NCBI RefSeq assembly: GCF_947387555.1 | Contig: NZ_CANDNZ010000018.1 | Location: 1 to 64,000, forward strand | Direction of reading: 5' to 3' | Source: Thalassomonas sp. RHCl1 | GTDB lineage: Bacteria; Pseudomonadota; Gammaproteobacteria; Enterobacterales; Alteromonadaceae | DNA length: 64,000 nt | Shown here: one piece after another, positions 1 to 64,000 of the stretch | Layout of the letters: every line of letters begins with the position of its first letter | Numbering within the stretch: position 1 is the first letter of the stretch | Position numbers and translations under genes: made by a program | The notes under the pieces: generated by a model | Told to the model about the DNA's origin: nothing | The model's input: the letters and a program-made list of their open reading frames with translations, nothing else | Databases searched by the model: none

Positions 1-40
1 AAGGTGGGTAAAAACAAAGCCTTCTAAGTATCCGAAGAAT

Positions 41-75
41 AAAAGAAATGCCAGTCAGCTTAACTGACTGGCATT
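41..75 (-). terminator. intrinsic terminator of polA or of the small RNA
   Basis: Positions 47-58 and 64-75 form a perfect 12-bp inverted repeat with a 5-nt loop. On the minus strand the stem is followed by a T-rich run (TTTCTTTTATT). Confidence 0.8.
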
Positions 76-150
76 ACCCAAAGCGGGGCTTTAAAAACTT
101 CAGAGATAAAAGGTAGTTCACTTAATAGGAACCGCTCTCCACTGAGATAA
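41..150 (-). ncRNA. spf: candidate Spot 42-like small RNA downstream of polA
   Basis: The minus strand just downstream of polA carries a non-coding stretch ending in a strong hairpin. In E. coli and Vibrio the Spot 42 RNA, a CRP-controlled regulator of carbon use, sits in this same place. Read on the minus strand, the segment holds ACCTTTTA about 40 nt before a terminator stem containing CCAGTCAG. E. coli Spot 42 has the same ACCTTTTA about 43 nt before a stem containing CCCAGTCA. The 5' end near 150 is inferred from the usual length of about 109 nt. Synteny and partial motif match support it, but overall identity looks low; it could instead be only the polA 3' UTR. Confidence 0.45.
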
Positions 151-209
151 TTTCACCAGGGGATAAAATATTTTCTCTTCCAGTAAAATCCACAACCTGT
201 TATCACAGC

Positions 210-2945
210 CTAATGGGCCTGGTGCCAGTTATCGCCGATACCGGCTTCGGCAATTAACGGCACATCGAGCGCAACGGCATTATTCATGATCTCCACCAGA
301 CTGGCAGTGGTTTCTTCAACGATATCCTGATGAATTTCAAAAATCAGTTCATCGTGCACCTGCATCGTCATTTTAATGCGCGGATCATTTTGCTCGGTGA
401 TCCAGGCGTCAACCGCCAACATCGCCTTCTTGATAATATCTGCCGCCGTGCCCTGCATAGGGGCATTGATAGCGGCACGCTCGGCGCCTTTTTTGCGCAT
501 CTGGTTTTTTGATTTGATATCCGGCAGATACAGGCGACGGCCAAACAAGGTTTCAACATACCCCTGTTCGGTGGCCTGCGCCCGGGTATCTTCCATATAG
601 GTCAATACCCCAGGATAACGTTCAAAATACTTATCCATATATTGTTGCGCCTGATGGCGGCCGATATCCAGCTGCTTGGACAAACCAAAGGCCGACATGC
701 CGTAAATCAGGCCAAAGTTAATGGCCTTGGCGCTGCGGCGCTGATCGCTGGTCACCTGGTTCAGCTCTACAGAAAAAATTTCTGCCGCCGTTGCCCGGTG
801 AACATCGCGTCCCTGGGCAAAGGCGCTTACCAGGCCGGGATCGCCGGACAGGTGCGCCATAATGCGTAGTTCAATTTGCGAATAATCGATGGCGACAATT
901 TTATGATCTTGCGGGGCGATAAAGGCTTCACGGATCTTACGCCCTTCTTCACTGCGGATCGGAATGTTCTGCAGGTTAGGATCCGTGGAAGACAAACGGC
1001 CGGTGGCCGCTACCGCCTGATGATAGGAGGTATGTACCCGGTTGGTTTTACCGGCAACCATTAACGGCAACTTATCGGTATAGGTAGATTTAAGCTTGCT
1101 CAGACCGCGGTTTTCCAGGATAAGTTTCGGCAACGGATAATCCAGCGCCAGTTCCTGTAACACTTCTTCTGCGGTAGAAGGGGCTCCCTTGGGAGTTTTC
1201 TTGATCACCGGGATTTTCAGCTCTTCAAATAAAATTTGCTGCAACTGCTTCGGCGAGCCGAGATTAAAGGATTTACCCGCCAGGTTATGGGCTTCCACTT
1301 CCAGCTCTTCCAGGCGTTTGCCTAAGGTCTGGCTTTGCTGATCCAGCAGATCGCAGTCAATCAATACCCCGTGCTGCTCCATTTTCGCCAGCACCGGCAT
1401 CAGGGGTAATTCAATGTCATTATAAACACTTAACTGATTGGCGGACTTTTCCAACTGCGGGTAAATGGCCTGGTGCAGGCGCAAGGTAATGTCGGCATCT
1501 TCGGCGGCATAAAAACCGGCTTTTTCAATCTCTATCTGGTTAAAGGTCAACTGCTTGGCCCCTTTACCGGCAATGTCTTCAAAATGCACGGTTTTATAAC
1601 CCAGATATTTTTCTGCCAACGCATCCATATTATGGCGGGTGGCAACACTGTTTAAACAGTAGGACTCTATCATGGTATCAAAAGCGACACCTTGGAGTTC
1701 GATATCATAATGGGAAAGCACATTGGCATCATATTTCAGGTTCTGGCCAAGTTTGGCTTTGTCTTTATCTTCCAGCAAAGGCTTTAACTTGCCGAGCACA
1801 AAGTCGATATCCAGTTGCTCGGGGGCATCTTCATAGTCATGTTTTAACGGCACGTAAGCGGCTTTACCCGGCTGGCACGCAAAAGACAAACCAACCAGCT
1901 CGGCTTTCATATAATCAATACTGGTGGTTTCGGTATCAAAGGCAAAATAATCCGCCGCGGTTAACTCTTTAAGCCAGGCTTCAAAAGCCGCCTGCTCGTA
2001 AATAATGTCGTAATCGGCTTCTACCTGTTGTTCGGCTTCTACTTCATCTTCCTCACCGGCAGCGCTTTTATCACCCTTGCCGGATGTCAAATCCGCCAAT
2101 AAACGGCGTAATTCAAACTTTTGATAAAGAGACGTCAGGGCTTCAACATCCGCCTCTTTCGGCTGTAACTCGCTGACCCCCTGCTCCAGCTCGACATCGA
2201 GCTTAATGGTGGCCAGTTCATAGGATAACGGCAGCTGGGTCAGTGCCGCCCGCAGGTTTTCCCCTACTTTGCCTTTTACCTGGTCGGCATTGGCAATGAC
2301 CCCGTCTAAACTGTCGTAGGCAGTCAGCCACTTCACCGCGGTTTTCGGGCCGCATTTTTCCACCCCGGGGATGTTATCCACCTTATCCCCCATCAGTGCC
2401 AGATAATCTATGATGCGGTCCGGTTTCACCCCGAACTTTTCCACAACCCCGGCTTCATCCATCTCGACATTGGTCATGGTATTGATCAGCCTGACATTCG
2501 GGCTCACCAGCTGGGCCATATCTTTATCGCCGGTGGAGATCACCGTTTCTATGCCCAGCTCACAAGCCTGGCGCGCCAGAGTGCCAATAACATCATCGGC
2601 TTCCACCCCTTCAATCACCAGTAAAGGCAGCCCCATGGCGCCGATGATCTCGTGGATAGGTGCTATCTGGCTGCGCAGGTCTTCCGGCATCGGCGGACGA
2701 TTGGCTTTATATTCCGGATAAAGATCATTACGGAAAGTCTTTCCTTTGGCGTCAAAAACCACCACGACATTACCCTGGGGATAGTCTTTTTTCAGGCTGT
2801 TGATCATATTCAACACCCCGGTAATGGCCCCGGTAGGCTGACCGTCGGCAGTCGATAGTGCCTGAAGGTAAGGAACATGATAAGCACGGAATAAATAAGA
2901 GGAGCCATCGACGAGAATAAGCGGAGATAATGAAGACGTTGTCAT
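210..2945 (-). CDS. polA: DNA polymerase I
   Basis: 911 residues, close to the 928 of E. coli PolA. It acts in Okazaki fragment processing and repair synthesis. The N-terminal third is the 5'-3' exonuclease domain. The middle has the 3'-5' exonuclease Exo I motif (FDTETT), so proofreading is probably kept. The C-terminal half has polymerase motif A (DYSQIELRIMAHLSGD), the O helix (RRSAKAINFGLIYGMS) and motif C (QVHDELIFE). An acidic linker rich in Glu and Asp lies near residues 290-310. The long upstream spacer carries DnaA-box-like sites. It is a single gene with a terminator at 41-75. Confidence 0.98.
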   Translation of the reverse strand: MTTSSLSPLILVDGSSYLFRAYHVPYLQALSTADGQPTGAITGVLNMINSLKKDYPQGNVVVVFDAKGKTFRNDLYPEYKANRPPMPEDLRSQIAPIHEIIGAMGLPLLVIEGVEADDVIGTLARQACELGIETVISTGDKDMAQLVSPNVRLINTMTNVEMDEAGVVEKFGVKPDRIIDYLALMGDKVDNIPGVEKCGPKTAVKWLTAYDSLDGVIANADQVKGKVGENLRAALTQLPLSYELATIKLDVELEQGVSELQPKEADVEALTSLYQKFELRRLLADLTSGKGDKSAAGEEDEVEAEQQVEADYDIIYEQAAFEAWLKELTAADYFAFDTETTSIDYMKAELVGLSFACQPGKAAYVPLKHDYEDAPEQLDIDFVLGKLKPLLEDKDKAKLGQNLKYDANVLSHYDIELQGVAFDTMIESYCLNSVATRHNMDALAEKYLGYKTVHFEDIAGKGAKQLTFNQIEIEKAGFYAAEDADITLRLHQAIYPQLEKSANQLSVYNDIELPLMPVLAKMEQHGVLIDCDLLDQQSQTLGKRLEELEVEAHNLAGKSFNLGSPKQLQQILFEELKIPVIKKTPKGAPSTAEEVLQELALDYPLPKLILENRGLSKLKSTYTDKLPLMVAGKTNRVHTSYHQAVAATGRLSSTDPNLQNIPIRSEEGRKIREAFIAPQDHKIVAIDYSQIELRIMAHLSGDPGLVSAFAQGRDVHRATAAEIFSVELNQVTSDQRRSAKAINFGLIYGMSAFGLSKQLDIGRHQAQQYMDKYFERYPGVLTYMEDTRAQATEQGYVETLFGRRLYLPDIKSKNQMRKKGAERAAINAPMQGTAADIIKKAMLAVDAWITEQNDPRIKMTMQVHDELIFEIHQDIVEETTASLVEIMNNAVALDVPLIAEAGIGDNWHQAH

Positions 2946-3046
2946 GATTTTTTTACGGTTGAAAATAAAAGTGACGCTAGCATGCCATATTCCGGAATTT
3001 GTCTCTACCGGCAGCGAGGAATTAGCTCAATATTCTAGGCATCACC

Positions 3047-3472
3047 TGTGGATAACTTTGTTGAAAAGATGCAGGGAAATCCACATCAATTAAAAACTGA
3101 TATGTTTATTTATAAATTAAAGGCATGATTTTGTTGATAAAAGGTGGTTAGGTCAGCCTTTTAACGCACAATTATTATTCTTTCTTGTATGTGGATAAAA
3201 ACTTAATGCTTCCGATTTGCTTCAGGCCCGAGCTGTATAAAAAACATTCAAAGTGAGTTCGGGCGAGCTAAAGATTACCAGATAACGCTGTTATTACCAG
3301 CAAATTATTAAATTATTTTTTAGCAACAAATCCGTTTCTGAAATAACAAAAAAACATAAGTCAGCCATGACGGGCTTGCATAACTGTTTGACCAGTTGGT
3401 TAAGTAAACAGGGATTATTTCCCACCAAAAGATATACAATATACATAACAAGATGTTTTATCCTGTGGATTA
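3047..3472. promoter_or_regulatory. cluster of DnaA-box-like sites upstream of polA
   Basis: This 670-bp AT-rich spacer (2946-3615) has no convincing gene. It holds two perfect copies of TGTGGATAA, the complement of the TTATCCACA DnaA box, at 3047-3055 and 3190-3198, and a one-mismatch copy (TGTGGATTA) at 3464-3472. All three are in the same orientation. DnaA is reported to stimulate polA expression in E. coli, so a regulatory role is plausible. GATC sites and 13-mer repeats typical of an origin were not seen, so I do not call oriC. Confidence 0.5.
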
Positions 3473-3536
3473 TTTTCACCGTAAACAGATAATTAATCGT
3501 TGATTTCAATCATAATAAATTCACTAAACGGTCAAC

Positions 3537-3567
3537 AAAAAAAGCGGCAAGTACCAACACCTGCCGC
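3537..3567 (-). terminator. terminator of the RCC1-like repeat gene
   Basis: GCGGCA and TGCCGC arms (3544-3567) form a hairpin with one mismatch in the inner stem. On the minus strand it is followed by a run of seven T (3543 down to 3537), right after the stop of the gene at 3616. Confidence 0.75.
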
Positions 3568-3615
3568 AATACGCTTTATCGAAAAAAATTGCCTTCTTCC
3601 CTGGCTGATAACGGC

Positions 3616-4914
3616 CTAGTTAGCCTCATCCAGCACTATGGCGGCAAAGGCGGTATTATTGCCCACTATGGTTTTAACATTCACCAGCTGCGCGGCAACA
3701 CTGCTGCTGTCCCCGCCGGTAAAACTTGAGCCCCAGGTGTGAACACTGCCATCGGCTTTTATGGCCGCAAATGCCGAAGAGGTTGCCGAAAGGCTAATGA
3801 CATTATCAAACTCGGTAATGGCGCCGCCATTGGCCTTTGCCATCGATTTTACTGTGCCACCGGCTTCCAGCAGGGCAAACGCCTTGCTATTAACATTAAC
3901 AGCAATCGCCGACGAACTCGAAGGCACAAAGTTCTTTTCCCTGTAGTCACCCGTGGTTACCGTACCCCAGGCAAAGACGCTGCCGTAATGTTCTATGCCG
4001 GCAAAACCACCGGTTAACGGATAAATAGCCCGGACATGCTGCTGATAACCGGACACCTGGCTAAAATCCCCTCCCTTAGGGGCCAGCCCCCAGGTCACCA
4101 CCTTACTATCACTGGTCAGCGCCGCAAAAGCATCATCATTAGCCACCACCTGTTTGATATTGGTAAGGCCAGCCAATCCGGAAGTATCACCCAGGTAATA
4201 ATCCAGTCCCCAGGTCACCAGGCTGCCGTCATATTTTTCTGCGGCAAAAGTACGGTGGTTGCTGTAGATATTCTTGATAAACTTCAACTCACCACTCACA
4301 GCGCTGCTGTCGCCGCCATAATTACTATCCCCCCAGGTAACCACAGTGCCGTTGGCTTTTAATGCCGCAAAAGCACCGCCAGAGGCATATACTTCCCTGA
4401 CATTGGTGAGCTGCGCTGCCACCGCACTGTCGTCCATTCCCCAAGTCACCACAGTACCGTCGCTTTTTAATGCCGCAAAGGCATAGCCACAGGAGATAAT
4501 CTTTTTCACGCCGGTGAGTTTTTCCTGCACGGCTGAACTGTCGCCGCCATACCACTCGGGTCCCCAGGTCACTACAGTGCCGTCCGCTTTCAGCGCTGCC
4601 GCGGCCCCCATAGAGGTGGTAATACTCTTGACGTTCTTCAGCTGATCTGCAACGGCACTGGAGTCTCCGCCATTATTTTCATGGCCCCAGGTCACGACAG
4701 TACCGTCGGTTTTCAGTGCCATAAACGCCAGTTCGGTATGGTAGATGTGCTCGACGTCCGTAAGATTTTGCACGGCGTTATTATCGCCGCCATAACGGCT
4801 GTTTCCCCAGGCCACGACCTTATTGGCAGCGAGTACGCTATTACCAACGCCAACCAGCAATACCAGCGCCAATGCCTTAGCGCCCATTCCCATAAAACCA
4901 GATTTATACTTCAT
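3616..4914 (-). CDS. secreted RCC1-like repeat (beta-propeller) protein
   Basis: 432 residues. A signal peptide occupies about residues 1-29 (hydrophobic core ALALVLLVGVG, cleavage near LAA). The rest is about ten tandem repeats of roughly 41 residues with the pattern V-V-T-W-G, then GGDSSAV, then a Leu and Asn-Val-Lys segment, then AFAALK-DG. Some copies lack the GGD part, and copies 7-9 are the most diverged. This matches RCC1/BNR-type propeller blades, although canonical RCC1 blades are nearer 50 residues. No catalytic or anchoring domain is visible, so it is probably an exported binding protein. It is monocistronic. Partner and role are unknown. Confidence 0.85.
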   Translation of the reverse strand: MKYKSGFMGMGAKALALVLLVGVGNSVLAANKVVAWGNSRYGGDNNAVQNLTDVEHIYHTELAFMALKTDGTVVTWGHENNGGDSSAVADQLKNVKSITTSMGAAAALKADGTVVTWGPEWYGGDSSAVQEKLTGVKKIISCGYAFAALKSDGTVVTWGMDDSAVAAQLTNVREVYASGGAFAALKANGTVVTWGDSNYGGDSSAVSGELKFIKNIYSNHRTFAAEKYDGSLVTWGLDYYLGDTSGLAGLTNIKQVVANDDAFAALTSDSKVVTWGLAPKGGDFSQVSGYQQHVRAIYPLTGGFAGIEHYGSVFAWGTVTTGDYREKNFVPSSSSAIAVNVNSKAFALLEAGGTVKSMAKANGGAITEFDNVISLSATSSAFAAIKADGSVHTWGSSFTGGDSSSVAAQLVNVKTIVGNNTAFAAIVLDEAN

Positions 4915-5057
4915 CTTTTTTTATCCTTGTGTGAAAGTTATCCGTCAAAGCCAAATTCAAAAAACGGCCCGACCCTGTTAAATAGCGGTCACCGGAAGAA
5001 AAACTGGATAGCTAAGATGTGAACACATAGTTTATGCTCATTAACAATCGGCGATAA

Positions 5058-5912
5058 TCACAATAACTGTTGGGACAGGCGTGGCTGGATAAAATCAATA
5101 AAGGCATGGAGTTTGGGGGTCGCCCCGACCCGGCTCGGATAAACCAGGTTAATTTCACCGTCCATCAGGGGGAAGTTCGTTAACACCCTGAGCAAACGAC
5201 CGCTTTTGACACTTTCCCGGATCATATAATGGGGCAATACCCCTATGCCTAACCCCGCCAGGGTCCACTCATGTATGGTAGACAATTCATTGGCACTGGC
5301 CTTAATCACGGTATTCTTGTTATGGCCATAGGCCTGATAAACCCGCTCCCGATTTGCCTCCATCACCAATAAGTCTATACGCCCGGGATGCGCCGAAATA
5401 TATTCGGGTGAGGCATAAGCCGCAATCCTGGCAATACCCAGCTTTTTCGCCACCAGGGAAGAATCATCAAGGGGACCTATACGGATCCCGGCATCAAAGC
5501 CATGACGGATCAAATCCAGCCTTTGGTTATCATAAAACATGTTTAATTTAACTTCGGGAAATTTAAAAATAAACTCCGCCAAAATTGGCCGCAGCAATTG
5601 CTCTCCCAGGGTAAGGCTGGTGGTAATTTTCAACTCCCCCATGGGCTTTTCCAGCATTTGCAGGAGCTTATTTTCCCCTTGTGCCAGCTGGTGAATAATT
5701 TGCTGGCAATATTCAAAATATAAGCGCCCCGCTTCGGTGAGAGCAATGCTGCGAGTGGTGCGCTCCAGCAACCTGACACCTATTTCCTGCTCTAAACGGC
5801 TGATACGCTGGCTAACATTGGATTTGGTGAGATTAAGCGTTTTGGCGGCGGCGGTAAAACTGCCCGATTGCGCCACATGGGCAAAAACTACCCTGTCATT
5901 ATAATTTTTCAT
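5058..5912 (-). CDS. LysR family transcriptional regulator
   Basis: 284 residues. The N-terminal winged helix-turn-helix (residues 4-62, SGSFTAAAKTLNLTKSNVSQ) is typical of LysR, followed by the linker helix and a periplasmic-binding-like effector domain. The style with ERTTRSIALTEAGRLYFEYC resembles the large CrgA/AaeR-like branch. The effector domain is slightly short for the family. The neighbour on one side is the metal efflux operon on the same strand and on the other the repeat protein. No divergent target gene is present, so the regulon cannot be read from context. Confidence 0.93.
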   Translation of the reverse strand: MKNYNDRVVFAHVAQSGSFTAAAKTLNLTKSNVSQRISRLEQEIGVRLLERTTRSIALTEAGRLYFEYCQQIIHQLAQGENKLLQMLEKPMGELKITTSLTLGEQLLRPILAEFIFKFPEVKLNMFYDNQRLDLIRHGFDAGIRIGPLDDSSLVAKKLGIARIAAYASPEYISAHPGRIDLLVMEANRERVYQAYGHNKNTVIKASANELSTIHEWTLAGLGIGVLPHYMIRESVKSGRLLRVLTNFPLMDGEINLVYPSRVGATPKLHAFIDFIQPRLSQQLL

Positions 5913-5978
5913 TAAATACCGGATAAGACAAAGACTCTTATTGAATGCTTATATGTCGGCAAGGCACAGAAATTCTTC

Positions 5979-6003
5979 AGTGTAATCGGTTACACTTTTT
6001 TTT
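5979..6003 (+). terminator. orphan intrinsic terminator on the plus strand
   Basis: AGTGTAA and TTACACT (5979-5985, 5990-5996) pair around a TCGG loop and are followed by eight T on the plus strand (5996-6003). All nearby genes are on the minus strand, so no plus-strand gene explains it. It may end a small or antisense RNA, or it may act as an operator for the LysR gene. Confidence 0.6.
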
Positions 6004-6025
6004 ATAAAGCCGCAGTGGAAATAAT

Positions 6026-6060
6026 AAACTCCCCTTTAATTAACCATTAAAGGGGAGTTT
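6026..6060 (-). terminator. hairpin at the end of the metal efflux operon
   Basis: A perfect 15-bp inverted repeat (6026-6040 with 6046-6060) around a TAACC loop lies 32 bp past the stop of the RND pump. The arms are A/T-rich at the outside and G/C-rich in the middle, as in bidirectional terminators. The T-run on the minus strand is short and interrupted. Confidence 0.7.
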
Positions 6061-6091
6061 ATAAGAAGTTAGTTAACACTTATCTATCAGG

Positions 6092-9000
6092 TTAACGCAT
6101 ATCCGCTAACTTACCTTTGGAAAACCAGCGATACAATACCGGCAAAACGAACAGGGTTAACAGGGTGGCGGTTACCAAACCGCCGACAATAACCGTGGCC
6201 AGGGGTTTTTGTATTTCCGCACCGACCCCATTGGACAGCAACATAGGGATCAAACCCAATGCCGAAGTGATCGCCGTCATCAATACCGGACGCAACCGTG
6301 AGCTGGCGCCGTCAAATACCGCATCTTTCACTGCCAGGCCGTCCTTAACCCTCTGGTTGATGCTCTCCACCATCACCACACCGTTAAGCACGGCAACACC
6401 GAACAAGGTAATAAAACCGACCGAGCTGGGCACCGACAAATACTGGCCGGACACATATAAAGAGAAAATACCGCCGATCACCGCCAGCGGCACATTCACC
6501 AGGATCAGCATCGCCTGGCCAAAAGAACTGAAAGCAAAATACAGCAGCAAGGCAATCAGTGCCAGCGACACCGGCACTACCAGCGACAGGCGTTTTTGCG
6601 CCCTCTGCTGGCTTTCAAACTGACCGCCGATATCCACCGAATAACCCGGCGGCAGCTGCACCCGGGCAGCGATGGCCTGACGAATATCCGCCACTACGCT
6701 GCCCATATCACGGCCCTGGACATTTGCCTGCACCACCACCCGGCGCTGAACATCATCGCGGCGCACCTGCGGCGGCCCCGCCTCTATGCTGACCTCGGCA
6801 ACATCCGCCAGGCGTACCCAGGCACCGGTAGGCGACTGTAACCTGAGTTCAGATATTGCCTGCTGATCTTTCCTGAAGCTCTCCTGCAGGCGCACATAGA
6901 TATCATATCTTTCATTGGCATTGATGATCTGCCCGGCTTCCCGTCCCCCCAAACCGTCACTGACCACTTCCATAACATCGCCCACCGATAAGCCGTAGCG
7001 GGACAGTTGCTGGCGCTTGGGTTTGATCACCAGTTGGGCTTCACCGGCAATCTGCTCCATGGCTACATCTTTAGCGCCGGTCACGGTTTTCACCGCCTGT
7101 TCGATTTCCTGGCCTTTGACCGCCAGCACCTTAAGATCTGAGCCGAATAACTTGATCGCCAGCTGTGCCTTAACCCCGGATAATAACTCATCCACCCGGG
7201 TGGCTATCGGCTGGGAGAAGTTCAGCAATAAGCCGGGGTATTGCTCCAGCTTTATTTCCATCAAGGCTTGCAGCTGGTAGCGGTTATCGGCACTGGTCCA
7301 CTCACTTACCGGCTTAAGGCCAAGATAAATCTCGATATTATTGACCGGCTCGGGATCGCCGCCAATTTCAGCCCGACCAATCCGGCTCAGGGCATAATTA
7401 ACTTCCGGGAATTCCAGCAACATCTTTTCCAGCTCAGGCGCCACCGACAGTGCAGTATCCAGACTAGAAGACGGCGCCAGCGTCACCCTTAAGTTAATGG
7501 TGCCCTCTTCCAGCTCAGGCACAAATTCTGTGCCCAACCTGGGTAACACAGCTAAAGCCGATACCAGTAACACCAGGGCAAAACCGACCACTACCCTGGT
7601 TTTGGTTAAGGCTAAGGCCAGCGTCTTCTTATACAGCTTATCCAAGGGGGTTAACAACAGGCTTTCCCGCGCGGTTACGCCATTTTTGAACAGGTAAGTG
7701 GCCAGGGCCGGCACCACGAGCAGGGCAACCAGTACCGCCGCCACTATCGCCAGCATAATACTGACCGCCATCGGCTGAAATAACTTGGCTTCAACCCCTT
7801 CAAAGCTGAATAACGGCATAAAAACCACCAGGATAATGGCGGCGGCAAAAAAAATCGGCCGCACCACTTCCTGTCCGGCTTCCTTTAAACGCAAGCCCAT
7901 GGCGTTATTGCTGTGTAAGGCATTTTCCTCCCGGGTCAGGTGTTTAAACATGTTCTCCACCATCACCACAGAGCCGTCCACCAGCATACCTATGGCAACT
8001 GCGATACCGCCAAGGGACATCAGATTTGCCGACAAGCCGCTCCAGGCCATGATCATCAAGGCAATACCGATGGAAATCGGGATGGAAATCAGCACCAGGA
8101 AAGTGGCGCGCAGATTCATTAAAAACAGCGCCAGCACAACAATAATAAAAACAAAGGCCAGCAACAGGGCATTGACGACCGTATCCACCGCCTGGGTGAT
8201 CAGATCCGCCTGGTCATAAAAGACTTCAAAGCGCACTCCTTCCGGCAGGGCCTGGTTTATCAGGGTTTCCCTGGCCTTGATGCCGTCTATGGTCGACTTG
8301 GTATTGGCCCCCATACGTTTTAATACGATGCCGGAAACCACCTCTCCCAATGGAGAAACAGTGCCATCTGCCCCGCGCCGGGTCATGGTCACCGCCCCCT
8401 GGCGAATTTCACTGCCCAGGGTAACATTGGCGACATCATTGACGGTCACGACAACACCATCAACGGTTTTTAACGGTATCTGGCGGATTTGCGCCAGCCC
8501 CTCCTGCTGCGGACTTAACCAACCCATACCACGGATCACCAGCTGCTCCTGGCCGCGGTTCATATACCAGCCGCCGGCATTCTGGTTATTCTGCTCCAAT
8601 GCCGCCACGACATCCTCCTGGGTCAGTTGATAGGCGAGCATGCGGGCCGGATTCACATTCACCTGGTATTGCTTAACATCACCGCCAAAAGACAAGACAT
8701 CGGTCACACCGTCTACCGGCATCAGCAGCAGTTTTACCACCCAGTCATTCAGGCTGCGCAGCGCCATGGCGTCATAACCCGAGTCAGGATCCGCCAGTAA
8801 CAGGTACTGGTATACCTGCCCCAGGCCCGAGGTATTGGGGCCGATTTCCGGCGTACCGACTCCTTGCGGGATCAGCTCTTTTGCCGCCTGCAAACGCTCG
8901 AACACCAGCTGGCGGGCAAAATAAATATCGGTACCTTCCCTAAAGACCACGGTAATACCGGACAAGCCGGTTTTGGAAATAGAACGTACCTCTTCCACAT

Positions 9001-9232
9001 CCGGCAGGGCATACATCACCGACTCAATCGGGAAAGTGATCAGCTGCTCCACTTCCTCAGCCGCCAGTCCCGGCGCCTCGGTATTTATCGCCACCTGGAC
9101 ATTGGTGACATCCGGAAAGGCATCCAGGTTTAATTTGGGAATAATAAAAACACTGCCCACAATCAGTGTCAGTAAGGCAATCACCACCAATAACCGGTTG
9201 GTGACCGCCCAGTCGATCAAACGATTCAACAT
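6092..9232 (-). CDS. czcA: heavy-metal efflux RND pump (CzcA/CusA family)
   Basis: 1046 residues, the usual length. It is the inner-membrane proton antiporter of a tripartite metal exporter. The N-terminal membrane helix (LLVVIALLTLIVGSVFII) leads into NLDAFPDVTNVQVAINTEAP, typical of the HME-RND class. The central transmembrane helix carries AIGMLVDGSVVMVEN, the helix IV signature with its key Asp. Two large periplasmic loops follow the helices in the normal order. It is the last gene of the operon, 23 bp behind the adaptor gene. The metal is probably divalent (Zn, Co, Cd, Ni), but sequence alone does not exclude Cu/Ag. Confidence 0.95.
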   Translation of the reverse strand: MLNRLIDWAVTNRLLVVIALLTLIVGSVFIIPKLNLDAFPDVTNVQVAINTEAPGLAAEEVEQLITFPIESVMYALPDVEEVRSISKTGLSGITVVFREGTDIYFARQLVFERLQAAKELIPQGVGTPEIGPNTSGLGQVYQYLLLADPDSGYDAMALRSLNDWVVKLLLMPVDGVTDVLSFGGDVKQYQVNVNPARMLAYQLTQEDVVAALEQNNQNAGGWYMNRGQEQLVIRGMGWLSPQQEGLAQIRQIPLKTVDGVVVTVNDVANVTLGSEIRQGAVTMTRRGADGTVSPLGEVVSGIVLKRMGANTKSTIDGIKARETLINQALPEGVRFEVFYDQADLITQAVDTVVNALLLAFVFIIVVLALFLMNLRATFLVLISIPISIGIALMIMAWSGLSANLMSLGGIAVAIGMLVDGSVVMVENMFKHLTREENALHSNNAMGLRLKEAGQEVVRPIFFAAAIILVVFMPLFSFEGVEAKLFQPMAVSIMLAIVAAVLVALLVVPALATYLFKNGVTARESLLLTPLDKLYKKTLALALTKTRVVVGFALVLLVSALAVLPRLGTEFVPELEEGTINLRVTLAPSSSLDTALSVAPELEKMLLEFPEVNYALSRIGRAEIGGDPEPVNNIEIYLGLKPVSEWTSADNRYQLQALMEIKLEQYPGLLLNFSQPIATRVDELLSGVKAQLAIKLFGSDLKVLAVKGQEIEQAVKTVTGAKDVAMEQIAGEAQLVIKPKRQQLSRYGLSVGDVMEVVSDGLGGREAGQIINANERYDIYVRLQESFRKDQQAISELRLQSPTGAWVRLADVAEVSIEAGPPQVRRDDVQRRVVVQANVQGRDMGSVVADIRQAIAARVQLPPGYSVDIGGQFESQQRAQKRLSLVVPVSLALIALLLYFAFSSFGQAMLILVNVPLAVIGGIFSLYVSGQYLSVPSSVGFITLFGVAVLNGVVMVESINQRVKDGLAVKDAVFDGASSRLRPVLMTAITSALGLIPMLLSNGVGAEIQKPLATVIVGGLVTATLLTLFVLPVLYRWFSKGKLADMR

Positions 9233-9255
9233 TAGCTGTCTCCTTAGGTTATAAC

Positions 9256-10554
9256 TTAGTGGTTATGCGGGTCGAAACCGCCTTTCGCCAGCTGTGATGC
9301 AATAAAAAACGCCCCTTTAGTGACAATACGACTGTTGGCCGCTACCCCTTTAATTTCACGCCACTGACCGGCCACATTATTAAAAGAACGCCCCAACACC
9401 ACCTCCTGCATCACAAACGATTTCGGCTCATCTTCAATAAACACCACCCAGTCGCCGTCACTGCTGCGCATCAGCGCGGTTTCAGGCACAGCCACCACCG
9501 GCTCCCGGCTTTTTAAAGAAAAATAGACATCGGCAAACATGCCGGAATGCAGCAGGTGGTTATCATTGGCGACTTCCAGGCGCACGATACGGGTACGGGT
9601 AACCAGATCTATGGTATGGGCTTCCTGGGTCACCCTGGCGGTAAAATAATTATCGCCGACTTTCACTTTCGCCAGGGTACCAACCGGCAAATCCAGCTGG
9701 GTATTGGGGGCCAGGCGGGCTTCTATCCACAAGGTATGTTCATCCGCGACCACCATCAGGGACTCTCCGGATTCTACCCTTTGCCCCTGCTGGAAATCAT
9801 CCGATAAAATCGCCCCGTCACTGATGGCAGACAAGGTATATTCCCCTAACGGCTGGGCGCTTTTTGCCAGCGAAGCGATAGCCGCTTTGGATAAACCATA
9901 GGCCTGCAAACGGCCAAGGGCAGCATCATAAGCCGACTGGCCGCTGATATAACGCTTATCACCCACGGATTTCTTGCCTAGTTGTTGGATGCGTTGCCAT
10001 TCCGAGCTGGCAACACGAAAGCTTGCCTGGGCTTCTGCCACGGTTTCACTGAACAGGGTCACCAAAGGCTGGCCTTTTTCGACATGAGCGCCAAGCCCGA
10101 CATGGCGGCGCAACACCACGGAATCCACCCGCGGAGAGACCAGATAACTGGTATAACCGTTGGCTTTAACTTCACCCGGGGCGTATAACTGGTAGTCCAT
10201 GATAGCGGCGTTGGCGGTTTCTACCTCAATACCGGCTAATTTTATTTGTTGACCGGAAAGGCTGACTTCGCTGCCTTCACTTTCTTCTCCATGGCCGTGG
10301 CCGTCTTCTTCCCCGTGTTCATCACCGCCGGATGTTTCATGATCATCATGCTCACCGTCGTGGCCTTCATCATGATCTGCATGCGCTTGATCATGACCAT
10401 TTTCTTCATGAGCCTCATGCCCGTCGTGGTTATCTTTTTCAGCCTGTTCGCTTTTACCGTGCTCGTGATCATGTTCCTGGGCTGCAACATTAGCCCCCGC
10501 CGTCAAAGTGAATAAGGTCAATAACGGGATCAGGGTAATTAGTTTTATCTTCAT
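9256..10554 (-). CDS. czcB: RND efflux periplasmic adaptor, His-rich N-terminus
   Basis: 432 residues. A signal peptide (about 1-25, LITLIPLLTLFTLTAGA) precedes a strongly His/Asp/Glu-rich tract at about residues 26-95, a likely metal-binding arm. Then come the lipoyl and beta-barrel halves of a membrane-fusion protein (APGEVKANGYTSYLVSPRVD; HVGLGAHVEKGQPLVTL) and the C-terminal domain (VVAVPETALMRSSDGDWVVF). It bridges the pump and the TolC-like channel. It sits between them in the operon, 24 bp after the channel gene. The acidic and His tract is longer than in many CzcB proteins. Confidence 0.95.
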   Translation of the reverse strand: MKIKLITLIPLLTLFTLTAGANVAAQEHDHEHGKSEQAEKDNHDGHEAHEENGHDQAHADHDEGHDGEHDDHETSGGDEHGEEDGHGHGEESEGSEVSLSGQQIKLAGIEVETANAAIMDYQLYAPGEVKANGYTSYLVSPRVDSVVLRRHVGLGAHVEKGQPLVTLFSETVAEAQASFRVASSEWQRIQQLGKKSVGDKRYISGQSAYDAALGRLQAYGLSKAAIASLAKSAQPLGEYTLSAISDGAILSDDFQQGQRVESGESLMVVADEHTLWIEARLAPNTQLDLPVGTLAKVKVGDNYFTARVTQEAHTIDLVTRTRIVRLEVANDNHLLHSGMFADVYFSLKSREPVVAVPETALMRSSDGDWVVFIEDEPKSFVMQEVVLGRSFNNVAGQWREIKGVAANSRIVTKGAFFIASQLAKGGFDPHNH

Positions 10555-10578
10555 GATTAATCTTCCAAAATTCTTTAC

Positions 10579-11892
10579 TTATTTATAGGGGATCAGTAGC
10601 GGGCTAACGGCAGGAAGCTGCTTGATAACAAGATCGATTTCTCCGGTTTGTAATAACCAGTCGATTTTCGCCCCCTGATAGGCCGTGCGTAATTCAATAC
10701 CCGCCTGCAAACCTTCACTGCGTTGCTGCAACGCCAGTAAATATTCCGAGGTACTGATATCACCACTTTGCCATTGCGCCGCCAATAAGCGGCTGGTGCG
10801 CTCGGCACGCCCCTGCATCACGTCTAACCAGCGTTGGTATTTCTTTTGATATTCAAGAAAAACCGCTTGTGATGCCTGTAAAGAAAATTGTTGTTTACGA
10901 ATAACACTGCGATATAAGGCTTCCACTGAAGCCGCCTCTTGATTGGCGGCGCGGGCCTCATCGCTGAAATCATTGTTGATATTAAGCGGCATGGAAAAAC
11001 TTAACGCCACCACATCATCACCGCCAGACTTACCGGCACTGAGACCAAAGGTAGGATCGGCCCTGGTTTCCAGCCGGGCGATAACAGCCTGCTGCTTTAA
11101 GGCCTGCCACCTGGCCTTGGCCGCGACTATGCCCGGGTGATTATCCAGGTTCACCGGATTGTTAACATCCCCCAAGGACCAGAGGCGCTCGGGAATTTGG
11201 CCGCTGGCAGCACTCCAGCCAGGCAATAACTGACCTAAATCGGCTTCCACCTGCTGCAACTGTGCCTGTGCCTGTGCCGTGGTATTCAGTTTTTGCGACA
11301 GGCTAAGGTAAGCAAGCTCGGCATCCACCTGGCTTAAATCACCGGATAACTGCCGCTGTTCCACCAGGTTGAGCAAGGTATTGAGCTGCTCTTCCTGGGA
11401 GCGGGCCAGCTCCGCCAGAGAATTCACCGACTGCCACTTAACCAGGCTATGCAGTACCTCGGCGGTTTTTTCCTGCAGCAACTGCTTATATTCCTGCCCG
11501 ACCGCCAGGCGGTCATAATCCCCCTGTTTCATGCGCACGCTGCGCTTATCCCACCAGTCTATGGTTTGATTGATACCCAAAGCAAAATTGTCATTGGCTC
11601 CTTCCTGTTCAAATTCCGTGGCCAGCTCAGGGTTGTATAACCTTTTGTCTTTGCCGTCGGCCATTGACAGCCGGGCGTTTACCGCTGCTTTGGCGGCAAT
11701 AATATCCGGGTGCTGTTCAATTTGTTGTTGTAACCATAATCCCCAGGAGACCCGGGACTGCCCGCCTTTTTCGGCTGAGCTGAATGTTTGTGCTGCACGG
11801 TTTTCCAATGCTGAAGCCGAAGCTGTGGCATAGACAGGAACCAAGGCCCCCGCCAGCAGCAAAGCTAACGTCGTCTTTTTGTGAAATTTCAT
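10579..11892 (-). CDS. czcC: TolC family outer-membrane efflux protein
   Basis: 437 residues. An exported helical outer-membrane channel of a metal RND system. The signal peptide is at about residues 1-25 (LALLLAGALVPVYATASA). Two repeats of long amphipathic helices follow (HPDIIAAKAAVNARLSMADG; HPGIVAAKARWQALKQQAVI), the duplicated HP-I-AA pattern of CzcC-type proteins. It precedes the adaptor gene by 24 bp. The 124-bp gap behind the small His-rich gene contains two TTCCGGAA palindromes, so this gene may have an additional promoter. Confidence 0.93.
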   Translation of the reverse strand: MKFHKKTTLALLLAGALVPVYATASASALENRAAQTFSSAEKGGQSRVSWGLWLQQQIEQHPDIIAAKAAVNARLSMADGKDKRLYNPELATEFEQEGANDNFALGINQTIDWWDKRSVRMKQGDYDRLAVGQEYKQLLQEKTAEVLHSLVKWQSVNSLAELARSQEEQLNTLLNLVEQRQLSGDLSQVDAELAYLSLSQKLNTTAQAQAQLQQVEADLGQLLPGWSAASGQIPERLWSLGDVNNPVNLDNHPGIVAAKARWQALKQQAVIARLETRADPTFGLSAGKSGGDDVVALSFSMPLNINNDFSDEARAANQEAASVEALYRSVIRKQQFSLQASQAVFLEYQKKYQRWLDVMQGRAERTSRLLAAQWQSGDISTSEYLLALQQRSEGLQAGIELRTAYQGAKIDWLLQTGEIDLVIKQLPAVSPLLIPYK

Positions 11893-11984
11893 CGAATTTC
11901 ATCCTCAAAAATCAAAATAATGCAGGTCGAATCCAGAGATTTAACCCGGTAACTGATTGTTGTTTATTCCTGAAAACAAGAATA

Positions 11985-12010
11985 TTCCGGAAAAGAAGAA
12001 AGTTCCGGAA
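11985..12010. promoter_or_regulatory. pair of TTCCGGAA palindromes before the efflux genes
   Basis: Two identical TTCCGGAA palindromes at 11985-11992 and 12003-12010 are 18 bp apart, start to start, between the small His-rich gene and the TolC-type gene. They could be operator half-sites of a metal-responsive regulator. No regulator gene of MerR, ArsR or two-component type lies in this operon. Confidence 0.3.
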
Positions 12011-12016
12011 AGAGGA

Positions 12017-12406
12017 TTAAGCTATCGGAGGGCGCTGATCTTGTGGCAGCAAGGCTGAAAGATAACTTGAAGTGGTTTCCGTCAGTTGTTGTGAAGTCAC
12101 CACAAGTTTAAGCTTATCCGATTGCAACGCTAGAAATACCTGAACCGGATGGTGGCAATGGCCATGATGACAATCCGGGTGCGCCGCTTCATTCTCTTGC
12201 TCATGATCCTGGTGCTGGCCAGAAAAGGAGAATGAGTCCTGGTGTGAAAGTCCATCAGCATGCTGATGTAAAGAAGAGTCAGGGGCTTGGCTTAATGCAA
12301 GATGTTCGCTTTGTTGTTGGTGCTCCTGATGACTATCGGCGATCGCAACCACAGACTGCAAGGCAATCAAGGTAGCAAACAGATAAGACATCCAAACTCG
12401 TAACAT
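12017..12406 (-). CDS. small periplasmic His-rich protein leading the efflux operon
   Basis: 129 residues from the chosen ATG at 12406, which has AGGAAA 8 nt upstream. A longer frame to 12541 lacks such support. The signal peptide is MSYLFATLIALQSVVAIA. The mature part is crowded with His, Gln and acidic residues, ending in a CHHGHCHH cluster near residues 83-91. It is on the same strand and upstream of the channel, adaptor and pump genes. Proteins of this kind often start czc-type operons and may bind or sense metal in the periplasm. No named domain is recognised; the function is inferred from context. Confidence 0.75.
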   Translation of the reverse strand: MLRVWMSYLFATLIALQSVVAIADSHQEHQQQSEHLALSQAPDSSLHQHADGLSHQDSFSFSGQHQDHEQENEAAHPDCHHGHCHHPVQVFLALQSDKLKLVVTSQQLTETTSSYLSALLPQDQRPPIA

Positions 12407-12603
12407 TAAAAACGTTTCCTGAATATTGATTAAGCCGGGTTTAAAACCCCACAACAATGAACAAACTAAGTTCATTAATGGTGGATAATACGTCAATTTT
12501 ATCAAAAAAGCGATACAGGCAAACCAATCAAGCCCACACAAACCTGCTTTAAATCAAAGCAAATCATAAAAATAGCACAACCGGCTGCACGATATAAGCT
12601 CAC

Positions 12604-13674
12604 TCAAACGGTATAAAGCTGTAAATCAAACTGATAATCATCGAGAACATCGGCAAGCTTTCTCGGCTGAAGAACCCGTTGATAAGCAAACTCTTTGTCC
12701 TTAGCGACTAAACATTTGCAGAAAGCATCCAGCAGCGGCAATTCCGGGCACCATTGCTCAAGAAACAAAAACTGTCCCGATTCATTCACTTCCAAAAATA
12801 CCCACTCGTTATCCCGGGTGACGATAAAATCAAAAGCGCCGCACACCAGATCCAGTTCATCCATCAAGGCGCAGGCCGCCCGGTATATTTCATCCGGTAA
12901 CTCCACCGGGTCCGACAAAGTGCCCTGATGCTGATGCAGCCGCCAGTCGAGCTCCCCGTACTGCAAACGGTTGGAGTCTATGCTGACGGCAAAATAACTA
13001 CGGCCAAAAAACTGCGCCCGCACCTCATATTGCTTGTCCACCAGTCGCTGGTATATCCCGGGAGAGGCACTGAGCAAGGTATCATTAGGCAAATGCTCAG
13101 CCGTAACACGGGCGCTATAGGTGGCATAATTTCTCCCCTGTTCATGCCAGGCCAGGGCATTCAGGGGTTTATAGAGGGTGTCTTGCCCGGAATTGATAAA
13201 TGCCTTAATACCCTGAGGATCATTGCTGATCAGGGTTTGCGGGATAGACAGCCCCACTTTTTTGGCAAGGGTAAGCTGTAGCGGTTTAACATTGGCCCGG
13301 GTAGCCGCCGCCTGCGGATTCAGCCAGAAAGCATGCTCAAGCAAGGCCAGGCACGCCAGGTTGCTGCTGCACAACTCCTGTTGCACAAACATTTTATCTT
13401 CGGGCACGATATAACCCGGCACCAAGGGGGTTTGCAGCCGGCGATGCCAGACCACTTCAATATCAGACAAGTCGGTGAGCTGTTCAGCACACTGATATTC
13501 CAGCTGGGGAGGTTGCCCGTTAAGGCTAAAATTAACGGCTGAATTTATCGCCAGCTTTTCACTCTGGTATAAGGTAACCCGGCAAGCCATTTCGGTTAAA
13601 ACCTTAGTCACCACATCCGAGTGCAGGTCATTGCTTTTGCCATTAATCAGTACATTTTTTATTTTATTGTACAT
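12604..13674 (-). CDS. MvdC/MvdD-like ATP-grasp ligase, orphan
   Basis: 356 residues. The arrangement (an N-terminal Rossmann-like part containing VVWHRR, then NPQAAATRANVKPLQLTLAK, then the ATP-grasp core with YKPLNALAWHEQG and the metal-binding EVNESGQFLFLE near residue 300) matches graspetide (omega-ester or amide peptide) ligases related to MvdC/MvdD. Such enzymes close macrocycles on ribosomal peptides. No precursor peptide gene is evident on either side: the 219-bp upstream spacer has only reading frames shorter than 15 codons. It is monocistronic. It could also be a general ATP-grasp amino acid or peptide ligase. Confidence 0.75.
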   Translation of the reverse strand: MYNKIKNVLINGKSNDLHSDVVTKVLTEMACRVTLYQSEKLAINSAVNFSLNGQPPQLEYQCAEQLTDLSDIEVVWHRRLQTPLVPGYIVPEDKMFVQQELCSSNLACLALLEHAFWLNPQAAATRANVKPLQLTLAKKVGLSIPQTLISNDPQGIKAFINSGQDTLYKPLNALAWHEQGRNYATYSARVTAEHLPNDTLLSASPGIYQRLVDKQYEVRAQFFGRSYFAVSIDSNRLQYGELDWRLHQHQGTLSDPVELPDEIYRAACALMDELDLVCGAFDFIVTRDNEWVFLEVNESGQFLFLEQWCPELPLLDAFCKCLVAKDKEFAYQRVLQPRKLADVLDDYQFDLQLYTV

Positions 13675-13893
13675 AGCTTTAACTTTCCTTGTTAAAAACC
13701 GCCTTCATGCAAGCGGCCATCTCCGCCCGACCTTATGCGCTCTACCCTATTAGTTCTACCATAACCAAGGTGATAAGCAACCGGGAATTAGCCGGATCGG
13801 AGAAAAAGCAGATTAAGGGCAAAATGGCGTAGAAAATCCAGCCAGAAGCAAATGACCAGCCAGAGCAATGCCCGATTAAGAACGATGAGGGAA

Positions 13894-14211
13894 TTATTGA
13901 CTGCAATAAAACCGGTACAGCACGGCGATCACCTCCACCACTTCCTCACTGTCTAAAGCATAAAAAATGGTTTGTGCCTGACGCCGGGTTTTAACATAAC
14001 CCTGATTGCGCAGCCAGGCCAGGTGTTGCGACAGCGAAGACTGGGGGATGGGAAACAGCGCATTCAGCTCAGATACCGATAACTCCCCGTCCTGCAAGGC
14101 ACACAAAATCATCAGCCGGTGCTGGTTGCCCATGGCTTTTAACAGGGCAACCGCCTGCCCGGCGCTGGCTTCCAGCTGACTATAATCCCGCACACTTACC
14201 TCCGATGCCAT
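13894..14211 (-). CDS. ArsR/SmtB family transcriptional repressor
   Basis: 105 residues. The winged-helix domain spans about residues 18-90 (LKAMGNQHRLMILCALQDGE; LSVSELNALFPIPQSSLSQHLAWLRNQGYV). Neighbouring YeeE and rhodanese genes suggest the BigR/SqrR branch, which senses persulfide by a Cys pair. The only obvious cysteines here are in LMILCAL and at the C-terminal end (FYCSQ). It probably controls the sulfur locus through the operator at 15197-15219. A short palindrome CGCTTAAGCG at 14230-14239, just upstream of its start, could serve autoregulation. Confidence 0.9.
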   Translation of the reverse strand: MASEVSVRDYSQLEASAGQAVALLKAMGNQHRLMILCALQDGELSVSELNALFPIPQSSLSQHLAWLRNQGYVKTRRQAQTIFYALDSEEVVEVIAVLYRFYCSQ

Positions 14212-14278
14212 TGTTGCAAGCCCCGGATCCGCTTAAGCGCTTGAGGTATTATGCTGGCCTCTCAACCGGGTATAAAAC

Positions 14279-14704
14279 TCAAGGTTTCCAGCGGGAAATC
14301 AATCCGGAACACCACATTCCCGCCAGCATAAATGCAATAAAGGCAAAAATTTTAACATCACCGCCGGATAAATTCACCATCGCAGGGCCGGGACAGATCC
14401 CGGCCAGTCCCCAACCCGCACCAAAAACAACCGCCCCCAATAGCAAAGGTTTATCGATCTGCTGCTTTTGAGGCAAAGAAAACCCCTCCGCCACAAGCGG
14501 TTTTTCCCGCCGCTTGACCAGCAAGAAATAGCCGGGAATATAGACAAACAAGGCGCTGGCCATCACCAACAATAAACTGGGATCCCAATGGCCGCTGATA
14601 TCCAGAAAGCTCAGCACCTTATCCGGGTTGGCCATTTGCGAAACCAGTAACCCCAACCCAAAAAGCACACCACAAAACAAGGCAATCAATAATTGCATAT
14701 TCAC
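14279..14704 (-). CDS. YeeE/YedE family (DUF6691) membrane protein
   Basis: 141 residues, about four membrane helices. It carries the GICPGPAMVNL motif near residues 103-113, typical of the second half of a split YeeE/YedE transporter (thiosulfate or other sulfur compound uptake). It lies 6 bp after the companion gene, so the two are co-translated and probably form one pore. The N-terminal helix begins at the start codon without a signal peptide. The locus with an ArsR regulator and a rhodanese supports a role in sulfide or sulfane sulfur handling. Confidence 0.88.
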   Translation of the reverse strand: MNMQLLIALFCGVLFGLGLLVSQMANPDKVLSFLDISGHWDPSLLLVMASALFVYIPGYFLLVKRREKPLVAEGFSLPQKQQIDKPLLLGAVVFGAGWGLAGICPGPAMVNLSGGDVKIFAFIAFMLAGMWCSGLISRWKP

Positions 14705-14710
14705 CTCCCC

Positions 14711-15139
14711 TTAAGCCGTCAGTACAGACATCAGCTGCCTGAGCAAATACACCACCACCATAGCCGTTGCCATAAAAGTGAAGGTTGCCGTCAGAGAGCG
14801 CCCCGACAAGCGCCCTATACCGCAAATACCATGACCGCTGGTACAGCCGGCTCCCAAAGCACTGCCCAGCCCCACCAGGAAGCCCGCCGGTAAAATCAAG
14901 TACCAGCTAACGTGGATACTTTCAGGTAACTCAGCATGATAAGGCGCAACTAAAGGCGCCAGCACCAGGCCCAGCAAAAAAAACCAACGCCAGCTTCCCC
15001 CACCATCGCCTGTCATCAACACTGTGCGGATAATCCCGGAAATACCGGCTATCCGGCCATTAAGCACTAACAGCAACAGGGCCGACAGCCCCAAAAGTGC
15101 GCCCCCGAAAATAGCGCTATAAGGTGTAAACTCCGTCAT
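14711..15139 (-). CDS. YeeE/YedE family membrane protein
   Basis: 142 residues from the ATG at 15139, which has GGAG five nt upstream; the frame extends to 15169 without a better ribosome site. It has about four membrane helices and the GCTSGHGICGIGRLSGRS motif, the Cys-containing pore signature of YeeE sulfur transporters. It forms the first half of a two-gene transporter with the next gene. It is transcribed away from the rhodanese gene, with a perfect operator palindrome between them. Confidence 0.88.
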   Translation of the reverse strand: MTEFTPYSAIFGGALLGLSALLLLVLNGRIAGISGIIRTVLMTGDGGGSWRWFFLLGLVLAPLVAPYHAELPESIHVSWYLILPAGFLVGLGSALGAGCTSGHGICGIGRLSGRSLTATFTFMATAMVVVYLLRQLMSVLTA

Positions 15140-15196
15140 TTTTACTCCGGCCTCTTTGGGCAGCAACAAGTTTTTCTTGTTAGCGCCGCCTTAAAT

Positions 15197-15219
15197 ATCG
15201 TATATTTACAATATACGAT
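15197..15219. promoter_or_regulatory. operator palindrome of the sulfur locus
   Basis: ATCGTATATT (15197-15206) and AATATACGAT (15210-15219) form a perfect 10-bp inverted repeat with a 3-nt spacer, midway between the divergent YeeE and rhodanese genes. Size, symmetry and AT content fit an ArsR-family (BigR/SqrR-like) site. The ArsR gene at 13894 is the natural candidate to bind it. Confidence 0.75.
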
Positions 15220-15269
15220 TTAACAGTGTAAATTTCAACTAAAGAAACAAACCCGATAAGTGAGGAAAT

Positions 15270-15641
15270 ATGATCATCAATGGTAAGACCCTGGCGCAAG
15301 CAGCCAGAAAACACATCAAAGAAATCAGCTGCCAACAACTTGTCCGCCAGTTAACGCAGACTGCCGTCATTATCGATATCCGCGAAAGCGCAGAGCTGGC
15401 ATCGGGCACGATTCCCGGCGCGGTGCATATTCCCCGGGGGGTACTGGAAATGCAAATAGCCACTCATCCTATGGTCGCCGGCGAAGCCGAGCCGCTGGCT
15501 AAGCTGGCGCAGCAGGATATTTACCTCTATTGCCAGTCGGGGGCGCGTTCGGCACTGGCAGCCTTGTCTTTACAACAAATGGGGTTTGAGCGGATATATT
15601 CCCTCAGCGGAGGCTTTAGCGCCTGGCAACAGACACTCTAA
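15270..15641 (+). CDS. rhodanese-like sulfurtransferase
   Basis: 123 residues, a single rhodanese domain with no signal peptide, so cytoplasmic. The active-site loop is YCQSGARSALAALSL with the catalytic Cys near residue 91. The structural motif IDIRESAELASGTIPGAVHI lies near residues 35-54. It moves sulfane sulfur between thiols. It is divergent from the YeeE pair and shares their operator, which supports a joint sulfide or thiosulfate response under ArsR control. Confidence 0.93.
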   Translation: MIINGKTLAQAARKHIKEISCQQLVRQLTQTAVIIDIRESAELASGTIPGAVHIPRGVLEMQIATHPMVAGEAEPLAKLAQQDIYLYCQSGARSALAALSLQQMGFERIYSLSGGFSAWQQTL

Positions 15642-15754
15642 ACAGCTACGAATGCCCGTCCCGAAAAAGGCCACGGGCATAGTAAAAGCGGTTAACATCA
15701 GCACATGCTCTTGCTGATCTAGCCAGCAATCGACAAGCAATTTTTCTAATTAGA

Positions 15755-17920
15755 CTATTCACTTAAAGAAAATTCGGCCACTTCTTTTTTTGCGGAAACC
15801 CGGACCGTCATCAAAAGCTGCGTCTGATCAATGTCGGTTAAATAATCTATGTTGTTTGGTAACTCGCCGATGATCTCAAATCGCCCGCCGTTAAGCGCAT
15901 ACGACCACAATTGAAAATCATCATTGATACCATAAATAACATTGTCTTTTACCAAAAACCGCCGCTCAGATCTTCCCTGGCCATCCAGCGCTTCAATATG
16001 CAGATCTTCAGCCGGTCCTGACTGCCAAAACCTGTCCATATCATCAATGTAAACTAAGTCGCCGTTTTCACTTTTATCCGCCCAGTTAACTTTCTTGTCG
16101 TTAATAATGCGCAGCTCTAAGTTGGCTAAATTGAGCTCGGCCAATGTTAACACCCCTTTGATACGCACAAGCAATAAAGCGCTGTTATTTTTACTGTCCC
16201 ATTGGAACAGTTCGGCCACAGGATATGGCAACGGAAAAGATTGCTGCCTTGCATCCAGATATACCCGGGTTAACGCATAATTGGCATTGACTAAAAGGCT
16301 TGCACCGTCTGCCGCCCACTCCATGCCACTTATATACGTATCCATAGGAAAGCGGCTGAGCTGCTGTGAACCTTTGCCGCCGGTTATCCAAAGCTGTTCA
16401 TCTCCCGAACGTTCCGATTCATAGGCGATTAACTCGCCGTTTGGTTGTAATATGGCGCTGTCTTCACCGAGTATCGAGCGCTCCAGTACGGGGAAATTTT
16501 GACTTTGCGTCTGTTTTATCTGTGAAAGGGGCACTGACACGATATCACTGTCATAGTGCCCTTTAATCACCAGCATTCGCTTGCCGTCAGGATGAAATAC
16601 CGGCGATCCCATAGGTTCGTCAAGCGGCAAGCTGATATTGCTTACCTGTCCGTCATAAGACAGGGTAAACAACTGCCTGCCGGTGCTAAAAATAAGCTGA
16701 TTTTCTAACGGAGAAAAATTGGGATATATCAACTTGAAGTTGGCGATTTCTTGCGGATATTTTATCCGGTGACTGGATAGCAGCTGACCATCCGGTTTAA
16801 GCACTTCAATATAATAATGGCCGTCATGATGGATGCTGGTAAGTGCAATCAAATCGTCTGCGACCGAATAGTCATAGTCGATGATATTGCCATCTTGCCG
16901 CTCATATATCACAGTGCTTTTGTTATCCGCTATCGAATAGCTGGCTAACTTCCAGCGATTAGAAAACTCCTGCAACAAAGCAACGTTATTGTTGTTTAAC
17001 CACTTGGGCTTGATGATTGTTGAATTTTTGCATTCCATCAACAGCCTCGGAGACTGAGGCGCCTCAAGTGCCTTGTGAAAATCAAAGCTCATTAATTTAT
17101 AACATTGCTTCTGGGTGATCGGCTTATTGCAATCTGCAGACTCGATAAAAACCAGCTGCTTGCCATCTTTGGAAAAGCTATGGCTGCCGTATGATCCCAG
17201 GTTTTCGGTGAGCCGGGTTTCCTCCTGGGTGTTAATGTTCTTTGCCCAAATATTATTCTGACAAAATTCCCCCGAATAACGGAGGAAAACCACGTATTGC
17301 CCGTCGGGAGAATAAATACCGGCGAGCTCTTTGTTGTCTGTTGCGGTCAGCGAGCGTAACTCCCCAAAGGACAGTTTCGAGGTTTGTTCGGGTATCAGGT
17401 AACCGGCGCCCATAACAGCCAGAAAAATAATGCCAAGCACAATGGCGATCAGAGCTAAGCCGGGTTGTGAAGATAGCGGCTTGGCTGTTGTATCAGCGGC
17501 AGACTTCGTCTCGTTACCGGCCTCATTCACCAGGCTTGCTTGAACGACATCTTGCCCGGCGCTGTCGATACCTGTCGGCTCAGCCGTACCCGGACTGACT
17601 TTATCATGCCACCTGACATCACACTCCAGGCTATAGCCCTGTTTAGCATGGGTCTTAATATAGATTTGGACCTTGCTATCGTCACCCAGTGCTTTTCTTA
17701 ACTGGGCGATGCTTCTTTGCAAGGTATTGGGTGAAACCACAGTGTCTGGCCAGACATTCGCTAACAGTGCATCCTGGCTAACCACCTTTCCCTGGTTTTC
17801 AGCCAGGTAGGTAAGCACCGCCAAAGCTTTCGGGGCAATGATTTGAGATTGATTATTTTGAGTGATTTGATTTCTGGATAAATCAATAAAAAAACCACCA
17901 ATCCAATATTGCTCTGCCAT
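15755..17920 (-). CDS. CadC-like membrane regulator with periplasmic TolB-like propeller
   Basis: 721 residues. The N-terminus is an OmpR/CadC winged helix (about 5-100; NQGKVVSQDALLANVWPDTV, then SPNTLQRSIAQLRKALGDDS). One transmembrane helix lies near 153-176 (LALIAIVLGIIFLAVMGAGY). The periplasmic part contains PD40/TolB-type blades (GIYSPDGQYVVFLRYSG, SFSKDGKQLVFIES). Such one-component regulators act at the membrane without phosphorylation. It is transcribed away from the esterase and PD40 genes across a 243-bp spacer, so it may control them. Confidence 0.9.
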   Translation of the reverse strand: MAEQYWIGGFFIDLSRNQITQNNQSQIIAPKALAVLTYLAENQGKVVSQDALLANVWPDTVVSPNTLQRSIAQLRKALGDDSKVQIYIKTHAKQGYSLECDVRWHDKVSPGTAEPTGIDSAGQDVVQASLVNEAGNETKSAADTTAKPLSSQPGLALIAIVLGIIFLAVMGAGYLIPEQTSKLSFGELRSLTATDNKELAGIYSPDGQYVVFLRYSGEFCQNNIWAKNINTQEETRLTENLGSYGSHSFSKDGKQLVFIESADCNKPITQKQCYKLMSFDFHKALEAPQSPRLLMECKNSTIIKPKWLNNNNVALLQEFSNRWKLASYSIADNKSTVIYERQDGNIIDYDYSVADDLIALTSIHHDGHYYIEVLKPDGQLLSSHRIKYPQEIANFKLIYPNFSPLENQLIFSTGRQLFTLSYDGQVSNISLPLDEPMGSPVFHPDGKRMLVIKGHYDSDIVSVPLSQIKQTQSQNFPVLERSILGEDSAILQPNGELIAYESERSGDEQLWITGGKGSQQLSRFPMDTYISGMEWAADGASLLVNANYALTRVYLDARQQSFPLPYPVAELFQWDSKNNSALLLVRIKGVLTLAELNLANLELRIINDKKVNWADKSENGDLVYIDDMDRFWQSGPAEDLHIEALDGQGRSERRFLVKDNVIYGINDDFQLWSYALNGGRFEIIGELPNNIDYLTDIDQTQLLMTVRVSAKKEVAEFSLSE

Positions 17921-18163
17921 GTAACCTCTATTTTGGATGAAAACCTGTGCTAACAGTGAGTCTAACTAAAAGGAAACACCTTAGCACAAGCCTGAGGCCA
18001 ACTAAAGACAACAAGATAACCACCTGATAACAAATACCTTTTATCTTATCAGCAAGACGTCAGCGAAAAATCATCATAACTTCAAGTATTTTAATTTCGA
18101 TTCGTTAACTTTAACCCTCTGACATTATTTAAAAACGAACCTGACCTTATTCGGAGAAAAAAG

Positions 18164-19027
18164 ATGACCAAGAGTTTAATCCTGGTGCTGTTATTGTTAC
18201 TACCTTTGCTGACAGTCCAGGCAAGCGAGACAAGTGATTTTACCTTACCGAAAATACAAGTTGTCCCTATCAAAGACACCCGGGAAGACAGGCAGTATGA
18301 GCTGTATATCAAGCTGCCTGAGGAATACGAAAAACATAAGGATAAGACCTATCCGGTGCTCTATTTTACCGACGCCATCTGGCATGTTGAATTATTATCC
18401 GCAACCAGCGAATTCCTGATGGAAGAAGTTATTTTAGTGGGCATTTCCTGGCAGAAGGACATCAATAAAGACTTACAGAAAGAACTTGGGGCACATGTCA
18501 GTCGCTATAGAGATTATTCGATAAACAAATCAAGCAATCCGGAACGCCAGGCGAAATATCAGTTCGGCCAGGCCAGTAATCATCTGGCGTTTATTCGTCA
18601 AGATGTCATTAAACATATAGAAAAAAACTACCGAACCCAGCCTGACAATCGCAGCTATTTTGGCTATTCCGCCGGAGGTTTATTCGGCACTTATATCTTA
18701 ATGGCACAACCCGATACCTTTAAAAACTACATTCTTGGCAGCCCGTCACTTTGGAGAAATATTCCCCAGCTCTCTGAGCTTGGCGCTAAATCAGCTTTAA
18801 AACATAAGGGCCTCAATGCCAACGTTTTTATTTCATACGGCACCCAGGAAAAGGAGTTGGGCGAACATATCAGGGAATTTACTCAGCTGCTGAAAAGCAG
18901 AAACGATAACAGCCTGTCTTTAAAGCATCCGGTGATTGAGGGTAGCCACCAGACAGCTTTTCCTATGACCGGCGTACGCAGCATGACCTGGTTATCAAAC
19001 TTAAGCAAAGAAGGGGCTAAATCATGA
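18164..19027 (+). CDS. secreted alpha/beta hydrolase (esterase D / IroE-like)
   Basis: 287 residues. The signal peptide is at 1-20 (LILVLLLLLPLLTVQA). The nucleophile elbow is GYSAGG with Ser near residue 169; a late His lies in EGSHQTAFP near 263. This matches the putative esterase family that includes IroE and Fes-like trilactone hydrolases and S-formylglutathione-hydrolase-like enzymes. No siderophore genes are nearby, so the substrate stays open. It overlaps the next gene by 4 bp (ATGA), so the pair is translationally coupled. Confidence 0.87.
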   Translation: MTKSLILVLLLLLPLLTVQASETSDFTLPKIQVVPIKDTREDRQYELYIKLPEEYEKHKDKTYPVLYFTDAIWHVELLSATSEFLMEEVILVGISWQKDINKDLQKELGAHVSRYRDYSINKSSNPERQAKYQFGQASNHLAFIRQDVIKHIEKNYRTQPDNRSYFGYSAGGLFGTYILMAQPDTFKNYILGSPSLWRNIPQLSELGAKSALKHKGLNANVFISYGTQEKELGEHIREFTQLLKSRNDNSLSLKHPVIEGSHQTAFPMTGVRSMTWLSNLSKEGAKS

Positions 19028-19896
19028 AACCGCTTTATATCTTTTGGCTCCTGTTGCTGCCTTTTCTCACCTTAGGTAACAAAAGTTACGGAGATAACAA
19101 GCTTCCAGCCCTTGAAGGCCCTTATCTCGGACAAAAGCCGCCGGGATTAATACCTGAAGTGTTCGCCCCCGGCATTGTCTCGACAAAACATCGTGACTTG
19201 AGCGCTTTCTTCACACCCGACATGCAAGCCCTCTATTTCACCAGGAAAGAGAACAACAGCAAAAAGTGGTCGTTAATCACTTTTACTTTAGAAAATAACA
19301 GGTGGCGCAAATCTGCCGTAGTCCCCAGGGTAGGCCGCCCTTTTATCTCGCCGGATGGTAACACCCTGCACTTGGGCAAAAAATACCGGCAGCGCAGCCC
19401 TGCCGGCTGGTCAGAGATCAAGAGCCTTGGCTCTCCTTACGAGGATATCCGCATCATGCGTCTTACCGCGTCATCAGCAGGCACCTATGTTTTTGACGAA
19501 GGGACGAGGGACGGTAAAGGTGTGCTTCGCTATTCACGCGTAACCGACGGCAAGCGTGAACAGCCAAAACCGCTCGGCAAGGCGATTAACACCGGCAAGT
19601 GGAACGCTCACCCTTTCATTGCACCGGACGAGTCCTACCTCATGTGGGATGGTGAAAGAGACGGCGGCTTTGGCGGTAATGATATTTATATCAGTTTCAG
19701 GCAGCCAGATGGCTCATGGGGTACTGCCATTAACTTAGGGGATAAGGTCAACACCGATGGCGAGCAATCCAGTCCCTATGTCACGCCGGACGGAAAATAC
19801 CTGTTCTTTAACAGCTACAACAGCCAGGGAAATGGGGATATCTATTGGGCGGATGCCCGAATGATTGAGGCGCTCAGACCTAAGTCAGCATCCTGA
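19024..19896 (+). CDS. exported PD40-repeat (WD40-like propeller) protein
   Basis: 290 residues. The signal peptide is at about 1-22 (LYIFWLLLLPFLTLG). The rest has PD40/TolB-type beta-propeller blades (FTPDMQALYFTRKENNSKKW, FIAPDESYLMWDGERDGGFG, YVTPDGKYLFFNSYNSQGNG). The GGNDIYISFRQPDGSWG pattern is common in exported propellers, often fused to OmpA-like domains elsewhere; no such domain is present here. It overlaps the esterase gene and shares its fold class with the periplasmic part of the divergent CadC-like regulator. Confidence 0.82.
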   Translation: MKPLYIFWLLLLPFLTLGNKSYGDNKLPALEGPYLGQKPPGLIPEVFAPGIVSTKHRDLSAFFTPDMQALYFTRKENNSKKWSLITFTLENNRWRKSAVVPRVGRPFISPDGNTLHLGKKYRQRSPAGWSEIKSLGSPYEDIRIMRLTASSAGTYVFDEGTRDGKGVLRYSRVTDGKREQPKPLGKAINTGKWNAHPFIAPDESYLMWDGERDGGFGGNDIYISFRQPDGSWGTAINLGDKVNTDGEQSSPYVTPDGKYLFFNSYNSQGNGDIYWADARMIEALRPKSAS

Positions 19897-19910
19897 AACA
19901 GCAGCTAAGC

Positions 19911-19945
19911 TTTCCCCCTGCCGCTTGAGCGGAGGGGGATAAAAT
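19911..19945. terminator. bidirectional terminator between converging genes
   Basis: TCCCCCT-CCGC and GCGG-AGGGGGA pair around TTGA with a single bulged G, flanked by T and A runs on both sides. It lies between the convergent PD40 and gorA genes. Confidence 0.7.
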
Positions 19946-19961
19946 AACGACGGCACAGTTC

Positions 19962-21329
19962 TTAGGTCAGAGTGACGAACTCTTCCGCCGAAGTGGGGTG
20001 AATAGCAACGGTATTATCAAAATCGCTTTTGGTCGCCCCCATCTTCATTGCCACGGCAAAGCCCTGCAGCAATTCATCGCTGCCAAACCCTATGCTGTGG
20101 ATACCGACAATTTTCTCTTCCTTGCCGACACAAATCAGTTTCATCCGGGTCGGATCCCTGTGCTCTTCGGTGATCGCCTGGTAAAGGGCGGTAAACTGGG
20201 AGTTATATACCTTCACCTGGTCTTCGCCATATTCGGCAATGGCTTCCGGCTCGGTCAAACCTACGGTACCGATTACCGGGTGACTGAATACCACCGTGGC
20301 GATATTGGAATAATCCAGGTGCTCATGGGGTTTGTTGTTAAACAAACGCTCACATAAACGGCGGCCCGCCGCCACGGCAACCGGGGTCAGCTGGGCACGG
20401 CCGGTATTGTCGCCGACGGCATAAATGCCTTCGACATTGGTGTTCTGGTACTTGTCGGTGGGAATAAAACCTCTTTCATCCACTTCCACCCCGGCGGCTT
20501 CGAGGTTGATATTATCGGTAGCCGGTTCGCGGCCGATGGCCCAGACCAGCTGCTGTACCGGTCCCACCTTGTTGCCGTTGGCAAGGTGGATCACTAAAGT
20601 GCCGTCGGCCAGCTTTTCCACCCGCTCAGGAATGCTGTGGGTGTGCAGGGTCGGCCCGTGCTTGGCCATCTGCTCCACCAGGGTCTCTTTTAACACAGGG
20701 TCGAAATTGCGCAGCGGCCCTTCCTTACGCACCAGCAAATGGGTCTCGGTGCCCAAGGCATTGAATACGCCCGCCAGTTCAACGGCGATATAACCGGCGC
20801 CGACCACGGCTACCGACTGTGGCTGCTCGGTCAGGGCAAAAAAGCCGTCCGAGTCGATACCGTATTCCGCCCCTTCAATCTCAGGGATCTGCGGGCGACC
20901 GCCGGTGGCGATAGTAATGTGATCTGCGGTATATAAGGTGCCGTCCACGTCCACGGTATTTTTATCGACAAATTTGGCAAAGCCGCGGATCACGGTGACA
21001 TCGTTATTATCAAAACCGCGCTGGTAGGCGGCATGGATACGTTCAATATAGGCTTCACGATTTTTCACCAAACGGGCCCAGTCAAAGCTCGGCTTTTCCT
21101 GGCTTAAGTAATCGGCAAAACCGTAATCGGGACCGTAAGCCATGGCATCGGCAATCTGCCCGGCATACCACATGGCTTTTTTCGGCACACAACCGACATT
21201 GACGCAGGTACCGCCAATGTATTTAGCTTCAATCACCGCGGCTTTTTTACCGTGTTTCGCCGCCCGGTTGGCAGAGGCGATACCACCGCTGCCGCCGCCT
21301 ATGGCGATATAATCAAAATGTTGTGTCAT
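19962..21329 (-). CDS. gorA: glutathione-disulfide reductase
   Basis: 455 residues, the standard length. It reduces GSSG with NADPH in the cytoplasm. The FAD-binding [17 protein letters not shown] is at the N-terminus. The redox-active disulfide GGTCVNVGC lies near residues 39-47. The NADPH domain has [19 protein letters not shown]. The C-terminal dimer domain carries the catalytic [10 protein letters not shown] motif. It is monocistronic, ending at a shared terminator. All key residues are intact. Confidence 0.97.
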
Positions 21330-21514
21330 CTGGTAGCCCTTAAAATTTATCGGATATTATGGTTGTAGCAATAGTAGAAAATGAAAAGACCGCCTGGGGC
21401 AGATATCACTTTCACTTGTTCTTTAGAGGTATAATGTGGGCGCAGCCGGGTCAGGATTCAAGCATTTGAGGAAATTTAACCCGGCCGGTATTTGTATCAA
21501 TGAGTTGACAGCGA

Positions 21515-23878
21515 TCAGACAAACTCCAATTCCGGCGCGGTCACTTCTATGTTGTTGATCATCAGCATTTCCATTAACTCATCCGCTTCCACCGGTTTAC
21601 TGTATAAATATCCCTGAATAAAATGGCACTGGCGATCCACCAGGTAAAGCATCTGCTCCTTGGTTTCCACCCCCTCGGCAATACAGGACATATTCAGGCT
21701 TTTCGCCAGCACTAAGGTAGCATCGACTATCGCCTCGTCGGTTTTATCCCGGCCGATACCGGAAACAAAACTGCCGTCGATTTTAATGATATCCAGCGGC
21801 ATCTGCTTTAAATAAGACAGCGAAGAATAACCGGTGCCAAAGTCGTCCAGCGCCAGCTTCACCCCGAGTTTAGACAAGGCATTCATAGTGCGGATCGCCT
21901 TTTGCGGCTCGGAAATAAAGGCGCTTTCGGTGATTTCCAGTTTTAACGCCCCCGGCGGTAAATCATATTCTTCCAACAGCTTTTTCACATAGGGCAACAA
22001 GTTATCCTGGGCAAAATGCTGGGGCGCCAGGTTCACCGACAAAAAGATCCCCGGACGTACCGCATGCCAGCGTTTGAGATCTGCCAGCCCCTTACACAAC
22101 ACGTTTTCCGTCATCGGGATGATCAGCCCCAGCTCTTCGGCAATGGGAATAAAGTCCATCGGCGGCACCAGGCCTTCATCGGTGCGCCAGCGCATCAACA
22201 GCTCGACGCCAATCGCCTTGCCGGTAAAGGCATCCACCACCGGCTGGTAATGGTTAATCAACTCATTGTTGGCCACCGCCGTTTTAAGCTCGGATTCTCT
22301 CCTCAGCCTTTCTTTGGCCTCAAAATTCATCCTCGGGGTGAAAAACTGGAAGGTATTGCGGCCGATCTGCTTGGCGTGATACATGGCGACATCGGCGTTT
22401 CTTAACAGCTCGCTGGAATTGCCGGCATCTTCCGGATACAGGGCGATGCCGATACTGGCGCCGATACACACCTCGTTGTTATTGAGCATGATCGGCTTTT
22501 CCACCTCGCGGATCACTTTTTCCGCGATCCGCCCCAGATGGCTGTTGCTGCGAAAAGACTCCAGCAACACCACAAATTCATCACCGCCGATCCGGGCCAC
22601 GGTATCGTCGCCGCGCAAGATCTCCGTCAGCCGGTTGGAAATTTCCTTGAGCAATAAATCCCCGCATTCATGACCCAAAGAATCATTGATCTGTTTAAAG
22701 CGGTCCAAATCGATAAAAAACAGGGCAATAGAGTCTTTTTTGCGGATGGAATAATCGATGGCATGCTTGATCCTGTCCAGCAATAACGCCCGGTTGGGCA
22801 GCTCGGTCAGGTGATCATAATTGGCCAGGTAACGCAGCTCTTTTTCGGCATTTTTCTGGGCGCTGATATCCGTCAGCACCAGAATATAATGCAGCCGGTT
22901 ATTGGTGCGGTTGCGGCTGACACTGATATTGATGATCACATGATATTCTTCCCCGGTTTTGGTGGCGATCAATTCTTCGCCGCGCCAGTGATCGTTTTCA
23001 TGCAGGGTGGAAAACAACTCCCGGTAGAATGCCAGCCGTTTCGGGGTAATGCCCAAGGTATTGGGTTCAAAGGCAAATTCTTCCGCTTCCCAGCCAAACA
23101 CATCTCTCAGCGACTGGTTGGCGGTCACCTGGTTAAAGTTTTCATCGATGATCAAGACCCAGTCCTTGGTGAGCTTAAAGGCATCGCCATAATACTGGGC
23201 ACGCTCTTCATCCGCCCGCGACTGGGTGATATTGGTATAAGAGCCGGTGATCCGGGTCGGCTCCCCCAGGGTATTGACCGCGACAATTTTGCCGAGATCT
23301 TTATACCAGAGCCACTGGCCGCCGCGACTTTGCAAACGATAGGTGCAGGAAAAGGTGGCATTGAGATCGCCGTTATCGATAAACAGCTGCCACATGGTTA
23401 AAAAGGTGTCTTTGTCGTCGGGGTGGATCAAGCTGATATGCTGCTCAAAAGCATAAAACGGGCTGTCCTGGCTATAATGCAGCTCGGCGGTAAAACGTTT
23501 GCCAAACATCTGGTTTTGCGCCGACAGCCAGTCCCAAACTTCGCTGTCGCTGCCCCGAAGCGCCAGCTGTAACCTTTGTTCGCGAAATTTTACCTGCTCA
23601 TGGGCTTCAAGCAACCGCTGCCTTTGCCTCTGGCTGCGGTAATGCCATATCCCCACCAACAACAATAATACCAGGGTATAAACAATATAAACCGATAAGC
23701 TGTTAAATTGCCCTAAACCGGCACCTAACGGCTGAGTGACGCCCGTCTGCTGATCTTGTGCCACCACCAAAAAGCCATAACCGCCGCCAAGCAGCAGGGA
23801 ATAGCAAACAAACTTCAGTATTTGAAGCAGACGATATTTGATCGATATTTTAGGTACAACTGACTGGCTCATATTCAC
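21515..23878 (-). CDS. membrane PAS-PAS-GGDEF-EAL cyclic-di-GMP protein
   Basis: 787 residues. Two N-terminal membrane helices (about 23-42 and 60-78) flank a short periplasmic loop. Two PAS-type domains follow (about 95-215 and 230-345), the first with the PAC end ITGSYTNITQSRADEERAQY. The GGDEF domain has an intact RIGGDEFVVLL, so cyclase activity is plausible. The EAL domain begins GVELLMRW in place of the usual EALLRW, but DDFGTGYSSLSYL and EGVETKEQ are intact, so phosphodiesterase activity is also plausible. The periplasmic part is too short for a classical sensor, so the PAS domains are the likely inputs. Confidence 0.93.
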   Translation of the reverse strand: MNMSQSVVPKISIKYRLLQILKFVCYSLLLGGGYGFLVVAQDQQTGVTQPLGAGLGQFNSLSVYIVYTLVLLLLVGIWHYRSQRQRQRLLEAHEQVKFREQRLQLALRGSDSEVWDWLSAQNQMFGKRFTAELHYSQDSPFYAFEQHISLIHPDDKDTFLTMWQLFIDNGDLNATFSCTYRLQSRGGQWLWYKDLGKIVAVNTLGEPTRITGSYTNITQSRADEERAQYYGDAFKLTKDWVLIIDENFNQVTANQSLRDVFGWEAEEFAFEPNTLGITPKRLAFYRELFSTLHENDHWRGEELIATKTGEEYHVIINISVSRNRTNNRLHYILVLTDISAQKNAEKELRYLANYDHLTELPNRALLLDRIKHAIDYSIRKKDSIALFFIDLDRFKQINDSLGHECGDLLLKEISNRLTEILRGDDTVARIGGDEFVVLLESFRSNSHLGRIAEKVIREVEKPIMLNNNEVCIGASIGIALYPEDAGNSSELLRNADVAMYHAKQIGRNTFQFFTPRMNFEAKERLRRESELKTAVANNELINHYQPVVDAFTGKAIGVELLMRWRTDEGLVPPMDFIPIAEELGLIIPMTENVLCKGLADLKRWHAVRPGIFLSVNLAPQHFAQDNLLPYVKKLLEEYDLPPGALKLEITESAFISEPQKAIRTMNALSKLGVKLALDDFGTGYSSLSYLKQMPLDIIKIDGSFVSGIGRDKTDEAIVDATLVLAKSLNMSCIAEGVETKEQMLYLVDRQCHFIQGYLYSKPVEADELMEMLMINNIEVTAPELEFV

Positions 23879-24303
23879 ACTATATCTAACATTTATCTGG
23901 CAAAAGGATGATAAATATCAGTAGTCGTTAATAACTAAGCCGCTCCCGGGTCTCGGGCGATGACAAAAGGTTAAATCTACCGATTCATCCATGAATAACA
24001 CCTGGTGGATAAGGCAGCCCTCAAGTCCAAGCGCTTTGAACAGCACTTGCACAGTGGCGTGGCCTGTGCCACGGATATATCTTTCAGGTTAATAATTTCT
24101 CTTATTTACTGTAAATTTACAAACAATATTTAAGACAAAAAAAATATATTACCTTGCATTAACATCTATTTTTTTTGATCTGGTTGGTAATTTTATAAAA
24201 AAAGCCGGATTAACAGTAAATAACGGGCAAATAACAGACAAAGCTTGAATAACGCCGCAAGAGGTATTACATCTAAGACAACATTCGCTAAAAACTGAAG
24301 ATT
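23879..24303. other. 425-bp intergenic region before prlC
   Basis: This spacer separates two divergent genes. It has an AT-rich right half with A and T tracts, and a GC-rich patch (24050-24080) where GTGGC and GCCAC could pair. No convincing gene or named RNA is visible. Confidence 0.5.
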
Positions 24304-26346
24304 ATGAGCAATCCATTATTGTCACTAAAAGGACTTCCCGAATTTTCCAAAATCAAACCTGAGCATGTAAAACCGGCCCTGGAGCAGGCGATAACAACAT
24401 GTAAAGACACAATAAGCCGGGTCTTAAGCGAGAACACCAGCTACAGCTGGGATAACCTGGTAGCGCCGATCAACGAAGCAGACGATCTGCTCGGGCGCTT
24501 ATGGTCGCCCGTCTCCCATATGAATTCAGTGATCAGCAGCGATGAATTACGTGAAGCTTATGAATCCTGCCTGCCGCTGCTGTCGGAATACGGCACTTTT
24601 GTCGGCCAGCACGAAGGTTTGTTCAAGGCTTACCAGCAAATTTCACAAAGCGATGAATATCAACAGCTCGATACCGCCCAGCGCAAGGTGATCGACAACG
24701 CCTTACGGGACTTTAAATTATCCGGTATTGCCTTAAATGAAGAGGACAAAAAACGCTACGGTGAAATATCCACCCAGCTGTCGGAACTCGGCTCCAAGTT
24801 CAGCAATAATGTTTTAGATGCCACCCATGCCTTTGATGTCTTGATCACTGACGAAAAAGAACTGGCAGGCCTGCCGCAAAGCGCCCTGGATGCCGCGAAA
24901 GCCCTGGCCGAAGCCCATGACAAGTCTGGCTGGTTATTTACCCTGGACATTCCCAGCTACCTGCCAGTAATGATGTACTGTGATAACAGTGACTTGCGTG
25001 AAAAACTATACCGCGCTTATGTGACCCGGGCATCAGAACTCGGCCCCAACGGCGGCGAATTTGACAACGGTGAGGTGATGGCGGAGTTGCTGAAATTACG
25101 TCACGAACTGGCGCAATTATTAGACTTTAACAACTACGCGGAAAAGTCCCTGGCCACGAAAATGGCGACTTCCACCGGCGAAGTATTACAATTCCTGGAA
25201 GATCTCGCCACCAAATCCAAAGCCCAGGGGCAGCAGGATGTTAAAGAACTGCATGAATTTGCCGAAAAAGAATTTGGTAAAAGCGAGCTCCAAGCCTGGG
25301 ATCTGCCCTATTACAGCGAAAAATTAAAACAAAGCCGCTACGCCATCTCAGATGAAGACCTGCGCCCCTACTTCCCGGAAGCCACCGTAGTCAAAGGTTT
25401 GTTTGAAGTGGTGCACCGCCTGTTCGGTCTGAGTATAGAAGAGCGCAGCGGCGTTGATGTCTGGCATCAAGACGTAAAATTCTATGATGTCTTTGATAAA
25501 GACCATAACCTGCGCGGCAGTTTCTATCTGGATCTTTATGCCAGAGCGAAAAAACGCGGCGGCGCCTGGATGGACGACTGTGTCGGCCGCCGTGCCCTGA
25601 GCGATAACGCGGTACAGTTACCTGTCGCCTATCTGACCTGTAACTTCAGCCAGCCGGTAGGCGATAAACCGGCGCTGTTTACCCATAACGAAGTGGTCAC
25701 CCTGTTCCATGAGTTCGGCCACGGTATCCATCATATGCTGACCCAGATCAATGCCGCCGATGTTGCCGGTATTAACGGTGTGCCCTGGGATGCGGTAGAG
25801 CTGCCGAGCCAGTTCCTGGAAAACTGGTGCTGGCAACCTGAGGCACTGGCGTTTATTTCCGGCCACTATGAAACCGGCGAGCCCCTACCTCAGGAAATGC
25901 TCGACAAGATGCTGGCAGCGAAAAACTACCAGTCGGCAATGCAGATGTTACGCCAGCTGGAATTCAGTATTTTCGACTTCAGCATGCATGCCAGTTACGA
26001 CCCTGCCAAAGGGGACGAAATTCAGCAGGTACTGGATCAGGTACGGGAAAAATACGCCGTGATCAAAGCGCCGGAATTTAACCGCTTCCAGCACAGCTTC
26101 GGCCACATTTTCGGCGGCGGCTATGCTGCCGGTTATTACAGCTATAAGTGGGCGGAAGTATTGTCTGCCGACGCCTTTAGCCGTTTCGAAGACGAAGGCA
26201 TTTTCAACGAGCAGGTCGGCCGGGACTTTTTAACCAATATCCTGGAAAAAGGCGGCTCACAGGAGCCAAGCGAACTGTTTAAAGCCTTCCGCGGCCGGGA
26301 TCCGGAAATTGATGCCCTGCTGCGCCACAGCGGCATCACAGGTTAA
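24304..26346 (+). CDS. prlC: oligopeptidase A (M3 zinc metallopeptidase)
   Basis: 680 residues, matching E. coli PrlC/OpdA. A cytoplasmic thimet-oligopeptidase-type enzyme that degrades short peptides, including cleaved signal peptides. The zinc site FHEFGHGIHHML (HEXXH) lies near residues 470-480, with the third ligand Glu in LPSQFLENWCW about 30 residues later. The C-terminal HSFGHIFGGGYAAGYYSYKW is characteristic of the family. A terminator follows at 26407. In E. coli prlC is also next to rsmJ; here a glycosylase gene lies between them. Confidence 0.97.
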   Translation: MSNPLLSLKGLPEFSKIKPEHVKPALEQAITTCKDTISRVLSENTSYSWDNLVAPINEADDLLGRLWSPVSHMNSVISSDELREAYESCLPLLSEYGTFVGQHEGLFKAYQQISQSDEYQQLDTAQRKVIDNALRDFKLSGIALNEEDKKRYGEISTQLSELGSKFSNNVLDATHAFDVLITDEKELAGLPQSALDAAKALAEAHDKSGWLFTLDIPSYLPVMMYCDNSDLREKLYRAYVTRASELGPNGGEFDNGEVMAELLKLRHELAQLLDFNNYAEKSLATKMATSTGEVLQFLEDLATKSKAQGQQDVKELHEFAEKEFGKSELQAWDLPYYSEKLKQSRYAISDEDLRPYFPEATVVKGLFEVVHRLFGLSIEERSGVDVWHQDVKFYDVFDKDHNLRGSFYLDLYARAKKRGGAWMDDCVGRRALSDNAVQLPVAYLTCNFSQPVGDKPALFTHNEVVTLFHEFGHGIHHMLTQINAADVAGINGVPWDAVELPSQFLENWCWQPEALAFISGHYETGEPLPQEMLDKMLAAKNYQSAMQMLRQLEFSIFDFSMHASYDPAKGDEIQQVLDQVREKYAVIKAPEFNRFQHSFGHIFGGGYAAGYYSYKWAEVLSADAFSRFEDEGIFNEQVGRDFLTNILEKGGSQEPSELFKAFRGRDPEIDALLRHSGITG

Positions 26347-26406
26347 CTTAACTGGTTAATCAGACAAGGGAAAACCCCGGGTTTTTCCCGGCAGTAACTA
26401 AACCGG

Positions 26407-26442
26407 AAAGATAACCGTTTAAAGCGGTTATCTTTTCTTTTT
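26407..26442 (+). terminator. terminator after prlC
   Basis: An 11-bp perfect stem (26407-26417 with 26425-26435) with a 7-nt loop is followed by TTTTCTTTTTT. A second, weaker GGGAAAA/TTTTCCC hairpin lies just before it. Confidence 0.8.
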
Positions 26443-26460
26443 TAAAAGAATATAAAAATT

Positions 26461-27156
26461 ATGACCTTAGAAAGTTTCGACTCCCTGTATCAGCGCGCCC
26501 TGGAACGCAAGGGCGGAGAAAAACGCCTCAAGCAACTGATCGACATTGATAGCCCGGCACTGCCGCTGGCACAACTCACCGACGACAGGGTATTGGCCGC
26601 CTTCACCAAAAAAGTGTTCCAGTCCGGTTTTGTCTGGCGGGTAGTGGAAAACAAATGGCCGAATTTTGAAGAGATCTTTTTCAATTTTAATATCGAAAAA
26701 ATCCTGATGATGCCGGAAGAAATGCTTGAGCGCAAAGCCGCCGATCCCGGCATTATCCGCAACTACAACAAGGTAAAAACCATCAAGGGCAATGCCCAGA
26801 TGATCTTTGAGCAGCAAACCCCCGACTGCTCTTTTGCCGAATTTATCCGCCAATGGCCCTGCACAGACATTATCGGCCTGTGGGCTTTTCTTAAAAAACA
26901 CGGCCAGCGCCTCGGCGGCAATACCGGCCCCTACGCCCTGCGCGCCATGGGTAAAGACACCTTTTTAATTACCCGCGACGTCGAAGCCTATTTCCGCGCC
27001 CACGACATTATTACCGGCGGCGTACAAAGCAAATCCAGCCTCAAGGCGATTCAGGACAGCTTTAACCAGTGGCACCAGGAAAGCGGGCGCTCCTTCGGCC
27101 AGCTCAGCCGTTTGGTCGCCATGGCCACCGGCGATAACCATATCCAGGCAGAATAA
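26461..27156 (+). CDS. DNA-3-methyladenine glycosylase I family protein
   Basis: 231 residues. It resembles the adenine glycosylase (Tag) family: [40 protein letters not shown] and [20 protein letters not shown] follow the order of Tag helices. It removes 3-methyladenine from alkylated DNA. Compared with E. coli Tag it lacks the N-terminal Cys of the zinc snap, so it belongs to a zinc-less branch. It starts 20 bp after the prlC terminator and 5 bp before rsmJ, with which it is co-transcribed. Confidence 0.85.
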
Positions 27157-27161
27157 CCCTT

Positions 27162-27983
27162 ATGTCAGCCAACTCCGCACTACAAGACATGCTTGATAAA
27201 ACCGCCGTCGCCTATATTCACAGCGAAGATGCCGCGGTGGCGAAAAAAATTGCCGCCAAATGGCAGCTGCAATATATCGGCGATGCCAATGCCGCCAAAC
27301 AGCATCCGCAGCTGGCGTTTTTACTGCAGGTAAATTGCCACCAGCTGGAGCTGAGCAAGCTGGACGAGCCGAAATTAGGCGCGATCAAGGTCGACTTTGT
27401 CGAAGGGGCTGTCGCCCACAGACGTAAATTCGGCGGCGGCCGCGGCCAGGATATCGCCAAGGCCATAGGCTTAAAACACGGCTTTACCCCGCACGTGGTC
27501 GACGGCACCGCCGGCCTTGGCCGCGATTCGTTTGTACTGGCCAGCCTCGGCTGCAAAGTAACTATGCTCGAACGCATGCCGATCGTGGCGGCCCTGCTCG
27601 AAGACGGCCTGGAGCGCGCCAAACTCAACAGCGATGTCGGTGAGATTGCCGAAAACATGGCGCTGATCCATGCCTCGTCACTGGAAAACCTCGACAGCGC
27701 ACAGGCTCCGGATGTCATTTACCTGGATCCCATGTACCCGCACCGGGAAAAGTCGGCCCAGGTGAAAAAAGAAATGCGTATCTTCCAGACCCTGGTGGGC
27801 GAAGATCTCGATGCCGACGGCTTGCTGGCACCGGCGCTGGCACTGGCAAAATACCGGGTGGTGGTCAAACGCCCCAGCTATGCGCCGCCGTTAGCCGGGA
27901 AAAAGCCTTCCACCAGCATCAAGATGAAAAAGAACCGTTTTGACGTTTATGTCAACCAGGGCATCCCCAAGGTAGAAAGTTAA
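27162..27983 (+). CDS. rsmJ: 16S rRNA (guanine1516-N2)-methyltransferase
   Basis: 273 residues. Modifies G1516 of 16S rRNA. The SAM-binding site is [20 protein letters not shown] near residues 112-131, with the acidic MLERMP following. The catalytic [20 protein letters not shown] matches the RsmJ signature. The C-terminus has [17 protein letters not shown]. The gene lies 5 bp behind the glycosylase gene. It runs into the spacer before the chemotaxis gene with only a weak hairpin. Confidence 0.96.
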
Positions 27984-28168
27984 GATAGGGAGCTGACACA
28001 AAAAGCCAAACCGGCTTGTTTAAGGCTAATAGCTTAACTTTCAATAACATCCAAACATGCTGGTCAACCACATGACGCCCTGTCATACGGGCGTCATAAA
28101 TTCGTAACCTTAGCGTCACCCAAGTGTCATATTAAGCAGGCAGAATCCATCCATCTTAAACCCACCGG

Positions 28169-30115
28169 ATGCATCAGGTGCGCGCTTCCAGCTTTTTCAA
28201 ATTATCGACGGTTGCCATCGTCGTCTTTGCCGTTGTTTTTCTGGCAACCTTATATTGGGTTGCCACGACCCTTAATGCCAGCCGGGCACATTACCAGGAC
28301 TACCAGAAATTAAAATCCCTGGTGGTGGTGGATATCAACCGCTTAATCAGTGATTATTTACTCACCGGTGATGCCGCATTATTGAGCGAGTCTTCCCTGG
28401 TATTCGCCAAAGTAGACGCCGCCATCGAGCAGTTGCCGAAAAGTGAATTAAACCTCAGCATTAAACAGCAAAACAGCCGGTTGCAGCAATTGCTCGACAC
28501 CCGCTTTCGCGCCCTGGGCAAACTCAGCGGCGATCCGCAAATACTGGTGCGCAACAGCGAACAGGGCATGCTGGCAATAAACGATCAGCTGGCCGCCTAT
28601 GCCGGACAAAGCCAGCAGTTAACCACTGCTCAGCAACAGGTCTATATCGGTACCAGCCAGCAATTGGCAGGCAATCTTGCCCGGTTAATCCACGGCCGGG
28701 AACTGGGCTCGAGTTCAGGCATTGAAGCAGCCCTTAAAGACATCAAAAGCAATTACCAGCGGTTGAGAGCATTTCCCCCGCTGGCAATAATGCCGCAGCA
28801 AGAAGACCAGGATGAGCTGCTGGCAGAAGACAATTTATTACTCGATGAGGATGAAGCAGCAGATCTCAGCGAAGAAGCCTTGGACGAGCTGAACTCATTG
28901 ATCAAGCGCTACGGCGATGAAGTCAAAAAGATTGCCTTACAGCAACAACAACTAACGGAAGGACGCCAGTTACTCAAAGCCACCTTGGCCGGACTGGAGC
29001 AAGAGATTTTCCACGGTGAACAGGCGATAGATGTAGAACAGCAGGATATTTACCAGCAACTGAAACAAATCGTTTATACCCTGGGACTGTGTTTGCTTAT
29101 CTACCTTGTCAGCAACCACTACCTGCAACACAAAATAGTGCTTAAACCTTTGCGTTTATTACGCAATAGCTTTGTGCTGCTGGTAGAGCAGGGCAAAATC
29201 AGCAATATTACCGGCATCAAGAAGCGCACCGAACTGGGAGAGATCTCCGTCAGCTTCAACAAAATGGTGGAAAAACTGCGCTTTGAAGACAAACAAAAAG
29301 CCGAGCAACTCAACCTGGTACATAACGCCCTCAACAATATGCAGCAACAGGCGGACAATATTCACCGTTCATCCGCCAATACCCATGATCAGGTGCAGTC
29401 GGTCAGGGAGATCATGAACGCCCTGGGACAGGCCACAGACACAGTAAACGACCTGTCGCAACAGGTGGCGGAAAATGCCCGCGCCACCGAGCAGGCGATG
29501 TTCGACAGCCAGGAAAAAGTTGAGCAGGTATTGCAGGCTACCGAGTCCACCGGCAGCGCCGCCCGCTCGGGGAAAGAAGCGATAGAAGTACTGGGGCAGT
29601 CGGTAGACAGTGTCGGCACTATTGTCGATGTTATCAGCGCCATTGCCGATCAAACCAATTTACTGGCACTCAACGCCGCCATAGAAGCGGCACGCGCCGG
29701 CGAACATGGCCGCGGATTCTCTGTGGTGGCCGATGAGGTGCGCCAGCTGGCGGGCAAAACCCAAAGCTCGCTGCAACAGATCACCGGTCGCTTAGCCCAA
29801 TTACAACACGCCAGCCAAACCATCAACAGCACCATCTCAGGCATTGAACAGGCGTCGCAAGAACAGCAGAACATCGCCCAACAGCTGACCGGCAATGCCG
29901 CCGACGTGGTAAAACAGGCCCAGGCTTCCGCCACGGTTGCCCAGGATACCCTGGCGCAAATCAAAGATCAGCGCGGCCACTACCGGGCTTTTGAACAGGC
30001 CATGGCCAGGGTTAATGACGAAGTGCAGCAGTCGAGTGAACTGGCTGAAAATATCTCCCTGGATGTTTCCGGCCAGGTCAATGATATCAGCACCACCTTA
30101 AAACTCGCCGGGTGA
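28169..30115 (+). CDS. methyl-accepting chemotaxis protein
   Basis: 648 residues. The first membrane helix is near 13-35 ([20 protein letters not shown]). The periplasmic sensor is about 260 residues, mostly helical and with a very acidic stretch near 210-240. The second helix is near 298-316 ([14 protein letters not shown]). A HAMP-like linker follows, then a long signalling coiled coil whose hairpin tip is [20 protein letters not shown] with [14 protein letters not shown]. The ligand is not predictable. The gene is alone, between rsmJ and a peroxiredoxin. The listed ATG has no strong ribosome site, so the exact start is uncertain. Confidence 0.93.
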
Positions 30116-30254
30116 TGCCTTAAGGACAAACCCGGTCAGCTTCAATAGCCAAGAGAATAGGCAGGTGAATAAAATAGCTGGAAATTCCTCTGTGATCTGT
30201 CACTTATATCCCCTACTATAAGAATCCTGACATCACAGCCCGATAAGGATTTTT

Positions 30255-30728
30255 ATGATCAAAGTAAACGACAAACTGCCCCAAGGTGAATTACAGCAAC
30301 TAGTTGACGGCAGTGTCACCAGCCACAGCACCAGCGACTTGTTTAACGGCAAAAAAGTAGTGATATTCGCCCTGCCCGGCGCTTTCACCCCTACCTGCTC
30401 TGCCGCCCACCTACCCGGCTTTGTTGTTAATGCCGACACCATAAAAGCCAAAGGCGTAGACAGCATTATCTGTTTGTCGGTTAACGATGCATTTGTGATG
30501 GGTGCCTGGGGCCAGGCGCAAAATGCCGATGAAGTGATGATGCTGGCAGACGGCGACGGCAGTTTCACCAAAGCCATGGGCCTTGGCAAAGACACCGGCA
30601 GCTTCGGCGGTTACCGCTCGGTGCGTTACGCCATGATAGTCGAAGACGGTGTTGTCACCAGCTTACAGGTTGAACAGCCAAAAGAATTTAAGGTAAGCTC
30701 GGCAGAGTCGGTACTGGCACTGTTGTAA
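30255..30728 (+). CDS. peroxiredoxin (Prx5 type)
   Basis: 157 residues, cytoplasmic. The peroxidatic site is PGAFTPTCSAAHLPGF with Cys near residue 49. The following VNDAFVMGAWGQAQ and FGGYRSVRYAMIVEDGVV match the Prx5/hybrid peroxiredoxin family, without the fused glutaredoxin seen in Haemophilus. It reduces hydrogen peroxide and alkyl peroxides using thiols, likely glutathione or glutaredoxin. AAGGA lies 6 nt before the ATG. It stands immediately before ferritin, a reasonable functional neighbour. Confidence 0.94.
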   Translation: MIKVNDKLPQGELQQLVDGSVTSHSTSDLFNGKKVVIFALPGAFTPTCSAAHLPGFVVNADTIKAKGVDSIICLSVNDAFVMGAWGQAQNADEVMMLADGDGSFTKAMGLGKDTGSFGGYRSVRYAMIVEDGVVTSLQVEQPKEFKVSSAESVLALL

Positions 30729-30807
30729 AAGCGCGATTAAATCTAAGTCTAAACCTGAATGAAAACAATTAGCGTTAATTATCTTGTTGTTTTTTAATGA
30801 TTTTATT

Positions 30808-30821
30808 TTGATTTACATCAA
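30808..30821. promoter_or_regulatory. FNR-type site upstream of ferritin
   Basis: TTGATTTACATCAA is a perfect match to the FNR/Anr consensus TTGAT-N4-ATCAA. It ends about 93 bp before the ftnA start codon. It is likely to bind the FNR homologue (EtrA in Shewanella). The surrounding sequence is AT-rich and contains no other gene. Confidence 0.7.
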
Positions 30822-30914
30822 TAAAAGCTTGATAACAACCGATGAAACAGGCAAAATTCGCAGCCATTAACGCTTTGAAAAAAAGCATGTCGAACAGCAG
30901 CACGAGGCAAAACT

Positions 30915-31439
30915 ATGTTAAAACCGGAAATGGTTCAGTTATTAAATGCTCAAATTAATTTAGAGTTTTATTCTTCCAACCTGTACCTGCAAATGAGTGC
31001 CTGGTGTGAAGAAAAAGGTTTTGAAGGCGCCGCAGAATTTATGCGCAAGCATGCGGTGGAAGAAATGACCCATATGAACCGTTTATTCACTTATGTCAGT
31101 GAAACCGGCTCTATGCCTGTGCTGGGTGCCATTGAAGCGCCGCCGCACGAGTTTTCCTCTTTAGGGCAGGTGTTTGAAGCCACCTATGAGCACGAATGCC
31201 TGGTAACCCGGAAAATCAACGAACTGGCCCATGCCGCCTTCACTACCCAGGACTACTCGACCTTTAACTTCCTGCAATGGTATGTTGCCGAGCAGCACGA
31301 AGAAGAGAAGTTGTTCAAAGGTATTCTTGATAAGATCGAACTTGTCGGTAACGACGGCAAGGCATTGTTCTTTATTGATAAAGATCTGGCTGAACTGGCA
31401 AAGACCGGCTCACCCAGCATTATGACCGAAGCGGGTTAA
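30915..31439 (+). CDS. ftnA: non-haem ferritin
   Basis: 174 residues, similar to E. coli FtnA (165). A cytoplasmic 24-mer that oxidises and stores iron. Ferroxidase-site residues appear in the usual places: [14 protein letters not shown] near the N-terminus, [15 protein letters not shown] near 44-58, and [20 protein letters not shown] in the fourth helix. A strong terminator follows the gene. The FNR box at 30808 suggests induction or repression with oxygen. Confidence 0.97.
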
Positions 31440-31461
31440 TTACTGACTTAGCAATGTTCTT

Positions 31462-31486
31462 AAGGGGCCTGGTGGCCCCTTTTTAA
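31462..31486 (+). terminator. terminator after ftnA
   Basis: AAGGGGCC and GGCCCCTT (31462-31469, 31474-31481) with a TGGT loop are followed by TTTT on the plus strand. Confidence 0.85.
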
Positions 31487-31613
31487 TACTTTATATTGAT
31501 AAAAATAAGAAGATTACCCCTACCTGCAAGTACAAAGCTTGCTCATATTTACTATCAAAGGTCCGGGTCTTCAGCCAGCACAGTGCCTGCCCACATCAAC
31601 CAAATAGCCCCAA

Positions 31614-32297
31614 CTAAGCCAAAGCTTTGCTCAGCAGCGGCCCTACCATTGGCCGGGACTGCTGTTGTCTTGTTTGTTTAACTGGGGCACTTGCCTTAGC
31701 AGGGTGTTTTGTTACCGCCCCGGCCGCTTCCAGCAAGTACAACTGGTGCCTGAGCAGCGCCAGCCATTTTTCACGGATAATAAAAACCTCCCGGTCGTCG
31801 GCCATTAAGTCGTCTCGGCTGAATGAAGCGAGAAACTTATTAATGAACATCCACTCTACCTGCAAGTTGAGCCGGACTTCTTTTAGCGGCAACCCCTTTA
31901 CCCTCACCGTTGGATGAAATAAGTCTCGGGTGCTGTATACCGGGGTGAATTTATTCCACTCCAATACTGCCTCGCGATAACTTTTTTGCGCTGTCACCCC
32001 ACTATTTCCCGGGCAATTGCACTGCACCTGCTGGCATACCATGACATAACTGTGCTTGCTGAGCACTTTCACCTTAGGCAAATGTCCGAAAACACAAGGT
32101 AAGGCTTCAATGCTCATCAATCTTTTGCCTTTTGCACTTTCAGGCACAATGGGGGCTGACACCCCGGCGCTTATAAATCTGATATGGTAGGGTTTTACCG
32201 ACATCGGCATGATGAAATTACGCCGTGAGCTGGTGTTAACCACAATCTTTTTTCTGACTTTTAGCGGCTTACGCTTCCTTACTTTTTGCTTTGTCAT
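31614..32297 (-). CDS. hypothetical protein, basic N-terminus
   Basis: 227 residues from the ATG at 32297, which has GGAAG 8 nt upstream; the frame continues upstream to 32357 without support. The first 20 residues are very basic (KQKVRKRKPLKVRKK). The middle has a Cys-rich VCQQVQCNCPG stretch. The C-terminal half is helical (EWMFINKFLASFSRDDLMAD, IIREKWLALLRHQLYLLEA). I recognise no family. It starts directly after the stop of the next upstream gene on the same strand (1-bp gap), so both form one transcript. A DNA- or RNA-binding role is only a guess from charge. Confidence 0.6.
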   Translation of the reverse strand: MTKQKVRKRKPLKVRKKIVVNTSSRRNFIMPMSVKPYHIRFISAGVSAPIVPESAKGKRLMSIEALPCVFGHLPKVKVLSKHSYVMVCQQVQCNCPGNSGVTAQKSYREAVLEWNKFTPVYSTRDLFHPTVRVKGLPLKEVRLNLQVEWMFINKFLASFSRDDLMADDREVFIIREKWLALLRHQLYLLEAAGAVTKHPAKASAPVKQTRQQQSRPMVGPLLSKALA

Positions 32298-32298
32298 G

Positions 32299-32790
32299 TT
32301 ATTGCTTCCGTAGATTGTCGAGTAAATTGTATTCCGGCTGCTTGTACAGGAAATCAAAATAGGCCGGGTCGCCTAACGGTACCCGCTGCTGCAAATACTT
32401 TTTAACCGTAGCGGTCCACATTCTTTTAGGCGCCCAAACATATTCCTGCTCTTGTTCGAGGTAACGGCTGGTGTATTTGAGCCGATGTAAAATCGCTTCA
32501 ATTTCATGCTCGATATTGCTGTTAAAGCGGTAGCGCAATTCACTCCATCTAAATACCGGGTAGGCAGCAATAAAACCTGCCAGGGCTGCTGTTAATTGCT
32601 CGCTTGAAGTGCCCTTTTCACCCAGCTGGTATAACACCCTGGCCCGGATTTCGACCCTGGAATAAATACTGACACCGGCCATGCCAGATTCGTTGAGAAT
32701 TCGCTCTAATGTTTTTCCCTGGCCCAGTTCGCTGGTCACAATATTCACCAGCACCTTTATCAGCTCGTCACTGTTATTAAATTTGTCCAT
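32299..32790 (-). CDS. hypothetical protein, paralog of the divergent gene at 32969
   Basis: 163 residues with AGGATG before the ATG. Aligned by eye with the product of the divergent gene it shares ILN-G, VE-RA-V, LG-G, L-GFI, YPVFR-SELR-F, VW-PK-M and G-AYFD-L in the same order over the whole length. The two are therefore paralogs of one uncharacterised family. No known domain is recognised. It is coupled to the basic protein downstream. Its promoter is one arm of a large inverted repeat shared with its paralog, so both are probably under one regulator. Confidence 0.65.
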   Translation of the reverse strand: MDKFNNSDELIKVLVNIVTSELGQGKTLERILNESGMAGVSIYSRVEIRARVLYQLGEKGTSSEQLTAALAGFIAAYPVFRWSELRYRFNSNIEHEIEAILHRLKYTSRYLEQEQEYVWAPKRMWTATVKKYLQQRVPLGDPAYFDFLYKQPEYNLLDNLRKQ

Positions 32791-32828
32791 AGCATCCTGT
32801 TAATACTTAGCTTCCCTGATGCTCCCGG

Positions 32829-32932
32829 AGTATATCGGGCAAGTTGTGTGAAATCGCACCATTAAAAAAAAACTGAAATTTTTCTCGCCATTTTGTTAAT
32901 GAAACGATTTCACACAACCTGGCCAATATAAT
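32829..32932. promoter_or_regulatory. symmetrical divergent promoter with 26-bp inverted arms
   Basis: The arms 32831-32856 and 32905-32930 are inverted copies with three mismatches. The core GTTGTGTGAAATCG is perfect in both (32843-32856 and, inverted, 32905-32918). CATTAA is also repeated just inside the arms. Each outer end carries a -10 box: TATAAT at 32927-32932 for the plus gene and TATACT on the minus strand at 32834-32829 for the minus gene. The matching -35 positions are weak (ACGATT, GCGATT) and identical in core, so an activator or repressor site is likely. Confidence 0.7.
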
Positions 32933-32968
32933 CATGCTTCTTTAAAATCAACATGGACGACATCAACC

Positions 32969-33466
32969 TTGAACAAACCTCAGATCCCCCAATTAGTCCG
33001 TATTGTCAGACAAAAGCTTAAAGAGCAGGAACACCAGCCCCAACAAAAGAAGCTTACTATTGAGCAAATATTGAATGACGCCGGTATATACAAGATGCCG
33101 GTGCAGGTGATGGTAGAAGTGCGCGCCGAGGTGTATGAAAACCTCGGCTTAGGTATGTGTGCTCCCGGTACGCTCAAACGGCAGCTGCAAGGGTTCATCT
33201 TTGATCACCCGGTTTTCCGCATCAGTGAACTGCGCTTTTATTTTCCCGGCGATAAAGAAAGAGCTGTACTCAATGCTTTGTACGAACTTAGTTATGTTGC
33301 GAAGAAACTACCGGAAGAAAACGAACCCGTTTGGCAGCCGAAGTTTATGCAGAGAAAAACGGTGCTCAAGCAACTCGCAGCAAGGGAAAAAATAGGCAAT
33401 AAAGCATACTTTGATTATCTGGCATACACGCCCCCACAACCGACAAAGCCGATAATCAAACACTAG
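32969..33466 (+). CDS. hypothetical protein, paralog of the divergent gene at 32299
   Basis: 165 residues. The frame opens with TTG at 32969. An ATG at 32953 is in a different frame, and the next in-frame ATG is about 40 codons in and would remove conserved sequence. A TTG start is therefore likely. The protein is basic at the N-terminus and rich in Gln and Lys (RQKLKEQEHQPQQKKL). It shares VFRISELRFYFPGD, EPVWQPKFMQRKTVLKQLA and NKAYFDYLAYTPPQ with its paralog. The family is unknown. It is monocistronic. Confidence 0.6.
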   Translation: MNKPQIPQLVRIVRQKLKEQEHQPQQKKLTIEQILNDAGIYKMPVQVMVEVRAEVYENLGLGMCAPGTLKRQLQGFIFDHPVFRISELRFYFPGDKERAVLNALYELSYVAKKLPEENEPVWQPKFMQRKTVLKQLAAREKIGNKAYFDYLAYTPPQPTKPIIKH

Positions 33467-33554
33467 GCATGGACGCATACCAGAGCCGGGGTTTTACTTA
33501 CTCCTTTTACCCGGATGCTGTAAGGGGCCATCAGGGACGATGGCACAACCCTTT

Positions 33555-33586
33555 AAAAACAAAAAGGGAGCCGATAAAGGCTCTCT
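33555..33586 (-). terminator. terminator of the XRE / repeat-peptide / membrane-protein unit
   Basis: AGGGAGCC and GGCTCTCT (33565-33572, 33579-33586) pair around GATAAA with one G-T. On the minus strand the stem is followed by TTTTTGTTTTT. Confidence 0.75.
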
Positions 33587-33619
33587 GTTATGACTTTAGA
33601 AATACCGCAGAAAAAGCAC

Positions 33620-34249
33620 CTATGAGATTACCGCTGTTTTCTTGTATTTATCTTTGCCTATGTCAGTTGTCATCGACCAAATCAACAGGAATGTGATACC
33701 TAACAGAACGAATTTAGCCGGACTATAGCTGTAATAAATAATGGTCCAGTTGGCAAAGAATTCTGCAATTTCAGGGCTTATGCCAAACTCATCCAGATGC
33801 CTGATAAAGTTTTCCGCAAGCGCCAGAAAATCAACGATCATAAAAACAACAAATAAAGCTTTTAAACCAAATTCACTGTTATAGATAAACACATGATCAT
33901 GAGATTTCCCCTGTGCTGCCAGACGGCCTCTGGTGAACGGTGCCCGTAAAGCCACTAAAATGAATAACACCAGATCTACGATAAAATGAAACGAAAAGAT
34001 AATAGCATTTATAGACATTCGGCTAAGCGTATCACTTTCCACTACGATGAAATTATGGAAAATAATCATTTCTGCGGTATAAACCACAAGTAAAGCACCG
34101 CAAAGATGCACCACATTTATATTGTCCCGATTCATCAACATAATCAGCAGTAACGAGGTATTAATAATGAGATATACATGCAAATTATTTTGACTGACAA
34201 TGGCATATATTACAGCCAAAAGTATTAAAACTAACTTAGCCATGTACAT
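33620..34249 (-). CDS. multi-pass membrane protein of unknown function
   Basis: 209 residues with about six hydrophobic helices (for example LVLILLAVIYAIV, LIINTSLLLIML, LCGALLVVYTAEMIIF, FIVDLVLFILVAL, ALFVVFMIVDFLAL and FVLLGITFLLIWSM). A charged loop (RAPFTRGRLAAQGKSHDH) lies in the middle. AAGGA precedes the ATG by 4 nt. It is the last gene of a three-gene unit, 26 bp after the leader-like repeat protein, and ends at a good terminator. No family is recognised. It could be an immunity, export or receptor partner for the repeat protein, but that rests on position only. Confidence 0.75.
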   Translation of the reverse strand: MYMAKLVLILLAVIYAIVSQNNLHVYLIINTSLLLIMLMNRDNINVVHLCGALLVVYTAEMIIFHNFIVVESDTLSRMSINAIIFSFHFIVDLVLFILVALRAPFTRGRLAAQGKSHDHVFIYNSEFGLKALFVVFMIVDFLALAENFIRHLDEFGISPEIAEFFANWTIIYYSYSPAKFVLLGITFLLIWSMTTDIGKDKYKKTAVIS

Positions 34250-34275
34250 TTAATCCTTATCTATCCACACCCGGC

Positions 34276-34629
34276 TTACGGGGTTGTTTCTTCTTGCTTT
34301 AATAGGGTGAAGTTATCAACTTTTGGAACTATAAAGGCCGTGTTTTTTGGATGAACACCTTTACCACCACCAGAACCACCAGTAACAGCTTTAAGGTCAT
34401 CAATCTTCAGAGTATTTGGTTTAATCCCGTTTTGCCCGCTACTACTGCCAATAATAGAATTAAGTTCATCAGCAGCTAAGGCTCTTGGTTTCGTCCCATT
34501 ATCAGTACCAGATCCAGCGGCAACCTCTTTAACGTCTTCAAGACTCAGTTTCAAATGCTTCGTCTCCTCCAGCAGACCTGAGGTGGTTTTTCTTCTTTGA
34601 AGCACGGCAGCTATTAGGTTGATAATCAT
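34276..34629 (-). CDS. small protein with three leader-like Gly/Ser repeats
   Basis: 117 residues from the ATG at 34629, which has AAGGA 8 nt upstream. The frame is open to 34680 but that start lacks a site. After a short N-terminal helix come three repeats of 23-25 residues: LSLEDVKEVAAGSG, AADELNSIIGSSSG and KIDDLKAVTGGSGGG, each followed by a G-x-x-P turn (NGTKP, NGIKP, KGVHP). The (D/E)(D/E)L-x-x-(V/I)-x-G-G/S pattern is like the end of double-glycine leader peptides of bacteriocins and other ribosomal peptides, here in triplicate. It overlaps the regulator gene by 92 bp in another frame. Peptide precursor or surface repeat protein; unproven. Confidence 0.6.
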   Translation of the reverse strand: MIINLIAAVLQRRKTTSGLLEETKHLKLSLEDVKEVAAGSGTDNGTKPRALAADELNSIIGSSSGQNGIKPNTLKIDDLKAVTGGSGGGKGVHPKNTAFIVPKVDNFTLLKQEETTP

Positions 34630-34879
34630 CGTCTTTATCCTTGTATTGAGAGAATTCTTTTTTGAGAGCATCGAGTCCATTGATTATTTGGGAAATATCA
34701 AACTGGCAATAGAGCATCAGCAGCAAAAGCTGATCGCCACGGGGAAAGCCGACACCTTTTTCCCACTTCTCATAAGTGGTGCGGTGTACACCAGCTACTT
34801 TAGCCATTTCTTCAGTGGAGCGGTTGACAGAAAGCCTGATACGTCGCAGGTCATCGCCTGTCATTAAAAGATTAAACAT
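34538..34879 (-). CDS. XRE family helix-turn-helix regulator
   Basis: 113 residues. The HTH domain covers about residues 6-68 (DDLRRIRLSVNRSTEEMAKV, AGVHRTTYEKWEKGVGFPRG) in the style of phage-repressor-like proteins. The C-terminal 35 residues are hydrophilic and likely flexible; they overlap the start of the next gene, so the tail may have grown by read-on into it. An internal ATG at 34864 is an alternative start. It probably controls its own three-gene unit. Confidence 0.8.
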   Translation of the reverse strand: MFNLLMTGDDLRRIRLSVNRSTEEMAKVAGVHRTTYEKWEKGVGFPRGDQLLLLMLYCQFDISQIINGLDALKKEFSQYKDKDDDYQPNSCRASKKKNHLRSAGGDEAFETES

Positions 34880-35104
34880 AAAGCATCCATTGTTATTATT
34901 TGAAATATCCGTATCGCCCTACAGGGTAAGGCTGTTTACGGTGGAACTCTACCTTGAAAAAGCCCCTGATTCAAGCAGCCAGCACAGCCCCGCCGAGTAT
35001 AAATTGTTTTTAATCAATAAAACTGCCCTACGCCGATAGCTCCCCGGTTTTGATCGCTTTATAATACCCGCCATAACCGATCCCAGCTGTTTGAGTAATA
35101 ACCC

Positions 35105-36295
35105 GTGAATATAGTAAAAACTGATGTCCTGATCATAGGCGCCGGCGCCGCCGGCCTGATGTGCGCCGCCACCGCAGGCTACCGCGGCCGCCAGGTCACC
35201 ATAGTAGACATGGGCAAAAAAGCCGGACGTAAAATACTCATCAGCGGCGGCGGCCGTTGCAACTTCACCAACGAAAACGCCAGCCCGGAAAACTACCTGT
35301 GCCAAAACCCGCACTTCGTAAAATCCGCCCTAAGCCGCTACACCCAGCAAGACTTCATCGACCTGGTAGACAGACACGGCCTGAACTACCACCACAAAAC
35401 CCTGGGCCAGCTATTCTGCGATGAAAGCGCCCAAGACATAGTGGATATTCTGCAAACAGAATGCGAATGGGCAGGCGTAGCAACCAAACTACGCAACGAA
35501 GTACTGAGCGTTGAAAAAAATGACAACGGCTACCAGGTAAAAACCACAGAACAAACCTACCAATGCGAATCCCTGGTAATAGCCTCTGGCGGCCTAACCA
35601 TGCCAAAACTGGGCGCAACCTCAATAGGCTACAAAGTCGCCGAACAATTCGGCCTGAACATCCACCCCACCATGGCAGCATTAGTACCGCTAACTCTGCA
35701 CGACCACGACAAAAAACGTTTCGAAGGCCTATCCGGCATCAGCCTGCCAACGGTAGTCAACAGCGAAAACGGCACAGAATTCAGAGAAAACATCCTCTTC
35801 ACCCACCGAGGCCTATCCGGCCCGGCAATACTGCAAATCTCCTCCTTCTGGCGCGCAGGCCAAGCAGTAACCATCAACCTGCTACCGGATCACAACTTAA
35901 GTGAAGAAATTGAACAAGGACGCAAAGAGCACGGCCAAAAATCACTAAAAAACACTCTGGCACAGCTAATGCCGAAACGTTTTATTGAAGCCATGATCAA
36001 CGCAAATGAAATCCCGGATAAAACCCTGGGGCAGCTAAGCCACAGCGAAATAAAAGCCCTGCATGACTACATCCACAACTGGACCATAAAACCCAACGGC
36101 ACTGAAGGCTATCGTACTGCGGAAGTTACCTTGGGCGGGGTGGATACCGATGAATTATCGTCAAAAACCTTTGAAGCGAAAAAAGCACCGGGTCTTTATT
36201 TCATCGGTGAAGTAATCGATGTTACCGGCTGGCTCGGCGGGTACAATTTTCAGTTTGCCTGGAGCAGTGGCTGGGCTTGTGGTGGTGTTTGTTAA
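35105..36295 (+). CDS. YhiN/HI0933-type FAD-dependent oxidoreductase
   Basis: 396 residues. The N-terminal dinucleotide site is LIIGAGAAGLMCAATAGYRG, followed by GKKAGRKILISGGGRCNFTN, the family hallmark. The end has GYRTAEVTLGGVDTDELSSK and GLYFIGEVIDVTGWLGGYNF. Biochemical role is not well defined in the family. The first about 960 bp of the gene use strikingly few T on the coding strand, whereas the last about 200 bp look like the other genes. The ATG or its in-frame alternative GTG at 35105 is the likely start, in a weak context. Confidence 0.93.
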   Translation: MNIVKTDVLIIGAGAAGLMCAATAGYRGRQVTIVDMGKKAGRKILISGGGRCNFTNENASPENYLCQNPHFVKSALSRYTQQDFIDLVDRHGLNYHHKTLGQLFCDESAQDIVDILQTECEWAGVATKLRNEVLSVEKNDNGYQVKTTEQTYQCESLVIASGGLTMPKLGATSIGYKVAEQFGLNIHPTMAALVPLTLHDHDKKRFEGLSGISLPTVVNSENGTEFRENILFTHRGLSGPAILQISSFWRAGQAVTINLLPDHNLSEEIEQGRKEHGQKSLKNTLAQLMPKRFIEAMINANEIPDKTLGQLSHSEIKALHDYIHNWTIKPNGTEGYRTAEVTLGGVDTDELSSKTFEAKKAPGLYFIGEVIDVTGWLGGYNFQFAWSSGWACGGVC

Positions 36296-36330
36296 AAATA
36301 TCGAAATGTTGGGTTAGACACTCTCTAGTT

Positions 36331-36363
36331 AAAAGAGACAAAGTTAAGTTTGTCTCTTTTTTA
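36331..36363. terminator. bidirectional terminator between yhiN-like and ygjP-like genes
   Basis: A perfect 12-bp stem (36331-36342 with 36349-36360) around GTTAAG is flanked by A-runs on the left and T-runs on the right. It serves the convergent genes on both sides and overlaps the minus-strand stop codon. Confidence 0.88.
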
Positions 36364-37056
36364 TAGACTCATATCCACACCATTATGCTTTAGCCACTTC
36401 ACATGCTTAGCATAATTTGGCATAACTTTATCAACAGTATTCCAAAAGTTATTGTCATGATTACGATGCAACAAATGAACAAGTTCATGAACCACGATAT
36501 AATCTAAAACAGAAACAGGCGCCATTAAGCATTTCCAATGAAAGTTTAAGTTACCATTTTCACTACAAGATCCCCACCGATTTTGTAATTCCAGCACTTT
36601 AACATTTTTAACTTTCACGCCAATTTTTGGGGCATATAACGCTATACGCTCACTAATTTTCTTCAAACCTTTTTGCTTATAAAAGGCTTTAAAAATATCA
36701 GCGCCTTTGTGAATTTTATCTCTTCTTAATAAAAACCGTCCTCGTTTCAATAACAAGTCGGTATCTTGCTTTTCTTCCAAACTTAAGCGATAACTTCGGC
36801 CTAAATAGACAAAGCCTTCGCCATTAACAAACTCTCTTTGTAATTGAGTACGATTTAAGTCTTCCCATTCGGCAAGGTTACGATAAATCCAACTACGTTT
36901 TGCCTCTATTACCTGCTCTATTTTTTCTAACTGATAGGGCGCAGGCGCTAAAATGCTGACAGAGCCATCACGTTCAATAAAAATACTGATGGTTTTACGG
37001 TTACTCTTTTTTAATGAGTAGCTTATATCTTTATAACTCAGCTGCTTTGTCATCAA
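36361..37056 (-). CDS. YgjP-like zinc metallopeptidase (SprT/M48-like)
   Basis: 231 residues. The zinc site is HELVHLLHRNHDNNFW (HEXXH, third His seven residues on) near residues 190-205, with LQNRWGSCSENGNLNFHW before it, the pattern of the YgjP/DUF45 family. It has no signal peptide, so cytoplasmic. It overlaps the hsdR stop by 4 bp and is the last gene of the restriction island. This family is frequently found attached to type I restriction loci, where its task is not established. Confidence 0.9.
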   Translation of the reverse strand: MMTKQLSYKDISYSLKKSNRKTISIFIERDGSVSILAPAPYQLEKIEQVIEAKRSWIYRNLAEWEDLNRTQLQREFVNGEGFVYLGRSYRLSLEEKQDTDLLLKRGRFLLRRDKIHKGADIFKAFYKQKGLKKISERIALYAPKIGVKVKNVKVLELQNRWGSCSENGNLNFHWKCLMAPVSVLDYIVVHELVHLLHRNHDNNFWNTVDKVMPNYAKHVKWLKHNGVDMSL

Positions 37057-40000
37057 CCTTCATCATCAATTTTCTTTGTGGAAGCAGCAGGAATATAAGC
37101 AGTGCTCCCATCATCTAACACCTTGGCCTGATAACGTGCTTTGGATTCTCTAACCGCTTTTTCTCTCGATTCTTCAGGTGACTGATTACTATCAATAGAG
37201 TCACTGGTTGCCAAAATATTATAATGCTCATCAAGAGTAGGCTCTATACGCTCTCTGATATCCTTATTTTCTTTTAACGCCGGTAAATAATTACTGATAG
37301 ACTTAAGTGCATATTGCAAAGATTTCCATACATGTGTCGCAATTAATACAGCCCCAGCATAAGCAGAAAGAGCTTGGAATATTAACTCTATATTTATGTC
37401 TGTAGAGCCTTTTTCAGCCTTACGAATAGCCCATACCAATTTAACAGGTTGACCATCTAACTCTGTTATTTGCTCAACCCCCATTTTATCACCAACAATT
37501 AAATGTTGATTACACAATTTAATTAAATCAGTACAGCCCTTAAGGACACTCTCGTTATGAATGCCATAACGTGCAAAATTTTCAGGCACTAATTGACGAG
37601 ACTGATGTGGTGCATCATATTCAATATCTGTTTTAACTTTTAGTTCACCAATAGATATGTAAGGAATATGCTGAGCCAACTCTTCAACAAAATATAAGTC
37701 AGTACCATTAACATGTGTTTTTAAACTATCCCAATCAACCGAAGTGTTACTATCCATCTCAGGCAAGTTAATAAATTCTTTGATTTTCTGATCGCGTTTC
37801 TTAGCTAAATTTAAAACTTCTGTCGCAAGTAACTCGGCATGCTCATTTAGTTGGGGTACGTCACTTAAAATAAAGTGCTCTCTGAATTTCTGCAAAAGAG
37901 GTTTAACAAGTTGCTCTTCTCTCTTCCAAAAATTAACACCATTAATATGCTGAATAATATCCTGCATAATGTCCTTACTGATAGCCTGCACCTCTATAAT
38001 ATGCTCAGCTAAACCGCCCTCTTTGAAAGCAATATCAGTAATTAAATCGTAAAAAGGTTCATCCTGTCCCGCGCTTGGGCCTCGCCCTTGCATTACTTCA
38101 ACCCGTAAATCGCCAAGTAATAATGACATTTGCTCCCAATTACCTGCATGCTTACGTATGACTTCCTCTAACTTGTCACTCATTTTTTTATAAAAAACCG
38201 GATCGCTATCCATTTCAACTTTTAAATGTTTACGAATAGCATGTTCCATTTCACTGGCGGTTGATTTTTTATCTTCACTAAGCACGCGCGTTTTTATATT
38301 GCTTTCAAACTGCTCACTTAATAAATCAACTGGCGGTATGGTCGGATTGATCCCTAAGCTAATTAAATGCTCATTGGTTAGCTGTCGTATTTTAGCGCCG
38401 ACACCCGCAAAGTTAAGGCTGTCGTCTCGATAGCGTAATTTTGCCAATTGCTGAAGACGGGCAAACTGGTACATGGGTATTTTATATTTATTCGCCTGTG
38501 GGTGCGGCATAATAACATCCATGCTTTGCAGGAATTTTTTATAAAAAACCGTAAATTGCTCCCTTAAGCGAATATCTTCCAGCAAATCAATCGCAGCCGT
38601 TTGTATTTTGTAGTGCGGTTCGCTATCAAGCGCTTGTGTTACCAGCAATTCAATATCAGTGACTTTATTTTCAATAAATAACTGTAAAATACGCTGGTAT
38701 CGCTGTGCTAAAATTGGCTCTTCGTCTTCAATACTGCCCAGCTCTGAGCGGATATCGGCTTGGTCATCAGCATTGTAAAGCTTCAAGGCATCATCTAGCG
38801 CATTGGTTAAGCCAATATAGTCAACAATAAAGCCGTGAGTTTTATTGGCATAGGTTCGGTTAACCCTGGCAATAGTCTGCAATAAATTATGCTCTTTTAC
38901 TTTTTTGTCGATGTACATCACCTGTTCAATAGGTGCATCAAAACCGGTTAACAGCATATCGCAAACAATTAAAATACAAATACCGGTATCGGGTTGTTCA
39001 AAATCTATCGGCCGTTTAAAGTTTTCAATAGCGTTATGATCTGCACTGTATTTTCTGGCGGCAATCTGCGTTGCTGTTTCATTATTTTCGCCCGATGAAA
39101 TAATAACCGCAGTTTTAACAAACTTTAATAATGCAAGTTGTTCTATTTCTGTATCACTGGTAACACTTTGCTGCTTTTGTTCGATTAATTCAGATAATGC
39201 TTGCTCGAAAGACTCTTGATAATAAATTGCCGCCTGCCTGGTTGAGCAGACAATTTGCGCCTTAAGGCCAGCCGGTAATATACGGCTGGTGTAGTGCTCA
39301 ACAATATCTTGCGAGATCGCTTTTATACGTTTTTCAGCTTCTAAAATATCACCTTCGGCGCCATATTTACGCCGTATTTCGAGTAGCTCCTGCTCACTAC
39401 GTTCTTTAAATAAATCTTCAAATTTACGATCAAATTCAGCTTTGTTTTCAAGCGCGTTATCAGCGGTTTTACCTTCGTAGATAATCGGCAAGGTTGCGCC
39501 GTCGCTTACGGCATCTTTTAGTTTATATTTATCGATATAAGCCGAGTCTTGATCAACACCGAAGCGTTTCCATGTCGGCTCTTTGTGATGCTCGGCAATT
39601 AATGGCGTGCCGGTAAAAGCAATGCGGGTTGCCTGCGGGAAAGCGTCCATCAGGTTGTCTGACAGGCTAGGTTTTTCTTTACCGCCTCTTTGGGTTCGAT
39701 GTGCTTCATCAACCAAAATAAGAATACGATGGTCGTTGTTGATAACATCAAAGGGTTTGAATAACTGAATATCTAATTCAGCATCATACTCACCTTTTTC
39801 TTCCAGCTTAGCTAATTGCTTTCTAATGGCTGGTGGTAGGTGTTTAGCCGCTTCGTCCCTGAACTTATGCATCATCACCAAATTTACATTAGAGCTGGTA
39901 TTGGCCAACTCTTTTTTAGCTTGTGCCAGTGTGGTGATTTTGGTGATGTATTCGTTGGTTAATAACGCGGTTTCACCGAGTTGCGCCTCTAGATCACGTC

Positions 40001-41048
40001 GGTCATTCACCATTAACACTTTATACTGCTGCAAGGTTTTATCGGTGCGTAATTTACGCACTAAAAATACCATAGTTAAACTTTTACCACTACCTTGGGT
40101 ATGCCAAACAACACCTGAGCGCGCTATCCCCGTTTCACCTTGGTGCATGCGGGCTAATATTTTATTCACTGCACGGTATTGTTGGTAACGGCAAATCACT
40201 TTAACTTGCTTGCCCGCTGCCCCCATAAATAAGGTGAAGTTTTTGGTAATATCAAGCAATTGTTTCGGGTGCAACATACCTTCGACTAAGGCTTGTTGCG
40301 GTGTTAGTTTTCGTTGCTTTGCATCTTCTAACTTCCAATCAAAATAGTGTTCTTGCCTGGACGTTATCGAGCCATATTTTGCGTATTCACCACAGGTGCT
40401 GATCATTAACTGGTTGGTATAAAAAAGCTTAGTCTCTCCCTCACGATGAACACTATGGGCAGGTTCACGTAAATCAGCATAACGGCGTAGTTGTTCTATG
40501 CCTTCATAAATAGGATTAGCGCTATTGGCATCGGGAATTTTGCATTCAATAACCACTAAAGGTAAGCCATTAACAAACAGCACAATATCAGGGCGGATCT
40601 GGGTTTTACTACTGCCGGGAGTATCGAGCCTGAATTGGTTAATAGCGTATAAACTATTGGCTTGCCAGTGTTCAAAATTAATAATGGTAACGCGCGGGTT
40701 ATTCTCACCGGTTAAATGGTTTTTATCGACTTGATAATCGGCCAACCATTTTAAGAATTGTTGATTCGCTGCCAACAGTTTGTCAGTACCAAAACGGGTA
40801 AAGTCTTCATAAATGGCTTCAAGCTGTTCATCAGTAAGCCAGGGCTTGCCCTTATGTTCACCTTCAGCAACTAGATTCAACTGAGAAACCGCTTTAATAA
40901 ATACCGCTTTTAATATCGTTTGGCGAAAGTTATCGCGTAAGCTAGTAGCTGGGTCTTGTGGTATTCCTTCCCCTAAATCTAATACCTTCCAGCCTAATGT
41001 AGCCAATTGGGCTAATAATGGTTTTTCGACAAACTGATACTCTGACAC
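37053..41048 (-). CDS. hsdR: type I restriction enzyme, R subunit
   Basis: 1331 residues, somewhat long for the family. The nuclease motif IRPDIVLFVNGLPLVVIECK (PD...ExK) is near residues 155-175. The helicase part has Walker A VWHTQGSGKSLTMVF, DEAH in LILVDEAHRTQRG and the FTGTPL motif, then a second RecA-like domain. The C-terminal 500 residues are mostly helical and would contact the methylase. It translocates DNA and cuts unmodified targets. The N-terminal YQFVEKPLLAQLATLGWKVL is family-typical. Nine bp separate it from hsdS. No lesions seen. Confidence 0.96.
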   Translation of the reverse strand: MSEYQFVEKPLLAQLATLGWKVLDLGEGIPQDPATSLRDNFRQTILKAVFIKAVSQLNLVAEGEHKGKPWLTDEQLEAIYEDFTRFGTDKLLAANQQFLKWLADYQVDKNHLTGENNPRVTIINFEHWQANSLYAINQFRLDTPGSSKTQIRPDIVLFVNGLPLVVIECKIPDANSANPIYEGIEQLRRYADLREPAHSVHREGETKLFYTNQLMISTCGEYAKYGSITSRQEHYFDWKLEDAKQRKLTPQQALVEGMLHPKQLLDITKNFTLFMGAAGKQVKVICRYQQYRAVNKILARMHQGETGIARSGVVWHTQGSGKSLTMVFLVRKLRTDKTLQQYKVLMVNDRRDLEAQLGETALLTNEYITKITTLAQAKKELANTSSNVNLVMMHKFRDEAAKHLPPAIRKQLAKLEEKGEYDAELDIQLFKPFDVINNDHRILILVDEAHRTQRGGKEKPSLSDNLMDAFPQATRIAFTGTPLIAEHHKEPTWKRFGVDQDSAYIDKYKLKDAVSDGATLPIIYEGKTADNALENKAEFDRKFEDLFKERSEQELLEIRRKYGAEGDILEAEKRIKAISQDIVEHYTSRILPAGLKAQIVCSTRQAAIYYQESFEQALSELIEQKQQSVTSDTEIEQLALLKFVKTAVIISSGENNETATQIAARKYSADHNAIENFKRPIDFEQPDTGICILIVCDMLLTGFDAPIEQVMYIDKKVKEHNLLQTIARVNRTYANKTHGFIVDYIGLTNALDDALKLYNADDQADIRSELGSIEDEEPILAQRYQRILQLFIENKVTDIELLVTQALDSEPHYKIQTAAIDLLEDIRLREQFTVFYKKFLQSMDVIMPHPQANKYKIPMYQFARLQQLAKLRYRDDSLNFAGVGAKIRQLTNEHLISLGINPTIPPVDLLSEQFESNIKTRVLSEDKKSTASEMEHAIRKHLKVEMDSDPVFYKKMSDKLEEVIRKHAGNWEQMSLLLGDLRVEVMQGRGPSAGQDEPFYDLITDIAFKEGGLAEHIIEVQAISKDIMQDIIQHINGVNFWKREEQLVKPLLQKFREHFILSDVPQLNEHAELLATEVLNLAKKRDQKIKEFINLPEMDSNTSVDWDSLKTHVNGTDLYFVEELAQHIPYISIGELKVKTDIEYDAPHQSRQLVPENFARYGIHNESVLKGCTDLIKLCNQHLIVGDKMGVEQITELDGQPVKLVWAIRKAEKGSTDINIELIFQALSAYAGAVLIATHVWKSLQYALKSISNYLPALKENKDIRERIEPTLDEHYNILATSDSIDSNQSPEESREKAVRESKARYQAKVLDDGSTAYIPAASTKKIDDEG

Positions 41049-41057
41049 GGACTTTCC

Positions 41058-42329
41058 TTATTTTTGTGCTATTTCTTCTGGTGAGGATACGGGTGCTAAA
41101 ATACTATCTGGCAGGCTATCAACGGATTTTTTACCTGTTAATAGATCTTGCATTAGGCCTTTTTTTTGAGCCTTGAGCTTTTTAGATATATTTATCTCTA
41201 CTCTAATTAATTCTGAAAGGTTTTCAATTTTATCACCTATAAGTCTCTGCTCTGTACTATCTTCAGGCACTGCTAATAAAATATCTCTCACCCTACCAAT
41301 ACTCATTTGAGGCAATGCTTGCCCCATGGTCATATGTCGAATTTGGCTGAGAACATACTCACTTTTAAGGATATGAAACAAAAAATTTTCGTTTATATGT
41401 TTAGGATTAATTACACAAAGTGAATCAAGTAACGCAAACCTGATATCTGTAGGTAAGAAGCGTATTTCACCAATAGTGCCTTTTCGTGAAAAAACAATCG
41501 AGTTTTCATTAAAGTTACAGCGTTTTTCTTGTTCTATCACCGTACTTTCATCTACACGCCTATTAGTATTTTTTTCTATATTGTCACCTTCAACGAACTC
41601 AACCGTTGATATAAAAGGAAAACCATCTGTTATATAAATCGGATTACGATGACTTGGATTTGGATCAATTACGCCTGCATAGTGTTCGATAGGCTTTAGT
41701 TGCCAACCTTTAGGAATACAACCTAACTCGGTTTTATGGTAAGCATTAGGTTCTTGTTGGTAGCTAGGACGCAGTTTTTTAGTTTTAACATCAATGCCTC
41801 GACTAAATAAGTCCGCCATCAGTCCTTGTTTAATCGCAGTATACTTTTCAATTAATTCTTGGGATTGTTCAATTTGATTATCTATGGTTGATAAAACCAT
41901 AGCTATTTTTTGTTGAGTGGCTAAAGGAGGATTCCAGATTGTAATTTCTAATAACTCACTTTTATTTAATTTCGATCTTGTTCCTCCCTTAATAAAAGGC
42001 ATAATATTTTTATGTTGCAAGCAATAAAAAACATAACTAAAACAAAAATTAGAATTAACCCTCAACACATGAGCATGATTATTTACCCAAGATTTACCCG
42101 AAATATTATATGCAATAGGACGAGATTGATACTCATCAAAGTATCCCCCATCCTCAGCCAGTAATATTAAATCTTCGTCAAATAAATAATCATTTATATG
42201 ACCTTGAATACCGTTAGCACCGTAGTAAGGAATTGCCCCTTTCATAGTTGCTCTTTGTTCAGAATTTAACGGAACTCTTAGATTGTCTAGGATTGTACAA
42301 GCCTGACTTATAGTAATGGTGTTACTCAT
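41058..42329 (-). CDS. hsdS: type I restriction enzyme, specificity subunit
   Basis: 423 residues with two target-recognition domains (about 1-145 and 195-355). Each is followed by a helical conserved region: [20 protein letters not shown] near 146-165 and the end [19 protein letters not shown]. The first domain starts right at the N-terminus, slightly shorter than usual. It sets the recognition sequence for both methylation and cleavage. The target cannot be read from sequence. It overlaps hsdM by 8 bp. No recombination repeats or alternative hsdS segments were seen nearby, so no phase-variable switching is apparent. Confidence 0.94.
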
Positions 42330-45048
42330 AATCCAACCCCGTCATAAACTCAGCCAGCAACTGCGCTTGTTGATCACGCAGCTGCACTATCTGTTTTAAG
42401 GTAACGGAATATTTAGTAAACAAATTTTCAACAGCTGCAATTAGTTTTAGGGTATTGCTACGGATATAGGCTTGGTATTCAGTAAATAGGACTTCTTTAA
42501 CATCTGTTAAAATTAACGCTTTTGCTTCTACTGGAGTAATTTTTTCTCGGGCAGCGGCAATTAACTGATCTCTTTGTTTTTCTATGGCATTATTTTGCTG
42601 CTTTAAGGTTTTAAGTTCACTTTCTAACATCAAGTGTTGCTCAAGCTGTTTTTCAATGATTTGCAACTGCTTTTGTTTACTTTCACCTAGCTGTTGCAGC
42701 TCCTCAATACGTGCTTGATTACTTAATTGAACTTGCTGCTGTTTAGCAATATTGATGATTTGTTGGCTAACAGCAAAGTGCATTTCTTTTGCACTTAAGC
42801 CTTTGGTTAAATCCCCTTTTTTAGTGCCTTTAGGTAAAGTGTGGTTGGTTGTATATTCAACCAGAGCATCGGAAATTTGGCTTTTTAAGCGTTTAATCGT
42901 GTCGGTTATTTCCGCTTTTAGCTGTTTTTGCTGCTGCTTTAACTGGCTTGCCATTACTTTCGATAACGGTGCTTTAGATAAAACATCAAAGGTTTCTGTT
43001 TCGTCTGCAGCTTGCTCTTCTACTTCTCCTTCTTCCTTACTTTCCACTTGTGTAAATAAGGCGGTTAACTGGTCAATACGTTGCTGATTTTGTTGTAATT
43101 GCTCAATAATCTCAGGGCATTGGCTATTAAATAACACATCATCAGGGATCAAATCGGCATTCCAGCCACTGGCAGCAATTGATTTAAAGTCTGCTTCACG
43201 GTTTTTAAACCAGTTGGCCAGTGCTCCCCTGACTTGGTATTTATTAAGTAATGCTAACGGTGTTAATTGTTTTTCAATACTATTTAAGGCATGTTTACGG
43301 GTTTGAAACACGCCACTATTACCTTGTTTTTCATCGCCAATTTTAGCAAATAAGACCTGTTCTGCTTGCCACCAGCTTTCCAGTTGCCCAATAAATTTTT
43401 GATGTTTGCTGATAACACTGGCTGAGTGTTCAATCATGTTTTTAATGTCGCTGTTATCGCTAATCAAGTTACTAAATTGTTGAAACTCCGGCGACAGATT
43501 AATAGCATCAGCCGCTTGATCAGTGAATAATTCGTCTTTTAGCGTGGGATAGTCATGCCAGTATTTTTCCAGGGCATTAATTTCATCGCTAGGAATACCA
43601 CCATTTAAATGTGCTTGAACATTTTGCGGCTCTGGCGCCGGACTATTATCAACATAACGGCGAATATTGAGGTTGTATTTTTCTTTTTTCAGCGTGTCTT
43701 GATGAATGAGTTGCGCATATTTTGCTACTTTGCTTTCACTATTGTCATCACTTAACAACTGTTTATATACGCTGGTTATTTTTTCGATATCCTCAGGACG
43801 TAGGCTGTTTTGATTTTTGCCTTCTTTATATTCCCGGTCGGCATTAATAAACAAAACGTTTTTGCGTTTATCGGCATTTTGCTTATTGATCACTAAAACA
43901 CAGGCAGGAATACCTGTACCGTAAAATAAGCCAGAAGGTAAGCCGATCACCGCCTCTAACAAACCGTTAGTAATTAAACGCTCACGATAGCTGGCTTCTT
44001 CACCGGCACGGAATAGAACGCCGTGGGGTAAAATAACCGCGGCTTTACCATTACCTTTAAGCGAGGCGATCATATGTTGTAAGAACATAAAATCAGCTTT
44101 GCCTTTTTCCGGCATAAAAGTATTAAAACGTTGCTTGTCTGACTCTATATCGGCTTCGGTGTAATCTTGTGAAAATGGCGGATTAGCAATAACCCGGTGA
44201 AAGGTTTGTAGGGTACCGTCTTCATCATGATGCTGAGGTCGTAGCAGGGTATCTTCATTTTCGATACCGTCTCCGGTAATACCGTGTAGTATCATGTTCA
44301 TTTTACAAATAGACCAGGTACCGCCATTGTCTTCCTGGCCGAATAAATCTATTTTGCTAATATCACCACCGGATTCTTGCACATAACGTAAACTCTGGAT
44401 CAGCATACCGCCTGAGCCGCAAGTGGGATCGTAAATTTCCATATTTTCTTGTGGTTCTAATATCTCAACCAATAAACGTACCACTTCAGAAGGCGTATAA
44501 AATTCACCGCCTTTTTTACCGGCACTGTCGGCGAAATATTTAATCAAGTATTCGTAAGCAGCCCCTAATAAGTCAGGGAATTCAAAACAGTCGTTAGTGA
44601 GGGGGATATCATTAAAGTGCTGGATAAATCGGATCAGCGTTTTATCATTGATGGTGTTTTTACCGACTTTCTTTTTAAAGTCGATATGTTTAAGTACACC
44701 TTCCAGGCCTTTATTCTTATCTTCAAGGGCTGAAAGTGCTTTATTTAAGCCGTCACCAACACGTTCTTTTAAATGTTCAATTTTATGCCAGCGGGCATTT
44801 TCCGGGACGAAGTAATCAAATGCCGAAGGTTTTAATAACTTAGCAATTTTTTCTTCACTGGCACCTTTGTCCCGGTATGCTTGTGCTTTGTCGTTATAGT
44901 CTTTTTCAAACTGATCAGACATACGTTTTAAAAATAATATACCAAAGATAAATTCTTTATATTCAGAGGCATCCATTTTGCCGCGCAGTATGTCGCAGGC
45001 CTCAAATAAGGCGGAGGATAATTTTTGTAGTGTTAGTTTTTGGGTCAT
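42322..45048 (-). CDS. hsdM: type I restriction enzyme, methylase subunit with long C-terminal extension
   Basis: 908 residues, about 400 longer than common HsdM proteins. The HsdM N-terminal domain ([20 protein letters not shown]) leads into the N6-adenine methylase core: [15 protein letters not shown], motif [11 protein letters not shown] and motif [11 protein letters not shown]. After about residue 500 comes a coiled-coil-rich part ([39 protein letters not shown]) with an acidic insert near 680. The extension may replace contacts normally made by other subunits. First gene of the hsdMSR set. Confidence 0.95.
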
Positions 45049-45124
45049 TGGTTATATACTTAATTCTCAAAACTATGATTTTGCTGATTTAATTTTGTTA
45101 TAAAAATCAGCTGATAAATAAATG

Positions 45125-46162
45125 CTATTTTAATTTGTTATTACTATATTTTTCTTGAGCGTGGCTAATAGCTTGCTGTAAACGCTGATGTAATACTTCA
45201 CGCTTTGGTAATACCGCTAAATATTCAGCAACATGAATACCGGCGTTGTCCATTTCCAACAGTTCTATTTGTTCTTGATTCTTTTCGGCACACAAAATAA
45301 TGCCTAATGGCGGCTGCTCACCTTCCTGGCGCTCGTATTTATCTAACCAGCGTAAATATAATTCCATTTGGCCTTTATAGTGCGGCTTGAATTTACCTAA
45401 TTTAAGGTCAATAGCGACCAGACGTTTGAGCTGCCGGTTATAAAACAATAAGTCGATATAAAAGTCGTCACCGTCTAATTGAATGCGCTTTTGCCGGGCA
45501 ATAAAAGAAAATCCTGCGCCTAATTCCAGAATAAATTGCTCTAATTCTCGTAAAATAGCGTCTTCTAAATCTTTTTCCAAGTAGTGGTCATTGAGTTCTA
45601 AAAAATCTAATACATAGGGATCTTTAAGTACTAAATTTTCAGTAACACGCCCTTGTTCGGCTAATTGTTGTAGTTCTGCTTTGATTAACTCTTCTGGTTT
45701 TTTAGATAAAGCCGTGCGTTCAAATAGCATGCTATCGATACGCTCATGTAAAGTACGAACGCTCCAATTTTCACTGGCACACATTTGCGCATAAAATTCA
45801 CGGGCAGATGGCTCTTTTATTGAAATAAGTAATTTAAAGTGACTCCAGCTTAATTGTCGCCACAGTGTAGCGACAATTTCTGCGTCGGGAAAAACCTCGG
45901 CAAACTTCATGATCCTGCGCAGTTGTTTCTCTGAAAATCCTTTACCAAATTCATTGGCTAACTGCTGAGCCAAGGTAACTACAACTTGTTTGCCATATGC
46001 TGCACGTTCGCCCTGTAATACTTCCTGGTTGATACGTTGGCCAATTTGCCAGTACATCATAGTTAACGCAACATTGACCGCAACCGAAGCTTGCTGTTTA
46101 GCTTGAGTAATTAAATTTTGGATGTCAGCCAGTAGCACAGCTTCTGCTCTTAATTCAGTCAT
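45125..46162 (-). CDS. PDDEXK nuclease of the DUF1016 (YhcG) family
   Basis: 345 residues. The N-terminal DUF1016_N domain has INQEVLQGERAAYGKQVVVT and WRQLSWSHFKLLI. The C-terminal nuclease fold has FYIDLLFYNRQLKRLVAIDL followed by KLGKFKPHYKGQMELYLRW, giving the Asp and acidic-x-Lys pattern of PD-(D/E)XK enzymes. The family is common next to type I restriction genes and is thought to be defensive. It overlaps the small HTH gene by 8 bp and lies 76 bp before hsdM. Confidence 0.9.
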   Translation of the reverse strand: MTELRAEAVLLADIQNLITQAKQQASVAVNVALTMMYWQIGQRINQEVLQGERAAYGKQVVVTLAQQLANEFGKGFSEKQLRRIMKFAEVFPDAEIVATLWRQLSWSHFKLLISIKEPSAREFYAQMCASENWSVRTLHERIDSMLFERTALSKKPEELIKAELQQLAEQGRVTENLVLKDPYVLDFLELNDHYLEKDLEDAILRELEQFILELGAGFSFIARQKRIQLDGDDFYIDLLFYNRQLKRLVAIDLKLGKFKPHYKGQMELYLRWLDKYERQEGEQPPLGIILCAEKNQEQIELLEMDNAGIHVAEYLAVLPKREVLHQRLQQAISHAQEKYSNNKLK

Positions 46163-46343
46163 TATCTGCCACCTTATTCTTTTGCTGTTCTATCCATGCT
46201 TCTAAGTCAGTCATTTTGAAGCGCCAGCTACCACCTACTTTAAAACCTGGAAGTTTTTTCTCGGCAGCCAAACGGTAGGCTGTTTTTTCTGTCAGTTTTA
46301 AATACTCAGCAACCTCTTTCAAGGTCATGATTTGATCGGTCAT
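46155..46343 (-). CDS. excisionase-like helix-turn-helix protein
   Basis: 62 residues, a single winged HTH of the MerR/excisionase type (MTLKEVAEYLKLTEKTAYRL, then KLPGFKVGGSWRFKMTDLE). It precedes and overlaps the DUF1016 gene. It may regulate the restriction island or be a remnant of an integrative element, although no integrase is present in the window. Confidence 0.85.
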   Translation of the reverse strand: MTDQIMTLKEVAEYLKLTEKTAYRLAAEKKLPGFKVGGSWRFKMTDLEAWIEQQKNKVADND

Positions 46344-46522
46344 TTTATTACTCTCAAAAGCTTGATGGGAGAATATGGGAAAATTAGGGAATAAACAAGA
46401 AATTGATTTTTAGTTATCTAAAGCCCAGCTTAGTTTGTTTTACAGATAGGCTTTTTAATTCATTCATTGATATATAAACCAACCTAGTACATCAATGCAC
46501 AATGTCATTACCACGGATAAAA

Positions 46523-46900
46523 CTAATACCCTAAGATCGCATTATGTAAATATTCCCTATAAACAAAAACCGGCCCTAACAAATAACTCATTACGTCATA
46601 ACCCAATGCGTACGGCACTACCACACTGGCAAAAATAAACACGCCATAGAGAAAATAAAACGTATCACCAAGTGCACGAGAGAAAAGTACAAACCCCAAC
46701 AAAAGCAGCCCTATATAGGCCAAGAACTCAAAAAAGCCGAAAAACAGTAGAAGTAACGTCACTATAAAGAAGAACAGGTTGGTAGCTTGAATCAATGCAG
46801 GGCTGTTATAAACCACCACCCTTTTCATTACCAATTCACTTAAGAAGTAATTCCCCTTAAAAAGCAACAGAGTAATAATTATTTTTAGTATTAAAGCCAT
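46523..46900 (-). CDS. small membrane protein, second in a toxin/immunity-like unit
   Basis: 125 residues, about four hydrophobic helices (LKIIITLLLFKGNYFL, LFFFIVTLLLLFFGF, IGLLLLGFVLF, FIFASVVVPYALGY). It lies 37 bp behind another small membrane protein and behind the glycine-zipper protein gene on the same strand. No family is recognised. By position it may add to immunity or membrane protection. The sequence is AT-rich like the rest of the region. Confidence 0.7.
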   Translation of the reverse strand: MALILKIIITLLLFKGNYFLSELVMKRVVVYNSPALIQATNLFFFIVTLLLLFFGFFEFLAYIGLLLLGFVLFSRALGDTFYFLYGVFIFASVVVPYALGYDVMSYLLGPVFVYREYLHNAILGY

Positions 46901-46937
46901 TTGTAATTAAGAAAGCGCGAACATTAAATGAGTGTGT

Positions 46938-47306
46938 TTATGCCTCCATCTTTCTTAATAGATAAATAACTCCAACCGATCCAATAAATAAAGCAACACT
47001 TGCCATGAAAAAATAAAAGCTAAAGATAAACAAACGCTGTACTTTTTTGGGAACTTGATCTCTTTTTTCTAACATGCGCATACGATGAGCATGCCATTTG
47101 CTACAAAATACGATTGCGTAACTTAAAATACCATGGCCTGCCAGAAAAATATTTAAAGAATAAAATCGATGCCCATCAAGTATGTTCTCAACATAAGGCA
47201 ACCATTTGGATTTTAAATAAAAAGCAAAACACACCCAAATAAAGATACCTAAAAAAGCAACAGCACAAAACATTGCTGCAATATAGATAATGCTTTCATT
47301 ACTCAT
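46938..47306 (-). CDS. small membrane protein, candidate immunity protein
   Basis: 122 residues with three helices (IYIAAMFCAVAFLGIFIWVC, LNIFLAGHGILSYAIVFC, FIFSFYFFMASVALFIGSVG) and a charged loop (KWHAHRMRMLEKRDQVPKK). It starts 17 bp after the large glycine-zipper gene with a GGAG-type ribosome site. Proteins of this size and layout are the usual partners of pore-forming antibacterial toxins. No family is recognised; the role is inferred from layout. Confidence 0.7.
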   Translation of the reverse strand: MSNESIIYIAAMFCAVAFLGIFIWVCFAFYLKSKWLPYVENILDGHRFYSLNIFLAGHGILSYAIVFCSKWHAHRMRMLEKRDQVPKKVQRLFIFSFYFFMASVALFIGSVGVIYLLRKMEA

Positions 47307-47323
47307 TGTTACCTAACTCCATG

Positions 47324-48361
47324 TTAATGCTTGGTATTCATCTCGTATACTACTTTACCTATCTCTTCTCCGCCAAGCCCTCCAGCCAATCCTCCAGCAT
47401 AACCTCCACCAGCACCAACAACTAAAGCACACCAAAACATGCTTGTACCACCCGTTGGTAAACTGAACACTAAAGAACAAGCACCCACAGTAGCTACATA
47501 ACCAAGCCCTATTCCACCTAACACATTACCTACCGCTTTTCCGGTTTCATTGTATTTGGTTTGGCGGCACTTTACATCTTCACCAGCTGTACAAGCTTTC
47601 CGAATATTGATGCTGGCATCCAGTCCCGTCAATGCCATGCCAACATAACCAACACGTTTCAAGTTCTGTGACATCTTTGCGATGGCCTCATAATTTCTCG
47701 CAAAGTTAGGTATGGTTTCGGCAATACCCCCTAATTTTTTCCACTGGCGAATCGTACTTTTAGAGCTAAGCCCGAGATTAGAACGGATATCACCGGCAAC
47801 TATTCTGCCACTAATTTCGGGTTGAACTAATCGGCCTAAAGCAGCATCTAGCCGATTAAAATGTGTTCTACGACGTTGAAAGAATATCTGATTATTTAAA
47901 TTTCCCTGTCGGTTATAACTGGTAACATAAGTTTCTTCTATATCTTCCAAAATGGCTTTCACCTGCTCTACATGAGCAGACCATGATGTATTGGCCACTC
48001 CGAGCAATAACCCGGAATAAGTTCCGATACTAGAGAGCAGATCATAGCGTTTTGCCAATATTTCTCGTTCTGATGCATCAAGCTTCAGTAGGGTAAGATC
48101 AACTTGCTTGGCAAGGGTTAAAAACTCTTGCTCTTCTATCGTGCATTGAGTGGCATCCGCAGGAGAAAGCAGTACCACCTGCCCAGGCCATACAGTGTCA
48201 TTTTTTATGTGAGAGTTAACCAGCTTAAAATGCTCGTAAACTAATGGCTCAGGAAAGTTATAGAGAATCATAATCAGTTGATCCACCGGCATTGATTTCT
48301 CAACGATATGAATAGCGTATTCTTCAGGTATAGGCGTAGGATCCAGGTTTGCAGTAGTCAT
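47324..48361 (-). CDS. LysM-like / glycine-zipper protein, candidate pore-forming toxin
   Basis: 345 residues. The N-terminal 60 residues end with the pattern LVNSHIKNDTVWPGQVVLLS, like the end of a LysM module. The middle is helical and charged. The C-terminal 80 residues hold Gly-rich hydrophobic segments (VGNVLGGIGLGYVATVGA, GAGGGYAGGLAGGLGGEEIG), the glycine-zipper style of membrane-inserting effectors. Two small membrane-protein genes follow at once. A ribosome site AAAGGA precedes the ATG. No secretion machinery is in the window. It could equally be a phage- or type VI-type effector; not proven. Confidence 0.65.
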   Translation of the reverse strand: MTTANLDPTPIPEEYAIHIVEKSMPVDQLIMILYNFPEPLVYEHFKLVNSHIKNDTVWPGQVVLLSPADATQCTIEEQEFLTLAKQVDLTLLKLDASEREILAKRYDLLSSIGTYSGLLLGVANTSWSAHVEQVKAILEDIEETYVTSYNRQGNLNNQIFFQRRRTHFNRLDAALGRLVQPEISGRIVAGDIRSNLGLSSKSTIRQWKKLGGIAETIPNFARNYEAIAKMSQNLKRVGYVGMALTGLDASINIRKACTAGEDVKCRQTKYNETGKAVGNVLGGIGLGYVATVGACSLVFSLPTGGTSMFWCALVVGAGGGYAGGLAGGLGGEEIGKVVYEMNTKH

Positions 48362-48942
48362 TTTTCATTCCTTTGATTTCTGACTTCAAGCATTGTGACA
48401 TAGCTAGCAATGCAGCTATTAAAGAATAGAGTATAAATGAGCTATTGGTTAGGGGAGGAATTAATTAGCTAGAGTTGACATTGAATTGACTCATAATAAA
48501 TGTAACCGAGTTATCGGGAGCTGTATTATGAACCCAAAAGAACAAAAAGTTACTTGATCGCCACCAAGCATTAATGTGAGGCATCCACAAATTGATATCC
48601 CTTAATTTCGATATGGGGCCATAAATAAACTTTACAATTTATTAGAAAATATATGGCGAAATTTGTATAGCTAATGTCCGTAATGCACTACCCGGACTTT
48701 ACGGCTATATCGAGATTTAGTGATAAAACTGTCTGATGGAGTAAGAGCCAAAACAGTTTAGGTTGAGGTATACAATAAAGTCAAAATCGATACATTTAAC
48801 AATGATTATGAACATTAATCATTGTTGCAATTTTACTTAATGTACAATAACTAATACTCCTGCACATTAGTCATTTAATGACTTTAAGCTTTATCTTATT
48901 CGAAAGAGATTCTGAGCACACCTCCTCCAATACTACATATAA
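48362..48942. other. AT-rich non-coding region with palindromes upstream of hipBA
   Basis: No gene is supported between the two divergent units. The region holds a perfect 11-bp inverted repeat with a 7-nt spacer (48798-48826), an AGTCATT/AATGACT palindrome (48869-48883) and a nine-codon frame at about 48528 that stops early. It may be the scar of a lost gene or hold operators. Confidence 0.45.
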
Positions 48943-49062
48943 AATCCTAATAAAGGAGGATTTTAATAACTAGCCTTTTAACACTTAACAATAATCCTCT
49001 TATAATAGGATTATTGTTATATATGAAAATATTGGATATATTAATCCTAGTTAATTAGGATT
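48943..49062. promoter_or_regulatory. hipBA promoter with three operators spaced 50 bp apart
   Basis: Three sites of the form AATCC-N10-GGATT start at 48943, 48993 and 49043, exactly 50 bp apart. E. coli HipB binds TATCC-N8-GGATA, which is close in kind. The promoter TTAACA (48978-48983), 17-bp spacer, TATAAT (49001-49006) lies between the first and third. Operator 2 covers the -10 box; operator 3 covers the AGGA ribosome site before the hipB ATG at 49070. Confidence 0.8.
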
Positions 49063-49069
49063 TAAGTTG

Positions 49070-49357
49070 ATGGCCAAACGAGTTATACCAACAGAAGCAC
49101 CGGACTCTTCCCTTCCCATAAATATGGAACGTTTGGGAGAATTTGTGCGCTTCAAAAGAACCTCCTTAGACTTATCCATTGAAAATGCAGCAAGTCTCTG
49201 TGGGGTATCAAAACAGGCTTTTCATAACCTTGAGTTGGGGCTGGAAAGTGTAAAGTTGGCGACTGTATTTAAAATCCTTAATAACCTGGGCATCAGTCTT
49301 TGGTTTGATAATAAAGTGGCAGAGAACACTCAGGAAGATAATGATGACTGGCTCTGA
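49070..49357 (+). CDS. hipB: HipB-like antitoxin and repressor
   Basis: 95 residues from the ATG at 49070; the frame opens one codon earlier at a TTG. The XRE domain is in the middle (LGEFVRFKRTSLDLSIENAA, SLCGVSKQAFHNLELGLESV). The C-terminus is acidic. It neutralises HipA and represses the operon through the operators just upstream. It overlaps hipA by 17 bp, or 14 if the second ATG is used. Confidence 0.9.
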   Translation: MAKRVIPTEAPDSSLPINMERLGEFVRFKRTSLDLSIENAASLCGVSKQAFHNLELGLESVKLATVFKILNNLGISLWFDNKVAENTQEDNDDWL

Positions 49358-50669
49358 TTCATTACCCAAACTTTCGGTATATAGTCAATCAGAAAAAGTC
49401 GGTGACTTAGTGTTCTCTGAACCTGGCTTATGTACATTTATCTACTCTGAATATTGGAGAGAACACAGATTTCCGATATCTCCTGCTATCCCATTTAATG
49501 AAGACTACGCACCGAAAACTATCGCTAATTTTTTGAAAAACCTTTTTCCCGAAGGCGATGCTTTTGACACCTTACTGCATAGCCAAAATATATCTCAAAA
49601 AAATCTCTATGCCATATTGAAAACTATAGGCATGGATACTGCGGGAATTTTGTCTTTTTTCCCCGATGAATATAAAGCAGAACAAACCCAACTAAGAGAA
49701 GTAACAGCAGAAGAACTAATAAAAAAGCTGTCATCGGGTGATATCCAGGAATTAACTACATGGGATGGAAAATATCGCTTATCCGTTGCCGGGGTCCAAA
49801 ATAAACTCAATGTATATATAGATCCGGCAAACAAATTTATGCTTGCCGATGGTAAATATTCAAGCACTCATATATTAAAGTTTGCCTCTGACAAATATAA
49901 AACCATCGTTATCAATGAATTATTTTGCATGTCACTAGCGCGCGAAGCAGGGTTGAAAGTTGCAAACGTATCCTTTAAAAAATTTGGGGAACACAGCGCC
50001 CTGGTTGTTGAAAGGTTTGACAGAAAAAGAACAACTGACGGCGTAGAAAAACGCCATATTATAGATGCCTGCCAGGCATTGGATCTACCACCTGAATTTA
50101 AATACGAACAACAATTCGGTAGCGGCCGTGATGTTCAACATTTAAGAGACGGCGTAAGCTTTAACAAGCTCTTTTCATTCGCACAGCACTGCGCTATTCC
50201 TGCAGCAGTAACCCGGCATTTGGTTGATTGGCTTATATTTAATCTAATTATTGGTAATAGCGATGCACATGGCAAAAATATGAGCTTTTATCTTGGAAAA
50301 AGCGGAATAACAATAGCCCCACTTTATGACTTGGTATCAATAACTTATGAAGCATCAAAAAATAACAAGCTCGATACCTCATTGGCTATGGCTATCGGTG
50401 ATAATTTTGATATTCATACAATTACCGCTTACGATTTATTAACGCTGGCCGATGAAACAGGTATTCCGTTTAACTTTTTAAAAAAACGCATAGATAAGTT
50501 AACAACCTTTGTTTTAAAAAGAGTTGAACAACTCAATTTCGATAATTATGAGCTAAGCGAACAGCATACCTCGGTTATAGAAGAACTAAAGTTGATAGTA
50601 ATTCAACAAGCCAACAGGCTTTTAAGTGAATCACGAATTATGGACGCTGTTGCAAAAGAAGCTTTTTAG
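49341..50669 (+). CDS. hipA: HipA-like serine/threonine kinase toxin
   Basis: 442 residues from the ATG at 49341, with GGAAG 5 nt upstream. The HipA N-terminal domain covers about 10-110. The kinase part has GVQNKLNVYI, VVERFDRKR and the catalytic IIGNSDAHGKNMSFYL, and then PLYDLVSITY. In E. coli HipA phosphorylates glutamyl-tRNA synthetase and causes persistence; the target here is unknown. All key residues appear intact, so the toxin is likely active. It is translationally coupled to hipB. Confidence 0.93.
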   Translation: MMTGSDSLPKLSVYSQSEKVGDLVFSEPGLCTFIYSEYWREHRFPISPAIPFNEDYAPKTIANFLKNLFPEGDAFDTLLHSQNISQKNLYAILKTIGMDTAGILSFFPDEYKAEQTQLREVTAEELIKKLSSGDIQELTTWDGKYRLSVAGVQNKLNVYIDPANKFMLADGKYSSTHILKFASDKYKTIVINELFCMSLAREAGLKVANVSFKKFGEHSALVVERFDRKRTTDGVEKRHIIDACQALDLPPEFKYEQQFGSGRDVQHLRDGVSFNKLFSFAQHCAIPAAVTRHLVDWLIFNLIIGNSDAHGKNMSFYLGKSGITIAPLYDLVSITYEASKNNKLDTSLAMAIGDNFDIHTITAYDLLTLADETGIPFNFLKKRIDKLTTFVLKRVEQLNFDNYELSEQHTSVIEELKLIVIQQANRLLSESRIMDAVAKEAF

Positions 50670-50913
50670 CATTTACCTGATGATATTCCTGTTTAATCGT
50701 GAGCGCCCGGCAAAACAGCAACTCCCCCTGCTGCTTTTTACTTCTGATAAGGTGTTCATTTATCAAACAGATATGCTTTAATAGTACCAGCGCCTGCACA
50801 GCTTTATACTTTTACGGATAAGAGAAAAGCAAGCAATCAAAATTGAGCGACTATACTAAGCAAAAACACAAAACTGCTCATAATTGCTAACTCAGCTTGA
50901 AAAGGATTTTAAA

Positions 50914-51897
50914 ATGAGTGAAATTGTCCTCACCAACCAATTACTGGGCCGCCAGGCCTTTAAAGATCAATGCGGTATAGAGCTGAACCAACTCAGGGAT
51001 ATTCATGGCCGTACACCTGAATATGCTATAGGTAATACGCCTTATCTGTTGGAGCCTCCTTCCCCTCATCAGTCTGCCGCCGGTTTAAGTGCCCTGAACC
51101 AGCTTGCACCTATGTATATTTCCCGGGATCTTGCCAACCTTTCACTGTCTTTTGGCAGTGAGAATGTTTTGGCCCTGGCTGAAATAAGAAAAAAGCTATA
51201 CGAGTTTGGGGTTGGCTCTATCGGCGCTGCCACCAGCTTTCATGGTAACAATGCCAGCGCTTTCCTCAAAGCAGTACAAAAATACCAAGATGCCTTAATG
51301 CAATACCGGGTTGCTATAGAAGCCAAGTCTCCCCATAGGCTAGCCGCAGAGCAAAAAGTCAATCATGCCTATAAAGAGTTACAAACGAAGTTTCAGTATG
51401 AAATGGAGTCGGTAACGGCTCAGGTAAAATCTCGGCGCGGTACAGCACTCAGTAATATTGAAAGAGGGAAAAATATAGCCAGAAGCAGCCGAAATGTCAC
51501 TAAACTGGATGTTACCAGCCAAGCACAAGCAAGTGAGCTAGTCCAGCTTACTAAATACACCAAGTTCTTAGGTAATGGCCTGGCGGTGATCGACTTTACC
51601 AGCCGTGTAGGCAATATTCAAAATACCCACAGAGCTGGCGGTAACTGGCACCGTCAACTTTTTATTGAATCAAGTGCTTTTACAATAAGTGCTATAGCAG
51701 GCACAGTAACAATAAATGCGGGAGTTCATGGGCTAAGTTTATTACTAGCAGCAACTCCGATAGGTTGGGTCGGATTAGTAATTGGCGGGGCTTTTGTTGT
51801 TGGTGCTGCCGCCGGAGCTTCTATGTATGGCAACTACAAGCTTACCAATAACAGTGGTAAATACTATGATGAAATAATGGCTTGGATTAACAAATAA
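50914..51897 (+). CDS. glycine-zipper protein, candidate pore-forming toxin
   Basis: 327 residues from the ATG at 50914, which has AAAGGA 8 nt upstream (the frame opens at 50884). A helical region with coiled-coil character covers about 90-200 (ALMQYRVAIEAKSPHRLAAE). The C-terminus has Ala/Gly-rich hydrophobic helices (IAGTVTINAGVHGLSLLLAA, WVGLVIGGAFVVGAAAGASM). The next gene starts within its stop codon (TAATG) and encodes a small membrane protein. This toxin-then-immunity layout repeats the unit at 46.5-48.4 kb in opposite orientation. Family unknown. Confidence 0.65.
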   Translation: MSEIVLTNQLLGRQAFKDQCGIELNQLRDIHGRTPEYAIGNTPYLLEPPSPHQSAAGLSALNQLAPMYISRDLANLSLSFGSENVLALAEIRKKLYEFGVGSIGAATSFHGNNASAFLKAVQKYQDALMQYRVAIEAKSPHRLAAEQKVNHAYKELQTKFQYEMESVTAQVKSRRGTALSNIERGKNIARSSRNVTKLDVTSQAQASELVQLTKYTKFLGNGLAVIDFTSRVGNIQNTHRAGGNWHRQLFIESSAFTISAIAGTVTINAGVHGLSLLLAATPIGWVGLVIGGAFVVGAAAGASMYGNYKLTNNSGKYYDEIMAWINK

Positions 51898-52271
51898 TGA
51901 GTTACTCGACATTAATATTCGTTTTTATTCTTTGCTGTACAATAATATCCTGGCTTCTTTTCGTCCTCTTTGGCCAACTAACAGTAAGAAAACTAAGAAA
52001 AAACCCGAAAACAATGCATAAGTTGGGTATGGAATTGGTCAGCGGCTGGGACATTATCAATGTTGCCCAGTCAATTGCTCTACCGAGTTACCTAATAAGA
52101 AAGTTTAGAAAAACACAGATGTCTTTTTTTTACAGCGATGCCGATTTAATTATTCAACATACCAGTAAATTTGATCGCATTTTAGCAAGGGTATTTTATT
52201 GGACATTCGCAATAACAGGCATACTAATACTGGTTTGGTTAGCGTTAATGGCAACAGGCGTGCTGGAATAA
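51897..52271 (+). CDS. small membrane protein, candidate immunity protein
   Basis: 124 residues with an N-terminal helix (LIFVFILCCTIISWLLFVLF) and a C-terminal helix (WTFAITGILILVWLALMATG) around a basic cytoplasmic loop. It overlaps the stop of the candidate toxin gene by 1 bp and is therefore translationally coupled. No family is recognised. Confidence 0.7.
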   Translation: MSYSTLIFVFILCCTIISWLLFVLFGQLTVRKLRKNPKTMHKLGMELVSGWDIINVAQSIALPSYLIRKFRKTQMSFFYSDADLIIQHTSKFDRILARVFYWTFAITGILILVWLALMATGVLE

Positions 52272-52377
52272 CTTAGCCATGCTTTGCCTGGAAGAGTAGC
52301 TGGATTGGCAGCAATACCAATCGACGAAAGCTCGCTATATTTCAAGCACTTAATGGCAGATCGACCATGATGATTAA

Positions 52378-52839
52378 CTACTCATCTATTATTTCAAAAT
52401 CGTTTTGCCAACGGCAAATGCTATAGTCGCAATGGGGATTATTGGGATCTTGCTTATTGGCAAACATAAATGCAACACATGGATTGTTTAAATCCGCATT
52501 TAGCTAAGCCAGCTTTTTATTGTAGGCTTCTATTGGTTGGATACCGGGCAAGAAAGTGCTCCAGAGTTCATAAAACTTATTTTGATAATTAATGCCTATA
52601 ACCTGCTTGGTAAATTGCTCGGCAAAGTTCCAGCTTGGGGCTTTAGTTCTTACATTAACCGCAGGCATGCTAAAACATCCCTGTTCGTCGGTGAAGGTTG
52701 TATCGAAACGTTTTTTTTCGTCGATATAATACAGCTCACGTTCAATTTTTACTCCAACCAGGGGCTTACCGTTTAATAATATTTTGCCTGCTATTTCAGG
52801 CGACAGGTGGGCATCATACTTTTTGAATAAGCTAAACAT
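52378..52839 (-). pseudogene. DUF6795-like protein, copy 1, interrupted by an in-frame stop
   Basis: The frame from 52839 reads 111 codons to a TAG at 52504-52506. The same frame then continues for 41 codons to 52378. That second part reads LNADLNNPCVAFMF and NPNNPHCDYSICRWQNDFE, which matches the C-terminus of copy 2. The stop replaces a Gln in copy 2 (LAQLNADL versus LA-stop-LNADL), so one CAG to TAG change explains it. The N-terminal FKKYDAHLSPEIAGKILLNG and DEQGCFSMPAV resemble the DUF6795 (carboxypeptidase-regulatory-like) family. Could be stop read-through or a true pseudogene. Confidence 0.7.
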
Positions 52840-52851
52840 TGAAATTCTTAC

Positions 52852-53326
52852 CTATGTTTCTTCAACCGTTCTGAAAATTTCAAAGTCTTCAGGCCAGCGG
52901 CAAATACTGCGGGCACAATGCGGATTGTTGGGGTTGTGTTTATTCATAAAAGTAAAAACAACACATGGGTTAGCCAGGTCCGCATTTAACTGGGCCAGCT
53001 TTTGGTTATAGCTTTCAACTGGTTCTATTCCCGCTAAGACGGTGCTCCAGAGTACATGAAATTTTTTTTGATACTCAATGCCGATAATTTGTTTTGTTCT
53101 TTGCTCGGCAAAAACCCAACCGGGAGCTTTAGATCGTATGTTGACCGCTGGCATGTTAAAACAGCCTTGTTCATCTGTTAAAGTGCTGTCGATACGTTTT
53201 TTTTTCATCGATGTAACACAGCTCACGCTCAACTTTTACCCCTGCAAGGGGCTGGCCGTTTAACAATATTTTTCCTGAGACTTCAGGCGATAGGTGTGCA
53301 TCATATTTTTTAAAGAAGCCAAACAT
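52852..53326 (-). pseudogene. DUF6795-like protein, copy 2, frameshifted in an A9 tract
   Basis: The ATG at 53326 (AGGGAAA upstream) opens MFGFFKKYDAHLSPEVSGKI, close to copy 1. The frame is lost after DEKK, where this copy has nine A on the minus strand (53202-53210) and copy 1 has eight. Removing one A restores DEKKRIDSTLTDEQGCF and an open frame to 52852, 157 codons in all. The gene lies 12 bp upstream of copy 1 on the same strand. Homopolymer phase variation, slippage, true decay or a sequencing error could explain it. Confidence 0.7.
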
Positions 53327-53592
53327 TGCTTTCCCTGCATGTATTGAAAATAGATAAAGTAATGACCTTCTTGCCGAAAGCAAAAGCAGCTTATGCTAAG
53401 CCGAAGGGCAGTCACAATAGCCTGTCTTTTCACGGGTTATAACATAGCGGCAGATTGTGAAATACTTCTGGGATACCTGCAACATTAACCATCATACGAC
53501 ACGTATGTTCAAAAAACCAACAAAGCAAGCCTCTAACCGGCTGCTATTTACGCTGAGCTTTTCTCTGGCTGGTTAACGTTTTGGCAATGCCG

Positions 53593-54471
53593 CTATCTGG
53601 CGGAGTTTTCGTTGCTTTCCTGGTCAAATTCCATGCTGTCACAGTAATTTATTACATCCTCGAGAATAAACTGCCTACGCTCAGTCAGGTGAAACAAGTC
53701 ATTAATCAGCCGGATCACAAAATCCTTGGACTGCACTATCTGATTAAAGCGTTTTCGCGCCTCGGAGGCTGGTAAATCAAGGTCTAATTTCTTTCTTAAT
53801 GCGCTTTTGGAAAGCCCTTCTTTTCTTGCCTGTTCCGGGTTGGTCAGCACCAGCAATGCACCGCGAACCGCTTCAAGGTTATCGTATTCTGAATGCACCT
53901 TGATGGCTAAAGTTGAGCCGCTGATATCCGCTTTATTGACAATAAAATTCCGATACAGGGCACTTAGGTCTTGTTCCATTTCCCCTAAGCTTATCGCCCG
54001 GTCATAACCATAATAAAAGGCATATGGGGTTTTGCTGTATTGCTCAAGATGCCGGGTAAGTTCAAAGGAGTGGCAGGCGGCAGCGATCACGGTCAACTGG
54101 CCTCGGGCGGTATAAATCACTTTTTCAAACAAGTCGATTAACTTGAGCCAAGGCACAAAGCTGCCGTCTGTGCATTTTAGCCCTTTGTCTTTGCTGCCGT
54201 GGCCCAGCAGGTGGATCAAGGGCAGCTGGCCCATTTCTGCATCTATAATCACCTTAAGAAAAGCGTCATAACACTGCTCGATATTATTGATAACAAAGGT
54301 TTCAATTATTTCTGACGGCGACCTTCCCTTGGCTGACGAGTAGTTGGCGGCAATCACCATATCCTCCTGCAGCCGCCGCACCACGCCGCTTTCGCTTTCA
54401 TCGAGAAAGTTAAACACATAAATTTTGCTTGCCGGGCTTGCAAAGGGCTTTCTTAATTTCAGCTTACTCAT
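53593..54471 (-). CDS. caspase/CHAT-like cysteine peptidase
   Basis: 292 residues, cytoplasmic. A His at about residue 91 in LIHLLGHGSKDKG and a Cys at about 133 in TVIAAACHSFEL form the His-Gly and Cys dyad of the caspase-like clan CD. The N-terminus holds VFNFLDESESGVVRRLQED. The last 90 residues are helical and contain KEGLSKSALRKKLDLDLPAS. It is divergent from the RES gene and upstream, on the same strand, of the two broken DUF6795-like genes. Caspase-like peptidases in such islands often execute cell death on phage attack; that role here is inference. Confidence 0.72.
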   Translation of the reverse strand: MSKLKLRKPFASPASKIYVFNFLDESESGVVRRLQEDMVIAANYSSAKGRSPSEIIETFVINNIEQCYDAFLKVIIDAEMGQLPLIHLLGHGSKDKGLKCTDGSFVPWLKLIDLFEKVIYTARGQLTVIAAACHSFELTRHLEQYSKTPYAFYYGYDRAISLGEMEQDLSALYRNFIVNKADISGSTLAIKVHSEYDNLEAVRGALLVLTNPEQARKEGLSKSALRKKLDLDLPASEARKRFNQIVQSKDFVIRLINDLFHLTERRQFILEDVINYCDSMEFDQESNENSAR

Positions 54472-54694
54472 AAAAACAGATACTCTTTTGTTTTTGCACT
54501 ACAGATGTTGTTATCACCTCAGCTATCAATGAGGCTATTTGCAATAAAAACAAGAATAAGGAGCTAAATATAACGAAAGTCCAAAACGGGTTTGCTTATC
54601 ACAGGGCATTTGATGATAATTCCCCTGCCCTGGCAAATACAGCCTATCAGCATTTAACAGCAGGGTAAATTTAAGGAATTTCAAGAGCACAGCC

Positions 54695-55369
54695 ATGAGT
54701 CAGACAGGGAAGCAGCAAGCAAGGGATAATTTTGATGCCAAAGCGCTCACCGCCTTGGTGACGTCTCTAGCGCCCGGCAAACTAAAAACAGCTGAAATGG
54801 CCGTCACCTACCGGGTCCAGCAACAGTTTTACAACCAGCAAAAAAGTGCTGCATTAAGTCTGTTTTGCCCCGAGAACGAACAGCAAAAAGGCCGCTGGAA
54901 TGGCCGTCAGCAAGACTTTGGCATGACCTATCTTGCCAACAGCCCCAAAGGCGCCTTTGCCGAAGCATTTTCCCATGTTACGCCCGACCCCAAAGAGGAA
55001 AGGTTTTTTGACAGCCAGATGCTGACGCCGCGGGAAATCAGCAAGGTGGTTTTTACCGGGCCGTTAACCCTAATCGATGTACGCGCTTTACTGCCCCAGC
55101 TCAAACTCAGCGCCCAGGACATTGAGGGTGATGATGTTTATCATATCACCCAACCCCTGGCAGATGCCCTTTACCAGAACTTTTCCGGGTATTGCCACGG
55201 CATCCTTTATTCTTCCCGCTGGTCGGGAGATTTGCTCGACTGCGCCGCGATCTGGTCTCATCCAGCTATCGAGCAAACAGAACAAACGCCCCTTGATGAC
55301 TTTGAGTACCAGGGATATGATAGCTATGAAATACTGTGCGAACAGCTTAATTTTGCTTTTACCGGTTAA
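54695..55369 (+). CDS. RES domain toxin (NAD+-degrading type)
   Basis: 224 residues. The RES pattern is visible: Arg in VTYRVQQQFYN, the GMTYLANSPKGAFAEAFSHV segment with its Glu, and Ser in GILYSSRWSGDLLDC. RES toxins deplete NAD+ in the cell and are paired with Xre/MbcA-type antitoxins. The candidate antitoxin is the next gene but faces it from the minus strand, 40 bp away, instead of lying upstream in tandem. No ribosome site stronger than GGAATTT is seen near the ATG. Confidence 0.8.
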   Translation: MSQTGKQQARDNFDAKALTALVTSLAPGKLKTAEMAVTYRVQQQFYNQQKSAALSLFCPENEQQKGRWNGRQQDFGMTYLANSPKGAFAEAFSHVTPDPKEERFFDSQMLTPREISKVVFTGPLTLIDVRALLPQLKLSAQDIEGDDVYHITQPLADALYQNFSGYCHGILYSSRWSGDLLDCAAIWSHPAIEQTEQTPLDDFEYQGYDSYEILCEQLNFAFTG

Positions 55370-55409
55370 TACAAGCCGTAAAAATAACGGGGAATATCAC
55401 ACTTAGGGA

Positions 55410-56015
55410 TTAATAACCCGGCTGCCCTACCCGGCTGGCGTACTTGATAACTTGTTGAACGGCTTCTTTATTAGGATTTTTTTGCAGGAAGTTACGGGGA
55501 GATAAGTTGTCCAGGCCGCCGTGTTGGTTTAACCAGAAGGTACACATCATCGACGGCCCTACTTGCTGTGCCTGCAGCGCTAAATTAACCGTGTCCAGGC
55601 CAAAGATTTCAGCGCCGGTTTTATCGTCTAACTGAAATACCGGTATGCGCGGGGTGGAGCCTTCGTTGATGGCGATTAAACTGCCTTTTTTGATCTTGCC
55701 GCTGATGTGTTGCCTGCTGACCCCGGCAAGTTCCGCGTATTTGGTTTGGGTGACGGTGCCGCCATAAGTGCCTAAAAAACTGATAAACTTTTTTTGCCCT
55801 TCCCGCTGCATTTCCAGGCGTTTTATCAGTTTGTCGTTTTTATAGGTACTACGGGTATGAATAGACAACAACTGTTCAAGCAACTGCTGGTCGGTCAGGG
55901 TGGAGGCATCGTTGACATTGATGTCTAACACATTATCGCTTTCTAAATGATGTAAGATGTTTTCTACCCGTTTATATAAAAAAGCATTATCTGCTTTCAG
56001 CGCCAAGTTACTCAT
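55410..56015 (-). CDS. Xre/MbcA/ParS-like antitoxin candidate
   Basis: 201 residues, about 60 longer than many Xre-type antitoxins. A HTH lies near 90-125 (TVTQTKYAELAGVSRQHISG, KIKKGSLIAI). The C-terminal part (FWLNQHGGLDNLSPRNFLQK, EAVQQVIKYASRVG) fits the toxin-binding MbcA/ParS/Xre domain. It is convergent with the RES gene, an arrangement that separates their promoters. AT-rich sequence with repeated AGTAAA-like motifs upstream of its start may be its operator. Assignment as the RES partner is an inference. Confidence 0.7.
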   Translation of the reverse strand: MSNLALKADNAFLYKRVENILHHLESDNVLDINVNDASTLTDQQLLEQLLSIHTRSTYKNDKLIKRLEMQREGQKKFISFLGTYGGTVTQTKYAELAGVSRQHISGKIKKGSLIAINEGSTPRIPVFQLDDKTGAEIFGLDTVNLALQAQQVGPSMMCTFWLNQHGGLDNLSPRNFLQKNPNKEAVQQVIKYASRVGQPGY

Positions 56016-56176
56016 ACCACCACCTTTACGTATTTTACAACTACATATTAGTAAAAAAAGTAAACTTTGTATATTAATAATACACTAAAAACGAAAAATT
56101 GTTGCCGCTATGGTTAAGCTGGCCGAACCGATCAGCGCTGTGTCTTTGGCAAAACAAACGGGGGCATCGACAGCCG

Positions 56177-56941
56177 TTATTGCTCAACCGCACGGGAGTA
56201 GAACTGCTTCATTAATTGCCGGTATTCTTCGGTGGCGACAATCTTAGTCAGCGCCTGCTGAAATTGTCTTACCAACGCCGGATCAACTTGTTTACTAAAG
56301 GCAAAGCAGGTAAAGGCTGTCGGGAATACAAACACAGTTTCATAATCATCTAAGTCCCCTCCCCATTGAATAATCATATTGTTGGCCGCCTGCTGGTCGT
56401 AGGCGATCATTTGAATACGACCTTTGGCCATCAATTCCAGGTTGGGTTTCATGGTGACATTGCTGACGATATTAATGGTAGAAGAGAGTTGTTCCATCAG
56501 CAGCTGTTCGGCAATATCAAAGCGCACTGTGCCTATGGCATACTGGGCTAGTTCGTCAAAGCTGCTAACTTTAATACGGCTGGACTTCAGGGCGATCAGC
56601 GCATTGGTGTCTGTGGTTTCTATCGGGCAGGCCCATTGGAATTTATCTTTGCGCTGCTTGGTTTTGGCAATGGCAAACAACACCACATTATCCTGCTGCT
56701 CCAGGTTGCGGTAGGCCCGTGCCCAGGGTAACACCCGGATTTTTTGTGGTTTTACGTTAAGTTCCTGCCAGATTTTCTCCAGCAGCACCACAGACAAACC
56801 AGTGAGCTTGCCATGTTCGGTATAGTTCAGCGGCGGATATTCTTCGGTCAGATAATCCAGCCGTTCAAAGTGCGAAGCGGAGCAAGGTGTTGCCAGCACC
56901 GCTGAAATTAGAAATAAAAATCCGCTAACTATTTGCCTCAT
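56177..56941 (-). CDS. periplasmic solute-binding protein (SBP_bac_3 type)
   Basis: 254 residues from the ATG at 56941; the frame is open to 56956. The signal peptide is IVSGFLFLISAVLATPCSA. The mature protein starts LDYLTEEYPPLNYTEHGKLT, the usual opening of type 3 binding proteins, with RVLPWARAYRNLEQQ and a final FYSRAVEQ. No permease or ATPase gene is adjacent, so it may serve a distant transporter or act as a free ligand sensor. It is divergent from the DUF350 gene. Confidence 0.88.
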   Translation of the reverse strand: MRQIVSGFLFLISAVLATPCSASHFERLDYLTEEYPPLNYTEHGKLTGLSVVLLEKIWQELNVKPQKIRVLPWARAYRNLEQQDNVVLFAIAKTKQRKDKFQWACPIETTDTNALIALKSSRIKVSSFDELAQYAIGTVRFDIAEQLLMEQLSSTINIVSNVTMKPNLELMAKGRIQMIAYDQQAANNMIIQWGGDLDDYETVFVFPTAFTCFAFSKQVDPALVRQFQQALTKIVATEEYRQLMKQFYSRAVEQ

Positions 56942-57124
56942 TTGGATAATTTCCATTTTAAATCCAGTGGCCAGTATAATAAATCCAAGGGTAAAAGTCT
57001 GCTCTTGCTTTTGGGGCCGATATCCGGCGCTTTACCGGGTGTTGATGATAGCGCCAGCTTGCTCTGGAGCTTCATTTATCCTTGTGCTAGACTCCTGCCC
57101 CCTTTAAAAATCAGAACAATAAAC

Positions 57125-57964
57125 ATGGGTATTTCAATCTTAACCTACTTGTCTAATTTAGCCTTTATCGGTGTATTTTTGATTGTAATATTTGCTTCCA
57201 GGTGGCTTTACAGCTTGTCCACCCCCTACAACACCTTCAGCGAAATCATAGATAAAAAAAATCTGGCCCTGGGCGTTTCCATTATGGGCTTTATCACCGC
57301 GAATACTATCATTTACAGTTCGGTGATCACCGGTCTTGGCCAGGAAGTGCAGGCAGATTTGATTACGGTTTGCCAATATACGGCTTTGGGCATGCTGCTG
57401 TTGCTGGTATCGCGCCAGGTTAATGACAAGATTTTATTGCATTCGTGTTGCAACCACAGGCAAATCATCACCAAACAAAGCCTGTCCGTCGGCATGGCCC
57501 AGGCAAGCTGTTATATCACCTCCGGCCTGATTATCGGCGGCGTGCTGATGAGGGATGGCGATATATTCTCCGCCCTGGTCTTTTACGCCCTGGGCCAGGT
57601 CTCCCTGGTGCTGTTTACGAAAATTTATGACTTGTTTACCAACTTTTGCCTGATACAGGAGCTGGAAAGCGGCAATATCGCTGCCGGCACCAGCTTCTCT
57701 GCCACGGTGATCGCACTGGGTATCATTCTGTTGCATGCCCTGGGCGGGGAATTTGTTTCCTGGCAGTCGAGTATTGCCTCATTTGCCCTTGATGCGCTGA
57801 TCGCCTTTATCATTTTGCCTGTGGTCAGGGTGCTGGTAGATAAGCTGCTTATTCCCTCGGTCAATATCGACTACGCCATTAAAAAAGAGCACAACGTCGC
57901 CGTTGCCTTGCTTGAAGGCGCTGTGGCGATCAGTGTAGCCCTGGTGATCTTTTTTGCCTTGTAG
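57125..57964 (+). CDS. DUF350 family membrane protein
   Basis: 279 residues from the ATG at 57125. The frame opens at 56933, but the extra N-terminus crosses the divergent promoter region and lacks family sequence. About eight helices in two repeats (LTYLSNLAFIGVFLIVIFA; IAAGTSFSATVIALGIILLH), as in other duplicated DUF350/UPF0719 proteins. Hydrophobic core residues with EIIDKKNLALGVSIMGFITA are family-typical. Function is not established; some neighbours elsewhere point to membrane or spermidine/glutathionylspermidine-linked stress roles. Confidence 0.85.
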   Translation: MGISILTYLSNLAFIGVFLIVIFASRWLYSLSTPYNTFSEIIDKKNLALGVSIMGFITANTIIYSSVITGLGQEVQADLITVCQYTALGMLLLLVSRQVNDKILLHSCCNHRQIITKQSLSVGMAQASCYITSGLIIGGVLMRDGDIFSALVFYALGQVSLVLFTKIYDLFTNFCLIQELESGNIAAGTSFSATVIALGIILLHALGGEFVSWQSSIASFALDALIAFIILPVVRVLVDKLLIPSVNIDYAIKKEHNVAVALLEGAVAISVALVIFFAL

Positions 57965-58000
57965 CTCAAGGCAGAATAACCCTGCTTAACACCTCGCTAA

Positions 58001-58034
58001 TACGTCAAAAGTGACGTACGTTACTTTTGACGTA
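58001..58034. repeat. 34-bp near-perfect palindrome
   Basis: The two halves (58001-58017 and 58018-58034) are inverted copies with one mismatched pair (58013 with 58022). Each half contains ACGTCAAAAGT or its complement. A further partial copy (GTCACTTTCG) follows. There is no T-run, so it is a DNA site or an RNA hairpin without termination signal. It lies between the DUF350 gene and the sigma factor gene. Confidence 0.75.
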
Positions 58035-58175
58035 TGTCACTTTCGAATGGCTGGCTTTATAGCAAATAAAACCGATAACTTTTCTCCTCCCGGCAGCTAT
58101 TCTTCCTCGGTCCGGTAAAGCTTCGTCTATAATGTAGCTACTATTTCACAGGTATATGCTCGCAATAAGGTTTAT

Positions 58176-58895
58176 ATGGCGAGAAAAGAAAACGAAACCG
58201 TTGAATTTTCTGCTGAAACTATCCTGAAAAGAATCAAAGAAGGCGACCGCTCAGCAGAAAGGGCCCTGGTCAGGCACTATTGGCGCGGCTTACACTTTAT
58301 TTTACTAAGCAAGTGCCAGGATCCCGAACTCACCAATGATTTACTCCAAGACAGCTTCGTTGTCATTATCAATAAAGCCCGGGAAAACCTCATCGAAAAT
58401 CCGGCAGCCCTTGCCCGCTATATCCGCCAGGTAGGCGTTCATTTACTGATTGCCCATTTCCGCAAAGAAAAACGCCGCGCCACCACGGCCAGTGAAGACA
58501 TTCAAATTTACAGCGACGATCAAATTCCCGGTTTATTCAGAGAACTCAGCTCTCAACAAATATTTAACAAGGTACAGCAGCTTGTCGATGAAATGACAGT
58601 ACCAAGAGATAAGCAGCTATTAAGGGATTATTTTGTCTACGGCAAAAGCAAACAGGAAATCTGTGCAGCCATGGATTTATCTGCCGAGCATTTTGACAAG
58701 GTATTGTATCGCGCCAGAAACCGGTTGAAACAGCTGGTACAAATAAAGCTGGGTTCAGACAACTCTCTGCCCGATCTGCTGGAAGTGCTAATTTTTATCG
58801 GCATCACTTTGGCCCAGGTGAATACAGCTCCCTTACCTGCGGACAACACCAAGATAGCAATTTATTTAATGTTAGTGAGAGAAGTTCAAACCTAG
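58176..58895 (+). CDS. ECF-like sigma-70 family sigma factor
   Basis: 239 residues. Region 2 has ERALVRHYWRGLHFILLSKC and PELTNDLLQDSFVVIINKA; region 4 has DYFVYGKSKQEICAAMDLSA and EHFDKVLYRARNRLKQLV. A C-terminal extension of about 45 residues after region 4 is hydrophobic in part (LPDLLEVLIFIGITLAQVNT). It starts a five-gene plus-strand unit. The following gene encodes a likely anti-sigma factor, so the unit may be switched on by an envelope or redox signal. A TATAAT at 58128-58133 may be its own -10 box, without a good -35. Confidence 0.9.
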   Translation: MARKENETVEFSAETILKRIKEGDRSAERALVRHYWRGLHFILLSKCQDPELTNDLLQDSFVVIINKARENLIENPAALARYIRQVGVHLLIAHFRKEKRRATTASEDIQIYSDDQIPGLFRELSSQQIFNKVQQLVDEMTVPRDKQLLRDYFVYGKSKQEICAAMDLSAEHFDKVLYRARNRLKQLVQIKLGSDNSLPDLLEVLIFIGITLAQVNTAPLPADNTKIAIYLMLVREVQT

Positions 58896-58981
58896 CGACA
58901 CTTAGTAAATCAGCACAATAAACCGGTTTAAGCTTAATCACTGAGGTGCTCGGGTCTACCGTTAATAAGAAGTGAAGCATT

Positions 58982-59650
58982 ATGGACTCAAAATATATTA
59001 AAGACAAAAATGTCATTGCCAGGTACTTACGCGGTGGACTCACCCCGGAAGAAAGCATCGAATTTGAAGAATACCTGATAGATAAACCCGAGTTAATTGA
59101 ACAACTTGAGATAGATAACCAGCTTATGAAAGCTTTACCCGAAGTAGATTACAGTAAGAATGAAAGCAAAACTTCCCTGCTTGATTTCTTAATGACGCCG
59201 CTGCGGGCCAGTTTTGCCACCGGAGTTAGCTGTTTATTGGGAGTTTATTTGTTTACCTTATACCAAGGCGGCATACCGGCCTCCCCCGAGGGCCTGGTGG
59301 CCAAACAGTCCCAGGTAGTTTTTCTTGACACTTTTCGCGGCAGCGCCAATGAACAACACGTTTCCCGCACCATACCTTTGTCAGCGGGCACAAACAGCAT
59401 CAGTATCGGCATCCCAGCAGAGCCGGACTATCCGACGGTAAAATACAAAATACAAGTCAGCCACAAGCAGATCCCTCAGGGGCAGTTCAGTACCGAATGC
59501 CGCCTGGCGGATCAATCCGGATATTTCTTTATCACCCTCGAAGGTCAGCCGCTGCAACCGGGCTTGTATCTGATAGAAGCAATCCCCTGTCATGACAAGC
59601 TGGCGCCGAAACGCTTAAACATCACCTTAACCCACCAAGAGTCCAAATAA
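58982..59650 (+). CDS. membrane-anchored anti-sigma-like protein
   Basis: 222 residues. The N-terminal part (VIARYLRGGLTPEESIEFEE, YLIDKPELIEQLEIDNQLM) has the fold signature of anti-sigma N-termini but none of the zinc-binding His/Cys. One membrane helix lies near 76-95 (FATGVSCLLGVYLFTLY). The C-terminal about 120 residues would be outside the cytoplasm and contain two Cys. It lies 86 bp behind the sigma gene and 17 bp before the peroxidase gene. Regulated release of the sigma factor is inferred from order and topology. Confidence 0.75.
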   Translation: MDSKYIKDKNVIARYLRGGLTPEESIEFEEYLIDKPELIEQLEIDNQLMKALPEVDYSKNESKTSLLDFLMTPLRASFATGVSCLLGVYLFTLYQGGIPASPEGLVAKQSQVVFLDTFRGSANEQHVSRTIPLSAGTNSISIGIPAEPDYPTVKYKIQVSHKQIPQGQFSTECRLADQSGYFFITLEGQPLQPGLYLIEAIPCHDKLAPKRLNITLTHQESK

Positions 59651-59667
59651 GCACAGGAGGACAACAC

Positions 59668-61149
59668 ATGAATCAAATGTCACAGATTAAAGGCAGCTTC
59701 TTCTCATTGTTTAACCTGCCGCCGACCCGGTTTAAGGAAGAGGCGTTAACCAAACTGGGTGAGGTGATCACACAAGTCAGGATAGACGGTCCCAGCCCGG
59801 TTGATGCCGGTTATGTTTATTTGGGCCAGTTTATCACCCACGATGCCACCCGAATGAAGCGGGGCGACAGCGATCATTTTGAACCGGGTGAAGTCCCTAT
59901 CAATGAATTGCAGCAATTGAGAACACCGTCGCTGGAATTGGATAGTGTTTACGGCGAAGGCTTTGACGATCCTGACGTTGCCGTCGATAAGCAAACCGGC
60001 AAAATGCGCCTTGGGCCCACCTATGATGCCGACGGCAGACTAAGGGCAGAAAACGACCTGCCCAGAGGAGAGGGTTTGCTCGCCCAAACCAAGGATAACC
60101 GTAATGATGAAAACCTGATCATTGCCCAGCTGCATGTACAATTTTTAAAGCTGCACAATTTCTTCGTTGATAAAATAGTGGCCAAAAGAAAGCAAAGACC
60201 GGATGCCAAAGCACTATACGAACAAGCCCGGAAACTTTGCATCCTGCATTACCAGCAGGTGGTGTTATATGATTTTTTATATGAAATGATCGACGAAAAG
60301 GTCTGGAAATACATTGTCAGAGATAAAAAAAGGAACCTGTGGAACACCACTTACGCCGAAGAAGCCCGTATGCCGCTGGAATTCTCAGCCGCAGCTTTCC
60401 GGTTCGGCCATTCCATGGTCAGGGGCGACTATACCGTTAACGAGACTATCGGCAATGTCGACCTGAAAACCTTATTTATTATGACCGGCAAAGGCGGCAT
60501 GAACGGTCATGCGGGCCTGCCGGCTGATTATGTTATCGACTGGAAGCTCTACTTTAGCCAGCTTCCCAGGGAAGACCCTAAACCTGTGGGTTTTAACCTT
60601 GCCGAAAAGATTAACCTCTCCCTTTCTTTTATTCCGCCTTTTCGAAAGGGAAGGATGAAAATTCCCCTGCTGAACTTATTGCGCGGCAATGAGTTGTCTT
60701 TGCCCGATACCCAGACGCTAATGGCTTTTATAAAAAAAGAGCATCCCAAGCTGACTAAAGCCCTCAAATTGAAATTACTCACTAAAAGTGAATTAAACCC
60801 CAAAGTAGAGATAGTCATTGACGGAAAAACCAAAAAGAAAAGAATTTTGGATCATGTCGGCAAGAAATATGGTTTTGATAAAAAAACTCCCCTCTGGTAT
60901 TACATTCTGGCGGAGGCGCAAAGCCAAACCAAAAAGCGCAGAAGCGGGCATAAGCTGGGCACACTGGGCAGCTTGATTGTTGCCGAAGTCATCTATTCGC
61001 TGATCTTACTAAGCCAGCCGTCAATTTTTGATAAACCTGCCAGGAAGACAGACTATATCCCCACAAAAACAGGCAACAATGCAGGAGAAACACACTTTAA
61101 ATTTATTGATTTACTGTCAGCCATCGACCCTGAACTGGCAAAACCCTGA
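59668..61149 (+). CDS. animal-type haem peroxidase family protein
   Basis: 493 residues without a signal peptide. The distal site is YLGQFITHDATRMK (His near 58, Asp next to it). The core has NLIIAQLHVQFLKLHNFFVD, and the proximal His is in FRFGHSMVRGDYTVN near residue 250. The order matches the peroxidase/cyclooxygenase superfamily (peroxidasin and prostaglandin synthase relatives). The C-terminal part is basic and rich in Lys (KKKRILDHVGKKYGFDKKTP). It would oxidise halides or organic substrates with peroxide. It is in an operon with regulators and a CHAT protein, so stress or defence use is possible. Confidence 0.88.
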   Translation: MNQMSQIKGSFFSLFNLPPTRFKEEALTKLGEVITQVRIDGPSPVDAGYVYLGQFITHDATRMKRGDSDHFEPGEVPINELQQLRTPSLELDSVYGEGFDDPDVAVDKQTGKMRLGPTYDADGRLRAENDLPRGEGLLAQTKDNRNDENLIIAQLHVQFLKLHNFFVDKIVAKRKQRPDAKALYEQARKLCILHYQQVVLYDFLYEMIDEKVWKYIVRDKKRNLWNTTYAEEARMPLEFSAAAFRFGHSMVRGDYTVNETIGNVDLKTLFIMTGKGGMNGHAGLPADYVIDWKLYFSQLPREDPKPVGFNLAEKINLSLSFIPPFRKGRMKIPLLNLLRGNELSLPDTQTLMAFIKKEHPKLTKALKLKLLTKSELNPKVEIVIDGKTKKKRILDHVGKKYGFDKKTPLWYYILAEAQSQTKKRRSGHKLGTLGSLIVAEVIYSLILLSQPSIFDKPARKTDYIPTKTGNNAGETHFKFIDLLSAIDPELAKP

Positions 61150-61204
61150 CACCGACAGCAGTTACCGATACCGAACTTTACTTATGTAATAGAGGAATAA
61201 ACTG

Positions 61205-61666
61205 ATGAATCAAGCAAAACAAGTCACCAGCAAACGGGAAATCAAAGGCTCTCCCCTACCGGATTTCCCTCCGCCTGTTGCCACCCAGAAAAAGGTGATC
61301 AAGCGCTTTACCGATACGGTATGGATCACCAATGGCGAAAACACCAAAACAGAAGATCGCAGCAAAGACAGGTACTATCCCAGCAAAGGCGGAAGGTTGA
61401 AATTTTCTCTGGTCGAAAAAAATGGTGATATCTATGCCACAGTCAAGGTGTTAGAGGGTGAACCTTTCGAATCCCGGACCGCCATGGAAAGCGCCTTCTT
61501 CAGAGTGCTGGGGAATGAGCTGATCTCAAGTCCCATGATCATTCAAATCGGCGTACCCGGCCTGGCGCTGAGCGAAAGGTTAACCCTGAGCGAAGACGGC
61601 AAAAAAATGACCCATCATTTAACCTTCTCCGACGGTGTTCACGGTTCCTGGGTTTGCGAAAAATAG
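61205..61666 (+). CDS. hypothetical protein between peroxidase and CHAT genes
   Basis: 153 residues, hydrophilic, without signal peptide or membrane helix. The first 40 residues are basic and Pro-rich (KREIKGSPLPDFPPPVA). The rest looks like a beta-rich domain (RLKFSLVEKNGDIYATVKV, MIIQIGVPGLALSERLTL). AGAGGAA precedes the ATG. It is conserved only by position so far as can be judged. It could be a substrate or partner of the CHAT protein, or an inhibitor of the peroxidase; none of this is shown. Confidence 0.65.
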   Translation: MNQAKQVTSKREIKGSPLPDFPPPVATQKKVIKRFTDTVWITNGENTKTEDRSKDRYYPSKGGRLKFSLVEKNGDIYATVKVLEGEPFESRTAMESAFFRVLGNELISSPMIIQIGVPGLALSERLTLSEDGKKMTHHLTFSDGVHGSWVCEK

Positions 61667-61697
61667 CAATAAAGGAAAAAGTTGCTGACGATTGATT

Positions 61698-64000
61698 ATG
61701 ACTGGCTGTTATCCCGGCATGCTTTATTGGTTATTAGGGGTAGTTATAACCTATCCTGGAGCAGGTTTTGCCTGCTCCAGCAATAGCCAGGGGCAAGAGC
61801 CACTCGGTGAATATCAAAGCCAGGTGCCGGCAAATGCTCCTTTACTGCTGCTCATAAAACAAGATGATCTTGATATTCACATTATCCGCAAGCTCGATAA
61901 CCGGGAAATCCGCAGCAACACGCCTTCCGGACGCAATGGTTATGAATTTATTTATATTAAGCCAGGTGAAAAAAAGGCCGGCATCAAGCTTTGTTTCTTT
62001 AGCCGATACCAGGATGCTGCAACAGGCAACTATCACATCAGCCAGGTCAAAAACGCAAGCAGCGACCTTATCCATGCCATAGAGCTGATGGATAAAGCAG
62101 CCCGCGCCTGGTCGGAAGACACTGAACTCTCCAGATTACTGGCATCCGCCTACTTTGATCAGGTGGCCAAGCTCGACATCACAGCGTTTGATTTATCCAA
62201 CCATGCGCGCCTTTATAGCCTCAATGCCAAAATCGTCAATTACCAATACGACAGTGCCCTGGCCTTAGCACAGGCACTATTGACCAAAGTGCCGACAAAA
62301 AGCTTCCTGGGCTACTCCGCCCTCTGGGGCAAAGGCAAGGTCCTGATCAGACAGAATAAACAAACAGCAGCCATAACCCCCCTCAGCGATGCCGTCACCA
62401 TAGCAGAATCGCTGCTGGTTCCGGGACAATCCGCCTCAGCAAAAGATATCGCCGACCTGAAAAACTGGCTCGCCGAAGCTTACTTGATGGACGGACAAAT
62501 CAAGAACGGCGAAACCCTGCTTAACGAAGCCCGAATATTGGCAGGCAATGATGCACAACTGTTAGGCGCCATTTATAACAATTTAGGTTACGTTTACCTG
62601 CTGGCAAGCAAACTCACCACCGGACGAGTAAGGGCACAATACATTAACACCTCCATTAATGAACATGAACTGGCCCGTAATTATGCAAAAAATGCCGGTG
62701 ACTGGTTGGAGTTAATTTATATTGAAAACAATATGGGCACCCTATACCAACGCATCGGCAGTTTACGAAAAGCCCGGGAGCATTACTGGCAAGCTTTGGA
62801 TTTAATCGCCCGCAAAGGCACTCCCTTCAGGCTGCAGGTCATATACACCAATCTGGGCAAAATTTATCAACACTTAGGCGACTACCAGAAGTCTGAAAGT
62901 TTTTTAAAGAAGGCGTTAGAGATTGCGGGACAAGGCCAGTCATCACGGTTTCGTTTATCACAATTGCAATGCAGTTTAGGCAATAGCCAGCGGCTAATGG
63001 GCAGGCCACAAACGGCTTTAATCCATCATAATCTCTGTATCCGTAGTGCCATTGAGGAAAACAACCGGGAACTGTTGCTAACAGCACAATATGAACTTGC
63101 TGAAGACTATATCCATTTAGGCAGAATCCAGGATGCCAGGGAAACCACAGAGTCGATCATAGCTGAGTTAGTACCGGATATTGGCCAGGACAGCGGCTTA
63201 TACTCTCTGGTACTCAACCAATATGCCAAACTTAATTATCGGGAAGGTAAACTCGATAAGGCACTGGCGAATGTTCAAACGGCATTAAAATATTCTCTGT
63301 CTTCACGAAATCCAAGCCTGCATATAAAAATACTCAATGAAGCCATGCAGATATACAAAGCCCTTGGTAATTCTCCAAAAGCGTTAACATACGGACAAAA
63401 AGCCCTGAAAGAGGTAGAGCAGCTTCACCAGCACCTGGAGGCAGAGCGTCTGGGCCCTGCCTGGAGTAAAATCACCCATGACATATTTCTGAATGTCGCC
63501 GAAATCTTTCTGAATCAATACCTGAAAAGCGGCGATACCATACAGTTATATCAAGCGCTTGATGTGTTAGAGAGATCCCGTGCAATAACCTTAAGGCGAG
63601 AGTTTGCTATTTCTGATGAGCAAGAACACAAAAATAAGGCGACAGATCATTTAATCACACTAAGTGAACTTGCCGACAGCCATGCCACTAACAGCACAAA
63701 TAAAACCTATACCCCTTTGCCCCTTAGCTTTTATCATGAACATGAATTATTAAACTTTGCGCGGTTAAACGGTAAAAAGAATGCTCCTATTCCGCCGGTA
63801 CTTGAACATAAACAGATACAGGAAAAGCTGGGAAAGCAACAAACGGTACTTTATTATCTCACCTTAAAAAATGCCGTATATGCGCTTGTCATTACCAAAT
63901 CTAATATTGCCTTACACCACCTCGGCGCCCCTGAGGATTTAAATAAATTAATTCAGCAAGCAAGAAGCCAGGTATCAGATCTCAACTCATCCCCCTATCA
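61698..64000 (+). CDS. exported TPR-CHAT protein, cut by the window end
   Basis: At least 767 residues; the frame is open to the window end. The start is tentative: ATG at 61698 has AAAGGA about 20 nt upstream, and a TTG lies two codons earlier. A hydrophobic start (MLYWLLGVVITYPGAGFACS) looks like a signal or lipoprotein peptide with Cys near 29. Helical TPR-type repeats cover about 130-590 (LGKIYQHLGDYQKSESFLKK, GSLRKAREHYWQALDLI). The last 60 residues begin a CHAT domain (QTVLYYLTLKNAVYALVITK). The His and Cys residues lie past the window. CHAT proteins are caspase-like peptidases. Confidence 0.8.
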   Translation, partial: MTGCYPGMLYWLLGVVITYPGAGFACSSNSQGQEPLGEYQSQVPANAPLLLLIKQDDLDIHIIRKLDNREIRSNTPSGRNGYEFIYIKPGEKKAGIKLCFFSRYQDAATGNYHISQVKNASSDLIHAIELMDKAARAWSEDTELSRLLASAYFDQVAKLDITAFDLSNHARLYSLNAKIVNYQYDSALALAQALLTKVPTKSFLGYSALWGKGKVLIRQNKQTAAITPLSDAVTIAESLLVPGQSASAKDIADLKNWLAEAYLMDGQIKNGETLLNEARILAGNDAQLLGAIYNNLGYVYLLASKLTTGRVRAQYINTSINEHELARNYAKNAGDWLELIYIENNMGTLYQRIGSLRKAREHYWQALDLIARKGTPFRLQVIYTNLGKIYQHLGDYQKSESFLKKALEIAGQGQSSRFRLSQLQCSLGNSQRLMGRPQTALIHHNLCIRSAIEENNRELLLTAQYELAEDYIHLGRIQDARETTESIIAELVPDIGQDSGLYSLVLNQYAKLNYREGKLDKALANVQTALKYSLSSRNPSLHIKILNEAMQIYKALGNSPKALTYGQKALKEVEQLHQHLEAERLGPAWSKITHDIFLNVAEIFLNQYLKSGDTIQLYQALDVLERSRAITLRREFAISDEQEHKNKATDHLITLSELADSHATNSTNKTYTPLPLSFYHEHELLNFARLNGKKNAPIPPVLEHKQIQEKLGKQQTVLYYLTLKNAVYALVITKSNIALHHLGAPEDLNKLIQQARSQVSDLNSSPY

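Follow-up and report, generated by a model that had tools for sequence, protein, structure and literature searches.

What does a bacterium do with a sigma factor, a membrane anti-sigma factor, a haem peroxidase, a small protein and a TPR-CHAT protease kept side by side? These five genes lie at the end of the window, by which we mean the whole stretch of 64,000 nucleotides from Thalassomonas sp. RHCl1 that was analysed. The unit runs from 58176 to 64940 on the + strand, and a preliminary description had already taken it for a same-strand set with short gaps, which it is: all five ORFs are on that strand and the gaps between them are, in order, 86, 17, 55 and 25 bp (Table 1). We think that it may be a self-contained envelope-signalling device, in which the CHAT protein would cut the anti-sigma factor at Arg119 and free the sigma factor, with the peroxidase and the small protein as the output. 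This is a tentative reading, and we give it somewhat less than an even chance.

Table 1. Features of the five-gene unit, with positions in the window.
Feature	Position	Strand	Basis
ECF sigma factor, 239 aa	58176..58895	+	TIGR02937 above cut-off; similarity to peroxidase-locus sigma factors
Hydrophobic C-terminal tail of sigma factor, aa 197-213	58764..58814	+	hydropathy, alignment
Membrane anti-sigma factor, 222 aa	58982..59650	+	helical N-terminal part without zinc site, one TM helix and beta domain in the periplasm (predicted)
Transmembrane helix of anti-sigma factor, aa 77-93	59210..59260	+	hydropathy
Arg119 codon of anti-sigma factor, proposed CHAT cleavage point	59336..59338	+	conservation in homologues
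Animal-type haem peroxidase, 493 aa, without signal peptide	59668..61149	+	PF03098
Small protein, 153 aa, fast-evolving, without family match	61205..61666	+	place between peroxidase and CHAT
TPR-CHAT protease (putative), predicted exported, 5' part	61692..64000	+	gene end at C18:64940, 1082 aa in full

The grouping of the five genes is beyond chance. A peroxidase of this type is found in 9 of the 295 genomes of the order, and all nine have the five genes in identical order. The preliminary description had placed the five genes in one unit, and the survey of gene order bears this out: they are co-conserved, and a sigma factor of their own is among them. The unit is also kept in distant relatives: there are 15 distinct loci with the peroxidase, small protein and CHAT genes together, and the sigma/anti-sigma pair adjoins them in 14 (L049 is the exception). 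In L052 and L053 the pair is downstream of the other three genes. These two loci have a 6773-bp block in common at 96.8% identity, with no other blastn match between the two stretches and no clear terminal repeats at the cassette boundaries. Since both loci are on MAG contigs, they may have been mis-binned.

Sigma factor, anti-sigma factor and CHAT form a wider unit than the peroxidase set. Sigma matches at E <= 1e-20 number 15 in the 295 genomes, and a CHAT gene adjoins 14 of them. Five of these 14 sigma-CHAT units have no peroxidase; three are arranged as CHAT-sigma-anti-sigma (type B; L004, L045 and L047) and two as sigma-anti-sigma-CHAT (type C; L044 and L046). Two further type B units (L203 and L204) come from the wider class. 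There are also sigma relatives without a CHAT gene, namely G016 (5.9e-21), seven weaker matches, and G341 (1.5e-22 with a profile). In Povalibacter, the peroxidase, small protein and CHAT genes lie together, and a sigma/anti-sigma pair that belongs to the family is on another contig, without a CHAT neighbour.

The first gene had been described as encoding an ECF-like sigma factor, and NCBIfam TIGR02937 (sigma70-ECF) bears this out at 51.3 bits against a cut-off of 42.9, with the Pfam region 2 and region 4 models each below their own cut-offs. In alignment, the protein is 31-48% identical to 11 other peroxidase-locus sigma factors. By hydropathy, 9 of 13 sigma factors from peroxidase loci have a hydrophobic tail, which is missing from the three type B and two type C ones; a VRE-like motif follows the tail at the extreme C-terminus. 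We found no promoter motif shared by 12 upstream regions (the best spaced dyads, in 3 of the 12, were equalled in 18 of 20 shuffles), so autoregulation of the sigma factor is something that we infer. A simple promoter/terminator scan did no better than shuffles.

Zinc anti-sigma (ZAS) factors carry the motif H-x3-C-x2-C. The window anti-sigma factor fails this motif and is without a zinc site, because neither Cys nor His (0 of each) precedes its membrane helix, and the sequence thus agrees with the earlier claim of a membrane anchor that lacks the zinc site. No Pfam or NCBIfam model matches it above cut-off; the best library match is the NCBIfam putative anti-sigmaE model, at E 0.027 and far under cut-off. 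In the structure model and in hydropathy, a single hydrophobic helix separates a helical N-terminal part from a beta-rich C-terminal part. These predictions agree with the layout of a transmembrane anti-sigma factor, with sigma-binding helices in the cytoplasm and a domain in the periplasm. All 18 homologues have a membrane segment at this place, between aa 71 and 112 (in L043 with a second, weaker one). We did not use a fold identity for the C-terminal domain, a beta-sandwich with mostly Ig-like matches, the best at E 1.1e-4 and TM 0.31.

Arg119 is the only periplasmic residue that is invariant among these 18 anti-sigma factors, and the residue after it is G, S or N in all of them. In a larger set, 21 of 22 have this periplasmic Arg, and the one that does not (L225, from Povalibacter) has no CHAT or family sigma gene within its 14 kb. 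In most of them the Arg belongs to a [E/D]xxR[G/S]-like site that lies just past the membrane, with an acidic P4 residue in 13 of 18. This nearly invariant Arg is a new observation here. It is about 26 residues past the membrane helix, in a loop predicted between strands 111-115 and 124-131 (mean pLDDT 64), and it could have a structural rather than a cleavage role. By analogy, the acidic P4 and the Arg resemble the [D/E]xxR sites of separases (PMC4626109), which are described as the nearest eukaryotic kin of CHAT (PMC9729208).

The CHAT gene encodes 1082 aa from the TTG at 61692 and runs beyond the end of the window; its start is uncertain and may be that TTG, the ATG at 61698 or later. The preliminary description saw only the part up to 64 kb and allowed for a domain that had lost its dyad. 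This did not turn out to be the case: the CHAT domain (PF12770, 1.4e-56, 192.5 bits against a Pfam cut-off of 24) has an intact His/Cys dyad outside the window, H932/C981, which is invariant in 14 of 14 proteins. C981 aligns with C627 of Csx29 (residue number from PMC9729208). On the strength of domain and dyad we take the protein to be a putative protease. It had also been called exported, and here the claim is one of prediction. All 18 CHAT proteins examined (L044 was left out) have a signal-like N-terminal segment; that of the window protein is barely at the hydropathy threshold of 1.4 with no basic residue ahead of it, and most orthologues are higher. Given this segment and the constant place of the membrane segment in the anti-sigma factor, we expect CHAT to be in the periplasm together with the C-terminal domain of the anti-sigma factor.

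We picture the device as follows. Through its cytoplasmic helices, the anti-sigma factor would tether the ECF sigma factor to the inner membrane. The N-terminal/TPR part of the exported CHAT protein would sense a cue outside the membrane and switch on the caspase/separase-like CHAT domain. This domain would cut the anti-sigma factor on its periplasmic side, after Arg119. An intramembrane protease of the RseP type would then clear away the stump, and the genome does encode an M50 (RseP-type) peptidase. The freed sigma factor would then raise its own operon, peroxidase and small protein included, and these two may be a dedicated output (or feedback) arm, in which the peroxidase would oxidise some substrate. 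The trees of anti-sigma factor and CHAT co-vary (r 0.43, permutation p 0.001, 13 loci), and Csx29, a TPR-CHAT protein, cleaves Csx30, a sigma-binding inhibitor (PMC10028731). The proposed cut site is a single arginine, which makes it testable.

Several observations count against this model. The Asp that contacts the P1 Arg is D2070 in human separase (PMC12609080); the S1 Asp that reads it in Chaetomium is D2151, with K670 as the Csx29 counterpart (PMC9729208). Through the alignment with Csx29, this position is Ala1022 in the window CHAT. Twelve of 14 type A CHATs have Ala there, L036 has Glu and L037 Ser, and the residue therefore lends no support to Arg specificity. Nor is Csx29 itself reported to cut after Arg. 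We had considered D1018, an invariant Asp in a W-x-V-x-D motif, as the S1 Asp and dropped it because the alignment and the numbering in PMC9729208 give the Ala instead. An Asp next to the S1 position is kept in type A and B CHATs and absent in type C, although type C anti-sigma factors retain the Arg. The trees of sigma factor and CHAT show no co-variation (r 0.06), and the CHAT-less sigma relatives and the Povalibacter sigma/anti-sigma pair apart from CHAT weigh on the same side. The model alone does not explain the close tie between peroxidase and CHAT. The predicted compartments of these two proteins also differ.

The peroxidase (PF03098, 3.3e-19) has no N-terminal hydrophobic segment, in line with the animal-type enzyme without signal peptide that was first described. 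An export signal is absent from 13 of 13 peroxidases examined, and we predict from sequence that the enzyme is cytoplasmic. Core residues Q54, H58, R145 and H248 are in all 15 locus peroxidases and N336 is in 14 (D in L183). The locus peroxidases form one clade (0.967), together with two CHAT-free outliers. In MPO-type peroxidases FRFGH stands ahead of the proximal His, and cyclooxygenases have a Tyr at the corresponding place. We rejected a cyclooxygenase/dioxygenase reading, as FRFGH precedes the proximal His here and there is no Tyr at the cyclooxygenase place. One could take the unit for an ordinary oxidative or envelope stress operon. In such an operon the peroxidase would clear peroxide, CHAT would be a scaffold, either inactive or with a housekeeping task, and shared regulation would be the sole reason for the linkage; Shewanella has a periplasmic glutathione peroxidase that depends on an ECF sigma factor (PMC4336711). 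We consider this reading very unlikely in view of the conserved CHAT dyad and the coupling of CHAT to one peroxidase clade. In addition, relatives of the peroxidase are rare in the order and PF03098 is in 0 of 14 control genomes, so this is not a usual peroxide scavenger.

The small protein was thought to be of no known family, and it has no Pfam or NCBIfam match at E 0.1. An ORF of 121-203 aa is at its place in 15 loci and is mostly recognised by that place and not by similarity. These proteins fall into two subgroups whose profiles show no match to each other (hhalign probability 0.1%), and what unites them is their place, their size and a few residues. The model is beta-rich with a pLDDT of 68. 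Among the 50 Foldseek matches listed, most are FABP/retinol-binder-like and the best is a kinase sensor domain at E 0.0015; because none reaches E 0.001 and the model has this pLDDT, we do not claim a lipid-carrier role.

The strongest pair in the unit is peroxidase and CHAT, whose trees co-vary at r = 0.897 (13 loci). Actinomycetes have a version of this pairing as well: in four loci a sigma/CHAT/peroxidase set is arranged differently, and a different CHAT is paired with a peroxidase of another clade. The pair suspected from the window is thus a real one. CHAT might then act on the peroxidase, the small protein or both as a processing enzyme, or be under their control, with the peroxidase as a peroxide sensor or protease-activated enzyme, the small protein as its carrier or inhibitor, and the sigma/anti-sigma pair as a bolted-on envelope-stress switch. 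The core of peroxidase, small protein and CHAT survives loss or rearrangement of that pair (L049, L052 and L053), which together with the tree co-variation favours such an arrangement, and CHAT substrates are commonly encoded beside the protease (PMC9729208). We think it unlikely all the same, since the predicted compartments differ and CHAT-sigma-anti-sigma units occur without a peroxidase. As for the small protein, unmatched subgroup profiles are unlike a shared substrate site.

The same co-variation, the survival of the pair without an adjoining sigma factor in L049 and the actinomycete pairing would also fit CHAT and peroxidase as joint effectors, a caspase-like protease and an oxidant-making enzyme that the sigma factor would switch on and that would harm the own cell, an invader, a phage or a predator, with the sigma factor released by another protease or by conformational change. 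Gasdermin cleavage in defence has been attributed to TPR-CHAT proteases (PMC9729208), and the CHAT protein has partial-length matches to two PADLOC models, BovA (3.5e-9, 2e-4) and a TPR model. However, the other four proteins have no match among the PADLOC protein models, and units of sigma, anti-sigma and CHAT occur without a peroxidase. A simple picture of co-acting effectors has a compartment problem, because the peroxidase is predicted to be cytoplasmic and CHAT to be exported. It also leaves the nearly invariant Arg unexplained, and a CHAT protease that controls the sigma factor fits this Arg better. We regard joint effectors as possible, if doubtful, and likewise the stress or defence role that the preliminary description had suggested for the pair. 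Viral contigs have two remote CHAT matches, neither with sigma or peroxidase labels. Plasmids have a peroxidase relative in 36 records, all below 60% identity; of two regions inspected, a Microvirga plasmid has no CHAT beside the peroxidase and the other is the Nonomuraea locus.

Taking the signalling device one step further, a periplasmic CHAT could be the site-1 protease of the whole class of these ECF switches and read an [E/D]xxR-like site, with one branch locked to the peroxidase and small protein. It might serve oxidant-linked outside-in signalling or an immune relay, as a CRISPR-free cousin of Craspase, and the actinomycete set would have been assembled separately. We find this wider picture rather unlikely. 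If it holds, CHAT proteases, so far known chiefly for their part in CRISPR and gasdermin defence, would have a second role in envelope signalling and the control of transcription, and the sigma-release circuit of Craspase would look like a single instance of a more general mechanism. The close tie between CHAT and an animal-type haem peroxidase offers a handle on the purpose of these bacterial peroxidases.

PrsW and signal peptidase are site-1 proteases of anti-sigma factors, and a site-2 cut follows. For RseA/RsiW/RsiV-type anti-sigma factors, DegS and Prc are also among the site-1 proteases (PMC10028731, PMC8999054). Our predicted anti-sigma layout is like theirs, with a cytoplasmic sigma-binding part, a membrane helix and a periplasmic domain; the difference is CHAT in the site-1 role, which is not described in the available portions of these two papers. 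Bacterial peroxicins are the short family 5 of the peroxidase-cyclooxygenase superfamily, which is marked by distal GQ..H and R..E motifs and a proximal His-Asn pair (PMC4420034). The peroxidase here is also short and largely has the distal and proximal motifs of the superfamily, and it may differ at the residues that form the heme esters: the first distal Asp is kept in 4 of the 15 loci (Thr in the window) and the Glu of the second ester in 10 (Glu in the window).

The nearest precedents are ECF54-CHAT and Craspase (Csx29/Csx30/RpoE). ECF54 sigma factors likewise have a CHAT gene nearby, or a subtilase or carboxypeptidase, and proteolytic control has been proposed for them (PMC8999054). They are described there without an anti-sigma factor, and the word peroxidase is absent from that paper; in 14 of the 15 loci here an anti-sigma gene is next door. 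Craspase (type III-E CRISPR) has a TPR-CHAT protein with a His/Cys dyad beside an ECF-type sigma factor (RpoE/CASP-sigma) and a sigma-holding protein, as our unit does, and in both the switch is proposed to be proteolytic cleavage of the inhibitor. Our locus does not have the Cas7-11/gRAMP and CRISPR array of a Craspase locus: 19 kb of L003 hold one two-copy repeat and no array, and a PADLOC scan found no Cas match among 7 flanking proteins. Solved TPR-CHAT/Csx29 chains match our CHAT profile distantly (E 2.3e-5 to 0.0014). The unit further differs from Craspase in that its CHAT is predicted to be exported, its inhibitor is a membrane anti-sigma factor, and a haem peroxidase and a small protein have been added.

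The CHAT gene crosses the end of the window, and in the extended sequence of contig C18 (105,354 bp, of which the window is the first 64,000, in a genome of 7.56 Mb in 39 contigs) it is complete, with its dyad intact. The five genes are separated by 86, 17, 55 and 25 bp, which bears out the same-strand set with short gaps proposed in the preliminary description. The peroxidase gene is the only PF03098 gene of the genome. There is a second CHAT gene on contig C8, in the order CHAT, sigma factor, anti-sigma and a 162-aa ORF, without peroxidase. The repeats ahead of the sigma gene may be an operator or may close the preceding unit. The neighboring DUF6933 protein matches the PADLOC defence candidate PDC-S63 (5.7e-75).

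Features of the unit, its surroundings and two loci compared with it
Feature	Position	Strand	Remarks
Membrane protein	window 56933-57964		two DUF350 stretches; directly 5' of unit
Near-palindromic repeats	window 58001-58043		TACGTCAAAAGTGACGTACGTTACTTTTGACGTATGTCACTTT; 5' of sigma gene
ECF sigma factor	first ORF, 239 aa	+	TIGR02937, over cut-off
Sigma tail and VRE-x5-H-like motif	window 58764-58892		
Anti-sigma	second ORF, 222 aa	+	sole model match putative anti-sigmaE, E 0.027
Animal haem peroxidase	third ORF, 493 aa	+	PF03098
Small protein	fourth ORF, 153 aa	+	no family match at E 0.1
TPR-CHAT protease	fifth ORF, 1082 aa, to C18:64940	+	TPR plus CHAT domains
DUF6933 protein	L003:10377-11249 (C18:65376-66248)		435 bp past CHAT gene, outside window
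Block shared by L052 and L053	about 7724-14485		6773 bp, 96.8% identical; peroxidase, small ORF, CHAT, sigma, anti-sigma
Anti-sigma-like protein, Povalibacter	L225:6010-6933		

A search of 295 genomes of the order gave peroxidase matches in nine, the window genome among them, and we took 16-19 kb around each gene. The sigma factor, anti-sigma, peroxidase, small ORF and CHAT gene come in identical order in all nine loci (similarity identified the small ORF in the window and L036 only; elsewhere it was placed by position), so the genes first described as one unit are co-conserved in every peroxidase-bearing genome among the 295. Flanking genes, compared by eye, are mostly dissimilar; some are shared between L037 and L040, which belong to one genus, and downstream ones between L042 and L051. 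A scan of named genomes confirmed 416 peroxidase loci, and we analysed the best 80 of them. CHAT adjoins the peroxidase in six proteobacterial loci (L049-L053 and L126, L050 from Pleionea repeating a locus already counted) and three actinomycete loci (L081, L098, L115), and was not seen in the other 71 with family-built models, some of the stretches being short. The class and the phylum gave matches in 21 of 369 and 35 of 398 genomes. Twenty of these loci (9 and 11) were opened, yielding one further complete unit (L183) and no CHAT in the other 19, five of which are whole contigs under 10 kb; around the remaining matches we viewed at most about 1.5 kb on either side. CHAT was absent from the opened peroxidase locus of genome G844.

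In total there are 15 distinct peroxidase-small-CHAT loci, and the sigma and anti-sigma genes adjoin in 14 of them, upstream in 12 and after CHAT in two (L052, L053). The Povalibacter locus L049 has neither, and a pair of the family lies on a separate contig with no CHAT adjoining. Gaps between the genes were measured in 11 loci; 40 of the 44 do not exceed 60 bp, and 16 of these are overlaps. We conclude that the unit is real and co-conserved. L052 and L053 come from MAG contigs that carry the labels Rhodospirillales and Pseudomonadales, and their peroxidases and CHATs are 97% identical; blastn of the two stretches found no match besides the block in the table, which was possibly transferred as a unit or reflects mis-binning. 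As far as the matches listed from the open-licence full-text literature go, the unit is undescribed, as their titles and abstract starts mention no CHAT-peroxidase operon; one sentence in the excerpted text of PMC8999054 places CHAT in the gene context of ECF54.

The sigma/anti-sigma pair reaches beyond the peroxidase. CHAT is in the locus for 14 of 15 sigma matches of the order at E <= 1e-20 (G016 has none) and absent at seven weaker matches in stretches of 12-17 kb. In the class, 5 of 303 genomes match the sigma profile at 1e-20: the window genome, G436 (L183), L203 and L204, which are CHAT units without peroxidase, and G341 (L205), which has no CHAT. Peroxidase-free loci run CHAT-sigma-anti (type B: L004, L045, L047, L203, and also L204, with its CHAT on the opposite strand) or sigma-anti-CHAT (type C: L044, whose TPR-like part is an ORF of its own upstream, and L046). 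Since CHAT joins sigma and anti-sigma without peroxidase, and peroxidase and small protein without adjoining sigma, CHAT is the hub of the family.

Among the 122 peroxidases of our tree, the proteobacterial CHAT-linked sequences group in a single split with 17 members (support 0.967; L183 is tip L136), two of which, L175 and L178, are on long branches and come from loci that we checked and found to be without CHAT. The actinomycete CHAT-linked peroxidases form a separate clade (0.989). In L081, L098, L115 and L217 (Nonomuraea, in a record listed as a plasmid) the sigma gene is on one strand and CHAT then peroxidase on the other, within about 140 bp of each other in three loci and about 2.2 kb apart in L081. 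Pfam confirms sigma and CHAT in L081, L098 and L115, and the peroxidase in the latter two; the genes of L217 and the L081 peroxidase were assigned by family-built models, and the L217 CHAT is only a 607-aa open frame. By eye, the dyad is intact in the three actinomycete CHATs inspected, and those of L098 and L115 have no signal-like start. The two Acrocarpospora loci closely resemble each other, and those of Actinomadura parvosata and Nonomuraea may do so too, so we count about two independent sightings.

The preliminary description saw a caspase-like peptidase beside a peroxidase without signal peptide, and the sequence comparison agrees with both parts. The dyad His and Cys are invariant in 14 of 14 aligned CHATs (nine from peroxidase loci, three of type B and two of type C), and no signal-like start was found in 13 peroxidases or 14 small proteins examined. 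A signal-like hydrophobic start is present in 18 of 18 CHAT proteins examined, in the window CHAT only at threshold. Peroxidase residues Q54, H58, R145 and H248 are kept in 15 of 15 loci and N336 in 14, a core pattern that agrees with the superfamily signatures in the excerpted text of PMC4420034; of the ester-forming residues, the Asp is kept in 4 of 15 and the Glu in 10 of 15. A hydrophobic C-terminal tail, which may tether sigma to the membrane, is found in 9 of 13 peroxidase-locus sigma factors and in none of types B and C. In most peroxidase-locus sigma factors a VRE-x5-H-like motif follows the tail; in the alignment, type B lacks both.

We tentatively favor CHAT as an exported site-1 protease that would cut the anti-sigma; the window genome also encodes an M50 (RseP-type) peptidase, over cut-off. 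Over 13 loci (permutation p), tree distances correlate between anti-sigma and CHAT (r 0.43, p 0.001), sigma and anti-sigma (r 0.39, p 0.026) and anti-sigma and peroxidase (r 0.26, p 0.027), and not significantly between sigma and CHAT (r 0.06) or sigma and peroxidase (r 0.04), the sigma distances being noisy because the protein is short. The strongest correlation is between peroxidase and CHAT (r 0.897, p 0.0005). These two might instead be joint effectors, which we think somewhat less probable, or CHAT might act on the peroxidase or the small protein, which seems unlikely; that the unit is an ordinary stress operon is more doubtful still. The compartment split of this most strongly co-varying pair is a puzzle that none of the four readings explains.

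For CHAT as a site-1 protease, the unit offers one sharp testable residue of putative function, R119 of the anti-sigma. A TM segment lies at one common place in 18 of 18 anti-sigmas (L043 adds a second, weaker one), and the predicted model has N-terminal helices, a TM helix and eight strands outside the membrane, a shape that is indicative only because the pLDDT is 64. R119 is the sole invariant extramembrane residue in the alignment of the 18; G, S or N follows it in all, and P4 is acidic in 13 of 18, and in 11 of 13 from peroxidase loci (hand count). With four sequences added, R is present in 21 of 22. The exception, L225, has Q and neither CHAT nor family sigma in its 14-kb stretch, and is a possible natural negative control; L224 keeps R although no CHAT adjoins.

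Conservation and position make the R119 site a strong candidate for the cut; known specificity does not. In the portions cited here, [D/E]xxR is the separase cleavage site (PMC4626109), and separase and bacterial TPR-CHAT proteins have like folds (PMC9729208). However, separase has an Asp for the P1 Arg where the window CHAT has Ala, and type C CHATs lack the neighboring conserved Asp while their anti-sigmas still keep the Arg. In Craspase, from the excerpted accounts in PMC10028731 and PMC9729208, Csx29 cuts Csx30 after L407, not Arg (PMC9729208), and Csx30 of another species is cut between 427 and 429, where deletion of M427 abolishes the cut (PMC10028731).
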